A stretch of 64,000 nucleotides of DNA, from positions 63,550,324 through 63,614,323 of the forward strand of contig CM026426.1 of NCBI GenBank assembly GCA_014871385.1, read 5' to 3'. Position 1 is the first letter of the stretch. Each line of letters starts with the position of its first letter. Both the position numbers and the translations under genes were made by a program. The notes beneath the pieces were generated by a model that did no database searches, was not told the DNA's origin, and saw nothing but the letters and a program-made list of their open reading frames with translations. Source of the stretch: Ceratodon purpureus (taxonomy: Eukaryota; Streptophyta; Bryopsida; Pseudoditrichales; Ditrichaceae). Below, in pieces: positions 1 through 64,000 of this stretch.

Positions 1-452
1 ACTGCCTCCCTACATTCCTGCCCACACCCCTATTGACCCCCCCTCTCTTCTCGCTCACACTCCCACAAACCCCCCCTCCGCTACCTCCTACCGCTCCCCA
101 CCAACTTGGTGGCCCCCCTGATCCTCACACACCAACGCCTCTCTCCCTTCCCCCCGACATCCTCGCCTCCCCCCCACCACCCCCGGCATCCCTCCCGCTC
201 CCTCTCCTGCACTGGCCTCCCACTGCCCCTCTCTCCAGTCACCACTCGAGTCTCGCGTCAACCTCCAGTCCTTGCACCTGCACCCACACCTTCTCCCAGT
301 CAATTCTTCCTCTCCCTACGTCACCCCTCTATACCCACGCCCATTTAAACACCCACATTCTCTCCTACCACCCCCCTCACTCCAGATATCCTGTCCTATC
401 CCCCCTCACGTTGTTGTGTACTTCCGCACCCCCCTTCAGTGGCTACATCCCC

Positions 453-482
453 TTTCTAACATCCTGCCCCCTTTTTTTTCAG
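453..482 (+). promoter_or_regulatory. intron-like 3' splice site
   Basis: TTTCTAAC (a good branch-point match) is followed about 12 bases later by an uninterrupted T8 run and CAG at 480-482, 33 bases before the ATG at 516. This has the layout of a spliceosomal acceptor in the 5' leader of the LINE. In pyrimidine-rich DNA such a match can arise by chance, and no donor was identified. Confidence 0.3.
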
Positions 483-515
483 ATCACATTCCTACATATC
501 GACACTCAGTCTCCC

Positions 516-1019
516 ATGGCCCGCGTCAAGACTCTAGCACGCAAAGTTCCCGTATCCCAAGACTCCCTACACGCCCATTCCGACAAAGGTATGAAGGGCG
601 GTTCCTCCAACTCCAAGAAGAAAAGGGTAGCCCTTAAACTCACTGCTCTTGCTATTGAATCCCCCCCTGATTTACCTTCCCCACCTGATGAACCGATTGG
701 AGTCCGGGACTGGCTTGAGGGGTGTGGTCCTCGCATGCAAGAACCGACCCTAGACACCAACACTTCCAGATCTTGTCGCCTACACCGCCTACTCACCAAA
801 GACCCAGATGACAATGAGAGCTCCCAAGCGGACGGCTCCTCCAACGCCTCGATTGCCTACAAAACCATCACCATCACATCCCAGAACCTCCTTGCTCCCC
901 CCCACCCCGGCCAAACCTCTGCGTCCCCTGCCTTCTCCCTAGCCACTGCCCTCCCCCTCTACAGTTACTCTCCGCCTCTTCCCCTCCGTCACCTACAACA
1001 TTTCCCCCCATCCAAGTAA
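516..1019 (+). pseudogene. LINE ORF1 N-terminal segment with H3-tail-like start
   Basis: An open stretch beginning at the ATG at 516. The first residues, MARVKTLARK, resemble the start of histone H3 (ARTKQTARK), with 6 of 9 identical positions that include the residues equivalent to R2, K4, R8 and K9. A lysine-rich patch (SKKKR) and a Ser/Pro-rich tail follow. The frame is open upstream of 516, but that part translates to Pro/Ser low complexity, so I take 516 as the natural start. It lies in a different frame from the RRM part of ORF1 downstream, so the two are joined only if a frameshift lies between 1019 and 1331. The role is unknown; the ORF1 products of LINEs usually bind RNA. Confidence 0.4.
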
Positions 1020-1330
1020 CCCCCCCCTCCCCTCTCAACACCCCCTTTCCGCCCCCGCCCACTTCTACTGCTCACCCCACCTCGGCCCCTGGGCCCTCAC
1101 CCACACTTAACCTGATCCATTCTCCATCCTTCTCCAACTTCTCTCACTTACTCTGGCTCTCATTTTCAGTCCATGAGCAGCTGAACCTTCAGTAGGGCCT
1201 CCCCGAAGCCAACACCTATGGAGCAGCCGAACTCACCGCTGTTGGAATGCCCGACTCCGAAATCCAAGAATACCACACCTGCAGACACGCATTCCCACAT
1301 GTTCAACAACAACTATACCCCCACCACTAA

Positions 1331-2662
1331 CGAGATGGTCTCCCCAGTCAGTTTCTCCACCTCACCCAGATTCCTTTTGGCATAGATGTCGATCCCACCT
1401 CCGGTCTCTCCCATACCCACCAGATCGAGATTAGGTTTGACGCAGGATACCAACAGATGAAGAAACCCGAAGTTCAAGCAGCTGCGCTAGCTCGCTTCGA
1501 ATCTATGGAAATTCCCCTAGCAACCCGATTCCGTGAACCTATAGCAGCCCTCATTCACCCTCAGACAAAAAACCAGCTAGGGTTTATGAAAATTGACTTA
1601 CGTAACCCAAGCACAGACGGGGTTGCCTTACTTCGGGGCCATCGTATCTTCACTCTTCAGTTCCAGGACTCTTCCTACGTCGTAGGTAAAGTCGAGAAAG
1701 GGTTTGATTTTCCTTCGACAGCTGCAAACCGCAAGTTAGAAATTAAAGACCCTATCCTCTCTCGCTACACCTCACGCCACCTCCTCGGTGAACTCACCTG
1801 TTGAGGCTAGCTAGCCGGTGCTAACGTCGAATTTGTAGGAGTCACCAAGCGCACCAAAGAACTAGAGTACGTAGAAATCACAGTAGCCTCAGACAAAACC
1901 AAAAAATACCTGCTAGAAACCCCCATCCTCTTCAATAACCAGCGCTTGGCCATCACCCTCTCCTCCTCCAACCGCTCCTCGCACTTGAGCACCCCGGAAG
2001 CCCTCACCACCTACATACTGGTACGCGGGCTCCCTGTCGAATACTCTCAATTGCAGGTTACCGCCACCCTCCACAAAATCCTGAGCCCCAAGAACATCCT
2101 CACCGTCACCTACAACCAAGCGGAAGGCGACCCCTTGGGACGACACGACGGAGTGGCTACTGTTCGCTGTCTTAACTCGGCCGTCTACACACATTGGTGC
2201 AACCGCAAAGGGGTCCCCTGCCTGGGGAAACTTATTGACTTTGCTCCTCATGCCAAGAGCCTCGCCGGCTCTGCCCCTCTCGCCCAAGCCCGCACCCAAG
2301 ATCAGGGCTTCACGCGCGAATTCATCACCGCCCTTAAAAATGAAACCCCTGCATCCCCTACCCTCAACCAGTTTGGGAACTCCCTTCAAGCCGTCGAAAC
2401 CCGCCTCCGCACCCGCATTTCCAACATTGGCTCCACCATCAATTCCCACACCACCGACAAGCTGGACTCCACCGCCGCTCAAGCCGCCTCACAGCGCTAG
2501 CACGACCACAACCTCATGACCGAGCAGCTGCAATTGCTCTCTTCCGCCTCTCGTGACTTCGGTGAGCAGATGAGCGGGATCTTCTCGGCACTCAACCAAG
2601 GTCCCCCCGAGGACCCACTTCCACCCCTCCCACTTCCTGACAACCACACCCTGATTGATTAG
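1331..2662 (+). pseudogene. LINE ORF1, RRM-like RNA-binding protein
   Basis: One reading frame runs from after the stop at 1328-1330 to the TAG at 2660-2662, interrupted by TGA at 1802, TAG at 1808 and TAG at 2498. Within it, YILVRGLP (RNP2-like), an amphipathic helix, GVATVRCLN (RNP1-like) and a final strand read as one RRM fold at about 2010-2260. A helical stretch follows, which could trimerise or form a coiled coil, and then an acidic Pro-rich tail. RRM-type ORF1 proteins of LINEs bind the element RNA and assemble the ribonucleoprotein. The stops are best read as decay of an old copy: both TAGs could have come from CAG. There is no sign of an upstream ATG in the same frame, which fits a frameshift near 1.0-1.3 kb. 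Confidence 0.6.
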
Positions 2663-3935
2663 ACACCTTACAATTTGCTTCGGCTTGCTCATCTCCCTCC
2701 TCCTAATTGTCCTGCTACCTCCCCCGCCCCCCTCCCCCCCATGTACTCCTGCTTTCACATGAGGGCATACCCTCCATCAATAAAACGCATGCAGTGTCTT
2801 TTTGCATGCCCACATCTTGCTCTCCAATTTCGCATCCACTACCTTTCCACTTGCACATCATCCGCCACCACTGCCCCCATGCTTCTCACTCGTCCACCTA
2901 CACCTCCCTCCAACCCTTCCTGCCCCTCCAATGTCCCTTGCCTTCACCTCGCTCCTCTGCCCTCGTCAATTTCCCAGATCCACCCCCCTGCCCACGGCCC
3001 CCCGTCTTCGATACCCCATCCCACACCCCGAAGCAGACACCTTCCCACATACCGACGCGCACTCCACCTGCACCCCTGCTCCACCCGCCTCCCCTCTTAC
3101 CCCCACTGCTTCTCCGATCCGCGCTCCTCCTCCTCTACTGCTCCTTCACTTCCCAGCGGCCATCTCCTCTTCCCCTCCTCTCGCCTTACCTTCCCACCCC
3201 CATCTAGCTTCCTCCTTCTTCTCCTCCGACACAGGTCCTCTCTTATCGAGTCATCTCTACTCAGCCTCTCCCCCAATCCCAGCCCTTCGACACACACCCT
3301 ACAGACCCCTTACCCCCAAAACCCCTCCACTTTCCACACTCACCACCCCGCTGTGCATACCCGCCCCTTCCTACCCGCTCCTCATACCCATACCCGCCTT
3401 CTTCCCCCTGCCCTGCGGCCCATACCCGCCCCCTACCCCCTTCCTCTAACACATACTACCCCCGCCCACCCCCCCCCCCCCCCCCTCCCACTCTGTTCTT
3501 CCGCCCCCCTCCCAGGCATAGCCACCCCCCCCCCCAACACCCTTCACTCACTGCACCCCTCCTCCCCTCTGCCCCAAACAACGTGGCCCCATCCCCCTGC
3601 TCTCACCTTCACACTTCTCCCCCGCCCCTCCACCCCTACCTATCCCCCACTTCCCTACCTCCACTTCTCCTCCTCTCCCTCCTCCACTTCTCCTCCTCTC
3701 CCTCCTCCACTTCCCCTCTCTACCCCACTCACTCCCTCTCAGCCCCTCCCCCCCCCCTCCCCTCCCACTTCTCCTTTAAATTCTTTCCCTCCTCTTTGCA
3801 TCCCCTTCTCTCCCACCCCCCCTTCGCTCTTTCTTCCTCCCCTTCCCCCACTGGAACCCTCCCTTTTACAAATTCCACCTCACTTTCTCCATCATCTCCC
3901 ACCTTCACCACCGTCACCCTAAATACCTCAAACTT
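2663..3935 (+). other. C-rich spacer between LINE ORF1 and ORF2
   Basis: About 1.3 kb that is extremely rich in C and T with almost no G on the + strand, including C-runs at about 3468-3485 and 3525-3535 and tandem CTCCACTTCTCCTC units near 3660-3710. Long open frames here are Pro/Ser/Leu low complexity created by the lack of G and of stop triplets. I see no protein in it. Confidence 0.6.
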
Positions 3936-4004
3936 ATCCACTCTTCTACATTCAACATTCAGTTCCTCATGCTTAGTGGAGACACAAAGCCAAATCAAGG
4001 CCCC
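3936..4004 (+). other. 2A-like ribosome-skipping motif at start of LINE ORF2
   Basis: The frame reads a hydrophobic lead and then FLMLSGDTKPNQGP, matching the 2A-like context LLLSGD-x-x-x-NPGP found at the start of many APE-type LINE ORF2 proteins. The diagnostic NPGP is NQGP here, a one-base change (CCA to CAA), so ribosome skipping is probably lost in this copy. The motif sits just before the endonuclease domain, as in other LINEs. Confidence 0.5.
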
Positions 4005-4458
4005 ATGCCCTACCTTCTTCAAACTCATCCTTCCACCCACCGCAGCCGCCGCCAAATCTACTTCATCTCTAGCACCATCAAATTACAACCCGAATATCAA
4101 CACTTAGCCCGGCTATTTTCCCCTATTATCAACTTTACCGACCCTCAACACCACAACACACAAACCGACTATCCCCACCTCTTCCGATATGGTCATCAAC
4201 TTCCTCCACACCCCCCACGCCGCCTTCTTTATGCCCTCATTGTCACACTTCACCCCTCCCCCGCCACCTGTGATCACTTCCTTATCCAAACTCCACACCC
4301 TGGCTGGACCTCACTTCTCCTTGATGCCATGGCCCATCTCCCCAACCCCCCCGAACGCCACATATCCTCTCCCCATCCCTACATTGCCTTCAAAGACAGT
4401 CATCAACACTTAATCACCCGCCCCCCCCCCCCCCCCCCACCCCCTCACTCTTCAACAA

Positions 4459-5613
4459 TTGACAGCTCAATTCCCCTACCTCCCCAATAATTTACTCCAA
4501 GCAGCCCTCCGCATTCACGAGCCCCTCTCAGAATATGTCCACCCTCCTCTCCTCCCCCACCTCCCGCACCCCACACCGCAACCCACCCCCACTACTACCC
4601 ACACCACCCAATTTATCACCTGGAACGCCACTTCCCTTAACACTGCACTCCCCAACTTACCCGAGCTCATCACTAGCTCCCCCACCTCCCCTGCCATCAT
4701 CACCATTCAGGAAACCAAATTCACCACCACCAAATCCACGAAATACATACAAAACCTCTTCCCTCACTACAAACTACTCTTCAACAACACTCACTCTTTG
4801 ACCCGCTGTATGCAACAACAAATACCCTATACCTCCACCCATGGCGGCCTTCTCACGCTCATCCATCATAAATATGCATATCCAGGCAACATTACTAAAA
4901 TCCCCACCCCCTAAGCAATCTCCCCTTACCTCTAAATCATTAAAATCACTAACAATCCCCTCCAATCCTTCCTCCTCCTCCATCTCTATATGCCCTCACA
5001 TATTGAAGATCTCCCCCTCATCCCTACCATCCAACAGCACATCCAACATATCCAAACCACCCCAACCTTCACTCATACCCTCTGCGGCGACTTCAACCGT
5101 GACATCGCCCTCATGGGACGCCGCAATGACCAGACCCTCTCACCTCCCCAACCAGAGGATCTCGACTGGCATACGTTCACAACTTCCCTCAACCTTGCCT
5201 ACATCCTTACCAATACCCCATTCACACGCCAAGGTGGCCCTAACTACACCCACACTAGCCTCATTGATGGCTACTACATCCACTTACCCAACCCTACGTT
5301 CTACACCTCTACCACGGACTCTACTCACCAACTCAACTCTGACCACTCCCCCGTCACCTTACACATTCCCCCCAACACCCTTCTTGCCAAACCTGCCCCC
5401 AAACCCCTTCCAACCCCTCGCCTTCTCAACTCCATCCCCCAAGCCAACTTGGACCGTTTCCAAACTCAATACTTTGAAGAAAATGCGCTACCCTTCATTG
5501 AGCTCCACACTATTCTCTCCGCTAACCAACTCACTAATGACCAATGGCAAAACGCCTGCTCTAAACTTGATCTTCTTGTCCATAACCTCTCCGCCACGCT
5601 CCAAGCCACTTAA
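4459..5613 (+). pseudogene. LINE ORF2: APE-type endonuclease domain
   Basis: This domain nicks the target DNA to prime reverse transcription. In one frame I see TWNATSLN (first strand), IQETK (catalytic Glu), CGDFNRD (the GDFN motif), SLIDGYY and NSDHSPV (the Ser-Asp-His motif), in the order of exonuclease/endonuclease/phosphatase-fold LINE nucleases. The frame is broken by TAA at 4912-4914 and TAA at 4933-4935, either of which could come from CAA. The frame upstream (2A-like motif) is offset by one base, and the switch falls at a long C-run near 4423-4439. The endonuclease is inactive as written. Confidence 0.75.
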
Positions 5614-6215
5614 TGTGCCCCACCTATTCCCACCCTCACCACTTGAACCTCCCCTTAAGGCGTTTTTCTCCCCCGGAAACTCCAAAAAACTTGGAAACAA
5701 CATCTCTCCACCTATCACCTCCTCGCAAAACCATTTACATCACAAAAATCCACCCCAACTGGCCCACTCACCCCATCCTCACCACCCTCGCTACCCACAC
5801 CCATACCACTCTTCCCCCCCTTCTTCCCGATCCTGCCCTCCACGCAGCCTGGATCCAAGCCCTTGCCGACATCGCCAAGAACACCAAATTCCAAGCCCGC
5901 AAAATAACCACCCAATACACACACTCCTCTGTCAAAAAGGCCATCTCCAAATACCGCCAACTTTATGACAAAAGCCCCAAAAAAATAAACAACAAGGTAT
6001 TCAAAAACCAAGACTCATCCCCCTTGGATAGTCTTCTTGATCGCTCCAACAACATTCTCACCAGCCGTGAAGATATTGCCAAAGAAATCCACATTCAACA
6101 ATCCATCAGTAACCGCCCAACGGTTCCCCCCTACTACTTTGAACCTGACCACCCCCCCCCCCCTCCCCCCCCCAATGTACCTGTGGTGTCCGGCAATACC
6201 CCTGGCACGACCTAG
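5614..6215 (+). pseudogene. LINE ORF2: linker between endonuclease and RT
   Basis: An open frame of about 200 codons in a different phase from the endonuclease. It encodes a basic, helical stretch (ending with many Lys/Arg around SVKKAISKYRQ) followed by the NILTSREDIAKE region typical of the segment just ahead of LINE reverse transcriptase. It ends in a run of prolines encoded by C-rich DNA at about 6150-6177, where the frame changes again into the RT frame. It has no catalytic motif of its own. Confidence 0.5.
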
Positions 6216-8134
6216 ACGGCTTTGTCATTGAACAAAGAGGTACTCTCGAGATTCCTCTCTCCGTCCTCTTCAACAAAGAAATTTTTGATAATTGTCTCAA
6301 ACACCTTGCTGACAACAAGACCCCGGGTCTTGCCAAAATCCCCAACTCCATTCTCAAAAGTATGCCCCCTAGTTTTCATCATCTACTCTTTCTCTTCTTT
6401 ACTCACTGTTACAAACAAAAACAAATCCCCGATTCCTAGAAAACTAGCCTCACTATCCTCCTCTACAAAAAAGGCGACCCTGCTCAACTTCCAAACCACC
6501 GACCAATTGCACTTGCAAACACCATCTACAAGTTCTTTACTAGCGCACTCACCCACATACTCTCCGCCTACGACGAACACTACCAAATCCTTCACAACAG
6601 CCAAGAAGGCTTTCAAGCTGAACGCAATACCGCACGCCAACTCCAACTCATTATTGCCGCCTTAGAAGATGCCAAATTTACCAATCAAGACATCTACCTT
6701 CTATATATAGATTTCAAAAATGCCTTTGGCTCCCTTGACCACGCCCGCCTCCTTGCCATCATGAAAGACCTTGGTTACCCCTCCGATGCTGTCATGCTCA
6801 TTGGTAACATATACTCCCACTCTAACACCATCTTCACAGGTGAACACTTTGGCAAAACAAAACCCATCCCTATCCAAAGAGGCACCATCCAAGGGGACAC
6901 ACTTAGCCCTTACCTCTTCCTCATCTTCCTCGAACCTCTCCTCCGCTGGCTCCAACAAGGCAACCATGGTTACACCTTCGGTACATCCCAAACCTCCGTC
7001 TGCTCCGCGGCTTACGCCGATGACCATGCCGCTCTCACCAGCCAACTCACCTCCCTCCAACTCCAACTCAACAAAATCAACAAATTCTGCCACTGGGCAG
7101 GCATGGACTTAGGCGTCACTAAATGCGCCGTCACAGGCTGTCCAAACAAATCCAAACTCCAACCCACTAACTTCAAAAACTATCTCCTCACCCACAACAT
7201 CACCTACCGTAACCAACCCATCCCTGTCCTCCACCAGAACGAACCATACGTATACCTCGGCATCCAAATGGTCCCCTCCCTCAAATGGAAGCTTCAAACC
7301 CACATCACCACCACCAAAGTCATCTCCCAATGTACCTTACTCTCTAAATGCCTTGCCACTATCAAACAACGGATAAAAATGGTCGATACCGTAATCCGGG
7401 CTGACATTGCCTCTAGCTTTTTTGCGGTCCCCTATTCCCTTCCCACCATTATGAAACTTGACAAAAAACTCATTACCATCCAAAAAACAATCTGCGGCCT
7501 TCCTAAAAGCACCGCAAACATTCTTACCCAGCTCCCTCGCAAGCTCTTTGGGCTCGAAGCCTTCTCCCTGAAAAATGCCTACCTTCGCTGCATTAGAGAA
7601 CAACTCCGCAATGCCCTCAATGACACAAGCCGCCTTGGTAAGATTTACACCGGCCTAGTCCACCACATCCTTGCTAAAACTGGAAGCGCCCAAAATATTC
7701 TCCGCCTTACGCCGTATGATTGCATCTGCTCCCCGACTACCCGCACCCTCTATCTCACCAAAACAGCTGGCGATTTTCACCTCAAAAGTACAAAAGCCGA
7801 CTTTCCCCTCCACCAAACACCCCTCGAAGCCGCGTGGACCACCATTATCAACACTGAACTCCCCCACCTAAACCCCCAGCTCTCCCATAAAATCCTCTCT
7901 AAACTCCTCGCCCACAATATGTACTCCATCCAACATCTCACCCTCCCCACCGGCACCTCATGTCCCCTGAGGACTTCAAATCCTACTACCACCCCCCCCA
8001 CCCGCCTCAAAAAAAGCGCCCTTAACATCGCCACTCAACTCTTTTGCCTCCCTAGCTGTAGCCCCCAATGCCCCGCCCCTTGCTTTCTTCATTCCCCCCC
8101 ATTTTCCCTTAAGACCCAATATGTTCTTCCTTAG
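6206..8134 (+). pseudogene. LINE ORF2: reverse transcriptase
   Basis: The RT copies the element RNA at the nicked target. Motifs in order are NKTPGLAKIPNSILK (finger, motif 1), LLYKKGD and HRPIAL (motif 2), YIDFKNAFGSLDH (palm A, catalytic Asp), RGTIQGDTLSPYLF (motif B) and AAYADDHAAL (palm C, YADD at 7013-7024). A thumb and connection region follows to the stop at 8134. The frame is open except for TAG at 6437-6439, where the family has Trp (P-x-W-K), so TGG to TAG is the likely change. That replacement argues against a variant code in which TAG means Gln. The palm and catalytic residues are otherwise intact. Confidence 0.85.
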
Positions 8135-8157
8135 AACCCTCTCACCCCTCGCCGCCC

Positions 8158-9301
8158 CACCCCCATTCACCCCCCCCCCCCCCCCCCCCCCCCGACCTCC
8201 AACCTAATCCCTCCACCCTCCTTCCTTCCCCCCCGTAACATCCTTAAAAATCCCGACACCTTCCCCCTCCACGCCATCTTAGCACATAAAACAGTTACCA
8301 CCATAGATACCTACAAAACCCCCAAAACCTTTACCGCTTATCTTTGCCAATGGCAAACCTCCACTCCCCTTCCCTACACCAAGTGGCTCCCTCAACGCAC
8401 CCTTTTTCCACCCCACCGCCCCACCATCCTTAATCACAACCTCACTCTCCTCAAACAATATTACACCACCCACCGCCATCGCCACTACCACCACCTCACC
8501 TTTACAACTCTTCTCCCCATCCAACCCCGCGACCCTCGCTTCATTCCCCCCCCCCCCCCCAACTCACATTTCCTCCCTACAAACCTCTATTATTGACTGC
8601 AACCCTGACAAAGACATTACTACAATCCATTGCACCATCCAAACCGCCTATAACAAAGCCCACATTTACAACGATACAGGCCAATACCTCACCACCATCC
8701 CCACTTCCAGACTCACTTGGCTCTGGCAACAATATCACGCGAACAAAAACCACACCCAAGGTCTCCTCCACCCATTACAAACCTTTGAAACAGAAGTTGT
8801 CTGACTCTGTCAGCGATACCACCACAAAACCAACCGCACACACCCCAAACTCACCCCACATCACTCTTTCTCAGCACAACTGCTGGACACATTCACCCAA
8901 ACCTTCAATATCACCCACTCTTATTTTTCCTCCCCCTTGACTTGCCCCCTCAACCTCTCTCATTTCTATTCCCAATTCCCTCGTGTTCGGCTGTTCGGCT
9001 CTCATGGCCTTGCCTTTAACTACAAATGGAAAGGCATTGGTTATGCCCATCCGAATGACCTTGCCTCTCCCCGTCAAGCCCTCCATTGGGCCAGACTTGC
9101 GGCCAAACAGGACCCCAACACCATCACCTTTCTGGCCCTTCCAGACCCTGACTGGTACCACAACTCCTCTCCCTACCTCAGCCCCTTTCCAGATACACAT
9201 ACTCTCATCCACTTCCACGCAGACACACTCACCTACTCCAAACCCACCTCCCCGGATATCCCTCATACTCCCTATACTGAACCCCTTGCCCTTCACATCT
9301 A
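8158..9301 (+). pseudogene. LINE ORF2: unassigned domain between RT and RNase H
   Basis: After a 25-30 base C-run near 8165-8192 the frame reopens without a start codon (about 8170-8594), and again at about 8790-9301 after stops. The second part contains a conserved-looking stretch with FGSHGLAFNYKWKG, GYAHPNDLA, ALHWARLAA and LALPDPDWYH motifs. The layout (aromatic-rich, HPND, then PDPDWY) slightly recalls an N6-adenine methyltransferase-like fold, but the canonical catalytic motif is not there, so I do not assign one. It lies where Dualen-type elements carry extra domains between RT and RNase H. Confidence 0.4.
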
Positions 9302-9529
9302 GTGTATCCATCACCAAAACAACATCATTGGCACACCTCCTCAACTCGACACCCTAACCACCACCCTCAACACCCTCCAACTCCCACATTCCCACACCCG
9401 GCCCGCCCCCACCTACCCCGCCCTACACAAAAGTCAACAAAAATCCAATCTCGAACAAACTTCTCTACCCTCCCCCCCCCCCCCCCACACCCCCCTTCCC
9501 CCACCGCTCCCCCCCCTCCCTGCCTACAA

Positions 9530-10198
9530 TACCTATGCCCCTCTCAAATTCCCCCCCCCCTCCAATTTAGCTACTACATAGATGGCTCCTTCCTCTCCCC
9601 TATGCAAGCCCCGGATGGCCATTGGAAAAAAGAAAAAGCAGGATACGGAATCTATAACCCCTTTAAACCTGAAATCAACATATCTAAACGCCTCCTTGGA
9701 CTCCAAACCTGCTTTTGCGCCGAACTCATGGCCATTCACGACACACTCTCTCTTCTCACTACTCTCTAAACCCATGAACTAGCACATATTTTTAGAGACT
9801 GTCTCAATTGTATCCATGTTCTTAACACCCAACTCAACCATCCTACACAAAACATCAACCACTCTAACCAAACCATCCTTCAAGAAATGGTGGCAATGCT
9901 TCAACAACGCACACAACCCACCTCCATCCACAAAGTTAAAGCCCATTCCAACATCCTCGATAATGAACAGCCGATAAACTTGCCAAAGCCGGTACCATGA
10001 AAAGAAATTATCAATTCGCTTCCAAACCCCAGGAATTCGTCCACACCATCACCTCCTACTACCAAAAAGACTCATGGCCCGGTCCAAACAAACGCCTGGA
10101 CAAAGACTTTGTTCGATGCCTCGAAGAATATATTAAGAAATGCGACCGCGAACATAACATTGCTACTTTGGCTACTTCCTCAATATCAATAAATTGAC
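9530..10198 (+). pseudogene. LINE ORF2: RNase H domain
   Basis: YYIDGSF (first Asp), CAELMAIHD (Glu), IFRDCLNCI (Asp) and VKAHSNILDN (His and Asp region) give the D-E-D-D order of retroelement RNase H, which removes RNA from the cDNA hybrid. The frame is cut by TAA at 9767-9769 and shifts by one base near 9970-9975, where the expected A-D-K-L-A is read in the next frame. A helical segment follows with many Lys and Asp residues, ending at the stop near 10198. Confidence 0.7.
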
Positions 10199-11026
10199 CA
10201 CTGACTCCATCATTGACAACGAACTCTCTAACGATTTCTGGAATAACCGTAATATCACCGACTACCAAACAACTAGCATCCTGAAATTCCGAACCGGCCA
10301 ATACATGGGTAACGCCCGCAAACAATTATTTTTTGGCATTCCTCGCTTCCCCTCTAAAACTTGTTCTATCTGTCACATGCAAGATGCTGACACCTGGCTC
10401 CATGTCTTACTCCTCTGTCAACACCATCATATCCATGCCCTCCGTACCAAACGACATAACAAGGCCGTCTAGGAATTACGCAAGCTTATCCTTTTCTCCC
10501 AGAAATCCAGATGCTATACCTTCATGAATGCCGGCACCTTCCACGACAACCTCCAAGAAAACACCGTCCCCCCGTGGTTACTCCCTTGTACGTGTACCCA
10601 ACCTCGATGCCACTGCAATGCCCGATCCAAACCGGATATCCTCTGCATCAAAGGCCTACCTTACCAAAGTCCCCCCCCCCCCCTCACCCTTCTCCTAATC
10701 TCACTGTCCAATTCATCGAATTTACATACACTAATGACCGCTTCTCCCCAGCAGTCAGTGGTCGAAAACTTCTCAAATACCAACCACTCCTTCATGACCT
10801 CACTCAACACGGCTGGAAGGTCGACCCTACTATCGTTATTACTGCTGGTGCCAGAAGCACCACACACATCCCCGCCATGAAACAAATGGAAAGACATTTT
10901 CAATTGTGTGATACCTCTATTCAATGGTCCTTTAAACCTATCAACACTATCGCCATCCAATATGCTGGATCCATACTTCTCCACAAACGCAAACTCGAAA
11001 ACAACCATGCCATTCCCACAGATTGA
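10199..11026 (+). pseudogene. LINE ORF2: zinc knuckle and restriction-like endonuclease
   Basis: KTCSICHMQDADTWLHVLLLC gives a C-x2-C-xn-H-xn-C finger, followed by RTKRHN, as at the C-terminus of R2-type and Dualen elements. Beyond a short Cys cluster come KPDILCI (the PD of PD-(D/E)xK), FIEFTYTND (the acidic strand), KYQPLL (Lys), GWKV and ITAGARS, the layout of the restriction-like endonuclease in this LINE class. The frame changes inside the C-run at about 10671-10683. With the APE domain at the other end this gives a dual-endonuclease element. The protein ends at the stop at 11024-11026. Confidence 0.6.
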
Positions 11027-12215
11027 CCCCCACAAATCAACCCACTCATCCGCTTCTTCACAATTCCACCAACTTAAGACACAATTCTCCTATCTTTGGA
11101 CCCACGTGCCACCTATTGTAACCTCGCTGCTTCATCACTAAGCAGACCTCCTTCCCCATACCCGGCCCGGCTCCATACATTGAAACCCGCCCCGCCTATC
11201 TACATTGATACCCGACCTGCCCCTTACATTGCTACCCGGTACCTACACCCCCTATTACCCAGCCCCCATACCATGCACCACTCCTGCTAGTCCCTCCCCC
11301 CCTTCAGCTGACCTCCACCTGCACCTCCTCCGGCCCCCCCCCCCCTCTCTCCTTTCTCCTTCCACCCCCCAAGGCTCCCACTGCCCCTGCCCTCCTCCCT
11401 GCCCTCCTACTGCTCCCTCTCTTAACCTGCACATTTACTCCGGCTCCTACACAACTCACTCCGCTCTGCGACTCCTCACACCTCCACCCCTCTCTACCAC
11501 CACCATCCGCCCCCTCCCTATCCCGACGCTGCCCATCCCATTCTTTACACAGTCCACCTTCTTAGCCCCCACCCCCATCATGTCCCTCCATCCGCATTAG
11601 ACCATCACATTCCACAATCCTACACTGTCACCATGCTATTTACAAATATATTTATCCCACACTCCCACAACTTCCACACCCCACATTCACACCCGACCAC
11701 AGGCAACACTCTATAACTTCACAACCATACCCGACACGCACACATTTCAATACACTCCTCATGTACATCATTCACACTCCTGCTTTCCTAATACTCAAAC
11801 TATACTGAATTACTTCCTCCAAGTGTTACCTCTACGTCCCCCATTCCACCCCAGTCACCGCACCCCCTATCCAAACATTCAACACAGCTGCCCATACATC
11901 ACCCCCCGACCAACTCCCGCATCTCATACACTACAATCACCACCCATGTGTGCACACACATATGCATCACATTCAGAATTCTCAAAACTCATTACAAATT
12001 TTCTCCATTCCCATTTAAACCATTTGTCATCAATCCAGTTCCACCCTTTCCACATTGTCTATACAATTGCACATGCCGTGCTCCCCTCGCCCTAGCTTAG
12101 GCTAACCTTCCCCTTACTGATGAACACCTTTTCCCGATTCCCGGTCTCCCCCCAACCTCCCTCGCACCCCCACCAACCCATTTTTCTCCCTCCCATCACC
12201 CTGCCCTAGTCTCCT
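11027..12215 (+). other. C-rich tail, probably LINE 3' region
   Basis: No coding sequence seen. Composition stays C/T/A-rich with little G. Near 11171-11241 three imperfect copies of a roughly 25-bp unit built on ACATTGATACCCG follow each other. No poly-A tail or target duplication marks the end of the LINE. Confidence 0.4.
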
Positions 12216-12870
12216 TCACTCACGCTGCAACGATGACTCCATCATCGCCTCCAACTCCTCCGAGGTATAAATTCGACTGCAGCTCGCCACGCTCCTCACC
12301 ACTTGAGTCCCGCCCTCCGCCTCATCTCTTTGCGCTCCTCCCGCCTCGCTCCTGCTGACCTCGTCCACCTCTTCGGAGCTACTCTTCGTCGACATCTCCT
12401 CACGCTCCTCATACACACCACCCCACTCTGCCGCCAATTGACGGAGAATATCCGCCACACTTGGGGCCATTGGATCTAGCAACTCCATCGCCTGAGTACG
12501 CCGCGCATCCCGCTGCCTCGACCCTCCTCCTGCCCTCGCACCCACCTCCCCTCATGTCACCCCCCCTTACCATCTGTACCAATGACACCGCCCCCCTGCC
12601 GCGCCTCACTATACTGCTCAGCCACATACTTCTCGAAGATGTACTTTGCTGCAACCCCCAACGCCACAACCTCCTGCCGGCACTGTTCTAACCAGATAAA
12701 CACCTCTGAGTCCGCCATAGCGCGACTCAAGCGAGGCAGATTAGGTAACTTGGCTTTTTCCTCCCACTCATCCTACAATCCCCGTCGCAGAAACACCTAC
12801 CCCACCCACGATAGCACCATCTCCTTCTCAAAATCCATAGCTGCAACTCTTCGCACCGCACACCGCTTCC
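12216..12870 (-). pseudogene. unrecognised gene remnant, minus strand
   Basis: The minus strand reads a protein-like frame from about 12870 (MADSEVFIWLEQCRQEV, then a helical AAKYIFEKYVAEQ) to a TGA near 12556. It continues in another frame to 12216 as an acidic Ser/Glu-rich helix (ADILRQLAAEWGGVY, then EEREEMSTKSSSEE). The frame change coincides with a 7-base run of C (G on the coding strand) at about 12560-12566. Codon choice and residue pattern look coding, unlike the + strand frames here. I do not recognise the family; a retroelement gag-like or accessory protein would fit the charge pattern. Confidence 0.4.
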
Positions 12871-13136
12871 GCTAGCCTGACCCCCCCACACCTCAAATAC
12901 TCCCCCTTCTCCCCTCGCCCCACTCTCCATTGCCTTAGCCTCCTCAGCCGCCCTATCCCAACGCCCCCTCCATTACTCCCCTCTACACCCAACATGTCTC
13001 CTCTTCCACCATTCCCTCCTCCCTTCACTAATGCCCCACCCCCACAAGTCCCTTCCATGCCTCCTACATTGCTGCAGTTAACCATCTCCAATCCCAACCC
13101 ACTTCCGATGTCATATCCCACTGTTCCTCCACCACC

Positions 13137-13140
<4 letters not shown>

Positions 13141-13204
<64 letters not shown>

Positions 13205-13219
13205 CATACATACATACAT
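13141..13219. repeat. (TA)30 followed by (CATA)n microsatellite
   Basis: Sixty bases of perfect TA from 13141 to 13200, then about five CATA units. It lies near the right edge of the C-rich domain, which ends about 100 bp later. Confidence 0.95.
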
Positions 13220-15071
13220 TCATACCGCTCTATCCATATCTCTATCTACAACCTTCCCAGCTACCCTCTTTCCTCAATCTCTTCCGACTCTATCTACTCC
13301 CATCCTTTTTCATATAAACCCTCCAATTTCTTATGTTTTTTGTTCCGGTTATTAGAGTGTCCATCCTTGAGAGGGGAGAGTAGTCTTGTCTCCCTGTCCC
13401 CTTGTCCTGTGGGCATAGGGTCAAAGGCACAACGAACGGACACTTCATTCACGTCGGCCCCGATAATGGGTTGGTGTTTCTATCTATCTGGGTGGTTAAC
13501 GTGGAGGCTTGAGCTTCACAGCAGCACTTGGTTTCTGTATTTACTGATCCTCGATAATTTGAGCAAGCCATTGGAGTATTGTTACTGGGTGATAGCATTT
13601 ACTGTTTGGAAATGTGAATATTACGACGCAATTAAAATCGAAAGTGAGTGAAGAGATCACAAACTGACTGGCTTTGTTGAGCGACCCTGAACCTAAAAAC
13701 CTAGTTAACAAATATACTCCCCCATTCACCAGTCGCCATTGATTAACACGGAATTACTGTATACGGCTGAGATACAAAGATCATCACTGGCACAACGTCC
13801 TTTTTTGAATTCAACCACAACTTAACCATGTACATTATGAAAACATTGCTGATGTTTTTGTTTTAGTATCATAGTTTTTCCACACCCCCAAAAAAAAAAA
13901 TCAAGTGGCAAGTTCCAACTTGGGCACTATGTGTCTAGTGTCACAAAGTGTGTGAAATCATAGGCACACTGCACACTGTATGGAGTTAATATGTATGTGT
14001 GTAAAAATTAAGTACAACGATCTAGAGTCACAAGACTGAGCGTTGCCGTCTTCTGATCTCGTAATGTGATTAAACTAAACGTATCCTGTGTTGTAATAAT
14101 CCCCCGTCTTACACTATTCTCCCCTCTTACACTATTCTCCCCTCTTACACTATTCCTTGTATCACCTAATAGAGATTTAATCTCCGCCTCCTGTGATTGC
14201 AACCTGTCCAACACATCATATAACAGAAAACAAACACCTCACTGTCCGCTCCAACCCCCCCTTACAATTTCGTCACTATTCCAATATCAACTTCTGAAGT
14301 TCATATTGCATTTCAACTATGATTGATCGTGTTAATCCCCCTACCGTAGCTTCTAGTCTCCTCCTCCTCTGTTGCCCTGGCTACTCCGACTCGCTGCCAT
14401 TGATAGTGATCACGTCCTGTACTCCTTTTCTTGCAACAGCATGCTCTGTTCAGAATTTCTCGCGCATTTCTACGGAGAAATAGCACAATGAGTCAGTCAA
14501 ATTCCGTTCTTGTAATGCTGTGCTAGTTCAACAAGGAAAACTATAAAGAGTTCATGTATATTTCACAACCACGAGGCCAGTTCATATTACAACAGCCACC
14601 ATAGCTCTATTCAAATTGGTAAGATATCAGTGGTTTGTAAACACTACCTATGGACAACTCAAGAGGCAAGTGTTTGAAAGGTAGGAGGTACGGCGAGGGC
14701 GTGCTCGATCCAGGTCGATTTGACGAGGGATTTTCGAACATTGGATCCCAGTCCGACATCCCCTCCATTTCTCGGCGTTGAAGCACCCCACTGTGATGTG
14801 AATGGCCATGTGACGAATCATTTCCGGCCGCGTCCGTCCACCTCACTTGACCTACTGCAGGTGCGTAACTAGATTGTCACATTTTCAATGAACTTAATCC
14901 AACAAAAATAGGGAACGATGTGGCCACTAAACCTACTTTCCTGGGTTCCATCCGCCTACAAATGCATCTAGTTATAAGTATAATCTTACCCGAGTCCGGT
15001 GTTAGTGGCGGAATGTTTCGAACCAGAGATCCTTCTGAGAGGACACTTGAACCACCGCCCCATATTGGATG
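13220..15071. other. no gene recognised
   Basis: Composition becomes balanced after about 13330. I see no conserved protein, RNA gene or clear mobile element ends, only a short tandem repeat at 14107-14156. Confidence 0.5.
14107..14156. repeat. 18-bp tandem repeat, nearly 3 copies
   Basis: TCTTACACTATTCTCCCC is repeated twice exactly, followed by a partial third copy (TCTTACACTATTCC). Confidence 0.9.
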
Positions 15072-15278
15072 CTAAATGTCTGCAGCAATTCCTCCCCCGA
15101 CAGCCGCGCCCGCTGCCGTGGGTTCCTTCAGTCCATATGCCTTTGAAATCTGCGCTTCTATCCAATTGGCACGCGCCCTTTCCTTGGCACGTTTCCTCCC
15201 CAGCTCGATGAACTCTGCATTCAACTCGTACATGTATTTCTTTTTCTCATCCGCTGTCCTCGTGTAGAATCCATCCGC
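15072..15278 (-). CDS. last exon of an unrecognised gene
   Basis: No start codon is present, but the minus strand reads a highly protein-like exon: GFYTRTADEKKKYMYELN, then EFIELGRKRAKERARANW, then ISKAYGLKE, then an Ala/Gly-rich end and TAG at 15072-15074. The middle is a charged amphipathic helix. An AG acceptor just before 15278 leaves the frame in phase 0, matching the donor at the end of the exon at 15972-16159, so the two are probably consecutive exons with an intron of about 690 bp. I do not recognise the family; a small soluble organellar or complex-subunit protein would fit the length and charge, but that is a guess. Confidence 0.5.
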   Translation of the reverse strand, partial: ADGFYTRTADEKKKYMYELNAEFIELGRKRAKERARANWIEAQISKAYGLKEPTAAGAAVGGGIAADI

Positions 15279-15971
15279 CTCCGCTCAAACTTCCACAGGA
15301 CAAGAAGGACAGACTCAGTGAGGGAGGGGGGGGGACGCATGATCAGGGTTTATAGGGATAGAATCTCACTCTTAAGCTCAATCTTCCTTTTTATCCTAGC
15401 TACCTCAATCATCTACGGTGTCTGAATATCCGATACGTTCCCGCAACACGCCAGAACTTGTCCTGAAACGACAGTCGTATTGCCATTAACTCCATCTGCC
15501 TCCCCTAAGGTAGCATCTTCTGAAACGCACACGAGAGGCAAAACTTCAATTTGCCGTCCCTGATTATGTTCATAACAACAAACCTCCTATTTGCTTTTCA
15601 ACCCTTTAGTTTGCATGTGAAATGAGCAAGTACTAGTCCTTACATGATGAAGGTGATCGGGCAATCTACTCGCGCTCCCGCTAGAATTACCATTCGTGCC
15701 TTCCTTTGCACTCCACGATTTCGGCACTGTATTAATCAAACATAGTCTGAATTTCCCAATGCAGGCGTGACTGTACATAATTGTATTCAAGTTCCATGAG
15801 TGAATGTATGGAAATAGAGTGTGAAATGTCTCCTTCTAGTGGACCTGGCGCTCCACCTCTCACAGAGTAAAGGGGCGGCGACACTATCTTCTCTAGTGTA
15901 TTTCCCAGTGCCAACCTGAGGTTGTACCCTCAAACAAAGTTTGTGTTCATTCTCTTTGGGTGCCTATTTAC

Positions 15972-16159
15972 GTGCCAATCATCATCCGCACCCTTGAGCT
16001 CTTCCTCGTCTATAGCAAGTGCCTTATTCGCCGGCCACTCCCCATTTCCCGCTTCATACCTCTGACGGAGCTCTTCAAATGATCTAAAACACTTTGCACC
16101 ACGTCTGCACTGTTTTTCTGCAAATGCCGCCCAGTTAAGAGCGTAACCCAATTTCTCGC
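15972..16159 (-). CDS. internal exon of the same unrecognised gene
   Basis: On the minus strand an exon bounded by a TTCCTAG acceptor (16160) and a GTAAAT donor (15971) reads EKLGYALNWAAFAEKQCRR, then FRSFEELRQRYEAGNGEWP, then an acidic end LAIDEEELKGADDDWH. If not spliced at this donor the frame would run on for about a dozen codons to TGA near 15930. The donor leaves phase 0, compatible with the exon at 15072-15278. Exons further upstream are not visible: the DNA above 16.2 kb holds two small inverted-repeat elements that may have separated them. Confidence 0.5.
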
Positions 16160-16486
16160 CTAGGAATCCACGAGCGAATGCAATTCCAATGGAAAGGTTT
16201 TGGCAGATTGGGCGCTGATGCGTAAGTTAGTACAGACTATCGATCTGATGGATCATCCTTGGACTCTCAGAATTCCTTGGCTTTGCATACGAATACTTCC
16301 CCCCCGTTCTTGTTCTCCATCGTACATCACAGTGTTCTTCCTCTACTACGGACTTCAGAAGATGGTTTGGGTGTGCGCGAGGAACGCCTAGGATGTAACC
16401 AAAGTCGTTCAGACCCTTAGCACAAAACCACCTCTCTTTCCTCTCCGAGGCTCCACCACCCGCTGACGACTATCTAGGAGCCAAGT

Positions 16487-16758
16487 AGTGGGAGTCACAC
16501 AAGGGTGCATTCCCTGAGAAGTGCATCTTCAGAGAATGCACCTCCTTAATACCTGGAGCGAATGGGATTGATTCCTTGACGAATCTCGTATGACACCTCT
16601 ACATGCATTCCCTGACAATGAATTGAGGGAAGTTGCTATTTTTAATATTTGACAGTCGCGAGGTAAAACAAACTTCCGGGAATGCACCATTTCACGCCCT
16701 AATAGGGCTTGAATGGGGAAGTCCATTCTCCGAGAATGAGCCTTGTGTGACTCCCACT
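16487..16758. mobile_element. MITE-like element with 18-bp or longer TIRs
   Basis: AGTGGGAGTCACACAAGG begins at 16487, and its exact reverse complement ends at 16758. Weaker inverted similarity continues inward (GCATTCCCTGAGAA against CATTCTCGGAGAA). The trinucleotide AGT flanks both sides (16484-16486 and 16759-16761), a likely 3-bp target duplication. The 272-bp interior has no coding sequence and repeats GAGAATGCA-like pieces near the ends. It is a non-autonomous DNA transposon of unassigned superfamily; a 3-bp duplication would fit PIF/Harbinger or CACTA. Confidence 0.75.
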
Positions 16759-16839
16759 AGTAGATGTTAGGACTTGTGAAAACAGATAGCAAGCAGTACA
16801 ATGTTGGCATAAACTCTGCAAATGTGCGGCTAGATAACA

Positions 16840-17239
16840 CATTAGGAGAAAAATCAGGTCACAAAAAGGCCGTGTAAGCGGCACGTGAGAGAAAAAAACG
16901 GGCGCTGCCCGCGTACTTTTTGACGTGGCACAGCACATGCCACCGTGGTGCCAGCAACCGCCACGGAGGCTCGAACCAATGACCTCCGAGGGAGGCGTGT
17001 GGAGGGCACATCTACAGTGCCGGGCTGACACAACCTGCCCACTTGGGACCAAAGCCCGAGCCGAGGCATTCATGTCTCACCTAATATTCCAAGGACCTTT
17101 GTTGTGAGTGCGCCACGCAGTTCTGTGCGGGCAGCAACTCTGGCATCCGCTGCCAGCGGCAGAGGTGCCCAAAGTAGGGAGTTCACCTAGAAAGGGCAGG
17201 CTTACACGGCCTTATTTTGAGCTCATTTTTCTCCTAATG
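16840..17239. mobile_element. fold-back element with about 40-bp inverted ends
   Basis: The left arm at 16840-16882 (CATTAGGAGAAAAAT ... GGCCGTGTAAGC) matches the reverse complement of the right arm at 17200-17239, with a few differences in the middle. The 315-bp centre is GC-richer and contains GGCTCGAACC at about 16968-16977, which on the minus strand reads GGTTCGAGCC, a match to the pol III B box. No matching A box or cloverleaf was found. It is a small DNA element with a possible tRNA-like insert; target duplication is uncertain (CA on both sides). Confidence 0.6.
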
Positions 17240-20015
17240 CAAGTGCTATTTTTGCGAATGGCAATTTTTAACTACCAAGTATGTTAACACTCTACGACTT
17301 CCTTATACTTAGATATAGCAAAGAAGAGTACAACTGAGAAGTGTGAGCCACATTTGCTCATGCCGGCGGATTACAAAATCATTAAAAACCACTATTTTGC
17401 ATAATATAGTCAGAGAAAAAGATAACTTCGTAGACGACAACAACCAAGCAGCAGCGAAGAAGATTGAATTATAACTTCAAACCCAATTTGATGCTCTTTA
17501 GTCCCATACGTGAATACTTATCACTGTAACCCCACCTAATCCCACCTTTCGGACCGTCTACTTTGCGAATCATACTACATTTACAGGGAAGGGAGGTATA
17601 AACGTGCGTACCTAAATTATCACAGCTTTCTCTGTGGATATGCCAAGGCACTCTTCCGATCAAACCCGACCAACAACCGTCGACGCCGTAACAATCCCGA
17701 ATAATACAATAGTGCGAAAGGAAAATAGCACACATCATACTTCTTTCAGTTTCTATTAGTTTAGGATCTTGTTTGCCCACTTTGATTTACAGATATTCTG
17801 CAAACCCTACTGACGATCCTTTATTTTCATTCGAAGCATAACACTTGTAACTCGGCAACACCATACAGAACAGTGAACTCAAAGGATAACCATACCAACG
17901 GAGACGGAAGGGCTTAATTATAATGAGTTCATTGTTACCTTCAAGGTTGCCAGTATGATGCGCGGCTTCACTCGTGTGCTGCGGAAGACGACTTTCCCAC
18001 CTAAGCAGCATAAACCAAAGGGAAGTGAAAGTCGTTCTCTACCGGGACAATTACAGGTACAACTAGCCAACGACCACACTCTTCTACAACAACCAAGGAG
18101 CGAGACGTCGGTCAACAAAATCAAGCCATACCGCAAGCACATCTACACTTTGACATTCTACATTCCCTAGTTAAGACAGCTCACCCAACATTCCATTCTA
18201 CATATGAAACTACAATACAAACCCCGGTACACAAAGCAGGTTCCGCCATAGGAGATTAATGACCTCGGACTCAACGGAACTCCAGTGTGTGGCTTCAAAA
18301 ACGTACCAAATTCTGTGTACTCGCCTTCAGTACTTCGGACAGCACTAACTCAAAAGAAATCAAGCTCCGACTCCCTTCCCAACTACGGAAACTTGCAAAA
18401 AATTACATTGACAGACTCTAAGGATATGAGGCTCCATCACTGGACAAAGTGAGTGAAGGGTTTGTTTATAAGTATGTTTAGAAACGGGTTTAGGCAGAGG
18501 AGAACCTCGGGGTTTAGAGTTCTCAGAAGCAAATCGTGAGTGACTATTTACGGCTTAGTGAAAACCAGACATTTAAGCTTGGACAAGTTGCGCTTTTAGA
18601 TAGAGATTTGATGTCGCGCCACCTCTTTCCCCAATTTACATCCCATCCTAAGAGAACACTTAATGAAGGTATCCCGTCCCTTAGTAGGTGAGTGCGGCTG
18701 AAGCAAACCCAACAACCCTGTCAATCACATCAGATGCTCCATGTCCATCAAATTAGTGGGATCTGTCTAAGTCTCCAGTCAATATCTCAGATTTTTGCAC
18801 TCGAGTGTTGAATGCCCTCAAAATTGCAAAAAACCCTCAAAATTGCCCTCTTTTAATGCAAGGTGCGAATTTTTACTTTTTGATGTATTTTTGAATATGC
18901 AACCGTAAGCTCTTGTACCTAACTTGTATGTGCATATGTATGTCAAATCTTAAATTCAAATTCCTTATCAATTGTGAGGTCGTAATGTTTAAAGATGAAA
19001 AAAAGTTTTTTTGTTTGTTGAGAAAAGGGCAACTAGTTTTCTGAGGGCCAAAAAATCATTTTTGGTAGAAAACTTGATATGAGGCTCTTCAAATTCTTGT
19101 TTTCAGGTAAGTTAGGAACATGCCTTTGCAATTTTTACCCTCATACGACCTATAAAACCTAAAGAAATGCATGATTATTCACATAGAGGTATACTAAAAT
19201 TCAACTACAAAGGCCAGTCTTTGACAATAAAAAAGGCATGGGAAGAATAATTGGATTGAAAATCCAAAAAGTGAGATCATGCCTTAAAATCTTATTTACT
19301 TGAGAAAAAAAATAAAAAATTAATAAATAAATAAATAAATAAAAAATCTTGAAAAAAATTAAAATCTCAATTTTCGGTTAATTTTGAAGTTTCAGCAATT
19401 TAATTGATTTTGGGCAGTTTTTGAGGTTAAATGAGCATATACCGCAGTATGGGCAGTTTTGGGCAGATTTCAAATAGTGTTTTCTAACTTTGATTGAGAA
19501 TATCTTCTAAAGTATGAGGAATTTTGAAGCATGAGATTACTTTTCGGAAAGGTATAGAAAAAAAGTACAACTTTCTATAATTAACAAATTCATTTGATCT
19601 AAATTTAGTAACTGCGAGCTTGACGAGATCGAAATCAACCCTGATCGGGTTGATTTCAACAGCAGGGGTTAACTTTCAATATGCTAATGTCAACTGTTTT
19701 AAAAGCTACAAGCCTCATTTCAGTTGCTACTCTTATTCGTTGGTGATCCATGCAGAATAGAAATTTAGCTTCAAAAATCTACACACTGCCTTGTGCCTTA
19801 ATGCGGCCGCCACTAAGTGCACTTCGCGGATGTAGTTTCACCAAGGAAAGTATTCCTTGTACCTTCTGTCAAAATCTTCACCGTCCGAATAACTCGTCGA
19901 TACATCGTAGTTGTACGCGTGGATGATGAGGTCCGAGAATAGTGGATCTCACCGGTTTCAAAGTCCAGTGGATTTTTCATTCGTTGATATGATGGATTAA
20001 TTCTCTTTTAACTCT
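17240..20015. other. no gene recognised; AT-rich with (AATA)n
   Basis: No conserved protein on either strand. From about 18780 the DNA is AT-rich, with an (AATA) microsatellite at about 19320-19345 and a duplicated CCCTCAAAATTGC near 18812-18845. Short open frames (17469-17780 minus, 17955-18170 plus) show nothing I recognise. Confidence 0.5.
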
Positions 20016-20606
20016 GTGCATCACTCTGGGTTGCCTTGCATGCGATTGTCTGCCATGCAAGGATTTTCGACGTCGCAGAAACTGCCATCGTTGTGTTCGA
20101 AGCAGTGTAGGGTGCGGCGCAGCCTTTGCAAGGTATGCGAACCAATGTCTTGGGAAACAAGATCACAGCACCCAGCACTAGTTCAATCGTTGATAACGTC
20201 CTACTATGTTATCAAGGATCCCCCGTTGCTACTCCAACAACAAATTACTCATTATTATCCTGTCTGTGACTGTGCCAATGACGAGAGTGAAAGTGTAGTT
20301 CAAGATTTTAGCGCTTGCTCATGGTATAGTCCGAGTGATGATGTTGCTTGTAGTTGTGACGTTGCTGCCACGCCAACGTTGAGGCGTGGAGATATTGGTT
20401 GGTACCTACACAGCGCAAACAAGGTTCTCCAAGCAAGGGAGCGACTAGTGCAGAATCCAAGGTCGCTCTTCAGATCTGTGGTCACTGAGGAAGGACTGCC
20501 CCGTGAAGAAGTCACAAGCCACCCAGATTTTCTAAGTCCTTGCCCTTCAGTGAGTATCTGTTCCAAAATTTTCGACTTCTCTTCATTTCTAACTATGTAT
20601 GTGTAA
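20016..20606 (+). CDS. hypothetical protein, Cys-containing
   Basis: A 196-codon open frame starting at ATG. It contains several Cys pairs (SLCSKQC, CKVCEP, CDCAND) and a charged C-terminal half (VVTEEGLPREEVTSHPDF). A GTGAGT donor at about 20549 would end an exon before the low-complexity last 20 residues, so the true product may splice onward, possibly toward the frame at 20921. I do not recognise the family, and it could be a chance frame. Confidence 0.25.
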   Translation: MHHSGLPCMRLSAMQGFSTSQKLPSLCSKQCRVRRSLCKVCEPMSWETRSQHPALVQSLITSYYVIKDPPLLLQQQITHYYPVCDCANDESESVVQDFSACSWYSPSDDVACSCDVAATPTLRRGDIGWYLHSANKVLQARERLVQNPRSLFRSVVTEEGLPREEVTSHPDFLSPCPSVSICSKIFDFSSFLTMYV

Positions 20607-20920
20607 CTCTTCCTTGCCATGTTGTTTGAAGGCAACTTCTTCTACATGTTTACATTTGTCCTTGTACGTAGGTTCAGAACAATAGTATTGCCAGACCCTA
20701 GGTTCGAAATTGTGCTCGTCTCTCTCTGACCGTGTAGTCTCCACGGGACTCATAACATATAGGATGGGAGACAAGGCCCGTTTACAGAGGTCCAGGGGGT
20801 GACTCTGTGGTCCCGAGGAGAGGACGGCATCCATGGAATCTGCAGAGGCTGCACGGTTAGAGAAGGGCGGAGCGCGATCGTGCATACCCGCAACGCCATC
20901 GCGAGAGATGTTCGCAGGGC

Positions 20921-21394
20921 TTGGAAGAAGGTGAGACGACGATAAAGGAACCAAATGAGGATGCCATTTTGAGTCGAGATGCGTTTAGGGTTGCGCAAAA
21001 GATTGTGCAAAGCTTATCTGAGGAGTTGAACCATCTTCCTGGACCTTGTTGTTGTCAGATTGTGCTGGAGAAGGTTCTACGTCATGGTCAAATTTGGCCA
21101 CTTCTACCTTATTATTACCCTCGTCACTTAAAGGCTAAAAGTATTCATTACTTGATTCAGAGTTCTAGAGCAGAGTTATAGTCATTGTCTATTCCTTTCT
21201 CAAACAACATGTTGTCAAGGAGGGGCGCTCTGCTAGATGTTGCTATTAGTGGGAGTGTGGGTGGTGTTAGGGCCCTTGCTCATGTGTTAGGAACAAAGCG
21301 GGACAATATTCAAGCTGCCCTGGACAGGAGGAAGAATACAAGGAGGGAGCTCGTCGGTTTGCATTACTTTGGAGGCAAAAGTATACAAATTTAA
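20921..21394 (+). pseudogene. HTH-like protein fragment, probably transposon-derived
   Basis: One frame of about 157 codons interrupted by TAG at 21179-21181. The first part is helical (FRVAQKIVQSLSEELNH, then IVLEKVLRHGQIW). After the TAG comes LSRRGALLDVAISG ... GVRALAHVLGTKRDNIQAAL, which has the spacing of a helix-turn-helix with a glycine turn. The ending loses protein character after RRKNTRREL, suggesting a frameshift. It may be the DNA-binding end of an unidentified transposase; there is no catalytic domain nearby. Confidence 0.35.
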
Positions 21395-22069
21395 TCCAGG
21401 ATATGTCACCTATCCATGTTAATACCATGTGATAACAAGGTATACACCAAATTATCTTGGGGTTCCCTGGTCCATGACCCATATCCCCGGGGAGGGAGAT
21501 CCAACAAACGAAATCTAGAATTGAACAAGAAGTCTCCGAAACGCACTGGCGCACTCCACGTTGCAAACTCAGACCTGCTACACCAAAAAACAAGAAAATC
21601 TCAATGACGGCGTCGAGTTCGAAGCGCATAGTTGACGATTCTCTCTTCTAGAAGAAGCTCTCTGCGCAGAGGAGAAGCTCTGCAACGCAGGTGATGACCT
21701 CCTTGTGTTCCAATTTCACAATTTGGAAGCAAAGACCAACACTCCGACCACCGCGCCACTCCTTACTCTTTCACTTCGGTTCCTCGTCCTTCACTTCTCC
21801 TTCGTGGTTTAGGTATGGAGCGCTCGTCTGGTCCACAGGATGGAGGGACGCTAGGCGCTAGAGTCTGTCGGCTTCTTATTCCGGTACATATTTGTGATTT
21901 TCTCATAGGTGATTGAGGTTCTCGTTTCAAGGGTTTGGTATAGCTGTGGCTTTTTTGGGGGCAATGAGGGGTTTGGTTGGTTTTTGTTTGAGAGGAAGTC
22001 TTTTTGTTTAGGAGGATTTGAGAGTGGCAAAATTGTAGGTAGGAGCGGCACCATGAGTTTGTTGGAGAC
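21395..22069. other. no gene recognised
   Basis: No convincing coding sequence. An imperfect GAAGCTCT inverted/direct repeat lies near 21650-21690. It may contain the leader or first intron of the V-ATPase G-like exon that follows. Confidence 0.35.
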
Positions 22070-22149
22070 ATGTCGTATTCAGCGCTTCTTGCTGCGGAGT
22101 AGGATGCACAACATATAGTGGCTAACGTGCAAGCTGCCAAGTTTGCTAA
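22070..22149 (+). pseudogene. V-ATPase subunit G-like first exon
   Basis: From ATG at 22070 the frame reads MSYSALLAAE, a TAG at 22100-22102, then DAQHIVANVQAAKFA, and meets a GTATGG donor at 22150. Subunit G of the vacuolar proton pump begins with an LLAAE-x-(E/D)AQ-x-IV...A-x-x-AK pattern, the long stalk helix of the peripheral stator. The TAG stands where the family has Gln (CAG to TAG). The following exon (the KQAKEEAEREI region) was not found downstream, so this is most likely an eroded or retro-shuffled fragment. The match is short (about 25 residues), hence moderate confidence. Confidence 0.5.
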
Positions 22150-22991
22150 GTATGGCAATTGAGTTGATGTATGCCTTTTCAGTTTCTATATTGGTGTTGG
22201 TGAATTACAAGCGCATGATTGGATTGGTTTCCATGAGTGGCCAATTGAATTGTTTAGTTTTTTGCGAGTGATTGTGTTGCTGTAATTTGTATTATATGTA
22301 TGTGTGATTGGAGGTTATGAATTGTGACGCTTATTAAGTATTTGTTGTTATTCACAGGTGGAGGGAGAGAACTAAAAACTTCTATAGCAAGGTGGGAAAC
22401 CAAAATACATAATGCTTACACGTGGCGTTCAATGCTCAACTCTCAGAGAGCCGCAACCTCAAGCCAGACGCCACTGAAAGTAGACACTTGGAGCTTTAAA
22501 AATCAAACCGCAGAGCCGGAATAAAGGAGAGATTAAGTCGAACAATGCCACTTGTTGCTTCTATAGCTGAAACAAACAATTATGGTAAAACAGAAAAACA
22601 GAGTAGGTAAAACAAAATCTGCGGTTAACGTGATGAAAGGGGGTGGGTTGGGGAGTGGCTTCCTAGGAGCTGGCTTCACAAATCCCCGCCCAACTCCCAG
22701 GTGCTGAGGTTTGTCCTAGTGAGAGTAAGTGTTAACAGGAAGGACGTGGTCAAGAAGGGCGGCAGTTTGAAGAGAGGAGGGGAAACATATGCCAAGCACT
22801 ACTTGACAGTCACGCAGGTAACTCTTGTGACTACATCAATGTACTTTTACGCTCTTCCATCTGAAGTACTAGCAGTGAGGTAGCTGCATTATCCTTTTTT
22901 GCCCCTTATACTACTTTTTTGGTTTCCAAGTTCGGATAGTAGTTGCTTGGTGGAAACGAGCAAGGTACCGGTGGCACTGTCTATACTACAT
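22150..22991. other. no gene recognised
   Basis: T/G-rich to about 22.3 kb, then mixed. Small frames at 22324-22524 and 22701-22883 show no family features. Confidence 0.4.
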
Positions 22992-23183
22992 CTCATTCAA
23001 GTGTAGTATGTGAACTACTACTTTATGGTTTAGAACTACGTACGTAGTACCCCCTGTACTCCAACTGTAATATCTCAACTACTACGTCATAGACTAGAAC
23101 TACGTTCGTAGTACTCCCGGTACTTCAAGTGTATTATGTCAATTAGTACATCTTAGACTAGAACCACATAAGTAGTACCCCGG
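22992..23183. repeat. 63-bp tandem repeat, 3 diverged copies
   Basis: Copies at about 22992-23056, 23057-23120 and 23121-23183. Each has the order TACTNCAAGTGTA, then TGTCAACTACTAC, then TAGACTAGAACTACG, then a palindromic CTACGTACGTAG-like core and CCCCGGTAC. The copies differ by about 15-25 percent by eye, and a fragment of a fourth follows. Confidence 0.8.
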
Positions 23184-23380
23184 TACTCAAAGTTTTTATA
23201 CACAGGTACTTATGGAAATACACGTCCTACCTACTCCTGCTCTAGTTGATCAAGTACTTTTCTAAGAGTCAGATACACCCTGCAAAAAAAGGGATTGGCA
23301 CATCAGAACCGATATACGCTTATGACTAGCCTCTTTCAATAATAAAAATTAATAAATAAATTCTTCACAAAACCTAGCGC

Positions 23381-24228
23381 TCATTCTAACAATAGACATG
23401 AGTTCACTACAACGACAGCAACGAAGATCACTAACATTCTAAAGTCGGCCTGCAACAATGCTCCACTGTAAGTTGAACTGGGCGCCCCCGGTGGTGCGAT
23501 TGTTGATCCGGTGGCTAGCTCCAAACCACTTACAAATTTGCACGTACCTACGCATAAATCCGTGGTGACCACCTGAGCAAGACCTGTGAAGTTGCAGGAA
23601 CTTCAAAGTTGGCTGTTGAATTGGTAATAAGTGTTGAATGCATAAGATGCGGTCTGTACGAGTGTTAAACCGATGCATGATCCTCCAGCGTACAAGGGCG
23701 TGCAATCAGCATGTGCACAAGCATACTCAATGTTAGCTGGCAATGTTGACAAATCCTTGTTGGGGTACACCAGGCACCATTGATTGGGAAAATAAAGAAC
23801 GTTCTTAGACACAATAAGTTGTGTCTGTGTGCCACTAACACCACCTACAGAACAAGCACATGCTTAGACACTTAAACCTCCAGCAGCCGTAACGAAACAG
23901 TCCATTGACATACCTAAAAACATTGCAGAATCATTTTACTTTAAAACAAAAATCACAAAAACAACATACAACTTAAAAGCTGCCACAACAAACACAATTG
24001 CCCATTCAATATACAAACTGAAGCATCAAGAATTTACTGCCAGCACCTGTAAACCACCTGAAATTAGATTAAAAATCAAACTCTACACACTCGTAAATAC
24101 TCTGAACAAAAATTATTTCGGAACTCCAGGAAAAATTTAGAAGTGCAAGATATTCTAGAAATACCTGTAATGTCAAGAGGATACTTGACGGATCCATTAA
24201 AGTTGAAGACATCCCAATGCCTTTCAAA
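23381..24228 (-). pseudogene. 3' end of plant-type beta-1,3-glucanase (GH17 + X8/CBM43, GPI tail)
   Basis: The minus strand has an exon at 24228-24165 reading FERHWDVFNFNGSVKYPLD, the C-terminal signature of GH17 beta-1,3-glucanases, ending at a GTATTT donor. An acceptor at 23845 opens the next exon in the matching phase. It encodes NQWCLVYPNKD, NIEYACAHADCTP, GGSCIG, YAFNTYYQFNSQ, SCNFTG and TTDLCVGTCKF, the Cys/Trp pattern of the callose-binding X8 domain. A Pro/Ser linker and a hydrophobic end (LVIFVAVVVV) typical of a GPI-anchor signal follow. Such proteins sit on the outer plasma membrane and act on callose. TGA at 23603-23605 cuts the X8 domain before its last cysteines, and the catalytic GH17 exons were not found above 24.2 kb. 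It is therefore probably a truncated pseudogene. Confidence 0.75.
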
Positions 24229-25315
24229 CTGTTGCCAAATTGGGTTTGCAAGTATATAATACTAACAAATCCAATTCGGCGACAATACTCAGCAGCGACA
24301 GTCCCTTGAGACAAATCAACTTTCTTTCTGTTTCCGCCCCCAACATAACCAAATTTGCGAATCCTCTCACGCAAATTCCTTCGTGCAATTCTCTTAGACA
24401 AGAGTCAAGAGACAAAGAAGCAGGGAGAGAGAAGCAGGAAGAGAAATTGATGGACAGTGGGAATTGATAGGATCCAATGGAGGTGCACAATTGGGCCCAA
24501 GTTTCAACTTCGGACCACGGAAATCCTTGTCCTGATTGCACCATTTAGGCCCAAAGAGTTGGCGCCAAAATACTGCAACATAAGTTGCCATGTAGAATAT
24601 GGTGATGCTTGGAACCGGCCCTAATATAAACCCCTTGGGCCCGATTTGAGAGAATGGAGCAATCCTATTGGTTGAAAACAGGAGAGTTTGGGCTAGCCCT
24701 CAATCAGGCCTTAAGTATAAACTGGGCCTAATTCACCTCTAGCTTCCCATATTCTAGCTTCCGTAATATATGCTCATTCTCAATGTGATGATGTCATATG
24801 GACCGAATAGCAGCTATCGCCCAGGCTCTGAAAGGTTGAAAAAACATACCTGGGTCGAAAACCTCAACATTAGTCCCACTTTGATTAGGGATTCTGAACT
24901 ACCTCCAGCAACCGTCTTCCTCCATCAGGGCAGAAGCCTCGTCTTGCAAATTCCCCCCTGCTCACTTGTGTAGATATGGAATCCTATCTCTAGTATTTGA
25001 TATAACTCCAATTATGCTTGCTATTAATATTCAGAGAGTTTCCAAAAAGCCTGAGCAGGTAAATTACTAAACATACAAACATATTAGGGCTCCGAGTGGG
25101 CCTTTAGCAAAAAATGTAACTTCATACCCAGAATGTGGGTTAGCAAGTCAATCACCCACATGAAAGTCTTCATAATGAATATCTGAATACAGAGTATTAC
25201 TTATATTACAAACAAAATGGTGTCCTTAACTTTCATCGAAAGGATCATGCACTAGTCCTAAAGGCGGACCCACATCATTTTCATCTCCGTCCTCACTATC
25301 CGACACAATATCCCA
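24229..25315. other. no gene recognised
   Basis: If the glucanase gene were complete its GH17 exons should be here on the minus strand; I looked for its usual motifs and saw none. No repeat or RNA gene recognised. Confidence 0.4.
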
Positions 25316-25360
25316 TTAACCCTTTAGTGCCCAAGCAGTTTTTGAGGAAAACCGGTTTTT
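25316..25360. mobile_element. possible piggyBac-like element terminus
   Basis: TTAA at 25316-25319 is directly followed by CCCTTTAGTGCCCAAGCAG. PiggyBac elements insert at TTAA, and their terminal repeats commonly begin with CCC followed by a stretch of this kind. The partner end (an inverted GGGCACTAAAGGG next to TTAA) was not found to the right, and the transposase remnant begins 3.2 kb away, so the connection is uncertain. Confidence 0.4.
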
Positions 25361-26403
25361 GTGGACCCTGTGTCAAATTTTGGTCGATGGGAGGTGGAAA
25401 TTGTGGCAATATGCAAATCTAACCGTTTCAAATGGTTGCTACCTTGATTAGCTTTTCTGAACAGATTGTATTATGGAGTGAATGTGAACATATTCAAAGA
25501 AATTCAAGTGTATTTGAGTAGCAAAACTGGTGCAAAATCAGTGATACGGTTTGAGTGCATCTCGCTTATCCAGCACATGTGAGGTGGGATAAAATGGTGG
25601 AATTGGAGTGTTTCCTAGACGCGAATGTCAACACGGTGAAGCAAGAGACAAAGAAAACCGAATTACAAAAATATTTTTTTCACAATTGATATAGACTTTT
25701 ATGTGCAAAACAGTCCCTAATGTATACGGTTCAAAGGAAAGTCATCCCCCTTGAATGTGATGACCTAGGTATTGATTTCTTGCAATCGCTGCGGTCACAA
25801 TCCTGCACAAACCTATACAGATGTACTACTAATCCATAAACCCCCGAAAATTCCATAACAATCTTGAGCATAACTTCAAAATACAAAATTGGTCCGATAT
25901 AGTGCACTTGCACCGTAGTTTTCCTTTGAGGTTGGGGAGAAACAAATCCTGTCCCAACTGCTGTACAATCTTTCCCCTTGGCAGCAACGACGCTTGTGAA
26001 GAAGTAGAGTGGCAGCGACCATGGCACCGTTCATGTGGCAAGGGAGCGACCACTCTTCAAAACTGGGCTCATGGGGAACGGAACCGGCCATGAAGGGGAC
26101 CCGGGGAATGGAGGGGCAAAGGCGGTTGGGGAAGTCATGTCCCCTTTAGCCGGCACCTGACATGAAAACGGTTGCGCAAGGAAGTCCTCGGGCAAAGACT
26201 CTTCCAACAGTGTATGCTAAACTCCGGAAAACAAAAAAGTCCCACCAATGTGCCGTGTGGACGCCCGTGTTGATGTGCATGCGGGGAAGGATCGAGGGGC
26301 ATTTCAGCGGGGTTGGCCTGCGTGAGGGAAGCAACGACGGGAGGGTTAGGGTTTACAACCAAGATTACCGAAACGGAAAATTCCAAGAGTCTAGCATGCA
26401 CGA
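25361..26403. other. no gene recognised
   Basis: Mixed composition, AT-rich to about 25.9 kb and then GC-rich. Overlapping short frames on both strands at 25.7-26.5 kb do not resemble known families. Confidence 0.4.
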
Positions 26404-27177
26404 CTACCGAACAAGTCCTAACATGCAGCCACAATGCACATACATAGCAGGTGGAAGTTGCCGACAAAGGCAGACAGTCTGACCTGCTGCACGATGCTGT
26501 GCCAAATACTTCCAAACAGCGTCCATGTTACAGCGATAGTCGTAGGAATCCGCTGAGAGGTTATCACTAGGGGGAGGGAAGCACGAGTGCTGCGAATCCA
26601 GAGAAGGTTCTGGGGTTGTTGACGCCTGTGGAATGCCCGACATCCTAGGCGGGGTGGGAGACGCTGTGCGTGGTGCCACGTTGAGCCCGCCACCCTGCGA
26701 GACGGTGCCCATGGAGGATTGCGCGAGGCCATCTTCCAGTACCCGGATCCACTCCATAGTGCTTGCAGATTGCACAGTGACTGACCTAGCAATGTGTAAA
26801 GGGGCGCTGCCATCGCCCTCCGCCAAAGGCTTAGGTGGCGGACGATATGTGTGAGGGGGAGTGATTCAATGCGGCAACTTGAGGGGATAGGCAATTCTGC
26901 TCCACCATTCCATCTCCAACCGCTCGGGGGCGCAGGCGATGGTCCACTCCCACGACGCACCAGGCTTGAGGAGGTCCTACAGACGCTGGGGGCGGGGCGC
27001 CTCGAACACGCAGCGTCTCTGCCAGTCTTTGACGGCGTCCAGCCATGGCCGCAGCTGTGAAGGCGATGTTGAGTGCAGCCGCTTCCGGGGACGAGTCTTG
27101 GATGCACGGGGCATGCTGAACAAACTACGAGGGCTGCTAGAGAAGTGGATAAGAAACACCGGCAGTGAAGTGCCCAA
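26404..27177 (-). pseudogene. decayed coding sequence, unknown family
   Basis: The minus strand reads protein-like pieces in changing frames: basic RASKTRPRKRL, then PWLDAVKDWQRRCVFEAPRP, then MVEQN, and after a shift LHIARSVTVQS and MEWIRVLEDGLAQSS, then Pro/Ser-rich linkers and NMDAVWKYLAQH. Trp-rich helical segments separated by disordered linkers resemble the accessory proteins seen with algal DNA transposons, but I cannot name a family. The open 315-codon frame at 26418-27365 is out of phase with these pieces and looks like a shadow. It could be a second gene of the piggyBac-like element or an unrelated one. Confidence 0.35.
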
Positions 27178-27749
27178 GGTGTAGCGCGCCGTGACGAGAG
27201 CTCAGGTGTACCTGCGCTGGAAATGAGAAGAGAAACCATGGAAGCTCGGACTAAGTCACAGGGGTTAGGGTGAGACCATTGCATTGGGGGGACTGAAGTG
27301 ATATGCCAAAGTGGAGAAGGTGTAATGATTGTGGCCACAGTACCATGTAGGGTAAGTGATGACAATCATGACGGATTAGGACCACGGGAAATGATTGAAA
27401 TGATCCAAATTTATTAAAACGATCTCCTTGCCTGGAGATACATATTATGACCGCGTAGCCGGTAGATGCGGACCAAGCTAAGGATCCATGTCTATCACAT
27501 CATATTCAGAAACATAGTAAGGGGTAATACGAAGTTGGAATATGTCTTTGGGGGGGGGGGGGGAATAGACAGGGCACTGTGACGTGCCTTGATCTAAAAC
27601 TGGTACCCAGGGCCCTGTACAGTTGAAATGCTCTCAAAAAACACACGGTTTGTTTCACTTAGTCGCTACTGGTGGCATTACAGGGGCAGGCTTCAGAGAA
27701 AACCCCCACTACCCACCACTAAGCCGGGAAAACTAGTGATGCAAGTAAA

Positions 27750-28208
27750 AAACAGAACATGGGGAATGGGAAGAACACTACGACCAAGAGGACAAACAAA
27801 CACAGACAGTCGGAGACTCGAGACAGGTGACAATCAAAGAAGCAGGGGAAAAAGTAGAATTTATAATTGACAACAGTGGAAAGAGAAACCTAAATACGAG
27901 AGGATTTCAAAATTGGTGCTGCCCAAGGCATAGAGTGAGGTTTGTGACTTACAGCGTACGGTGGGAAAAAAAATTAAAAAACATAACATGGGATTGGAAA
28001 AGAACATTGACGAAGGGGACAAACGTGCAGAGATAGTCCGAGACGGGAGACACGTGAGGACCAAAAAAGCAGGAGGGAAAACTGTCAAAAACATTGACAG
28101 CTTTGGGAGGAGAAACCTGAAGACGAGACGATCTCAGAATTGGTCGGCGGCAAGGCATAGAGCAAGGTCTGTGCCTTACAGGGTACATTGCAAAAAAAAA
28201 AAAAAAAA
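27750..28208. repeat. two diverged tandem copies of a ~230-bp unit with A-rich ends
   Basis: Copy 1 (about 27750-27975) and copy 2 (about 27976-28208) share, in the same order, AACATGGG-ATTGG, AGGACAAAC, AGTCCGAGAC, GAGAAACCT-AA-ACGAGA, CAGAATTGG, AAGGCATAGAG, AGGT-TGTG-CTTACAG and GGTA, each ending in a run of A (8 and about 18 bases). Similarity is about 70 percent by eye. The A-rich ends suggest a dimeric SINE-like unit, but no pol III promoter was recognised. Confidence 0.65.
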
Positions 28209-28559
28209 CTATCTCTTACGAGGAATATGAAACATAGACACCCGCATGTCGCCCTCGGACACAACAGGTACCGCCCTCTAAGGAGATGGGGGTGAACGCG
28301 GAGCTGCTCCCCTTCGCACTTTCTCAACAGATACGTCATAAATTGCCCAGGTTTTTTGTCTGCGTTAAGAGGAAAAAGTTAATGAGAGAAGTAAGGCAGT
28401 GCTTTAGCAGGGCCACAAAGAGAAACAAAACCATGGGAACAGGAGTGATGGACCTTACCGCCAACGATGCATCCAGCGTCAAAACCCAGGCGTATCTAAT
28501 AATCGCTTCCACTCTGCCAAAAAAAAAAAAAAAAAAAAGGTCATATGTGTGTACTTCCA

Positions 28560-30530
28560 TGGAACTCGAGGAAGCGCGAGCCAAGGCACATGGACCACAT
28601 CCGTCAAGCTTTGCAGACCCAGTAGGTGCGGCGCTTGCACACCCGATAGCGTCTGCAGAGCGTCCCCTTGATGCTGTGGCAAGGCATAGCCCGCCTGGCG
28701 AGGCTTAGGGCGGGGCTGCGGCTCTTCCCTGGGCTTGTGGAGGGCCGTCGTGTTGGGCCGGTTGGCAGAATTCCTCGTGCAGGGAGACTTCTCGCGTGGG
28801 GCCTTTGTCTTTGCCCCCCATCCGCGGAGGCTCCGGCGCTGCAGCTCGGTGGTGCACCATCAACTGCGGCTCCAGGCTAGCCTACGTCATGGAGGTCTTC
28901 GTTCTCTTGGGGAGCGGCCCCATTAACGGAGTCCTGAGAGAGAAATATCTCCTCTCCCTGAGCGGCTTCTTGGTCCTCGGCACCCACGGGAGCCTCCGCT
29001 CTACGTTGCTATGAAGTACCGTGGGACATGGCGGATCGTTGCAAAGTAGCAGCGCAGCTGGGATCCCTAGTTAGCGGGCACTCCATCAATCCGTGAGCGA
29101 GGAGGAGCATAAACCTCTCGTGGTCAACGGCTTTCTTCCATGCGTCAGCACACATGTGCTTGTACCGCAAATAAGAATTCATGGTGGTAGAGTCCAACCC
29201 AAAGAAAAAGAGCCTATGCCACCATTTATTGGTGAATATTTGGGTTGTGTAACTGGCCCGCAATTGATCCTGCGTGTCAACACCCCGCATCATGGCCGAG
29301 TATAACTTTTGAATAGGACTGGTCGGGATATCTGACTTCCCGCCGCTATGGTGCCTGCTGACCGTAGTTCCACCTCGATGCATTGGGTCGGCCGCAGTTG
29401 ACAAGAAGCTGACTCCCTTCGTCTCTTGCCAGTGGATTGCTGCCATCTCTCGATCCTTGTGCACATGAACTTCCAGCCACTCCCACGGCACTTTGTCAGG
29501 GACGTGTAAACTTGTGGGAATCCCACCCGTTTCTCCTGAGCCGTTCCCACTGCGTAGAAGCCCTGGGTTAGCAGATTCTCAAACAGCATCGGGCTCGTAA
29601 AATAGTTGTCCATGACAACTGTATACCACTGCCCTTCCCACCCTGAAGTGAGGCTCGATGCCACTCCTCCACCCGACCCGCACGCGTGCTGAGGTAGACC
29701 AGCATGGGCTTCATTTGCGGCTCTCACGTATACTTCCAAATTCAACACGTACTTGGTGACCGAGCAGCAAAGGCACCACACCTTGATCCCGTGAGTGATT
29801 GGCTTCAATGGAAGGTACTGTTTGAATGAGCAGTACCTTCCATTGTACGGAACCATGGACTCATCAACGTAGAGATAAGGTGATGCGTTCCAGAGTGCTT
29901 GGAAGTTTTGGACAAGGGTGTCCGAAAGCCACTTTATCTGTGCTATGGGATCACATGAGGGGTCGCTCCGGTCATACTTCAAGGTATCCTTAGACACTAC
30001 ATGCAAGCACTGTAGTAGGTAGAGAAAACGCTTTCTTGGCATGGTGCTGGCCACAGTCCCGCAGTGCATAGCGTCCGTGTGGACCGTCCAAAAGTCTCGC
30101 ACGCGTGGCTGGTTTCTGACAGCCATTAGGATACAAATTCCTATGATTTTTCTGTGTTCCTTTAGCGTGATCTTTGGCTGTATCTCCTCTCCGCCCTTCT
30201 GTTTCCCTGTCGCCGGATCAATCCATTCGGCATCTGAATTCGATTCCTTCACAATTTTTCTCTGAATGGCATCAGTTCATATATCTAGGAAACACTCCAG
30301 CGGTCCAAGTATATTTGGGTACCGAATCCTTGAGCCCGGGCGCGGTCCACAGAACTCGTTGCGAGGCAGCAACGCCCATGTCTTGGCATGCCAATTCTGC
30401 TCCTTGTACTTCGCCTCAAACAAGTCTTCGTCTTCGTTGCGTGGCCCGCTCCTGTACTGCCCCAGGTCCCCGAGCAGAGCTTCCATGTCCTCTCCGGAAT
30501 CTTCTTCGGAGTCGGCACTAGAGAATCGGC
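28560..30530 (-). pseudogene. piggyBac-like transposase, decayed
   Basis: Read on the minus strand. An acidic N-terminus (SADSEEDSGED) and PLECF come first. Then come a TGA at 30277-30279 and the DDE/D core: YVDESMVPYNGR with KPITHGIKVW (first Asp), VVMDNYFTSPMLFE with GTAQEKRVGFP (second Asp), and MMRGVDTQDQLRASY with KWWHRLFFFGLD (third Asp). The last two blocks are in different frames, with a shift near 29490. A C-terminal Cys cluster at about 28575-28667 (LCRRYRVCKRRTYWVCKA, then a TGA where a Cys is expected) matches the zinc-binding tail of the family. PiggyBac transposases cut and paste at TTAA. Three or more lesions make this copy inactive, although the three catalytic Asp codons survive. 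Confidence 0.8.
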
Positions 30531-31088
30531 AACTTCAACGCCGCCCTCGTCTTCCACCTCCGCCGCTGGAGCTCGCTGCTCCTGCAAGAGGCTCCTCCGG
30601 CACCCAGTCAAGGTCCGAGTCATCGCCGGCACCAATGTGTCTTGAAGCCTGCAACCCGCCCCTTGGTCAAGCACTCCCCGGCGGAGCCGGGATGTCCCCT
30701 GTGAGCGGCCTGGAGGACATGGCTTCCATGTCGGCCGATGTCCATGGCATCGCAACAACCTTCCGCAGCACACCTTCCAAGCCCCATCGGTCACGGTCGG
30801 TGGCTGGAACTGGGAGCCATGGACGACAATCATGCTGCCAAATACTCTGAACCCCAAAGTAAGCTCCAAAATCCACGTCGAAGTAGGGGTCTCCAACCTC
30901 GTCTAGGCAGATCCCGGTCACATACCCACACACCTGACCACACGGATTCTGAATGGACTCCCCCCCCCCCAATTGCATGTCTACTACATATACAGAAACT
31001 TTTCTAAGCATATTACCTTCCAGCGACATGTCAGTTAACTCGTCCATGACAAGACGATCTGGGGATGGCTCGAGGGAAGCTTGTACGT

Positions 31089-31147
31089 GAGCGGAGAGCG
31101 CAGAGCGGAGAGCGGTGAGCGCAGATATGGAGAGCGGAGAGCACAGA
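31089..31147. repeat. GAGAGCGG-type low-complexity repeat
   Basis: Short imperfect repeats of GAGAGCGGAGAGC, broken by GTGAGCGCAGATATG. They lie just upstream of the piggyBac-like gene and may belong to the element's end region. Confidence 0.7.
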
Positions 31148-32032
31148 ATGGGGGACAGAACCTTAAAATAGCAATTTTTTTACTAAAAATAAATTATAAA
31201 ATTAGAAGATTCGAATATTCTTAGTGTATTTTTGGAAATTTACTAATTTTAGTAATTTAATTGACCCTATACCCGTGGACTAATTACAGTATTTTCATTG
31301 AATTTGTAGTTCGTTTTCTCTTTTCTTGGTGATTAATTTTTTAACGTGCACCAATTACTATGCTCTAGCTCCTTCTAACTAGTTCAAGCATACATTAATT
31401 CCCCTTATCTCCTCAAATTTATATGCAGATTACCGCTTAAAATGTATTGGTATTGAACCTCTGAACAGGGATCAAGTAACATTTAATTTCGTAACATTTT
31501 CTTAACATTGATAGAATTCATCCACCATAGTCTACATGCCTTTCTCCTTTTTTTTATTTTTTTTAAATTTTTTTGATATTTGTCTTGTATCTTTTATAAA
31601 ATTTTCTTTATTCTATCTATCTTGTTAGAGGGGTCAAAAGCCTCCTTTCATTTAATTCTCTCCTTCATTTTATTTTCACAATCATTTTATTTTCACATTC
31701 AATTTGTTAATCTCCTTCATATTATTTTCAACCTTCATATTAAATATTGCTATTCTTTACTTTAATCTTTTTAATTTCAATTTATATAAATGTTTTTTTT
31801 TTTTTTTTTTTATATATTTTTTTTTAAATTTAAATGCTAAATGACCTGTGCTAAACCTTCATCTTTTTCCATTCGGTTTAGGAAGATGACAACTTTTAAA
31901 TGAATGAATAGCCGATTTTCAAGGGCGCCAAGCATCTTCTTCAGGGATATTTAAGATAAGAGTACGGAATGTCTCTGCCTCTTTTGTGTTGGTGTTATGT
32001 GAAGCTCTTTTCCGTAGTGCGGGACAGCAGCT
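31148..32032. other. AT-rich DNA, no gene recognised
   Basis: Very AT-rich with a T-run at about 31789-31811 and many TTTTATTTTCA-like repeats at 31660-31700. The last 100 bp become mixed and could be the leader of the ORF at 32033. Confidence 0.5.
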
Positions 32033-32485
32033 ATGAAAGACGTCAGAGATATTGTTGTTTCACTTGCTGACGATGTTTGTCCATTTCAACCATATGTTGA
32101 GGTGGAGGACGAAGAAGAGGTGATGGCCAACAGCCAAGGGCGTCCTTCGACAACGGATGTTGACGTACAACCGGATGTAAGAGCTGACCCTCCACGTTCA
32201 GAAAATTCGGATGAAATCATAGTGCTAAAGAAGGACGCAGATGTGCCTTTGCAACCACATGCATACTCGAAGGTTGGAAAGATCCCAAGGGGAACCTATT
32301 CCAGGGAATCAGTGAATCGGAGGCGGGGAGGTGGGCCATTGCTGAAACGTTCATACCAAGGACACGCTCCAAGTGTGGGAACGAAAGTGAATGCGAATGT
32401 AGTTTGTCCTGTAGTACAGTCAGAGGCTGGCAGTCCTGCTGATAGTGTAGTGGGCAACCCTAAACGTGTTAGGTTCAAAGATTGA
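32033..32485 (+). CDS. hypothetical 150-aa protein, transposon-associated
   Basis: An intact ORF from ATG to TGA. The N-terminus is acidic (EVEDEEEVMAN), the middle is polar, and the C-terminal half is basic and Gly-rich (SRESVNRRRGGGPLLKR), ending GNPKRVRFKD. AATAAA follows about 30 bp after the stop, a plausible poly-A signal. It ends 130 bp before element 1. With element 1 removed it would run convergently into the MuDR-like transposase gene at 46.1-49.8 kb, the arrangement of mudrB and mudrA in MuDR. I do not recognise the protein itself; it may be a second gene of that transposon. Confidence 0.4.
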   Translation: MKDVRDIVVSLADDVCPFQPYVEVEDEEEVMANSQGRPSTTDVDVQPDVRADPPRSENSDEIIVLKKDADVPLQPHAYSKVGKIPRGTYSRESVNRRRGGGPLLKRSYQGHAPSVGTKVNANVVCPVVQSEAGSPADSVVGNPKRVRFKD

Positions 32486-32610
32486 GACATCTAATAACAA
32501 GTATATGTTTGCTGTAATAAAAGATACATGTCAGGGGACACGAAGTATATAGTGCACTTGTTCAAGATAGAATGTTTTCAAATAGAGTGCAATCAATGAG
32601 AACGACAAAG

Positions 32611-32615
32611 CCTTT
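32611..32615. repeat. target-site duplication CCTTT (left)
   Basis: CCTTT immediately before the TG of the 5' LTR, repeated at 45981-45985 directly after the CA of the 3' LTR. A 5-bp duplication is usual for Ty3 integrases. Confidence 0.9.
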
Positions 32616-32980
32616 TGTGGGATCCGAGACACTCAGAATAAACCGGAAGAGCCCCAGCCGGCGTAAGTATTCCATTTATTTTTCATTTTTTTGGTTAATT
32701 AGGTAGAAACTGGCCTGACACTAGCAGCATTAGCAGTTAACGCAAATCGGATACTCCAGAAACGATAAAACAGTTAACATAGGAAGTGTTCCCGGAACCT
32801 GGATTCCGGAAACTCGGAAGATAAGATACGGAACGGGTGGACGATCCGAGTACTGACCGTTACTGTAACCGCGTCAAGGATCCGAAGCGACGCGGAAGTC
32901 ATCATGACTCGGATAGGCGTTTACCCCGGTACGTTGGCGGCTGCAATGACGGGCCGCCACAGCGTTTATTATGCCTGGGG

Positions 32981-32988
32981 TATATAAG
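32981..32988 (+). promoter_or_regulatory. TATA box of 5' LTR
   Basis: TATATAAG about 150 bp upstream of the LTR ORF. A start near 33010-33020 would put U3 at about 400 bp and place the ORF in the transcribed R-U5 part, as the first ORF of the genomic RNA. Confidence 0.6.
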
Positions 32989-33139
32989 CGAGGGTGTTAG
33001 GGTTTGGAGTTCCTTTTTGCGAACTGGAAGTAGAGAGTGAAAGAGCGGTGAGGTGTCCTTGTCTTTTCCGATTCACCGGCAGTTGGATTGCCGGGTTTCT
33101 TGCTGTCGGATCGTAGAGGGAGAGAAGTGAGGAGTAGAG

Positions 33140-35335
33140 ATGGCGCGCGTACAGTGTTGCGTCCTTAGCCCCGGAACTCCAGTGAAGGAATCGGATATGG
33201 AGGAACTGATCACCGACCTCACTCGGATGAGGTGTGAGGGATTGTTGGCACGGCCGTGGTTACTGAAAAGTGAGGTGATGGTGAGGGAGGTCCTGGAGGG
33301 TCCGGACAACCGGTGGGATAATACGGTCCGAGGCAAGCCCACGCTGTGGAATGCGGAACAGTGGGCGGAAGCTTACGGTTTCGAGCAGAAGGGACTCCTT
33401 TGGGCGACCCGGACGGACCAGTACGTGCAGGATAGGTTCCACGGGAAGATCCATAGGAACAATGGATACGAGATAGACGCCTGCAAGGATAGGAGGCAGA
33501 GGCAGGTCTTAGCTTTCCTCGTTCCGATCCTGTATCCGCAGAAACCGGCACAAGTCACCATTACGGTCGGGAATACCATCCTCGGAGCGTATACAGGAGA
33601 ACGCCCGGTGAATTGGGCTGCACTCATGGCGGAAGTGGTGCAGAAGATGGTTCCGACGATCGGAAAGAAGCCGACCCCACTCTCCCCTTACCTCTTTCAC
33701 CTTTACCATACGTATGACTTGCTGACCGATAAGGAGGACGAGACGTACACGCACGCGAAGAACTGCCTCAACTTCTCGGAGATTCCGCCCGGAATGGAAC
33801 CCGATCCGAGAGGTGAGCCCTCTGATACAACGGACTCGGAAGATGAGGACGATACGAGGGAGGTTCCGAACCCTGGCGCTGCTAGGGCTCAGTCCAGATC
33901 GAGATCGGAGCAGCCAGCGTCACGACATGCGGAACCGTCTACGGCCCGGGGAGATCCGGAACGGAGAGAGGTCAGTTCCGATCGGGGATTTCCGGTGGAC
34001 CTGTTTCGGGGGATTCGGGAGGAGACTCATCGGGCTCAAGCTTCTTACGATCGGATCGAAACCCTGTTCCGGAGGGTCTGTACAGCGCTGGGAGGGTGCT
34101 TACCGGAAGAGGTGATCCGAGAAGTGGAGTTGTTGAAGGATGCCCCAACTCTCCGGAGTGAGAAGAAGCGGCTGGAGCTTCAGTTGCAGGAGTTGACGAA
34201 GGAGCTGGCGGCGAAGAGTGACGAGATCCGTAAGTTCCACGCCGAGCAGGAGGAGACTTTGGGGGAGCTTCGGAAGTTGGTGGGAAGTTCGGGAGCGGTA
34301 ATCAACAAGGCCCGGCTGTTCGATGAGAACGTAGTGCAGCCGGCTGATTTCGAGGACAAGCAGAAGATCATCAAGATCCTCTCCAAATGCGAGCACTCGA
34401 TGAACATGATCCTGAAGAAGGTCCGGCAGCTACTCAATCCGAGCACCGGAAGTCCCAGTCTCGTAGGCGCTGGCCGGGGTCTTCCGCTCCCCGGATCGCC
34501 CTCTCGTGCCGTGGTAGGAGAATCTCGCGGGGTTGGGTTCCGAACCCCGATAGGGAGTAACCTCCAAGCAGCAGAACAGATGACGGTCGAAGAGGCCGCC
34601 ATGACAAATCGGACGATTGCGGAGGCGATCCGGGAAGTCCAAGCACAGGCGGCGTCACCCGGAACCAGTACAGTCCAGCAGAGCTGCGCGATCCCCACCG
34701 GACAGGTGCAAGTGACCGGAACGACAGTCACCGAGAGGCGGATCGAGGAGAGGACGGTTTCGGAACAGGTGACTCGGACCGTGCCGCCGGATGTTCTTCC
34801 ACGACTCGGAGATGAAGTGATCATAGCGAAGTACCGAGGGGAGGCAGCGGGACCGGAATGGGGACGACCTATTTCACCACCCGGACGGACCCGAGTAACT
34901 CAGGAGGGGGGATTGACCCCTTCACCCACAGCCAAGACCGGAACGGTGACGCCTACTCCCACCGGAACGCCAGCAGCAGGTTCCCCTCCGAACACTGCCG
35001 GTGAGTTCCGGAGGTTGCGGAAAAGGAAGGAACCGATTACAATTTCCGAGTCCGACTCAGAGACACATGGGAGCTCTCCGGTCAGGACCACCGGAACTGA
35101 AACTCAGACTCCGACGTCCGGAACTCCTCCCGCACATATGATTCCGAAATCGCCCAATTCTCCCAAACCCCGGATCGTTACCCGGTTGTCCTTGGAGGCT
35201 CAGGAGAGAGAGTCAAAGGCGGAACGGAGTGCTAGGCGCAAGGCGGCACGAGCAGCAGGGGCGGGCGGATCAGAGCCGCGGGTGACCAGGTCGAAGGATC
35301 GCGAGCAGGAGAGCCACAAGAAGACAAAGAAGTGA
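33140..35335 (+). CDS. LTR-encoded 731-aa accessory protein (5' LTR copy)
   Basis: An intact ORF lying wholly inside the LTR. The ATG context (GAGATGGCG) is strong. Layout by residue: 1-230 a globular part containing LWNAEQWAEAYGF, RRQRQVLAFLVPILYP, PVNWAALMAEVVQKM and LSPYLFHLYHTYDLLTDKE, a pattern I associate with the putative plant transposon protein/plant mobile-type domain; 235-290 an acidic then Arg/Ser-rich linker; about 325-385 a coiled coil rich in Leu/Glu/Lys; 430-650 a Pro/Thr/Gly-rich region; 650-731 basic patches (RRLRKRKE and a Lys/Arg tail) suggesting nuclear import or nucleic-acid binding. It is not gag, pol or env. Codons keep the element-wide CGGA/TCCG bias. Function unknown; DNA binding or element regulation is inference. 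Arg298 here is Trp in the other copy. Confidence 0.8.
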   Translation: MARVQCCVLSPGTPVKESDMEELITDLTRMRCEGLLARPWLLKSEVMVREVLEGPDNRWDNTVRGKPTLWNAEQWAEAYGFEQKGLLWATRTDQYVQDRFHGKIHRNNGYEIDACKDRRQRQVLAFLVPILYPQKPAQVTITVGNTILGAYTGERPVNWAALMAEVVQKMVPTIGKKPTPLSPYLFHLYHTYDLLTDKEDETYTHAKNCLNFSEIPPGMEPDPRGEPSDTTDSEDEDDTREVPNPGAARAQSRSRSEQPASRHAEPSTARGDPERREVSSDRGFPVDLFRGIREETHRAQASYDRIETLFRRVCTALGGCLPEEVIREVELLKDAPTLRSEKKRLELQLQELTKELAAKSDEIRKFHAEQEETLGELRKLVGSSGAVINKARLFDENVVQPADFEDKQKIIKILSKCEHSMNMILKKVRQLLNPSTGSPSLVGAGRGLPLPGSPSRAVVGESRGVGFRTPIGSNLQAAEQMTVEEAAMTNRTIAEAIREVQAQAASPGTSTVQQSCAIPTGQVQVTGTTVTERRIEERTVSEQVTRTVPPDVLPRLGDEVIIAKYRGEAAGPEWGRPISPPGRTRVTQEGGLTPSPTAKTGTVTPTPTGTPAAGSPPNTAGEFRRLRKRKEPITISESDSETHGSSPVRTTGTETQTPTSGTPPAHMIPKSPNSPKPRIVTRLSLEAQERESKAERSARRKAARAAGAGGSEPRVTRSKDREQESHKKTKK

Positions 35336-36279
35336 TAGATTCCTCTCACTGCCACTTGTCGTAACTTTCCGGATTTATAGGAGTAGATTCCGGATCGGAG
35401 GATCCGTTCTTGTCGTAAAGTAAATTTCTAGGTAGATAGTTAGGGATTAGGGTTTTGATTGAACTGCCGGCGCCGCCACTTTTGTGGAAGCCCCTGCTTA
35501 CTTAAACCGGGCAGGCGATGTGATCCGGGTCTTCGTTTTGCATGTTTTCCCCCTATAATCCTTATCAGTAAAGTATTTGTGTTTCGTAAGTACTGTGCGT
35601 GATTTCCCGCTAAGTGTGAATGATCCGGGAAGGATATGAGAGTTCCGCTGTAGCTCGGATAGGAAGGTGATGGGAGTTGCAACGAGACCCGAACCGGAAA
35701 GGAAATGGGATTGAGCGGAAAGATTTAGCGGATTGTCGTAGGAGTGAAGCCTCACTGTTCCGCCCTCAAATCAACCTCATACGGAATAGCCGTCGCTAGG
35801 GTCGAAGCGGATCGAGAACTACTTGGTCGGGCTCCCTGAACTTCTGAAGAGGTTCCGTGCACAGTGAGAGGGGGAGTCGGAACGTGGTACGGGTCGCCTA
35901 GGGATAATCGGATCCTGGTTCTCCCAGATCCGGATTGGTTTGTCGTTGTAGTCCCACGGATCGGAGAAGATCGTTTGTGTGACCTGCTGGCCAGAGTACT
36001 CTAGGACAGTTGTGAGACGGTAACTGATCCGAGACGTTGGGGTTTGTGAACGAAACACCTCATGAGAGAAGAATAGAGAAGGAGATAGTTCGGGAGTTAC
36101 GTTCCGAAGACACTATCCGAGCAGTGGCAAGGCTCGGAACGATTAGAAGTAACTGCTTGGTGAAACACTATTGAATCCCTGGACGATACTCGGAACCTAG
36201 TGACAGTACGGAAGTTTACGCTCGATTAGAGCGCTATCCGGATGTTAGTTGCGTTTCCGTGTTCCGACACGTAAAAATC

Positions 36280-36297
36280 TGGCGCCGCTGCCGGGGA
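36280..36297 (+). other. primer-binding site, tRNA-Asp
   Basis: TGGCGCCGCTGCCGGGGA, 10 bp after the LTR end, is complementary to the 3' end of plant tRNA-Asp(GTC) with one mismatch (GCTGCC against GTTGCC). This is a common primer for plant Ty3 elements. Confidence 0.85.
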
Positions 36298-36467
36298 TTC
36301 GATAAGCTGCGAACCAGGTGGATACTCGGAAGATAAGTGAGCGCAGATTTGAAGAAAAGTGGAGTCAGACCGTGAAGGCTTCATTCAGGTGGATATGCGG
36401 TAGGCGGAAGTCTTACGTGCAGATCTTGCCTTCCGAGGAATCGGAAGAAGAATTCCCAATCTCTTCC

Positions 36468-38138
36468 ATGGTTGGGGCGCAACCGGAAGAGTTAGGGGGA
36501 AGAAGATCCACTCGGTTGCTACAGAAGAGGGGAAGAGTTTTGGTACACGATCTACCGGGAACGAATCTACTTCCCCGGATCCAGACTGCTGTAGAACGAG
36601 AAGGAGACGTAATCGTGGTGTCGTTGGCCGGAACCTCCACAGCCGGAGCAGGTACAGCTCCAGATCCGGAAGAAGAAGAGGTCGTAGCTGACGAAGTCGG
36701 AGCCGACGCAGGAGTAGAAGAGGAGACCGAGGAAGAGGAAGAAGACGAGGAAGACAATCCAATGGCACCCTCTACCCGACTGAAGTACAACAGATTCAAA
36801 GGGGACGGAAGTCAAGACGTGGACGAATGGCTCTGTGAGTTCGAATCCATCGCTCTGGCCAATCAGGAAGATCCGGATGCGAAGAGGAGGATATTCCAGG
36901 GTCTTCTGAAGGGAGAAGCTCTCCAGTGGTACCAAGACGTTCCGGAACGTACACGTAACGACTGGACCAGTTTCGTGACCTTGTTCCGACGTACGTTCCG
37001 TGAGGCCGGAGGAGAAGCTCGCGCACTCGGAAAGCTGAGTCGGATGACGATGAGATCTTCCGAGTCAGTACGGAAGTACAGTCAGAGGGTAAAGGCGCTC
37101 ATACAGAAACTCACTACGGCCATAGCCCCGAGTGTACAAGTGGAATGGTTTGTCGCCGGATTCCCAGAGGAGATGGGGTTTCAGATCCGACAAACCCGTC
37201 CCGCCACACTTCAGGAAGCCGTGGAAGCGGCTCAGAACTATGAGAACTCGGCCCAATCTCTACGGAAGTCTCTGAAGCATACCGAGAAGCGGGGTAAGAA
37301 AATCCGGAAGGAGAGAGAGCGCCGGCGGAGGCACGAATCCTCTTCGGAAGATTCCGACTCTACCAGTAAGAGCGATTCCACTTCATCCAGTTCCGATCAG
37401 TCGGAAGAGGACTCCAGGGGAGCCTCGAAACGCCGAGGGGGCTCCAGTAGAGACTCCCGGCCTAGACGGAACCGAGAGTTGATCAAGGTGAAGGTGGAGG
37501 ATGACGATTCTCGGAAGGTCATGAAGGAGATGAAGGAGATCCGAGAATCGATTGCCGAACTCAACGTCCACCTTTCCGAGAATCGGAAACCTCGTAAGAT
37601 GATTCCCACCAGCAGAGCTAATGTGTGGTGTGCTAACTGCGGAAAGCAAGGACATTATCCTCCGGAGTGTACTGAACCCCGCCAGAAACGTATCCACTAC
37701 GTCCATCCGGAAGAAGAAGTATACTTTGCCTATCCGGAAGAGGAAGAGTTTCAGATGGAGGAGTACCAACCTGTATATCAGGTTCAGACCACTTACGGAC
37801 GGGGGAAGGCTCCGATCCAGATAGCCCGTCCTCCCGCCGGATACCGGATCCCACAGAACGTTCCGGGTAGGCCGATGTACCCAAAGCCGACCCACGGGTA
37901 CTGCTTCAACTGTGGGAGCCCGGATCATTACGCACCTAACTGTCCGTTTGAGCGACAGGGGCAGGGAGCACCGCGGATCCTTCCGTGCCAAAATTGCGGA
38001 GAGTACGGTCATACGGCTCCTCAGTGTGCCAAACCGGCACAACCCCGCCCGACTTTCAAACAGGTGGAGGTCCCTCCGAGAGAGATGACTGGGCTAAACT
38101 ACGGTCACTCGGGTGGGATAGAGAATCCGGACAAATGA
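36468..38138 (+). CDS. gag: element 1 Gag
   Basis: The first in-frame ATG is at 36468; the frame is open from the TAA just upstream, so a near-cognate start further 5' is possible. An acidic N-terminal region is followed by a retrotransposon capsid domain (YNRFKGDGSQDVDEWLCEFE, ALQWYQDVPE, WTSFVTLFRRTFRE, VEWFVAGFPEEM). Then come a Ser/Asp-rich stretch and three CCHC knuckles: CANCGKQGHYPPEC, CFNCGSPDHYAPNC and CQNCGEYGHTAPQC. These package the RNA. The ORF ends at TGA 38136-38138 in the same frame as the protease ORF. Confidence 0.9.
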   Translation: MVGAQPEELGGRRSTRLLQKRGRVLVHDLPGTNLLPRIQTAVEREGDVIVVSLAGTSTAGAGTAPDPEEEEVVADEVGADAGVEEETEEEEEDEEDNPMAPSTRLKYNRFKGDGSQDVDEWLCEFESIALANQEDPDAKRRIFQGLLKGEALQWYQDVPERTRNDWTSFVTLFRRTFREAGGEARALGKLSRMTMRSSESVRKYSQRVKALIQKLTTAIAPSVQVEWFVAGFPEEMGFQIRQTRPATLQEAVEAAQNYENSAQSLRKSLKHTEKRGKKIRKERERRRRHESSSEDSDSTSKSDSTSSSSDQSEEDSRGASKRRGGSSRDSRPRRNRELIKVKVEDDDSRKVMKEMKEIRESIAELNVHLSENRKPRKMIPTSRANVWCANCGKQGHYPPECTEPRQKRIHYVHPEEEVYFAYPEEEEFQMEEYQPVYQVQTTYGRGKAPIQIARPPAGYRIPQNVPGRPMYPKPTHGYCFNCGSPDHYAPNCPFERQGQGAPRILPCQNCGEYGHTAPQCAKPAQPRPTFKQVEVPPREMTGLNYGHSGGIENPDK

Positions 38139-38144
38139 CGGTTC
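38136..38144 (+). promoter_or_regulatory. candidate readthrough stop, gag/pro (TGA CGG)
   Basis: The gag stop is TGA followed directly by CGG, and the same frame continues open into the protease. UGA-CGG is a known leaky context in plant RNA viruses, where a downstream structure helps. I did not test for a stem-loop. Confidence 0.55.
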
Positions 38145-39365
38145 GTGACGGAACTACAGGAGGGCGCGGAAGTACCAGTACACAGAGTATCAACCCGTAG
38201 TTCCGCTAGAGAACGTGCCCAGGAACCGGAGCTGCCGAAATCCCGGAAGACCAGGAGGAGGGTAAGATCCAGGAGAGTGGATTCGGATTCGGGATCCGAA
38301 CCCTCTACGGTAACCAGAGCTTTACCAGCAGAAAATGACCGTCCAAGAGCTGAAAATGGGGTGGAAGGAGGGAACCTCCCGGAAGATATCAGTGAGGAAG
38401 TTCGGAAAGAACTCACGGATCCCACTGCCCGGAAGATCACCAAGCCTTCGGTCCGGTTTGATGACGTTCCGGTGGTTATTCCTTCCGATCCCAGAGTGGA
38501 CGAGTATGACATTCTTGGGGACATCAAATCCCTCAAGGCAAATGTCACGATTGGACAGTTGCTCCATGACAATGTGAATTACCAGAAGGTAATCCGAGAG
38601 GCATGGACGAAGCGGAGGCGCCGAGGGGTGAAGCTTCCGTCTGTAGCTACTAACTTCTTACAGGTTGAGGATCACGGAGCCCCGGAACTGACGGTGCTAA
38701 TAGAAGGATGTGCTATACCGAAAGTTCCGGTAGATGGAGGATCCGGTGTGAACCTGATGCTGGAAGATACGGCCTTTGAACTCGGATACACCTCGTTCGA
38801 ATCCACCGATCAAGTGTTACGAATGGCGGATCAATCTAGAGTTAAACCCGTGGGAAGGTTGTCCCAGGTTCCGACCACGATCGGAGAGGTAACATACCTC
38901 TTGAATTTCGTGATAATCCGAGTTAGTACGGGCCGTCCCTTTCCGATGTTGTTGGGAAGACCCTGGCTATACATGGCACGAGTCCTCGTTGATTGGGGAG
39001 CCAAGGAGTTCGTACTCGGAAAAACCAATCAGCGGATTCCGTGGAAGATGGATGGATATCTAGGGGAAACCAGTGGCTCGGATGGGTATACGTCTGATTG
39101 GTCCGACCCGGAAGAGGAGGATGACGAAGTATTTAGTTATTTCGTGAATCAGTTCTCGGAAGTTACCGAGGATGACTTCCGATTTCATAATCCGATCAGT
39201 GAGCAACCCCAACCATCATCGGAGCACGTGAAATTCCCGGTACCGGAGGATCGCTCTCTCGGAGAAGGAAGTGTTCCACTCTCAGCCGAATGGTTCCGAC
39301 AACAGGTCGAGGAGGGAAACCTGCCCGCCATGGGTCTCGATCCGGACACTCCTGTCCGGGTGTAG
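38139..39365 (+). CDS. pro: element 1 protease
   Basis: Open in the gag frame after the TGA, with no obvious ATG at its start, so expression probably depends on readthrough. A basic and polar N-terminal third is followed by an aspartic protease fold: IPKVPVDGGSGVNLM with the active-site Asp, FESTDQVLRMADQS, and FPMLLGRPWLYMARV (the hydrophobic-G-R/D flap end). The active site reads D-G-G rather than D-(S/T)-G, a variant seen in several plant Ty3 proteins and so not necessarily dead. An acidic C-terminal stretch ends at TAG 39363-39365. Confidence 0.85.
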   Translation, partial: RFVTELQEGAEVPVHRVSTRSSARERAQEPELPKSRKTRRRVRSRRVDSDSGSEPSTVTRALPAENDRPRAENGVEGGNLPEDISEEVRKELTDPTARKITKPSVRFDDVPVVIPSDPRVDEYDILGDIKSLKANVTIGQLLHDNVNYQKVIREAWTKRRRRGVKLPSVATNFLQVEDHGAPELTVLIEGCAIPKVPVDGGSGVNLMLEDTAFELGYTSFESTDQVLRMADQSRVKPVGRLSQVPTTIGEVTYLLNFVIIRVSTGRPFPMLLGRPWLYMARVLVDWGAKEFVLGKTNQRIPWKMDGYLGETSGSDGYTSDWSDPEEEDDEVFSYFVNQFSEVTEDDFRFHNPISEQPQPSSEHVKFPVPEDRSLGEGSVPLSAEWFRQQVEEGNLPAMGLDPDTPVRV

Positions 39366-39371
39366 AGCGCA
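39363..39371 (+). promoter_or_regulatory. candidate readthrough stop, pro/pol (TAG AGC)
   Basis: A second in-frame stop, TAG, separates protease from pol; the frame then continues open through AGC GCA TGG. The context is not one of the classic strong readthrough types. An independent start at a downstream codon is the alternative. Confidence 0.45.
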
Positions 39372-42290
39372 TGGACGGATCAGGGAGAGGAACAGGAATC
39401 GGAACGAGTCAAGAACGTTGTGAAACTATCCGACTATGAGAAGGTGGAGGTGGCCCCCGGAAAGACATTTCTGCTAGGGCGAAGCATGAGCAAGGAGCAG
39501 AGAAAGGAGTATGTGGATTTACTAAAGGAATATTTAGACGTATTCGCTTGGTCACCATCCGACCTCAAGGGGATACCTCCGGAACTCGGCCAACATCATA
39601 TAGACTTGGTTGACGGATCAGTTCCGGTCAGACAACGCCAGTACAGGCTCAACCCGAAGTACTCTCTGATGGTGAAGGAAGAGATCGATAGCCTCCTGAA
39701 AGCCGGATTCATTTATCCAGTAAATAATTCCGAGTGGGTATCGCCCATAGTCGTCGTCCCGAAGAAGGTTGGCTCGGATGGGAAAGTCAAGATCCGAGTC
39801 TGTCAAGATTTTCGGAAACTGAATGCGGCCACAAAGAAGGATTACTTTCCATTACCTTTTACGGACATTATCCTCGATCACGTGGCAGGGCAAGAGTGCT
39901 ACAGCTTTCTCGATGGATTTTCCGGTTACAATCAGGTGTCGATCCGGGAAGAAGATCAGCTGAAGACGACCTTCACCACGGAATGGGGGACGTTCGCCTT
40001 CAACAGAATGCCCTTCGGACTGTGTAACGCTCCAGGAACATTCCAAAGGCTGATGGTGGATATTTTCCGAGATTTCTTGAGGCATTTTCTAGAAGTCTTC
40101 ATCGATGACTTCGCGGTGTTCAGTAAGTGGAAGGAACATCTCGAGTACCTCCGAAGGACCTTCCAGAGGTGCAGGGAAACCGGACTGAAATTACACCCCG
40201 GAAAATGTTTTATGGGGATGATTTCCGGAATTCTTCTCGGGCACATCGTAAGTCGGAACGGGTTGGAAGTCGATTCGGATAAGGTACGAGCTATCCTCAT
40301 TCTAGTGTCTCCCACCAACGTCCGAGAGGTCCGGGGATTCCTAGGATGCGTCGGATATTACAGGAGGTTTATTATTGCGTATGCCAAATTGGCAGCCCCA
40401 TTAACGGAACTGTTGAAGAAGGAAGAAGAATTTTTGTGGACGGAACGGAGACAGCAGGCGTTCGAGGAACTGAAGAAGGCCCTGACCACCGCTCCGATCC
40501 TATCAGCACCGGATTGGTCGAAGGAATTCCATGTGACAATCGACGCTTCCGGGTGGTGCCTAGGGGCGATTCTGTGGCAGCAAGGGGAGGATCGGAAGGA
40601 GCACCCGATCTATTATGCTAGCAGGCAGATGAGCCTTGCGGAACGGAAATATACTACCACTGAACGGGAAGCCTTGGCGGTAGTTTACGCCTGCAAGAAG
40701 TTCCGACACTACCTTCTCGGATACAAGATCGTGTTCCATACGGATCATGACTCCCTGAAGTATTTGGTGAACAAACCGGATCTCTCAGGGCGTATTGCAC
40801 GATGGATCTTGCTGCTCCAGGAATTCAACTACGAGGTAGTAGTGAAACCGGGTAAGGCCAATGCCAACGCTGACTACCTGTCAAGGATGCGAGGCCCGGA
40901 AGCAGTTTCGGACATCACCGCCACGTTTCCGGATGAGTTTCCGGAAGAGGCGGAGGTATTTCATATTTCCGGAACGGAGAACTCCGATTATTCGGAAATT
41001 ATCCAGTATTTAACCCAACGGAGGTACCCGGAGGGATTTACGCGGGAGGAGAAGATGGTATTTCAGAATACAGTAGCTCCTTTCACACTGATCCGCGGAG
41101 TACTTTTCCGGATGGGACCGGATGATGTGTTACGCAGGTGCCTCGAGGAATCCGAAAGAAGGCAGGTCATGAGGGCCTTACACGCCGGACCCTCGGGCGG
41201 CCATTTCGCCTCGGAAACAACCATCAAGCGGATCCGATCAGCCGGATATTGGTGGCCTTACCTCTCCCGGGACGTGAAGGAATTTGTAGGGCAGTGCGAC
41301 CAATGTCAAAGAACCGGGGCACCCTCGTTCCGGAACCACTGGCCCCTCACTCCCATTATTCCCTTGGCTCCGTTTGAAAAATGGGGGATAGACTTTATCG
41401 GACCGATCAATCCGGTCACAGCCCGGAAGAGGAGATACATTATCCTGGCTACGGATTATGCGACCAGATGGGTAGAGGCAAGAGCAACGGTGAAGAATGA
41501 CGCCGCGGCCGCAGCCACATTTCTCTTTGAAGAAATAATGATGAGATTTGGACATCCGTTAGAACTGGTGAGTGACCGGGGAAAACATTTCCTAAACGAT
41601 GTCATCATCAATATCACGGAACGGTATCTCATCAAGCACCGGAAGACGACCCCTTATAATCCGAAAGCGAATGGACTGACGGAACGAGCTAATGGCATCG
41701 TCGGAAAGATTCTGAACAAGATGGTCTCGGCTCATAAGACGGATTGGGATCGGAAGCTCCCTTCAGCTGTACACGCCTACAATACCAGCGAGAAGAAAAC
41801 CATGGGTAAGAGTCCTTTCTTCCTAGTTTTTGGACAATCCGCAGTTCACGGAGTGGAGTTGGAGGTAGAAACCTTACGGGTTATGGCTGCCCGTCACGGG
41901 ACGAGAGTCGAGGATCCGGGGTACCGGATCGTGGCATTACAGGATCTGGAAGAAGTCAGGAGAGGCGCTCTACAGCAGGCCGTAGATGTCCAGGCAAAAC
42001 GTAAGGAGACCTACGACAAAAGAATTCCTAAGGACAATAAGGTGATAGAAGGAGGCTTGGTGCTCTTATACGATAATCGGCACCAAAAGTTTCCGGGAAA
42101 GTTACATACGAGATGGATGGGACCTTACCGGGTTACGCGGATCTTTGAGAACGGATCATTACAACTGGCGGACCTCCAGGGAAATAGCTTCGAAACCCGG
42201 GTGAACGGATCCCGAGTGAAAAATTACAACCCTGAGGAGTTCACAGACACCGAAGGAAGCGAAAGCCCGGAAGGGGAGGAAGAAGAATAG
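39366..42290 (+). CDS. pol: element 1 Pol: RT, RNase H, integrase
   Basis: Numbering is from codon 39420. Reverse transcriptase has FLDGFSGYNQV and VFIDDFAVF (catalytic Asp229-Asp230). RNase H has VTIDASGWCLGA, EREALAVVYACKKF and FHTDHDSLKYL. Integrase has the HHCC finger (HAGPSGGHFAS ... CDQCQR), then Asp658 (GIDFIGP), Asp719 (VSDRGKHF) and Glu755 (LTERANG), an exact D-D35-E spacing. A GPY/F-like end follows (RWMGPYRVTRIFENGSL). An acidic tail ends at TAG 42290. There is no chromodomain. All catalytic residues are present and the frame is intact, as expected of a recent insertion. The bias toward CGGA/TCCG words continues through the coding sequence. Confidence 0.95.
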   Translation, partial: SAWTDQGEEQESERVKNVVKLSDYEKVEVAPGKTFLLGRSMSKEQRKEYVDLLKEYLDVFAWSPSDLKGIPPELGQHHIDLVDGSVPVRQRQYRLNPKYSLMVKEEIDSLLKAGFIYPVNNSEWVSPIVVVPKKVGSDGKVKIRVCQDFRKLNAATKKDYFPLPFTDIILDHVAGQECYSFLDGFSGYNQVSIREEDQLKTTFTTEWGTFAFNRMPFGLCNAPGTFQRLMVDIFRDFLRHFLEVFIDDFAVFSKWKEHLEYLRRTFQRCRETGLKLHPGKCFMGMISGILLGHIVSRNGLEVDSDKVRAILILVSPTNVREVRGFLGCVGYYRRFIIAYAKLAAPLTELLKKEEEFLWTERRQQAFEELKKALTTAPILSAPDWSKEFHVTIDASGWCLGAILWQQGEDRKEHPIYYASRQMSLAERKYTTTEREALAVVYACKKFRHYLLGYKIVFHTDHDSLKYLVNKPDLSGRIARWILLLQEFNYEVVVKPGKANANADYLSRMRGPEAVSDITATFPDEFPEEAEVFHISGTENSDYSEIIQYLTQRRYPEGFTREEKMVFQNTVAPFTLIRGVLFRMGPDDVLRRCLEESERRQVMRALHAGPSGGHFASETTIKRIRSAGYWWPYLSRDVKEFVGQCDQCQRTGAPSFRNHWPLTPIIPLAPFEKWGIDFIGPINPVTARKRRYIILATDYATRWVEARATVKNDAAAAATFLFEEIMMRFGHPLELVSDRGKHFLNDVIINITERYLIKHRKTTPYNPKANGLTERANGIVGKILNKMVSAHKTDWDRKLPSAVHAYNTSEKKTMGKSPFFLVFGQSAVHGVELEVETLRVMAARHGTRVEDPGYRIVALQDLEEVRRGALQQAVDVQAKRKETYDKRIPKDNKVIEGGLVLLYDNRHQKFPGKLHTRWMGPYRVTRIFENGSLQLADLQGNSFETRVNGSRVKNYNPEEFTDTEGSESPEGEEEE

Positions 42291-42310
42291 TGTTCGCGGG
42301 GACTCTCACA

Positions 42311-42326
42311 TTTGAAAATGGGGTAA
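42311..42326 (+). other. polypurine tract of element 1
   Basis: TTTGAAAATGGGGTAA directly precedes the TG of the 3' LTR; this purine-rich tract primes plus-strand DNA. Confidence 0.7.
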
Positions 42327-42691
42327 TGTGGGATCCGAGACACTCAGAATAAACCGGAAGAGCCCCAGCCGGCGTAAGTATTCCATTTATTTTTCATTTT
42401 TTTGGTTAATTAGGTAGAAACTGGCCAGACACTAGCAGCATTAGCAGTTAACGCAAATCGGATACTCCAGAAACGATAAAACAGTTAACATAGGAAGTGT
42501 TCCCGGAACCTGGATTCCGGAAACTCGGAAGATAAGATACGGAACGGGTGGACGATCCGAGTACTGACCGTTACTGTAACCGCGTCAAGGATCCGAAGCG
42601 ACGCGGAAGTCATCATGACTCGGATAGGCGTTTACCCCGGTACGTTGGCGGCTGCAATGACGGGCCGCCACAGCGTTTATTATGCCTGGGG

Positions 42692-42699
42692 TATATAAG
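42692..42699 (+). promoter_or_regulatory. TATA box of 3' LTR
   Basis: TATATAAG, the copy of the 5' LTR box. It could drive the second copy of the LTR ORF, and readthrough into the neighbouring DNA. Confidence 0.55.
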
Positions 42700-42850
42700 C
42701 GAGGGTGTTAGGGTTTGGAGTTCCTTTTTGCGAACTGGAAGTAGAGAGTGAAAGAGCGGTGAGGTGTCCTTGTCTTTTCCGATTCACCGGCAGTTGGATT
42801 GCCGGGTTTCTTGCTGTCGGATCGTAGAGGGAGAGAAGTGAGGAGTAGAG

Positions 42851-45046
42851 ATGGCGCGCGTACAGTGTTGCGTCCTTAGCCCCGGAACTCCAGTGAAGGA
42901 ATCGGATATGGAGGAACTGATCACCGACCTCACTCGGATGAGGTGTGAGGGATTGTTGGCACGGCCGTGGTTACTGAAAAGTGAGGTGATGGTGAGGGAG
43001 GTCCTGGAGGGTCCGGACAACCGGTGGGATAATACGGTCCGAGGCAAGCCCACGCTGTGGAATGCGGAACAGTGGGCGGAAGCTTACGGTTTCGAGCAGA
43101 AGGGACTCCTTTGGGCGACCCGGACGGACCAGTACGTGCAGGATAGGTTCCACGGGAAGATCCATAGGAACAATGGATACGAGATAGACGCCTGCAAGGA
43201 TAGGAGGCAGAGGCAGGTCTTAGCTTTCCTCGTTCCGATCCTGTATCCGCAGAAACCGGCACAAGTCACCATTACGGTCGGGAATACCATCCTCGGAGCG
43301 TATACAGGAGAACGCCCGGTGAATTGGGCTGCACTCATGGCGGAAGTGGTGCAGAAGATGGTTCCGACGATCGGAAAGAAGCCGACCCCACTCTCCCCTT
43401 ACCTCTTTCACCTTTACCATACGTATGACTTGCTGACCGATAAGGAGGACGAGACGTACACGCACGCGAAGAACTGCCTCAACTTCTCGGAGATTCCGCC
43501 CGGAATGGAACCCGATCCGAGAGGTGAGCCCTCTGATACAACGGACTCGGAAGATGAGGACGATACGAGGGAGGTTCCGAACCCTGGCGCTGCTAGGGCT
43601 CAGTCCAGATCGAGATCGGAGCAGCCAGCGTCACGACATGCGGAACCGTCTACGGCCCGGGGAGATCCGGAACGGAGAGAGGTCAGTTCCGATCGGGGAT
43701 TTCCGGTGGACCTGTTTCGGGGGATTCGGGAGGAGACTCATTGGGCTCAAGCTTCTTACGATCGGATCGAAACCCTGTTCCGGAGGGTCTGTACAGCGCT
43801 GGGAGGGTGCTTACCGGAAGAGGTGATCCGAGAAGTGGAGTTGTTGAAGGATGCCCCAACTCTCCGGAGTGAGAAGAAGCGGCTGGAGCTTCAGTTGCAG
43901 GAGTTGACGAAGGAGCTGGCGGCGAAGAGTGACGAGATCCGTAAGTTCCACGCCGAGCAGGAGGAGACTTTGGGGGAGCTTCGGAAGTTGGTGGGAAGTT
44001 CGGGAGCGGTAATCAACAAGGCCCGGCTGTTCGATGAGAACGTAGTGCAGCCGGCTGATTTCGAGGACAAGCAGAAGATCATCAAGATCCTCTCCAAATG
44101 CGAGCACTCGATGAACATGATCCTGAAGAAGGTCCGGCAGCTACTCAATCCGAGCACCGGAAGTCCCAGTCTCGTAGGCGCTGGCCGGGGTCTTCCGCTC
44201 CCCGGATCGCCCTCTCGTGCCGTGGTAGGAGAATCTCGCGGGGTTGGGTTCCGAACCCCGATAGGGAGTAACCTCCAAGCAGCAGAACAGATGACGGTCG
44301 AAGAGGCCGCCATGACAAATCGGACGATTGCGGAGGCGATCCGGGAAGTCCAAGCACAGGCGGCGTCACCCGGAACCAGTACAGTCCAGCAGAGCTGCGC
44401 GATCCCCACCGGACAGGTGCAAGTGACCGGAACGACAGTCACCGAGAGGCGGATCGAGGAGAGGACGGTTTCGGAACAGGTGACTCGGACCGTGCCGCCG
44501 GATGTTCTTCCACGACTCGGAGATGAAGTGATCATAGCGAAGTACCGAGGGGAGGCAGCGGGACCGGAATGGGGACGACCTATTTCACCACCCGGACGGA
44601 CCCGAGTAACTCAGGAGGGGGGATTGACCCCTTCACCCACAGCCAAGACCGGAACGGTGACGCCTACTCCCACCGGAACGCCAGCAGCAGGTTCCCCTCC
44701 GAACACTGCCGGTGAGTTCCGGAGGTTGCGGAAAAGGAAGGAACCGATTACAATTTCCGAGTCCGACTCAGAGACACATGGGAGCTCTCCGGTCAGGACC
44801 ACCGGAACTGAAACTCAGACTCCGACGTCCGGAACTCCTCCCGCACATATGATTCCGAAATCGCCCAATTCTCCCAAACCCCGGATCGTTACCCGGTTGT
44901 CCTTGGAGGCTCAGGAGAGAGAGTCAAAGGCGGAACGGAGTGCTAGGCGCAAGGCGGCACGAGCAGCAGGGGCGGGCGGATCAGAGCCGCGGGTGACCAG
45001 GTCGAAGGATCGCGAGCAGGAGAGCCACAAGAAGACAAAGAAGTGA
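42851..45046 (+). CDS. LTR-encoded 731-aa accessory protein (3' LTR copy)
   Basis: An intact second copy of the LTR ORF, the same protein except Trp for Arg at residue 298 (TGG for CGG, a CpG deamination). Reverse transcription regenerates both LTRs from one template, so the copies were identical at insertion and this change came after. Because it has its own TATA box, this copy could be expressed independently of the genomic RNA. Domains are as in the 5' copy: globular N-terminal part, acidic and Arg/Ser linker, coiled coil, Pro/Thr-rich part, basic end. Confidence 0.8.
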   Translation: MARVQCCVLSPGTPVKESDMEELITDLTRMRCEGLLARPWLLKSEVMVREVLEGPDNRWDNTVRGKPTLWNAEQWAEAYGFEQKGLLWATRTDQYVQDRFHGKIHRNNGYEIDACKDRRQRQVLAFLVPILYPQKPAQVTITVGNTILGAYTGERPVNWAALMAEVVQKMVPTIGKKPTPLSPYLFHLYHTYDLLTDKEDETYTHAKNCLNFSEIPPGMEPDPRGEPSDTTDSEDEDDTREVPNPGAARAQSRSRSEQPASRHAEPSTARGDPERREVSSDRGFPVDLFRGIREETHWAQASYDRIETLFRRVCTALGGCLPEEVIREVELLKDAPTLRSEKKRLELQLQELTKELAAKSDEIRKFHAEQEETLGELRKLVGSSGAVINKARLFDENVVQPADFEDKQKIIKILSKCEHSMNMILKKVRQLLNPSTGSPSLVGAGRGLPLPGSPSRAVVGESRGVGFRTPIGSNLQAAEQMTVEEAAMTNRTIAEAIREVQAQAASPGTSTVQQSCAIPTGQVQVTGTTVTERRIEERTVSEQVTRTVPPDVLPRLGDEVIIAKYRGEAAGPEWGRPISPPGRTRVTQEGGLTPSPTAKTGTVTPTPTGTPAAGSPPNTAGEFRRLRKRKEPITISESDSETHGSSPVRTTGTETQTPTSGTPPAHMIPKSPNSPKPRIVTRLSLEAQERESKAERSARRKAARAAGAGGSEPRVTRSKDREQESHKKTKK

Positions 45047-45980
45047 TAGATTCCTCTCACTGCCACTTGTCGTAACTTTCCGGATTTATAGGAGTAGATT
45101 CCGGATCGGAGGATCCGTTCTTGTCGTAAAGTAAATTTCTAGGTAGATAGTTAGGGATTAGGGTTTTGATTGAACTGCCGGCGCCGCCACTTTTGTGGAA
45201 GCCCCTGCTTACTTAAACCGGGCAGGCGATGTGATCCGGGTCTTCGTTTTGCATGTTTTCCCCCTATAATCCTTATCAGTAAAGTATTTGTGTTTCGTAA
45301 GTACTGTGCGTGATTTCCCGCTAAGTGTGAATGATCCGGGAAGGATATGAGAGTTCCGCTGTAGCTCGGATAGGAAGGTGATGGGAGTTGCAACGAGACC
45401 CGAACCGGAAAGGAAATGGGATTGAGCGGAAAGATTTAGCGGATTGTCGTAGGAGTGAAGCCTCACTGTTCCGCCCTCAAATCAACCTCATACGGAATAG
45501 CCGTCGCTAGGGTCGAAGCGGATCGAGAACTACTTGGTCGGGCTCCCTGAACTTCTGAAGAGGTTCCGTGCACAGTGAGAGGGGGAGTCGGAACGTGGTA
45601 CGGGTCGCCTAGGGATAATCGGATCCTGGTTCTCCCAGATCCGGATTGGTTTGTCGTTGTAGTCCCACGGATCGGAGAAGATCGTTTGTGTGACCTGCTG
45701 GCCAGAGTACTCTAGGACAGTTGTGAGACGGTAACTGATCCGAGACGTTGGGGTTTGTGAACGAAACACCTCATGAGAGAAGAATAGAGAAGGAGATAGT
45801 TCGGGAGTTACGTTCCGAAGACACTATCCGAGCAGTGGCAAGGCTCGGAACGATTAGAAGTAACTGCTTGGTGAAACACTATTGAATCCCTGGACGATAC
45901 TCGGAACCTAGTGACAGTACGGAAGTTTACGCTCGATTAGAGCGCTATCCGGATGTTAGTTGCGTTTCCGTGTTCCGACA

Positions 45981-45985
45981 CCTTT
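45981..45985. repeat. target-site duplication CCTTT (right)
   Basis: Pairs with 32611-32615 and fixes the right end of element 1. Confidence 0.9.
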
Positions 45986-46109
45986 AATATAATGAAAAAG
46001 TCAATACAGCTTCTGAATAGCTGACTTAGTACATGGTATATTACTAAAATCATTCACTACGTGACAGATGGCCATTGTGGAAATGGCAGTTCTAAAGTAG
46101 GAGGGCTAC

Positions 46110-47602
46110 CTACTTCTTGGCCATGGGGTGACGCAAGATTCCACTCTCTAAGAGTAGCTTGACCTCGTTGAAGCTGAAGGTAGGCGCATGGATGAAAAGC
46201 TCGGCTTCGAGATCATGGTTGCAGACCTTCAAGAGTATGTAGTATAGGTGCTTACAATACGTGAACTGAGTCTTGCCACGGAACGTAGTCATCGTCTTCT
46301 TGAATGCTGGGAAAGTGCAACCAGGGTAAGAATTGATGGTAATCTGGTACCGTGTGATGTGTGGAGCGACGCCCAAATCCAGCCCAATGATGCAACCGTG
46401 GCCCGGCTCAGGTATCATGGTGACGGAACAGAGGTGCGCTTTAAGAGACTCGGAGGAGCCCATGGAGAGTCGCTGCGCTTGATTGGGACGAGTGGCAGTG
46501 CGCTTCACCATCTTGCCGTCTCTCTTGCCTGGGTAGCGGTCTGCGTCTGTAGGGACTGGCACTAAGCTGAGATTTGCAGGGGACGGGGCAGAAGAGAACA
46601 GGCGTCTTGGGGAGACCGGTTTCTTCGGCGGAAGTTGAAAGCCCGCTGCTTCAAGGGCAAGAATCTCAGTCAGTTTTAGGTTAGTACCTAGTTTCATTGG
46701 CCAGACCTCAGGAATGGAGGGGAATTCCTGGTCCTTTGAGTAGTGTGCTACCCACTTGCGCTTAGAACCTTTCACGCAGCGCTCAATATCGTCGGAGCAG
46801 AAGAAGAACTCAGTCTTCTCGACTAGGTTCCTGCGATAGTTAGTCCAGAGTCCAGTGTGGTCGGTGCAGCTGTGGAATGGGGCCCTCTGACGATTCTCTC
46901 AGTGCACTTCTTCTTTGTTTATGCTCTTTGGGCCCAGCAGCACTTCGCAGAAAGTTTGGGTAGTCTCGAAATGTGCCACTCCTTCACGTCCACCTTGGTT
47001 TCTTCAACCGCGTTGACATGGCGAATGCCGCCCTTGTTCACAGGTGAAGGTAAAGGGGAATGAACTTCCTGGGCAGGAGGTTGCGTACATTGTACCTCGG
47101 TGTCGTGTTCGGAGTCGTCTTCCACAATGATGGGCATCTGCATAGGGCGAGCCCTGACGGCACGTCTTGGGCCTCTTGGGCGTGAGAAGTTTGTCTTGTC
47201 CGGGCGATGAGACTCCTCGTCAGCTCCGATGGGGACGTCGGCTTTTCGCTTCTGTGAACCGAAGACTTCCGCTCCAGGCATGATAGGCTGACGGGTGCAG
47301 AATTCATCCGCGCCAGGCATATCGAGCATGGGCTTGTCGAGCAGTGTAGGATTTCCCCATTTCTTCGCGTTGCGTTCAGCCATCCGGAGCCTGAGTTCCT
47401 TCTTGGATGGTCCTGTTCCGCCGACGTCACCTTTGAGGAACTGGTAGTAGTTGACAACCTGTAGAAAAGCCCGAACGAAATCGTCCACGGTAGCAACGTA
47501 CAGGTCGTTCCCATTGTTTCCTCAAGCTTGGAGCCACTTGTTGTGAACTGTTTCGGCGAGGTTACAGGTGGGCATCTCTGTGAGTTCTTCTTTCGTGAAT
47601 TT
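46110..47602 (-). pseudogene. MuDR-like transposase, 3' part with SWIM finger
   Basis: Continues the gene at 47709-49799 after a 106-bp intron (acceptor CTGCAG at 47603). The frame reads KFTKEELTEMPTC and VHNKWLQA, meets TGA at 47522-47524, and goes on in phase with LYVATVDDFVRAFLQVV. A disordered basic and acidic stretch ends at 46919. After a frame change it resumes with CTDHTGLWTNYRRNLVEKTE and reaches a SWIM-type finger (YPGCTFPAFKK, FTYCKHLYYIL) near 46210-46330, ending at 46110. A SWIM domain after the DDE core is typical of MULE transposases. One nonsense codon and one frameshift make it inactive. Confidence 0.75.
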
Positions 47603-47708
47603 CTGCAGATTTGACAGTAGGTGTCGTTAGATTCACGGATTAGAGTTTTGTAGGTTAGGGCTCGGAAACCAGTATCAAAAACATCAAAACAGATTGGAGA
47701 GATAATAC

Positions 47709-49799
47709 CTCGGTCATGAATCCCCCCCACTGGCGGAAGCGGTGGTGCCAGAATGACAGCCACTGATCGAGTTTGATGAGCCCGCTCTCGCCAACAACCC
47801 CGGTGGATGCCCACCATGCTCGCAACGCGTGGTACAGAGTTTCCGCCTCTGCCATGCTGGTCGCATTCTTGTACTGAGTGCACATCTTCTTGTGTTGTTC
47901 CCAGAGTTCTTCGGGGAAGTGCTTCTGCGTATACGCGACCATGTTCTGAGTCCAGTGGAACAAGCACGACCTCTCCCGGTCCTCCATTGGGTCCTCTTTG
48001 TTGCCATTGCCGTAAAGGATTCGCACTGCATTCCAATTCGCCTGTGCGTTATCGGCCATGAACCCCTTGAAGTTCGGCGCTGCAACGCCATTGATCTCCA
48101 TGACCAGGTTCAGGTTTTTCCAGAAGACGAGCTGGGCCTCCGTGTCCTCGGACTGCATGTCGCAAGTGGCGATTGTCATCACCCTGCAGTAGGTGGCGTC
48201 GTACACATGGCACGCCATCGTCGACCAGTCTTTGACACGTTTTACATGGTCAAACATGATCCATGCGTTCTCCAAGTCGCCACCTGCTTGCATACGGCTG
48301 ACCAAGTCGACACCACTTCCCGGCCCGACCTCCGACATCTTGAAGACGAAGACTTTGTCACGCATAGATCCCTGACCAGGAAACCTATTCTCCTGGACGT
48401 ACGCCCAGAGACTGTTTCCACGGAGCTTGGTGATACTGTCCATGATTCCGTACCTTTTGAATTTTTTGAAGGTGGCGACTTTGTTGCGGATGTTTGGTGA
48501 CGCCATGTCTTTGCAACGATCCAAAACAGGAACCAGCTCCTCCATGGTCAGCTTCCTCGGTGGTGCATCCTCGGGCTGTAGAAGGTAGCTTCCGATGAGG
48601 AGTTTGCTCGCCTCCAGGACAACGGCGCTCTTTGTTGCTTTGTTGTTCATCTCTACGTGCTCTTCTATTAAGCTACTAATCTCTGCTTTAGAGTCTCTGT
48701 AGTCTCCAACTTTCACTAGATGATCATGTGTTCCTATGTGAATACAAGCTCTAGTCTGATTCGGTTTGCCCACAACGTAATAAATCTTAGCCTCGGATGT
48801 AGCTACACATGATGGAGGTTCTTTACATACCTTGCAAACTAGCGTCGAGTCAGATGGAGGAGGCTGATCCATGAGAAAAGCTTGCAGGGTACAGCCTTCA
48901 AACTCAGTCTCGTTAACCTCGAAGATCTTGGGAACACGCTTCAGGAAGTCACACTCCTCGTTCGTGCAACGCACCCATCCGACGCAGTTGGAACTTCGAA
49001 AAGACAGTCCGAAGTCGTTTTTGATGTTTGTTGTGATGGTCTTGGTCCACAAGTGTCCATCGTATCGCTTGTCCATTCCCTGCATAGACTTAGCGGCGAG
49101 CTTAGAGGATCCTGCAGCAGCTGGGGGCAACTCAAAAAGAACCGGACCATCAAACTTCGCAGGCAAGTACTCTACTCTCTCGTGTCTAATAGTGGAATAG
49201 TCTATCTTTTTCAAAATGTTTTTTGACCCACGCGTCTTAGCAAGCTGTTGAAGGAGGGGGACAATGCTAACTGTGACCTGGGACAATGGAGGAGAGACAT
49301 TGGAAGGAGGAGCATCTGCGTGGACCTTAGGCACCAACTTGACGGGACTGACTTCGTCATCAGAAGAGAGAGATATGACGGTCGGAGGAGGTTTCTCTAC
49401 ATCTGAAGTCTCGGTACCAGGCTCGACTTTGACTTTGACATCACGAGGTAAGGAAGTCTGAATTGTGCAAGTAGAAGAGCGAAGGGAGGTGAGGATCTTA
49501 GTGGATGCAGCCATCAGAGAATCAGTAAGACCGTAGACTCTATAGGATCCAGGGAGGAGTCTCCACTGCAACATATTGTTGTCATCTCTCATTGAAGGTT
49601 GCCCGAGGGTGTGGGTAACCTCGGCAGTAACGTCATCAAAGATGTCCTCCTCTATACTGATAGAATCCTCACGGAAATGGAATCTGAGACTCAGGCGAAG
49701 AGAGGAAACTGTAGCTAGACCATCGTCATCAACGCGATACCTAAGGGGGATGCCCATGCCTTGGGCGTACAGACAGACCATCCCCATGTTCGCAGGCAA
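47709..49799 (-). pseudogene. MuDR-like transposase, first exon
   Basis: Starts at an ATG at 49799. A long N-terminal region with Ser/Pro-rich linkers leads to a Cys/His cluster (WVRCTNEECDFLKR, VCKVCKEPPSC, ACIHIGTHDHL) like the WRKY-GCM1 fingers of MULE transposases. The MULE DDE core follows: VYDATYCRVMTIA (Asp), SEDTEAQLVFWKNL, GFMADNAQANWNAV (Asp) and RSCLFHWTQNM (the C-x2-H motif), then a helical stretch with Glu-rich AEAETLYHALRAWW. The exon ends at a GTATTA donor (47708) in phase with the acceptor at 47603. This exon is intact on its own; the gene is broken downstream. Terminal inverted repeats were not located. Confidence 0.8.
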
Positions 49800-50034
49800 C
49801 TCTGTAGTAGTAGTGGTTGTAATTGGTAAAATTTACAAATAGTGGTAAGTCATGGGAATAGGTCTTTTCGTTTAGCTTTTAACGTAACTAAAGGTCACTG
49901 TAGTAAGTAAAGAATGTATAGAATGCAAAGTATTTCCTTAAAAGAATCTCTTTATAACTCTAATGTCTTAATTACCCCAAGTCACATAAAACCCAAGTAA
50001 TCCAAACTCTCAATTGGTTCAAGGGTAATGGGAG
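49800..50034. other. boundary DNA between MULE and motif-array region
   Basis: AT-rich, no coding sequence. It should hold the 5' leader and perhaps the terminal repeat of the MULE, and the edge of element 2. Neither edge could be fixed. The 11-bp palindrome of the next region is absent here. Confidence 0.4.
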
Positions 50035-53000
50035 TTCAATTTGACAAGTACCATCTCTCGGTTTATTGCCATCACTCCCTTCCAAGTTCAATTAGACAAT
50101 GCATTTATTATGCATATGCAAGTTCATTCCTTACTAGGTTAGAATCTAGTGTTCAACCTATTTATGCCTATGAATGATGCTTTGGGATATGTTATGATAG
50201 ATTAACTTATCTCAAGCAACTCCTTGCTTGTCTTCATCTTTTTCCTCCCATCCATCGCATTTCAAATAGACATGTAATCACTGTCTACTCATTCACATTC
50301 AATCATACTCCAACTCTACCATTCATCACAACTATGCTTCTCAATTGTATTACTCAATTACAATGACTGTACTATTGCTCAGTTGAATACATTCAAGTTT
50401 TATTATAATGAGAACTAATAATCACTAAGGCTGATCACTCCTTAATAATTAATGTCACTTTTATCCATCAATGTACTCAATCTGGCTTCCATAAACTCTA
50501 AGTCATTCTCAGTCTTCTATTTCAGATGGCCAATCTAATTTAAAAGACTATCAAGTAATACTCACTTCACTGTTCCAGTACTCACATGGAACTCTCATTC
50601 TCCATAATTCCCATTCACAACAATGCAATGTCAATTGGACAAACTGTTGTGTTTATTTTCCATAATTTCTATTTTCTATTCACTCAGTAACTCTTCCTTC
50701 GTTCTGAGTTCAAATAGACAATCTCACCCACTCTTCACTTTGCTCCATCAATATCTTCGATTTCAAATAGACAGTATCCATTTCAATTAGACAGTATCCA
50801 GTGTGAGTCACCACATTCACTGTAACTCTCACCAACTCTCCACTGTGTCAATTAGACATGGTCCATGCAAGTCAAGTTGACAATGCATGCATGCCCATGG
50901 ATGCATACCGAACCACCATCTTGTCCATTTGACCAGTGATAACTAGACATTATGCAGCAAGTAATATGAATTCAATTGTCAATTAGACAGTAGCCATTGG
51001 ATCAAACTATTCATTCTATCTCCCATAGTCTACATATAAATTCACTGTTCGGCAGATCTGCAGTTTCAATTTGACAATAAGCTTTGCAAATCAATTAGAC
51101 AGTAATCAGTTTGTTCCAGTTCTCCATTCTGATTCTACAGTTCTGCAGATTAATACACTGTGCATCGAAGCTATAGTTCAAATTGACAAAGAGCATTGTG
51201 AATCAATTAAACAGTGAGCTACTCAGAGTCAAGTTGACAATCAATTAGACAATGGAATTCTATTTTTATATTTTTTACATAATGTGACTATCACTCACAC
51301 AGTGTTGTGTGGTGTGGTGAAGTAATTCTTTCTTCTTCCTTAATTCCTAGTTATGCCTTAATTTCTAAAGGGTGTGCCTGTACGTAGAGTCAATTTGACA
51401 AGTCGTGTCTCTAGGTAGGGCCATGTCCCCTGAATTCTACACTATTGTCCATTTGACTCTCAACCAGATTTCTACAGCCACTATCTACATGGATTTCAAA
51501 TTGACATGGTAACTTGGTCCTATTTACACTGTTTTTGCTGAAAAGGACTTTTCTCAAAAAAAGTCAGCTCACATAGCCCCCCTCTTTGTCTACTTGACTC
51601 CCGGCAAGTTTCACATTTACAGCATTGTCTACTAGACACTATGTCAACTAGACTCAAAAATTATATACAAAGATTAGCTTGCACACCCACTGTAACTACT
51701 GTCAACTAGACATGGTGACGTCGGTGGTGATTACGGTGCTGGTCACCGTAATGGCTCTCCTTCTGTATCCGCTGCGCCATGAGCTTGGACACCTCCCTTC
51801 TCACTTCATCATCCTTCCGAAGTAATTCAGTGTTATTGGAATGCTGGAAGGTTAGCCAGTTGTCAATGGCTATCTTCCGAGTTCCCCTGAATTCGTTGAT
51901 GAAGCATCCATTAGACCCGTAAAGAAAGTGAGTCATGGCCATGACTTCCAGCATTCTCCCCCAACGACTTGAGTGGTAACGGAGCTTGAGGTTGATCAAG
52001 AACTCCGGCCTCCTCTCATCGTAGCGGTTCACATTCACCACCACCTTGAAATCCCTACATATCCGAGCTAAAAACTTAGAAAATATGGCTGCTCGGAAAC
52101 ACACAGGGTCGGTGTGTGTGTGGTGAATCTGCCAGAAGCCCTCATAGGCCGTGGCACAATTCCATGCCGTGTCAAATTGACCAGGGATCAGTGGCCAATT
52201 ATACTCCACCGAGTCAATTAGACTATCTGGAGCCCACTTGAATCTTCTTCTACAGTCGCAGAAATGTCCATTTGTCCTCACAGCCTCAGGAGCCGCATCG
52301 GTCCAATTGACATTTACTATCTCCTTGTAGATCAAATCCCATGACCGCTCCTCCCTTCGAGACAGTCCGTAATCCTCCAGCAGCCACTCAATCGCAGTCC
52401 ACGTGGGTAGCGGAAAAACCGCTTCATTGTCAAATAGACTTGCATAATTCCCTAAGTACTTGACTGTTAAGGGGGATCCTGTAACCGGTGTTCGAATGGA
52501 CAGCCACCCCGGTGCCTTGTATGTGGGTGGAGGCAAGGTCAACTCGACTTGAAGATCATGGCTAGTGATGAGTAGGTGGTCCTTCTTCAACTCTCTCAAA
52601 GTGTCCATGATCTGCTGCCTCACCTTGTGCATCCCGTAGACATAGTGTGCTGTGGTCAACTCGCCTCTTTGAGCATAAGTCTCCCTCTCCAGCACACATG
52701 ACAACTTGACAAGGATGTTATCACGGTCGTCGAACTCCTTGAGCAGCCCCTCCAGAGTTGCTGTCCACTCCTTGAGCTCCTCACTTGGCACCTTCTCCGC
52801 AACATCCATCACCTGTCTACTCGAATCACCCATCTTCACCAGTCTGTGACTCTCCACCGACATGTCAAGTTGACGTCTCTTCTGGAGTTGCTCCTCCAGT
52901 GTTGTATAATACAACACCACTCGAGCTCCCAAGTGACCTATGGGGAGAAACAACTTCTTCTGGTCGGTCAATTGGACATCGCCTCTTGCGATCATCTCAC

Positions 53001-56000
53001 AGATGAGATTCTGCTGATTAGCATGTCTACTAGACGCTGCCCATACCGCATCGAAATCACCGCTGTCCAATAGACATCCCCTGTCTTTCCCCACCATAGC
53101 CAACCAGTCATCCCTTTGCAATTCGTATGCATGGAAAAGGGAATAACTTGGTGGTGATGTCAAGTCGACCTTCCAAAGTTCTCCTCTCAATGCCCTGTTC
53201 TCCATCCGGGCCTCCTGCAACTGCTTCTTACCAATCTCGATAGTACGGTGGTACAATTCGTTATTGGTCTTCAGAGTCGCATAATCCGAGGGGTTGACAA
53301 CCTTCACCATCGGATTTTTCTTCAAGCTTTCCAACTCTGCCTTGAGCTTTTTCTTCTCATTCCTCTCCTCGGTGCAGAGCTTGGAAATGGCGATCTTGGC
53401 ATCATTCAGTTGGTCAAATTGACGTTGAAGTTCGATGCGGTGCTGCTTCTCATCGTTATACAACTCTTGGAACGACTTCCCAGTGTCGATCTCAATATCT
53501 GCAACAGTAGGCTTGGTCAATTCCTCATTCAATTCCGCTAAGTTAGCCAACTGTGTATTGAGCCTTCGTATATCTTCCACAGCTAGGTTGTTCTCAGTGG
53601 TCAAGTTGAACACTGTACGCTCCAATTCCTTGATCTTCAACCGTAGATGCGTTTCTCTCACCAGTGCATCCTTGAGCTGTGCAGCCACCTCAGTCTGCGT
53701 GAGCTGCAACGCTGGTTGCCTTGCAGGTTCACGGTTGTCTACTTGACTGGCTGATCTTGCTCCTCTTCCCAACCTCGGGTTCAGTTCAAATAGACATTGA
53801 GGTAAGGAGTCATCCACCCTCCTCTTCTTTACTTTGTTGGCTCTCGAGGATGATGGAGTCGAGGCTCTAGGCTCTGGTTCCCTTGTCAAATTGAGCAAGT
53901 CTGGAAGCACTCTCACCGGTCCAGTTGACACTCCTGCATCTCCCGGGTTTGGCGGCTTAGTCAGCTCCGAGAGGTAAATCGCACTGTAGAGTGTGATTGG
54001 ATACCGCGTGTGTTTCTTACTAATCTCCACCTTGATGTTGTCAAATAGAATGTTTCCCCAACTCAATTTGACACCATTCCACCCGTAAATCGCAGCTGCT
54101 ACTCCTTCCTTCGACATGATCAGAGGCCCCTTCTCCGCCAGCATAATCCTCTGATTGAAGAAAAGTAGCCACTCCTTCCACGTCTCTTTCGCATTCACCA
54201 ATTTATAGCCACTCTGTGTCTTGGCAGCTCTGTCAAAGACGTTGGTCAAATCGTCCTCCGAAATACCGCCCACTTCCTCCGTCAACAACCTGTCCCCTTG
54301 GTGCAACTTCAGCATTTTGGAGATGGCTGTCGAGTTGAACTGTACGCTTCTTCCATCCACCACGGCCATCCCTCTTGATCCATACTCCGAAGAAGTCAGG
54401 AACTGATTGATCCTCTCATCATCCTGATCCTCGAAGACAACCATCACGAAGTCCCAAAGTCCTGCCTTCACAAAGTTCTCCCGGTTGGCTTCAAACTGCG
54501 GCCATGCCTCCCGGTCAATCTTCTTCAATTCCAAGTGTTCAATTTGACGTCTTGGTCCACTTGACAGGTCCTGTTGCATTGCCTCCGCAAGCACAGTCTT
54601 CTTTGACTTCTTGTTCTTCATCGCCTTCACTTTGGGCCGAGCAATTGGCCTTGTCAATTTGACTGATCCTGCAACTTCGGGTTGTGGTCGATCTTGATCA
54701 GTTCCTCTGCCTTCTCTGTCAACTTGACCTTCGTTTACCATTGTTCCTTCTTTCTGTCTATTAGACTACACACTCGGCAGTTAGTTTGCTTCAATTCTTA
54801 CTTTGTCTAATTGAAATTTTTCTCGGCATTGACTCTCCCTGAAACTCTCGGCACTGTCTACTTGAACTCTCGGGAATTTTATCTTTGTTATTTCCTTACT
54901 TTTAAAACTATAAAACACTTCTTCCACTCGGCAATCACTTCTATCCCTAATTTTCTACTTTACAATTATCTAAGCATACATTCCATTGAAAATATTAAGC
55001 TTCGTTCTTTCTGTTCTTCTCCTTCCTTTCTCTCGGTAATCAGTTTGTAATGTTTTCCTACACTACTATCATCACGCATCACAGCACCAAGTTTCAGTTT
55101 CGTTCCTTTGATCTTTTATCCTTTCTTTCTCTCGGCAAGTTGTGTTTTGTGTCTCCTAACATCTTTGTCTACTGGACAGTCACCATTCTTCACAAGTAAC
55201 AGTTCAATTGGACAGGCAAGAAGAAGATGCGAAGACAACATGCATTCGACTTGACACAACAGAATGGATGCAATGAAACTCACCCGAATGTATGTGTCAA
55301 CTTGACTTCGCACTGTATGCCTCTCGGTATGCAATGCTTCGTCTTCTCCCTCCTGTCGCACTATTTCCAATTGACACACTCACAATGATCAGAAAACTCT
55401 GAGTCCAGTCGACCTAATGTATCGTATCCCACTGTTTCTCACATCGATATTATCGCAACATCTCTATTAGCAACATTGTGTCCACTTGACCTAACTGTTT
55501 CTATGCTAATCAGGTTGTCCAATTGACAAAACATCATGCGAACTCAATGACAACACAACTCACCCTCAGTATGCAACCTGAAACACCCTTTGCTCCCCCT
55601 TCGATTACTCAATCTTCTCGCACACACTCGCTGCAGCAATGTGGTCTTCCAGTTCACTCCTTTCTCTTTCTCGGATCGCTCAGTATCTCTCACAGCTTGG
55701 TTACACAAAATGCAACAATGCGACCCTCGACTTAAAGTGCTTTTTCTCTCAGTCCTCTCGGTATCTCGCTTCGTCTCGTTCTGATCTCCTCACAAGTAAG
55801 AAACCTCAGTCCACTTAACAACTATCTCTCTCCACTCCTAACCCTGATCGCTCACAGCGTAACACTCTGTCTACTTGACCTCCGTTTCCTCACTCCCTCG
55901 CACTCTGTGTTTCTCAAGAATGCGTGTTGTTTGAGGTTTCCTGTTTCAGTTTTGGAGGAGATGATGTTGTCTATTCGACTCGACCATTTCCCTTTGTCTA

Positions 56001-56160
56001 TTTGACAGTTAGTGGGATCTTGGCACTCATTTCCATGCAACGTGGTCATCATGATCACAGCCCCCATTTCGAGTTATCATATCAGCCGTCTTTCCACTCA
56101 CTAATTGTATTTTCTGATCATTACTAACTTACTCATCATTTTAGTTAGTGTCTACTTGTC
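50035..56160. repeat. dense array of dispersed 11-bp palindrome GTCNANTNGAC
   Basis: About 60-70 copies by eye in 6.1 kb, with variants such as GTCAATTAGAC, GTCAAGTTGAC, GTCTACTTGAC, GTCAAATTGAC and TTCAAATAGAC. Fully matching examples are at 50847-50857, 50871-50881, 51228-51238, 51389-51399, 51701-51711, 52213-52223, 52864-52874, 55296-55306 and 55996-56006. Spacing is irregular (about 20-250 bp). Copies occur in non-coding DNA on both sides of the 1011-codon ORF and inside it. About one is expected by chance if only seven positions are fixed. Copies are rare in gag-pro and pol (56.4-62.9 kb) and in the MULE. Confidence 0.9.
51706..54741 (-). CDS. 1011-aa accessory protein of element 2
   Basis: An intact ORF from ATG at 54741 to TAG at 51706, downstream of pol on the same strand. 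The N-terminus is basic (RPKVKAMKNKKSKKT). A globular part about residues 70-270 (EWLLFFNQRIM, VAAAIYGWNGVKLSWGNILF, TRYPITLYSAIYLSEL) has the layout of the plant transposon protein/plant mobile-type domain also suspected in the element 1 LTR ORF. A Ser/Arg linker is followed by a long coiled coil at about 340-490. The C-terminal globular half is rich in Trp and His (RRFKWAPDSL, FWQIHHTHTDP) and ends in a His/Arg tail. About 25-30 copies of the 11-bp palindrome lie within the coding sequence and are read in all three frames. Function unknown; a protein binding the element's own motif is inference. Confidence 0.75.
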   Translation of the reverse strand: MVNEGQVDREGRGTDQDRPQPEVAGSVKLTRPIARPKVKAMKNKKSKKTVLAEAMQQDLSSGPRRQIEHLELKKIDREAWPQFEANRENFVKAGLWDFVMVVFEDQDDERINQFLTSSEYGSRGMAVVDGRSVQFNSTAISKMLKLHQGDRLLTEEVGGISEDDLTNVFDRAAKTQSGYKLVNAKETWKEWLLFFNQRIMLAEKGPLIMSKEGVAAAIYGWNGVKLSWGNILFDNIKVEISKKHTRYPITLYSAIYLSELTKPPNPGDAGVSTGPVRVLPDLLNLTREPEPRASTPSSSRANKVKKRRVDDSLPQCLFELNPRLGRGARSASQVDNREPARQPALQLTQTEVAAQLKDALVRETHLRLKIKELERTVFNLTTENNLAVEDIRRLNTQLANLAELNEELTKPTVADIEIDTGKSFQELYNDEKQHRIELQRQFDQLNDAKIAISKLCTEERNEKKKLKAELESLKKNPMVKVVNPSDYATLKTNNELYHRTIEIGKKQLQEARMENRALRGELWKVDLTSPPSYSLFHAYELQRDDWLAMVGKDRGCLLDSGDFDAVWAASSRHANQQNLICEMIARGDVQLTDQKKLFLPIGHLGARVVLYYTTLEEQLQKRRQLDMSVESHRLVKMGDSSRQVMDVAEKVPSEELKEWTATLEGLLKEFDDRDNILVKLSCVLERETYAQRGELTTAHYVYGMHKVRQQIMDTLRELKKDHLLITSHDLQVELTLPPPTYKAPGWLSIRTPVTGSPLTVKYLGNYASLFDNEAVFPLPTWTAIEWLLEDYGLSRREERSWDLIYKEIVNVNWTDAAPEAVRTNGHFCDCRRRFKWAPDSLIDSVEYNWPLIPGQFDTAWNCATAYEGFWQIHHTHTDPVCFRAAIFSKFLARICRDFKVVVNVNRYDERRPEFLINLKLRYHSSRWGRMLEVMAMTHFLYGSNGCFINEFRGTRKIAIDNWLTFQHSNNTELLRKDDEVRREVSKLMAQRIQKESHYGDQHRNHHRRHHV

Positions 56161-56338
56161 AATTAGTAATTTCATTTGCTTCGAAAAATTCTCAAGTTCA
56201 GAATTTAAATTTGTTGAACTTTTGCTTTTTGTAACTTAATTTTTTAGATCGCTGGTTTTTTAATTTCTTCAAAATTTCACAGTTTCTAGTACTTAAGTAG
56301 GACAGTTTTTAAAAATTTTTAAATTTTTACCCTTACTG

Positions 56339-56350
56339 CCCCCCTCTTAA
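56339..56350 (-). other. polypurine tract of element 2
   Basis: On the minus strand TTAAGAGGGGGG follows shortly after pol and a TTGAGGACAAG stretch, an arrangement common just upstream of the 3' LTR in plant Ty3 elements. The expected TG of an LTR start is not obvious directly after it. Confidence 0.5.
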
Positions 56351-56365
56351 ATCTAGAACTTGTCC

Positions 56366-59300
56366 TCAAGTTATGTATGGTTTCAAACGAAAACCATTAT
56401 ATCTTGTGGCATGAATTTTTCCTGCAAAATCTTGAAGTTCAACTGAACCATTGGGATACGATTTTAATACCCGATATGGTCCAAACCAACGCATTCTAAA
56501 TTTTCCTGGAAATTTTTGAAATCGGCTATCATATAATAATACTAAATCATTAGGATTCAAAACTTTGGGTTCCAATTTGCTATCATAATATGTTTTGCGA
56601 TGTTTTTGAATAGCTTCATTATTAAGATACGCTTGGGCTCTCGTTTCATCTAATTTTTCGAGCATATAAAGCCTATGTCTTAAAGATTCTTCATCTCCTA
56701 ATCGTTCATCTAATGCAATTCTTAAAGACGGGAGTTCCATTTCAATTGGTAAGATAGCTTCTTGACCGTAAACTAATTGAAATGGAGTAAATTTTGTAGA
56801 TACTTTAAATGCACATCGATAAGCCCATAATGCATCTGGTACTCTTGCGTCCCAATCTGTATTTGAACCCTGTACAGTTTTAGTAATTATCCGACATAAT
56901 ATACCGTTTGTTTTCTCTGTCTGACCATTAGCACGGGGGTGATACGGTGTAGATTTTCTATGTTTAATTGAATATTTTTCAGTTAGTTGTTCAATTATTT
57001 CATTAAGAAAATGAGTTCCCCGATCACTTACTAATTCTTTTGGACATCCAAATCTTGTAATAATATTTTCATATAAAAATTTAGCAACAGTTTTAGCATC
57101 ATCGGTTTTCGTAGGTTGAGCCTCTGCCCATTTAGTTACATATTCAGTTGCAATTAATATGTATCTATTTCGACCATGTCTACTAGGTGGTTTAATAGGT
57201 CCTACAAAATCAATTCCCCATTTCTCAAACGGCGTTTGAGCTAAAATTGGATTTAAAGGCATTGCCTTTGAAGGTGTAGGTTTTCCCACCCTTTGGCATG
57301 GATCACATTTTTTGGTATATCTATGTGCATCCCCAAAGAGTGTTGGCCACCAATATCCGGATTGTAACGCTTTATGTGCAGTTACCATTCCGGCAAAATG
57401 ACCGCCACATGCAGCGTCATGACAACCTTTAAGAATTAATGGTACCTCACTTGGATTAATACATCTCCGTAAAAGTCCGTCTTTACCCCTTTTATATAGA
57501 ACTTTTGCAATTAATGTATATGGTTGAGATTTAAATATTAATTTTTGTTTTTGTTTATCTGTATAGTCTTGAGGGAAGGTATTGGTACTCAAGTAATGAA
57601 TAACATCAGCATATTCTGCTGGAATGATATCCACTTGAAAAATATGCGCATCTGGAAAACTATCATCTATGGATTCTGGATTCACTTCCTTACTAATTCG
57701 TGATAAGAAATCGGCATTGGCATGTTTTTTGCCAGGCCTTACATTAACCGTAAAATCAAATTCTTGAAGTAACAATACCCATCTAGCTATTCTCCCACTC
57801 AATTGAGGTTTATTAACCATATATTTAAGTGCATCATGATCTACATGAAAAGTGAACTTATAACCTAATAAATAATGTCTATATTTTTGGACTGAATATA
57901 TCATTCCTAACCCTTCTCTCTCCGTTACAGAGTAATTTTTCTCAGCAGCACTTAATTGTCTACTAGAAAAATATATAGGTCGATCATGACCTTTTGCGTC
58001 TTTTTGACTGAGAACACTTCCAATGGCATAATTTGATGCATCTACATAAACTTCAAACGGTTTCTCCCAATCTGGTGGTATTAGAATGGGAGCATTACTA
58101 AGCCGTTTCTTAAGTTTATTGAATGCTTTTGTGCACTCTTCTGTCCAAACACCAGGAGTATTGGTTTGTTTTGTTAGATGTGTTAAAGGAGCTGCTACTT
58201 CTGCATAAAAGTAGATAAATCTTCTATAATATCCGGAAGCTCCTAAAAACCCTTTAAGTTCTGTCATATGTTTAGGTATTTCTAATTTTTTGATAGCAGC
58301 TACTTTATCTGGATCAACACCTATACCTTCTTTTGAAACTATATGACCCACTAATCGTCCACAAGGTACAGCGAATTCAGACTTGGCTGCGTTTATTGAA
58401 ATACCATATTTTTCACATTGTTCAAAACATTTCTTTAAACATTTCTGGTGTTCAGCTTTAGGACTAAAGACACAAAAATCATCTAAGAAAATTTCAATAA
58501 ATTTTCTTAGATATTCCTGAAAAGCTGTTGTCATTGCTCTTTGGAAAGTAGCTGGTGCATTGCACAATCCAAAGGGCATGACATTATAAGCAAAGGTTCC
58601 CCAATCAGTTGTAAAAGTTGTTAGAGGTTTATCTTCCGGGGCGATTTGTACTTGATTATAACCAGAAAATCCATCTAAAAAAGAATAACATTCATGCCCT
58701 GCTACACCATCAAGGATTGCATCCGTGAAGGGTAAAGGAAAATAATCTTTTTTAGTGACACTATTTAATTTCCTGAAATCCTGACAAATCCTTAACTTCC
58801 CGTTCTTCTTAGGCACCACAACAATTGGAGATACCCACTCACTATAAGGTACTGGATATATAAAATTACATTCTAGTAGTTTATCTATTTCCTCTTTAAC
58901 CATGAGAGAATATTTTGGGTTCATACGATATTGTCTTTGTCTTACCGGTTTTGTATTAGGTTCTAAAATAATTCTATGTTGACAGACTTCTGGAGGTATT
59001 CCTTTAAGGTCTTTATAAGTCCATGCAAATGCATCTTTACATTCTTTAAAGAATTTAAACCATTGTTCATATTCATTTGAATTTAATCCTTCATAAATTC
59101 TTATGTTTTTGGGTTCCTCTGAAGTTCCCAAATTCATATCAATGCAAGTGCTTTTAACAGGACTTATATTACTACCTTTTATGTGAGACATGTTTTCCAT
59201 TAATTCTTCAGAATCGCTCAAATATTGAGGTTCTAATTCCGACTCAATTTCGGCAGTTACATTAAGTACTGGCGAATTTTCCCATGCTAGAATAGCATCA

Positions 59301-59443
59301 TCTGAATCTACTTCGTTATTCAGAAAGGAATATTCTCCAGTCCCCAAACATCTAAACTCAGGCATTTTCTCTTGTTTGACTACTTTAGTACTTTCGCTAT
59401 TTGAATCATATGAGGCTTCAGAAGTGACATCTGTGTCTTCTTC
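56366..59443 (-). CDS. pol: element 2 Pol: RT, RNase H, integrase
   Basis: The frame continues from gag-pro past one TAA; the first ATG is at 59365. Reverse transcriptase has FLDGFSGYNQV and IFLDDFCVF. RNase H has VYVDASNYAIGS, EREGLGMIYSVQKY and FHVDHDALKYM. Integrase has an HHCC finger (HDAACGGHF ... CDPCQR) and GIDFVGP, VSDRGTHF and GQTEKTNG with 35 residues between the second Asp and the Glu. A GPY/F-like end (RWFGPYRVLKSYPNGSV) closes the protein at 56366. All catalytic residues are present. Base composition is AT-rich, unlike element 1, and the 11-bp palindrome is nearly absent. Confidence 0.95.
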   Translation of the reverse strand, partial: EEDTDVTSEASYDSNSESTKVVKQEKMPEFRCLGTGEYSFLNNEVDSDDAILAWENSPVLNVTAEIESELEPQYLSDSEELMENMSHIKGSNISPVKSTCIDMNLGTSEEPKNIRIYEGLNSNEYEQWFKFFKECKDAFAWTYKDLKGIPPEVCQHRIILEPNTKPVRQRQYRMNPKYSLMVKEEIDKLLECNFIYPVPYSEWVSPIVVVPKKNGKLRICQDFRKLNSVTKKDYFPLPFTDAILDGVAGHECYSFLDGFSGYNQVQIAPEDKPLTTFTTDWGTFAYNVMPFGLCNAPATFQRAMTTAFQEYLRKFIEIFLDDFCVFSPKAEHQKCLKKCFEQCEKYGISINAAKSEFAVPCGRLVGHIVSKEGIGVDPDKVAAIKKLEIPKHMTELKGFLGASGYYRRFIYFYAEVAAPLTHLTKQTNTPGVWTEECTKAFNKLKKRLSNAPILIPPDWEKPFEVYVDASNYAIGSVLSQKDAKGHDRPIYFSSRQLSAAEKNYSVTEREGLGMIYSVQKYRHYLLGYKFTFHVDHDALKYMVNKPQLSGRIARWVLLLQEFDFTVNVRPGKKHANADFLSRISKEVNPESIDDSFPDAHIFQVDIIPAEYADVIHYLSTNTFPQDYTDKQKQKLIFKSQPYTLIAKVLYKRGKDGLLRRCINPSEVPLILKGCHDAACGGHFAGMVTAHKALQSGYWWPTLFGDAHRYTKKCDPCQRVGKPTPSKAMPLNPILAQTPFEKWGIDFVGPIKPPSRHGRNRYILIATEYVTKWAEAQPTKTDDAKTVAKFLYENIITRFGCPKELVSDRGTHFLNEIIEQLTEKYSIKHRKSTPYHPRANGQTEKTNGILCRIITKTVQGSNTDWDARVPDALWAYRCAFKVSTKFTPFQLVYGQEAILPIEMELPSLRIALDERLGDEESLRHRLYMLEKLDETRAQAYLNNEAIQKHRKTYYDSKLEPKVLNPNDLVLLYDSRFQKFPGKFRMRWFGPYRVLKSYPNGSVELQDFAGKIHATRYNGFRLKPYIT

Positions 59444-59446
59444 TTA
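59444..59446 (-). promoter_or_regulatory. in-frame TAA between gag-pro and pol
   Basis: A single TAA followed by GAA is the only interruption between the 1140-codon gag-pro frame and pol. Pol could be made by readthrough or by starting at the ATG 26 codons later. Simple decay cannot be excluded from one copy. Confidence 0.5.
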
Positions 59447-62400
59447 AGTCTCACCATGATATTTAACTGGAAACATTGGTAATACAACCCGTTTCCCTTT
59501 TGCTTTTATAGTTAATGTTCCCTTTCCCCAATCATCTTTAGCTCTAGCAGATTTAAGCCATGGACGACCTAATAATATTGGGTATGTTGATATGGATTCA
59601 CTCACTTTAAAGATTATATAATTAATCTTAAAGTTAAGTCCTCCTATAGTTGTAACTATTCCTCTCAAAATACCCAATGGTACTACTCGACTTTGATCTG
59701 CCATTCTTAAGATAATAGGAGTGGAGGTCATATGAGTTAATCCTAGTTCTTCCATAGTGTCAACATTCATTAAGTTGACACTAGAACCACTATCTACTTG
59801 GACTCCTTCAATTAGAGAACCATCTATGACTACATCCACAGTAGGTGCTCCAGGGTCCAAGGATATATCATGCACATCTACGATTTTACTCCTTTTTCTA
59901 ACCAATGAAGAACTTAGTTCACCTCTACATTTAGGTGCTATTGCTAACAATTGCCTCAAAGATATGTCAGGTTGGATTTTATCCATATTTGTTAAGATAT
60001 CATATGGATTCATTCCCTCTGACAATTTCATTGTACGATTATACTTCCTTTTCTTAGGAATAGTTGGTGTTTCTTTTAGTTTCTTTTTAGGTGGTCTATA
60101 AAACGTAGGTAATGAATTTGAAGTACTAGGCAAGTTAGCAAAATCATTTGGTAAATCTTGAGGTAATATTGTAGGTTCTTCAATTGGTTGCTTACCCTTA
60201 TCCTTCTCCTTAGGTTCTTCTAATGGTATTGTTTTCTCACTATTTATGGGAATGTTTGGAGGTATTAAGGGAAATATTGGTTTAGGTTTTACAACATCCT
60301 TTTCCTTAACTACTTTCGAAGGTGTGTTGTTTTTTCTCACTCTACTACTTCTATAGTCACTATCAGAGCTGCTATGTTGATCACTTTCAACCATAGCCTT
60401 TTTGGCTTGTGCACGTGTTATATAAACCTCCTGAGGTTTATCTCTTTCATATTGTGTGATTTGATTCACATTCCTTGAGTTTTCAATTTCACTAAATTGA
60501 ACACTCTTTACAGGTGCTGGAGCTGTACAATTATTTGCTATATGACCACTTTGTTTACACCTCCCACATAAAGGATTATACCCAATTTGTTTCTTTGGAT
60601 TTGGACAATCTCTCGCCATATGTCCTAATTCCTGACAGTTATAACACACTAAGTGTTTTCCTTTCTCAGGAGTTCCATATCTATGGGTATTAGGATTAGT
60701 AGGTGGTCCATTCCACACAGGTGCGGCATTATAAGTATCATTCCACCTTGGTCTCCCATCTCCAGGTCTATAAGGTGGTCCTACATTTGGTCTAGTAAAC
60801 GGACGTTTTGAAGTTACACTATAAGGTGCTTTGTTATTATTTGTCCCGTTTGCCTGCAAATTAGAACTCACTGCAGCTACTACTTTCCCCAAATTCCAAC
60901 ATTTAGATACGTCATGAGGTCCTCCACAAAAACTACATTTAGGTTTATTACTAAATTCCCCACCTATCGGAGTAGAACACTCATTGGAAAGATGTCCATG
61001 TCCATTACAATTAGTGCACCACATATTGGTACGCATGTTTGTAGGTTTTGAACGTTTATCTTTCCCATGAGTTATTTGTACCGATAGTTCATTTAATTTT
61101 TTCTCTAATTTAGTAATGTTGTTCATTAATATATCATCTGTAGGGGCTTTAATGGCTAAGGGTTGAGGATTCATGACTGTGGGATTTGAGGGATAAGTCG
61201 AAACTGGTAGTTGTGATCTAGCTGGAGGTAAATAAGGATAATGATCACGGCCATAAGCATCCATGCCTTGAGCATGATCATAACCTTCTCTCCTAGGTGG
61301 ATATACTTCTGCATATTGTGCAAAATCAGTATTTACTCTAGCCTCTTCCCAAGTTTTAGCTTGTGTATAAGCACTAGCAATGTCTTGGGGGTTTCGTTCT
61401 TTTAAGTAAATTCTTAACTCATCAGGCCAAACCCCTCCTACAAAGGTACATGCTAATACTTGATCAGTTAACCCATGATTTGTCCATCTCTTCAGAAGAG
61501 CATTAAATCTTGTATAATAGGAATCTATACCCTCATTTATACCCATTCTTATAGTTCGAAATCTATCGATTAACCCTGGTATAAATGATCTAGGTCGAAA
61601 CCTATCAAGAAAAACTCTCCTTAAATCTTCCCATCTTGTGGGTACGGTTAGCAATTGGACATACCATTCATGAGCATCATCAAGCAATGTGCTTGGGAAA
61701 GTGCTTAAATATAAATGTTCAGGTAACTGATTTGCTTGTGCAACCACTCTAAATCTTTCCAAATGTCTATCGGGGTCAGACCCTGGATATCCATGGTACA
61801 TAGGATATGGTGCGATGTTTAAAATCCTTTGTTGTGCCATAATATTAGGTGGTAAAGTCTGTGGTGGAGGTGGTAGTGGTGGTGGGGGTGGTGGAGGTCT
61901 AGGATGAGGAGTTGGAGGTCTGGGAGGAGGTCGTGAAGGAGGTGAAGAAGAAGGTCTTAACAATTCTTCTTCACTGGTTTCTCTCCTTGTATCACTACTC
62001 TCACTACTACTACTCCCAGAGGAATCTCCTGATGAAAATCTCCAACAATTTATCCCTTCCCAATCCTCATTACTTTCATCATTAGATGGTTCATAAGGGT
62101 TGGTAAAAGGTTGTATAGTTGGAAATGTTTCTGGAAGAGATACCTCATAAGCTACTTCCTCATCATTCCACTCTTTTCTATTGTCTTCTAATGAAATTTC
62201 CCTTATATATGTTTCAATAGGGGTTGTGGTTTCTACCTCAGTACTATCTTCAATATCATTAACCCAATTCTCTATACCTGAAACAAAGGTTTGTACAGCT
62301 TCGTCGAGGTAAGGTTTTGGTGTTTCAAAATTAGTTTGGGTTGGTGTTGAGAATTCAGGTAGGTTAGAAGGTTCTCCAACCTCTGTGGTAAATGGATTCT

Positions 62401-62866
62401 TCAAAGAACTCTCAAATTCTGAGGAAGAAGGTGTGACTAATTCTTCTACCTTCTTTCCCTTTTCAGAATTAATTTGAAGTGGGTTTACTTCACTTGAAGA
62501 TCCCCAGGTTAACCTCCTAAATGGTGGTGAGTGACAACATAAATAATGCGACCTTCTCAAACCTTCCTCCGGTAATTCTAAATCCTCATTCTTTAGAGAA
62601 CTTTGGTGTTGTTCTTCTATAGAAAGTGGATTTTGAATTGTTTCACTAACTTGGCTAGTTGAGGTATTAAGATTTGAGGGAATAGTTTCTTCTTTAAGTA
62701 CTGGGGATGGTGTTGAATTGTAAACAGGATTGGCAGATACTAATGTTAAGATCTGTTTTTCTTTCCTTTCAATCCGTTTTTTCAAACGTTCATTTCTTGC
62801 AATATTTTGCTTTTCTCTCAATTCTTTATCCTTCTCAGACATTGATAAATGCCATTTATGCTTCAA
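59447..62866 (-). CDS. gag-pro: element 2 Gag-protease
   Basis: Starts at ATG 62866. A long acidic/polar N-terminal region and a Pro-run precede the capsid domain (DPDRHLERFRVVAQANQLPE, DDAHEWYVQLL, WEDLRRVFLDRFRPRSF, VLACTFVGGVWPDEL). Four CCHC-type knuckles follow: CTNCNGHGHLSNEC, CSFCGGPHDVSKC, CYNCQELGHMARDC and CGRCKQSGHIANNC. After a basic and Pro-rich linker comes the aspartic protease (VQVDSGSSVNLMNVD with the canonical D-S-G, ILRMADQSRVVPLG, YPILLGRPWL). Gag packages the RNA, and protease cuts the polyprotein. The frame is intact over 1140 codons and ends at TAA 59444-59446. Confidence 0.9.
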
Positions 62867-63138
62867 GCATTGAAGCTTAGACCTAAATGATCTTCTATCC
62901 CCAATTTTACTTAAAGGAAAAGGATCACTTAATTTTGTTGTTCACTCTACCTTTTTCTTTTAACTATTATTTCCCTACTTCTCTTAAGAAAGTTTTTTAT
63001 GATTCTCCCAACCTTGTTTTGTTTTACAGGTGCTCTGAATTGTCTATAGTAGTTTTGTCGCCCAAGTTTGGCTAATTCCCTTAACCTTTCCTCCTCTACT
63101 TTTACCATTTTCTTTATTCCATTCAATTAAAATAAAGA

Positions 63139-63910
63139 CTAACTCTTATTGGTATCAAACCAAGAGATTATCCAAGTATTCAAGGTGAAAGGTTCTACTT
63201 CAAATATCTCATCAACCTCTTCCTCTTGAAAATTCCTAGGATAATTATGTTCACTAATCAGTCTCTCTATTAAGAAGTTCTGTTCAAAATTTGATTCACC
63301 TTCCTTGCTAATTTGATCTATCTCTTTAGCTAAAAGGTGAATCAATGCTTCTTCGTTTCTTTGTATACCCTCATAAATTATCAACAATCGTCTTAATCTG
63401 ACTAATTGTTCGATAATTGTTTCACTCTCGATTGTCATGTCTTTAAAGACATAATAATCCAAACGCAATTGAAATTGGTTTATCAGACTCTCTAGATAGA
63501 AAATCTGGAATTAAAACTTGACTATCTAGTTTCTGAGGTCCGTATTTAAAGATATAAGTTTTGGTATCTAATTTGTATCCATTCCAGGCTCCACAACCTT
63601 TAGAGATTATAGGTGAAGTTAAATTTTTCAATCTCCCATATTGGGCAAATAGAAAATGTAAATTGCTTTGTAAAAATAATTCTCCCTTGAAAACTATCAA
63701 AGCATTAAACCTTGTTCCATTATCCCAAATTTTTGCTAATATTATTCTTTTGATATCAATGGGTAGTTGGTCAAATTTATTTTGAAGGTTTGAATCAAAT
63801 TTAGAGTGTGTACCACAAATTTGAAAACCTTGCCCAAAATATGCTCCCCTATAAACTCGGTAAAGTGCAGCAAATAGGAAAGGTCCTTCAAAGAATTGAT
63901 TAATATCCTT
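63139..63910 (-). pseudogene. unrecognised ORF upstream of element 2 gag
   Basis: The minus strand is open from just after TAA at 63911-63913 to 63443 without a good ATG (FAALYRVYRGAYFGQGF, then LQSNLHFLFAQYGRLKNL, then WNGYKLDTKTYIFKYGPQKL). It overlaps a second frame to 63139 (FKDMTIESETIIEQLVRLRR, then EALIHLLAKEIDQISKEGE). The pieces read naturally as one protein of about 255 residues with a frame change near 63450-63510, or as two spliced exons. It may be an extra 5' ORF of element 2, as in some plant Tat/Ogre elements, or part of its leader. The family was not recognised. Confidence 0.35.
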
Positions 63911-64000
63911 TTATTGGACTTCCCATGGAAATGGATACATTATTTACTATTGATTGTCATCAATCAAAACTCATATACTCTAAACCTATATCGCAATCTT

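Follow-up and report, generated by a model that had tools for sequence, protein, structure and literature searches.

Why would an LTR retrotransposon carry one short palindrome dozens of times across its LTR, a protein-coding frame and the non-coding DNA beside it, and what would read such an array? The question is raised by element 2, which lies in the stretch of 64,000 nucleotides analysed here (the window) and whose part 3' of pol is filled with the 11-bp word GTCNANTNGAC. A first-pass annotation had described about 60-70 copies, in excess of chance, spread over coding and non-coding DNA 3' of pol, sharply limited near 50.0 and 56.2 kb and rare in gag-pro and pol, and the counts bear this description out; only its figure of seven fixed positions has to be corrected, as the pattern fixes eight. 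The array region (50035-56160) contains 37 exact sites and 33 with one mismatch, as compared to 0.10 and 2.47, respectively, in dinucleotide shuffles of the region (n=300), whereas sites with two mismatches are rarer than chance (12 vs 25.7). The whole window holds 38 exact sites, the one outside the region being located at 14714, and shuffling of the window (n=100) yields a mean of 0.87 and a maximum of 4. The outermost sites are positioned at 50035 (one mismatch) and 56150, and the exact sites span 50630-56006. Sites with one mismatch mostly deviate at an outer base (position 1 is T in 16 of 33, and position 11 is A in 6 of 33), and in the exact sites position 6 is free and G is absent from position 4 in all 37.

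In element 2 the array extends over most of the 3' LTR as well as the extra-ORF cassette (Table 1). Site density is 12.4 per kb in the LTR part (50035-51569), 10.1 in the ORF and 11.5 in the spacer, as compared to 0.6 in gag-pol; between the LTR part and the ORF, over 136 bp, it rises to 29 per kb. Counted by part as exact plus one-mismatch sites, the 3' LTR carries 8+11, the gap (51574-51705) 3+0, the ORF 16+14 and the spacer 8+8, with two further exact sites crossing borders between parts; the 6576 bp of gag-pro and pol contain no exact site and four with one mismatch, and element 1, a second retrotransposon in the window, contains neither kind. The sites are isolated 11-bp units, as the first-pass annotation had supposed. 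Their flanks are on average identical at 7.54 of 24 positions, as compared to 7.30 at random places (2404 site pairs separated by 35 bp or more), 27 pairs reach 13 of 24 (17.7 expected) and none reaches 15, and a longer tandem repeat as the source of the sites was rejected on these grounds. Helical phasing was looked for in the site spacings of the array and was not found. The spacer 5' of the extra ORF also contains eight copies of another short word, CTCGG[CT]A, between 54766 and 55800.

Table 1. Coordinates of element 2, its palindrome array and encoded protein, and element 1 (window positions unless a contig is named).
Feature	Position	Strand	Remarks
Palindrome array, GTCNANTNGAC	50035..56160	.	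70 isolated 11-bp sites (37 exact, 33 one-mismatch)
3' LTR of element 2	49818..51573	-	1756 bp, TGTGAGC...TACA on minus strand; borders from other copies
5' LTR of same copy	G000:C6:63614983-63616517 (matched part)		outside window
Putative polypurine tract, CAAAGAGGGGGGCTA	51574..51588	-	directly precedes 3' LTR; read from sequence
Extra ORF (P0001)	51706..54741	-	1011 aa from first ATG; open frame to 54765; sense, between pol and 3' LTR
C-terminal domain, residues 540-1000	51766..53148	-	conserved, invariant H/C residues, without Pfam family; defines family P0124-P0133
Predicted long helices, residues 357-536	53158..53697	-	probable coiled coil, dimerisation
N-terminal domain, residues 68-280	53926..54564	-	predicted VANC21-like fold
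Non-coding spacer, pol to extra ORF	54766..56365	-	about 1.6 kb
pol (RT, RNase H, integrase)	56366..59443	-	without exact sites
gag-protease ORF	59444..62941	-	without exact sites
Element 1	32616-45981		saturated with CGGAA/TTCCG (and CGGAT), full length, both strands
Element 1 LTRs			about 3654 bp each, 99.95% identical; target-site duplication read as CCTTT
734-aa ORFs inside element 1 LTRs	33131-35335 and 42842-45046		one per LTR

Element 2 is a retrotransposon of the Ty3/gypsy type: gag is followed by a pol with the order RT, RNase H, integrase, the gag-protease and pol frames are open and intact, and the two LTRs are 100% identical (rounded) over the part compared. The purine-rich CAAAGAGGGGGGCTA would serve as its polypurine tract, judging by its placement. 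Among the best 120 of 4047 matches of pol, the top identities (up to 85%) are to contigs without a species name; of the named matches in these 120, the liverwort Riccia sorocarpa shows the highest identity among those that cover most of the length (52-53% over 86%), and proteins of Rosa rugosa and Tanacetum score more bits at lower identity. These matches suggest that the host is probably a plant and perhaps a bryophyte. A search for pol relatives in viral_contigs found none. By analogy with element 1, in which an ORF lies inside the LTR, the array was also considered as the LTR itself; this was rejected, since other copies place the LTR at 49818-51573 and the ORF is internal. Up to the outer end of the 3' LTR runs a 725-aa frame (47655-49832, minus strand) that resembles a Mutator-like transposase by eye; no Pfam match above chance was found for it.

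The distribution of the word within the extra ORF indicates that it is maintained at the level of DNA. The 16 exact sites lie in all three frames, as do the 16 and 14 sites taken together, and synonymous-codon shuffles (n=2000) produce a mean of 0.88 exact sites and a maximum of 5. An exact site would be compatible with the encoded protein at 17 places, 16 of which carry one, so that protein-coding DNA appears to have been shaped by a DNA-binding word. In the 362-Mb genome, copies of the ORF were scored as at least 46 match rows at 45 places among 195 candidates, with identities of 92-100% in 45 rows and 82% in the remaining one. Thirty copies were aligned, namely the window's own, which served as reference, and the 29 that ranked next among the 46 rows. 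At the fixed positions of the 37 sites, 58 of 8508 comparisons differ from the window copy, as compared to 9109 of 153983 at other positions (0.7% vs 5.9%), the sites having been chosen in the window copy and the comparisons not being independent events because the copies share ancestry. The corresponding counts for fixed and other positions are 5/2622 and 1317/36843 on the LTR side, 4/4031 and 3501/79921 in the ORF, and 49/1855 and 4083/34391 in the spacer. Fourfold-degenerate third positions differ in 2 of 551 cases within sites and in 1270 of 10758 elsewhere. The sites thus resist substitution about 9-fold overall and over 30-fold at fourfold sites. Shifted pseudo-motifs differ at 5.6-8.7%, and all 5000 random placements lie above the real sites (lowest 2.2%). 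For every one of the 37 sites, between 20 and 29 of the 29 other copies retain an intact version, and single copies hold 28-39 exact sites.

The footprint is itself palindromic. Fixed positions differ at 0.1%-1.2%, position 4 at 2.7% and position 8 at 2.0%, the centre is at background (6.2%), and the flanks range from 2.3% to 9.4%, such that a free centre between conserved GTC and GAC, first described for the window copy, is also seen in the other copies. Judged from this alignment, the copy-to-copy footprint is the one expected from a symmetric DNA-binding protein.

The word also recurs in relatives, at partly new places. The locus L049 of the same genome, which has in-frame stops, encodes a relative that is 42% identical to P0001 and 64% identical to P0124, and its 2831 bp contain 14 exact GTCNANTNGAC sites where 0.07 are expected; none of the other palindromes among 256 alike occurs more than once. 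Five of these sites occupy the same aligned place as a site in the window copy and nine lie elsewhere (one of the nine is unaligned and one faces a one-mismatch site). For relatives known from protein alone, the places able to encode the word were counted. Such places are in excess in P0124 (z 7.5) and P0126 (z 7.2), as compared to at most 2.65 in 121 pol proteins, and 5 of 10 and 6 of 9 of them, respectively, are new relative to the window copy. P0125, likewise known from protein alone, could encode ATCNANTNGAT at 9 places (z 6.1), and at aligned sites its residues change from VQLT to INLI and from SLFD to NLFD, which corresponds to a symmetric change in both half-sites; that ATCNANTNGAT is its word is suggestive only, because a top score of 6.0 among the 256 motifs also occurs in 1 of 121 control proteins. 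No comparable excess of the encodable word was detected in P0127-P0133, and a wider palindrome search of these proteins yielded no clear second motif, a weak test because its 5120 patterns lacked the 11-bp word. A second family in the same genome (L039-L045) has a homologous extra ORF, 50-54% identical to P0127, and a comparable array is absent from the ORF and its 1.5-kb flanks. Palindromes in the P0127-like loci score z 4.4 at best (eight loci, L039-L046), as opposed to 24.2 for the window copy. Among gapped words the top score over seven loci is z 6.0 once the G runs of L042 and L044 are set aside, and among hexamers it is z 5.9 in the five loci examined. Because P0127-P0133 and these loci lack a comparable word, the array appears, as far as seen, to be confined to one subclade.

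The candidate reader of the word is P0001, the product of the extra ORF. The one outstanding structural match of its predicted N-terminal domain is VANC21 crystallised with its target DNA, which ranked first in Foldseek both in a second look and with the domain alone; with the whole 1019-residue model Foldseek returned no match below E 0.25. Searching the PDB by sequence gave mostly coiled-coil proteins or chance matches, and DUF1985 is not listed in Pfam scans of P0001 or its relatives. The N-terminal domain matches PF20167 (Transposase_32) weakly, with E 0.044 for the window fragment and 2.9e-5 for the relative P0128; matches at E up to 1 were obtained for 3 of the 12 family members, and all of these scores stay under Pfam's curated cut-off (at most 24.5 bits vs 45). 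A search with the first 500 residues found one relative only and a C-terminal search eleven rows, and relatives of the extra ORF sought in viral_contigs and genome_contigs were not found. The predicted long helices and the basic clusters of P0001 suggest a nuclear DNA-binding protein that probably dimerises via a coiled coil. The notion of a binding site for a dimeric protein, raised when the palindrome was first noticed, therefore gains from two sides as a putative assignment: the footprint has a free centre and independent wobble positions, and a VANC21-like domain and long helices are predicted.

We propose, with a probability of roughly 60%, that the element's own extra-ORF protein, probably as a dimer, binds the palindromes and shields this Ty3/gypsy element from host silencing. 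A P0001 dimer would contact palindromes of the form GTCAATTTGAC via their GTC and GAC half-sites, using the VANC21-like fold predicted for residues 68-280, and binding over the LTRs and the 3' part would shield them from DNA methylation. By writing its recognition word into the LTRs and into the coding DNA of the ORF, the element would enable the binder to locate extended stretches of family members and hardly anything besides. We infer all three components, namely P0001 as the binder, its dimeric binding (from the palindrome and the predicted coiled coil) and the anti-silencing outcome. The last is proposed because others have shown it for VANC21 in Arabidopsis, where, as described in PMC5735166, the protein recognises a short motif that is densely represented in the transposon family encoding it and causes loss of DNA methylation across the entire element; PMC10398659 describes that host RdDM re-methylates non-coding regions of affected elements.

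The element 2 system is proposed to act like a VANC. As in VANC21/VANDAL21, the element encodes the protein and is itself dense in the short motif that this protein would recognise, the motif differs between families, and the P0001 domain is predicted to share the fold of that part of VANC21 for which a crystal structure with target DNA exists. However, VANDAL21 is a Mutator-like DNA transposon, whereas element 2 has gag, RT, RNase H, integrase and a pair of LTRs; its site is an 11-bp palindrome, as compared to YAGTATTAY; and its sites are isolated, 30 of the 70 lying inside the ORF, whereas those of VANDAL21 form non-coding tandem repeats. Sequence similarity between VANC21 and P0001 was not detected. 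We do not class element 2 as a VANC member because of its element type, the absence of DUF1985 by sequence and the lack of a tandem non-coding layout. A further parallel is offered by viral replication or segregation arrays such as the EBNA1 sites of Epstein-Barr virus, many copies of one palindrome bound by a dimer from the same element; here, in contrast, the element is an integrated retrotransposon, and its sites extend across 6 kb including coding DNA. The extra ORF also resembles additional ORFs known from plant Ty3/gypsy elements, among them Athila-type ORFs with Transposase_32, in its sense orientation between pol and the 3' LTR and in its weak PF20167 match, but here the ORF lies within a conserved-site array, whereas the portions of that literature consulted mention no saturating motif. 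The same sources describe the function of extra ORFs in plant LTR retrotransposons as mostly unknown or debated (related literature: PMC11728184, PMC7264820, PMC11963269, PMC12859917, PMC13317346).

Several other explanations of the array were weighed. The element's protein could bind the sites for a different end, such as transcriptional activation from the LTR, nuclear retention or partition of its DNA, or guidance of integration. Every DNA-level result fits any self-binding protein, much of the LTR is filled by sites, and the helices and basic clusters point to nuclear DNA binding whatever its purpose. We nonetheless consider a different end unlikely, since the single structure that stands out as a match is that of an anti-silencing factor together with its target DNA, and sites running through about 3 kb of coding DNA would seem to exceed the need of a promoter.

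Binding by a host transcription factor such as a WRKY protein, which would drive the element, is improbable. The first-pass annotation had noted that half-sites often read TTGAC, the W-box core, and 30 of the 37 sites indeed have at least one such half; on both strands TTGAC occurs 62 times in the region, as compared to about 11 expected, and 53 of these lie within sites. However, the TTGAC core is generally regarded as invariant in WRKY sites, whereas here only 39 of 74 half-sites carry it, 7 of the 37 sites have no TTGAC half, and among copies the T of TTGAC halves is replaced by A, C or G, so that the W-box reading is not supported. The motif moreover tracks one subclade of the protein family. 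Genome-wide, GTCHANTDGAC occurs 4873 times vs 2063 for the reversed control, an excess most of which may come from copies of the element (a rough estimate that assumes about 37 sites at each of 45 places and adds the second LTRs).

The palindrome is an inverted repeat and is present on the element's RNA, where it could act as a hairpin in packaging or export. This is very improbable, as the stem is limited to 4-5 bp and the half-site wobble positions 4 and 8 vary independently (complementary in 12 of 37 sites, with 13.4 expected if independent). Spread by slippage or insertion as a functionless mutational artefact, to which a few short duplications in the LTR part might point (TRF 50760-50800; 51091-51215 vs 50979-51103), is already refuted by the substitution resistance of the sites across copies, and is also at odds with their unrelated flanks and with relatives having sites at aligned coding positions that are devoid of them in the window copy.

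If P0001 is a self-targeting anti-silencer, sequence-specific escape from silencing extends beyond Mu-like transposons, and binder, word and targets would all be readable from sequence. A broader generalisation, which we find possible but hold only tentatively, is that plant LTR retrotransposons run their own VANC-type systems, in which a family-specific anti-silencer recognises a word in LTRs and coding DNA that shifts symmetrically with the protein (GTCNANTNGAC, perhaps ATCNANTNGAT in P0125), with element 1 and its word CGGAW as a second, independent instance and Transposase_32-like extra ORFs across plants as the binders. In the literature searched, mostly open-access and represented by titles and the starts of abstracts, we found no LTR retrotransposon described as having a VANC-like protein or a motif array; PMC12844716 (2026) raises the question of whether LTR elements modulate methylation through the proteins that such ORFs encode.

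Element 1 is saturated with a word that differs from that of element 2. CGGAA/TTCCG occurs at 13-16 per kb in all of its parts, coding and non-coding, as compared to 0.6-2.9 elsewhere, and the CGGAW counts of its ORFs (49, 46, 32 and 72) each exceed all 400 synonymous-codon shuffles. The word is not sharply bounded, because CGGAC, CGGAG and CCGAA are also raised, less strongly. For the 734-aa ORF of element 1, neither a Pfam match nor similarity to the VANC-like domain was detected. Elsewhere in the window, the first 13 kb (1-13000) are C-rich and G-poor, an extreme strand asymmetry with a GC skew of -0.36 to -0.77 in 1-kb steps, and contain frames that by eye are of the non-LTR reverse-transcriptase type (e.g. 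6440-8134). A frame at 29290-30276 (minus strand) resembles, again by eye, a piggyBac-type transposase, which, if confirmed, would be unusual for a land plant genome.
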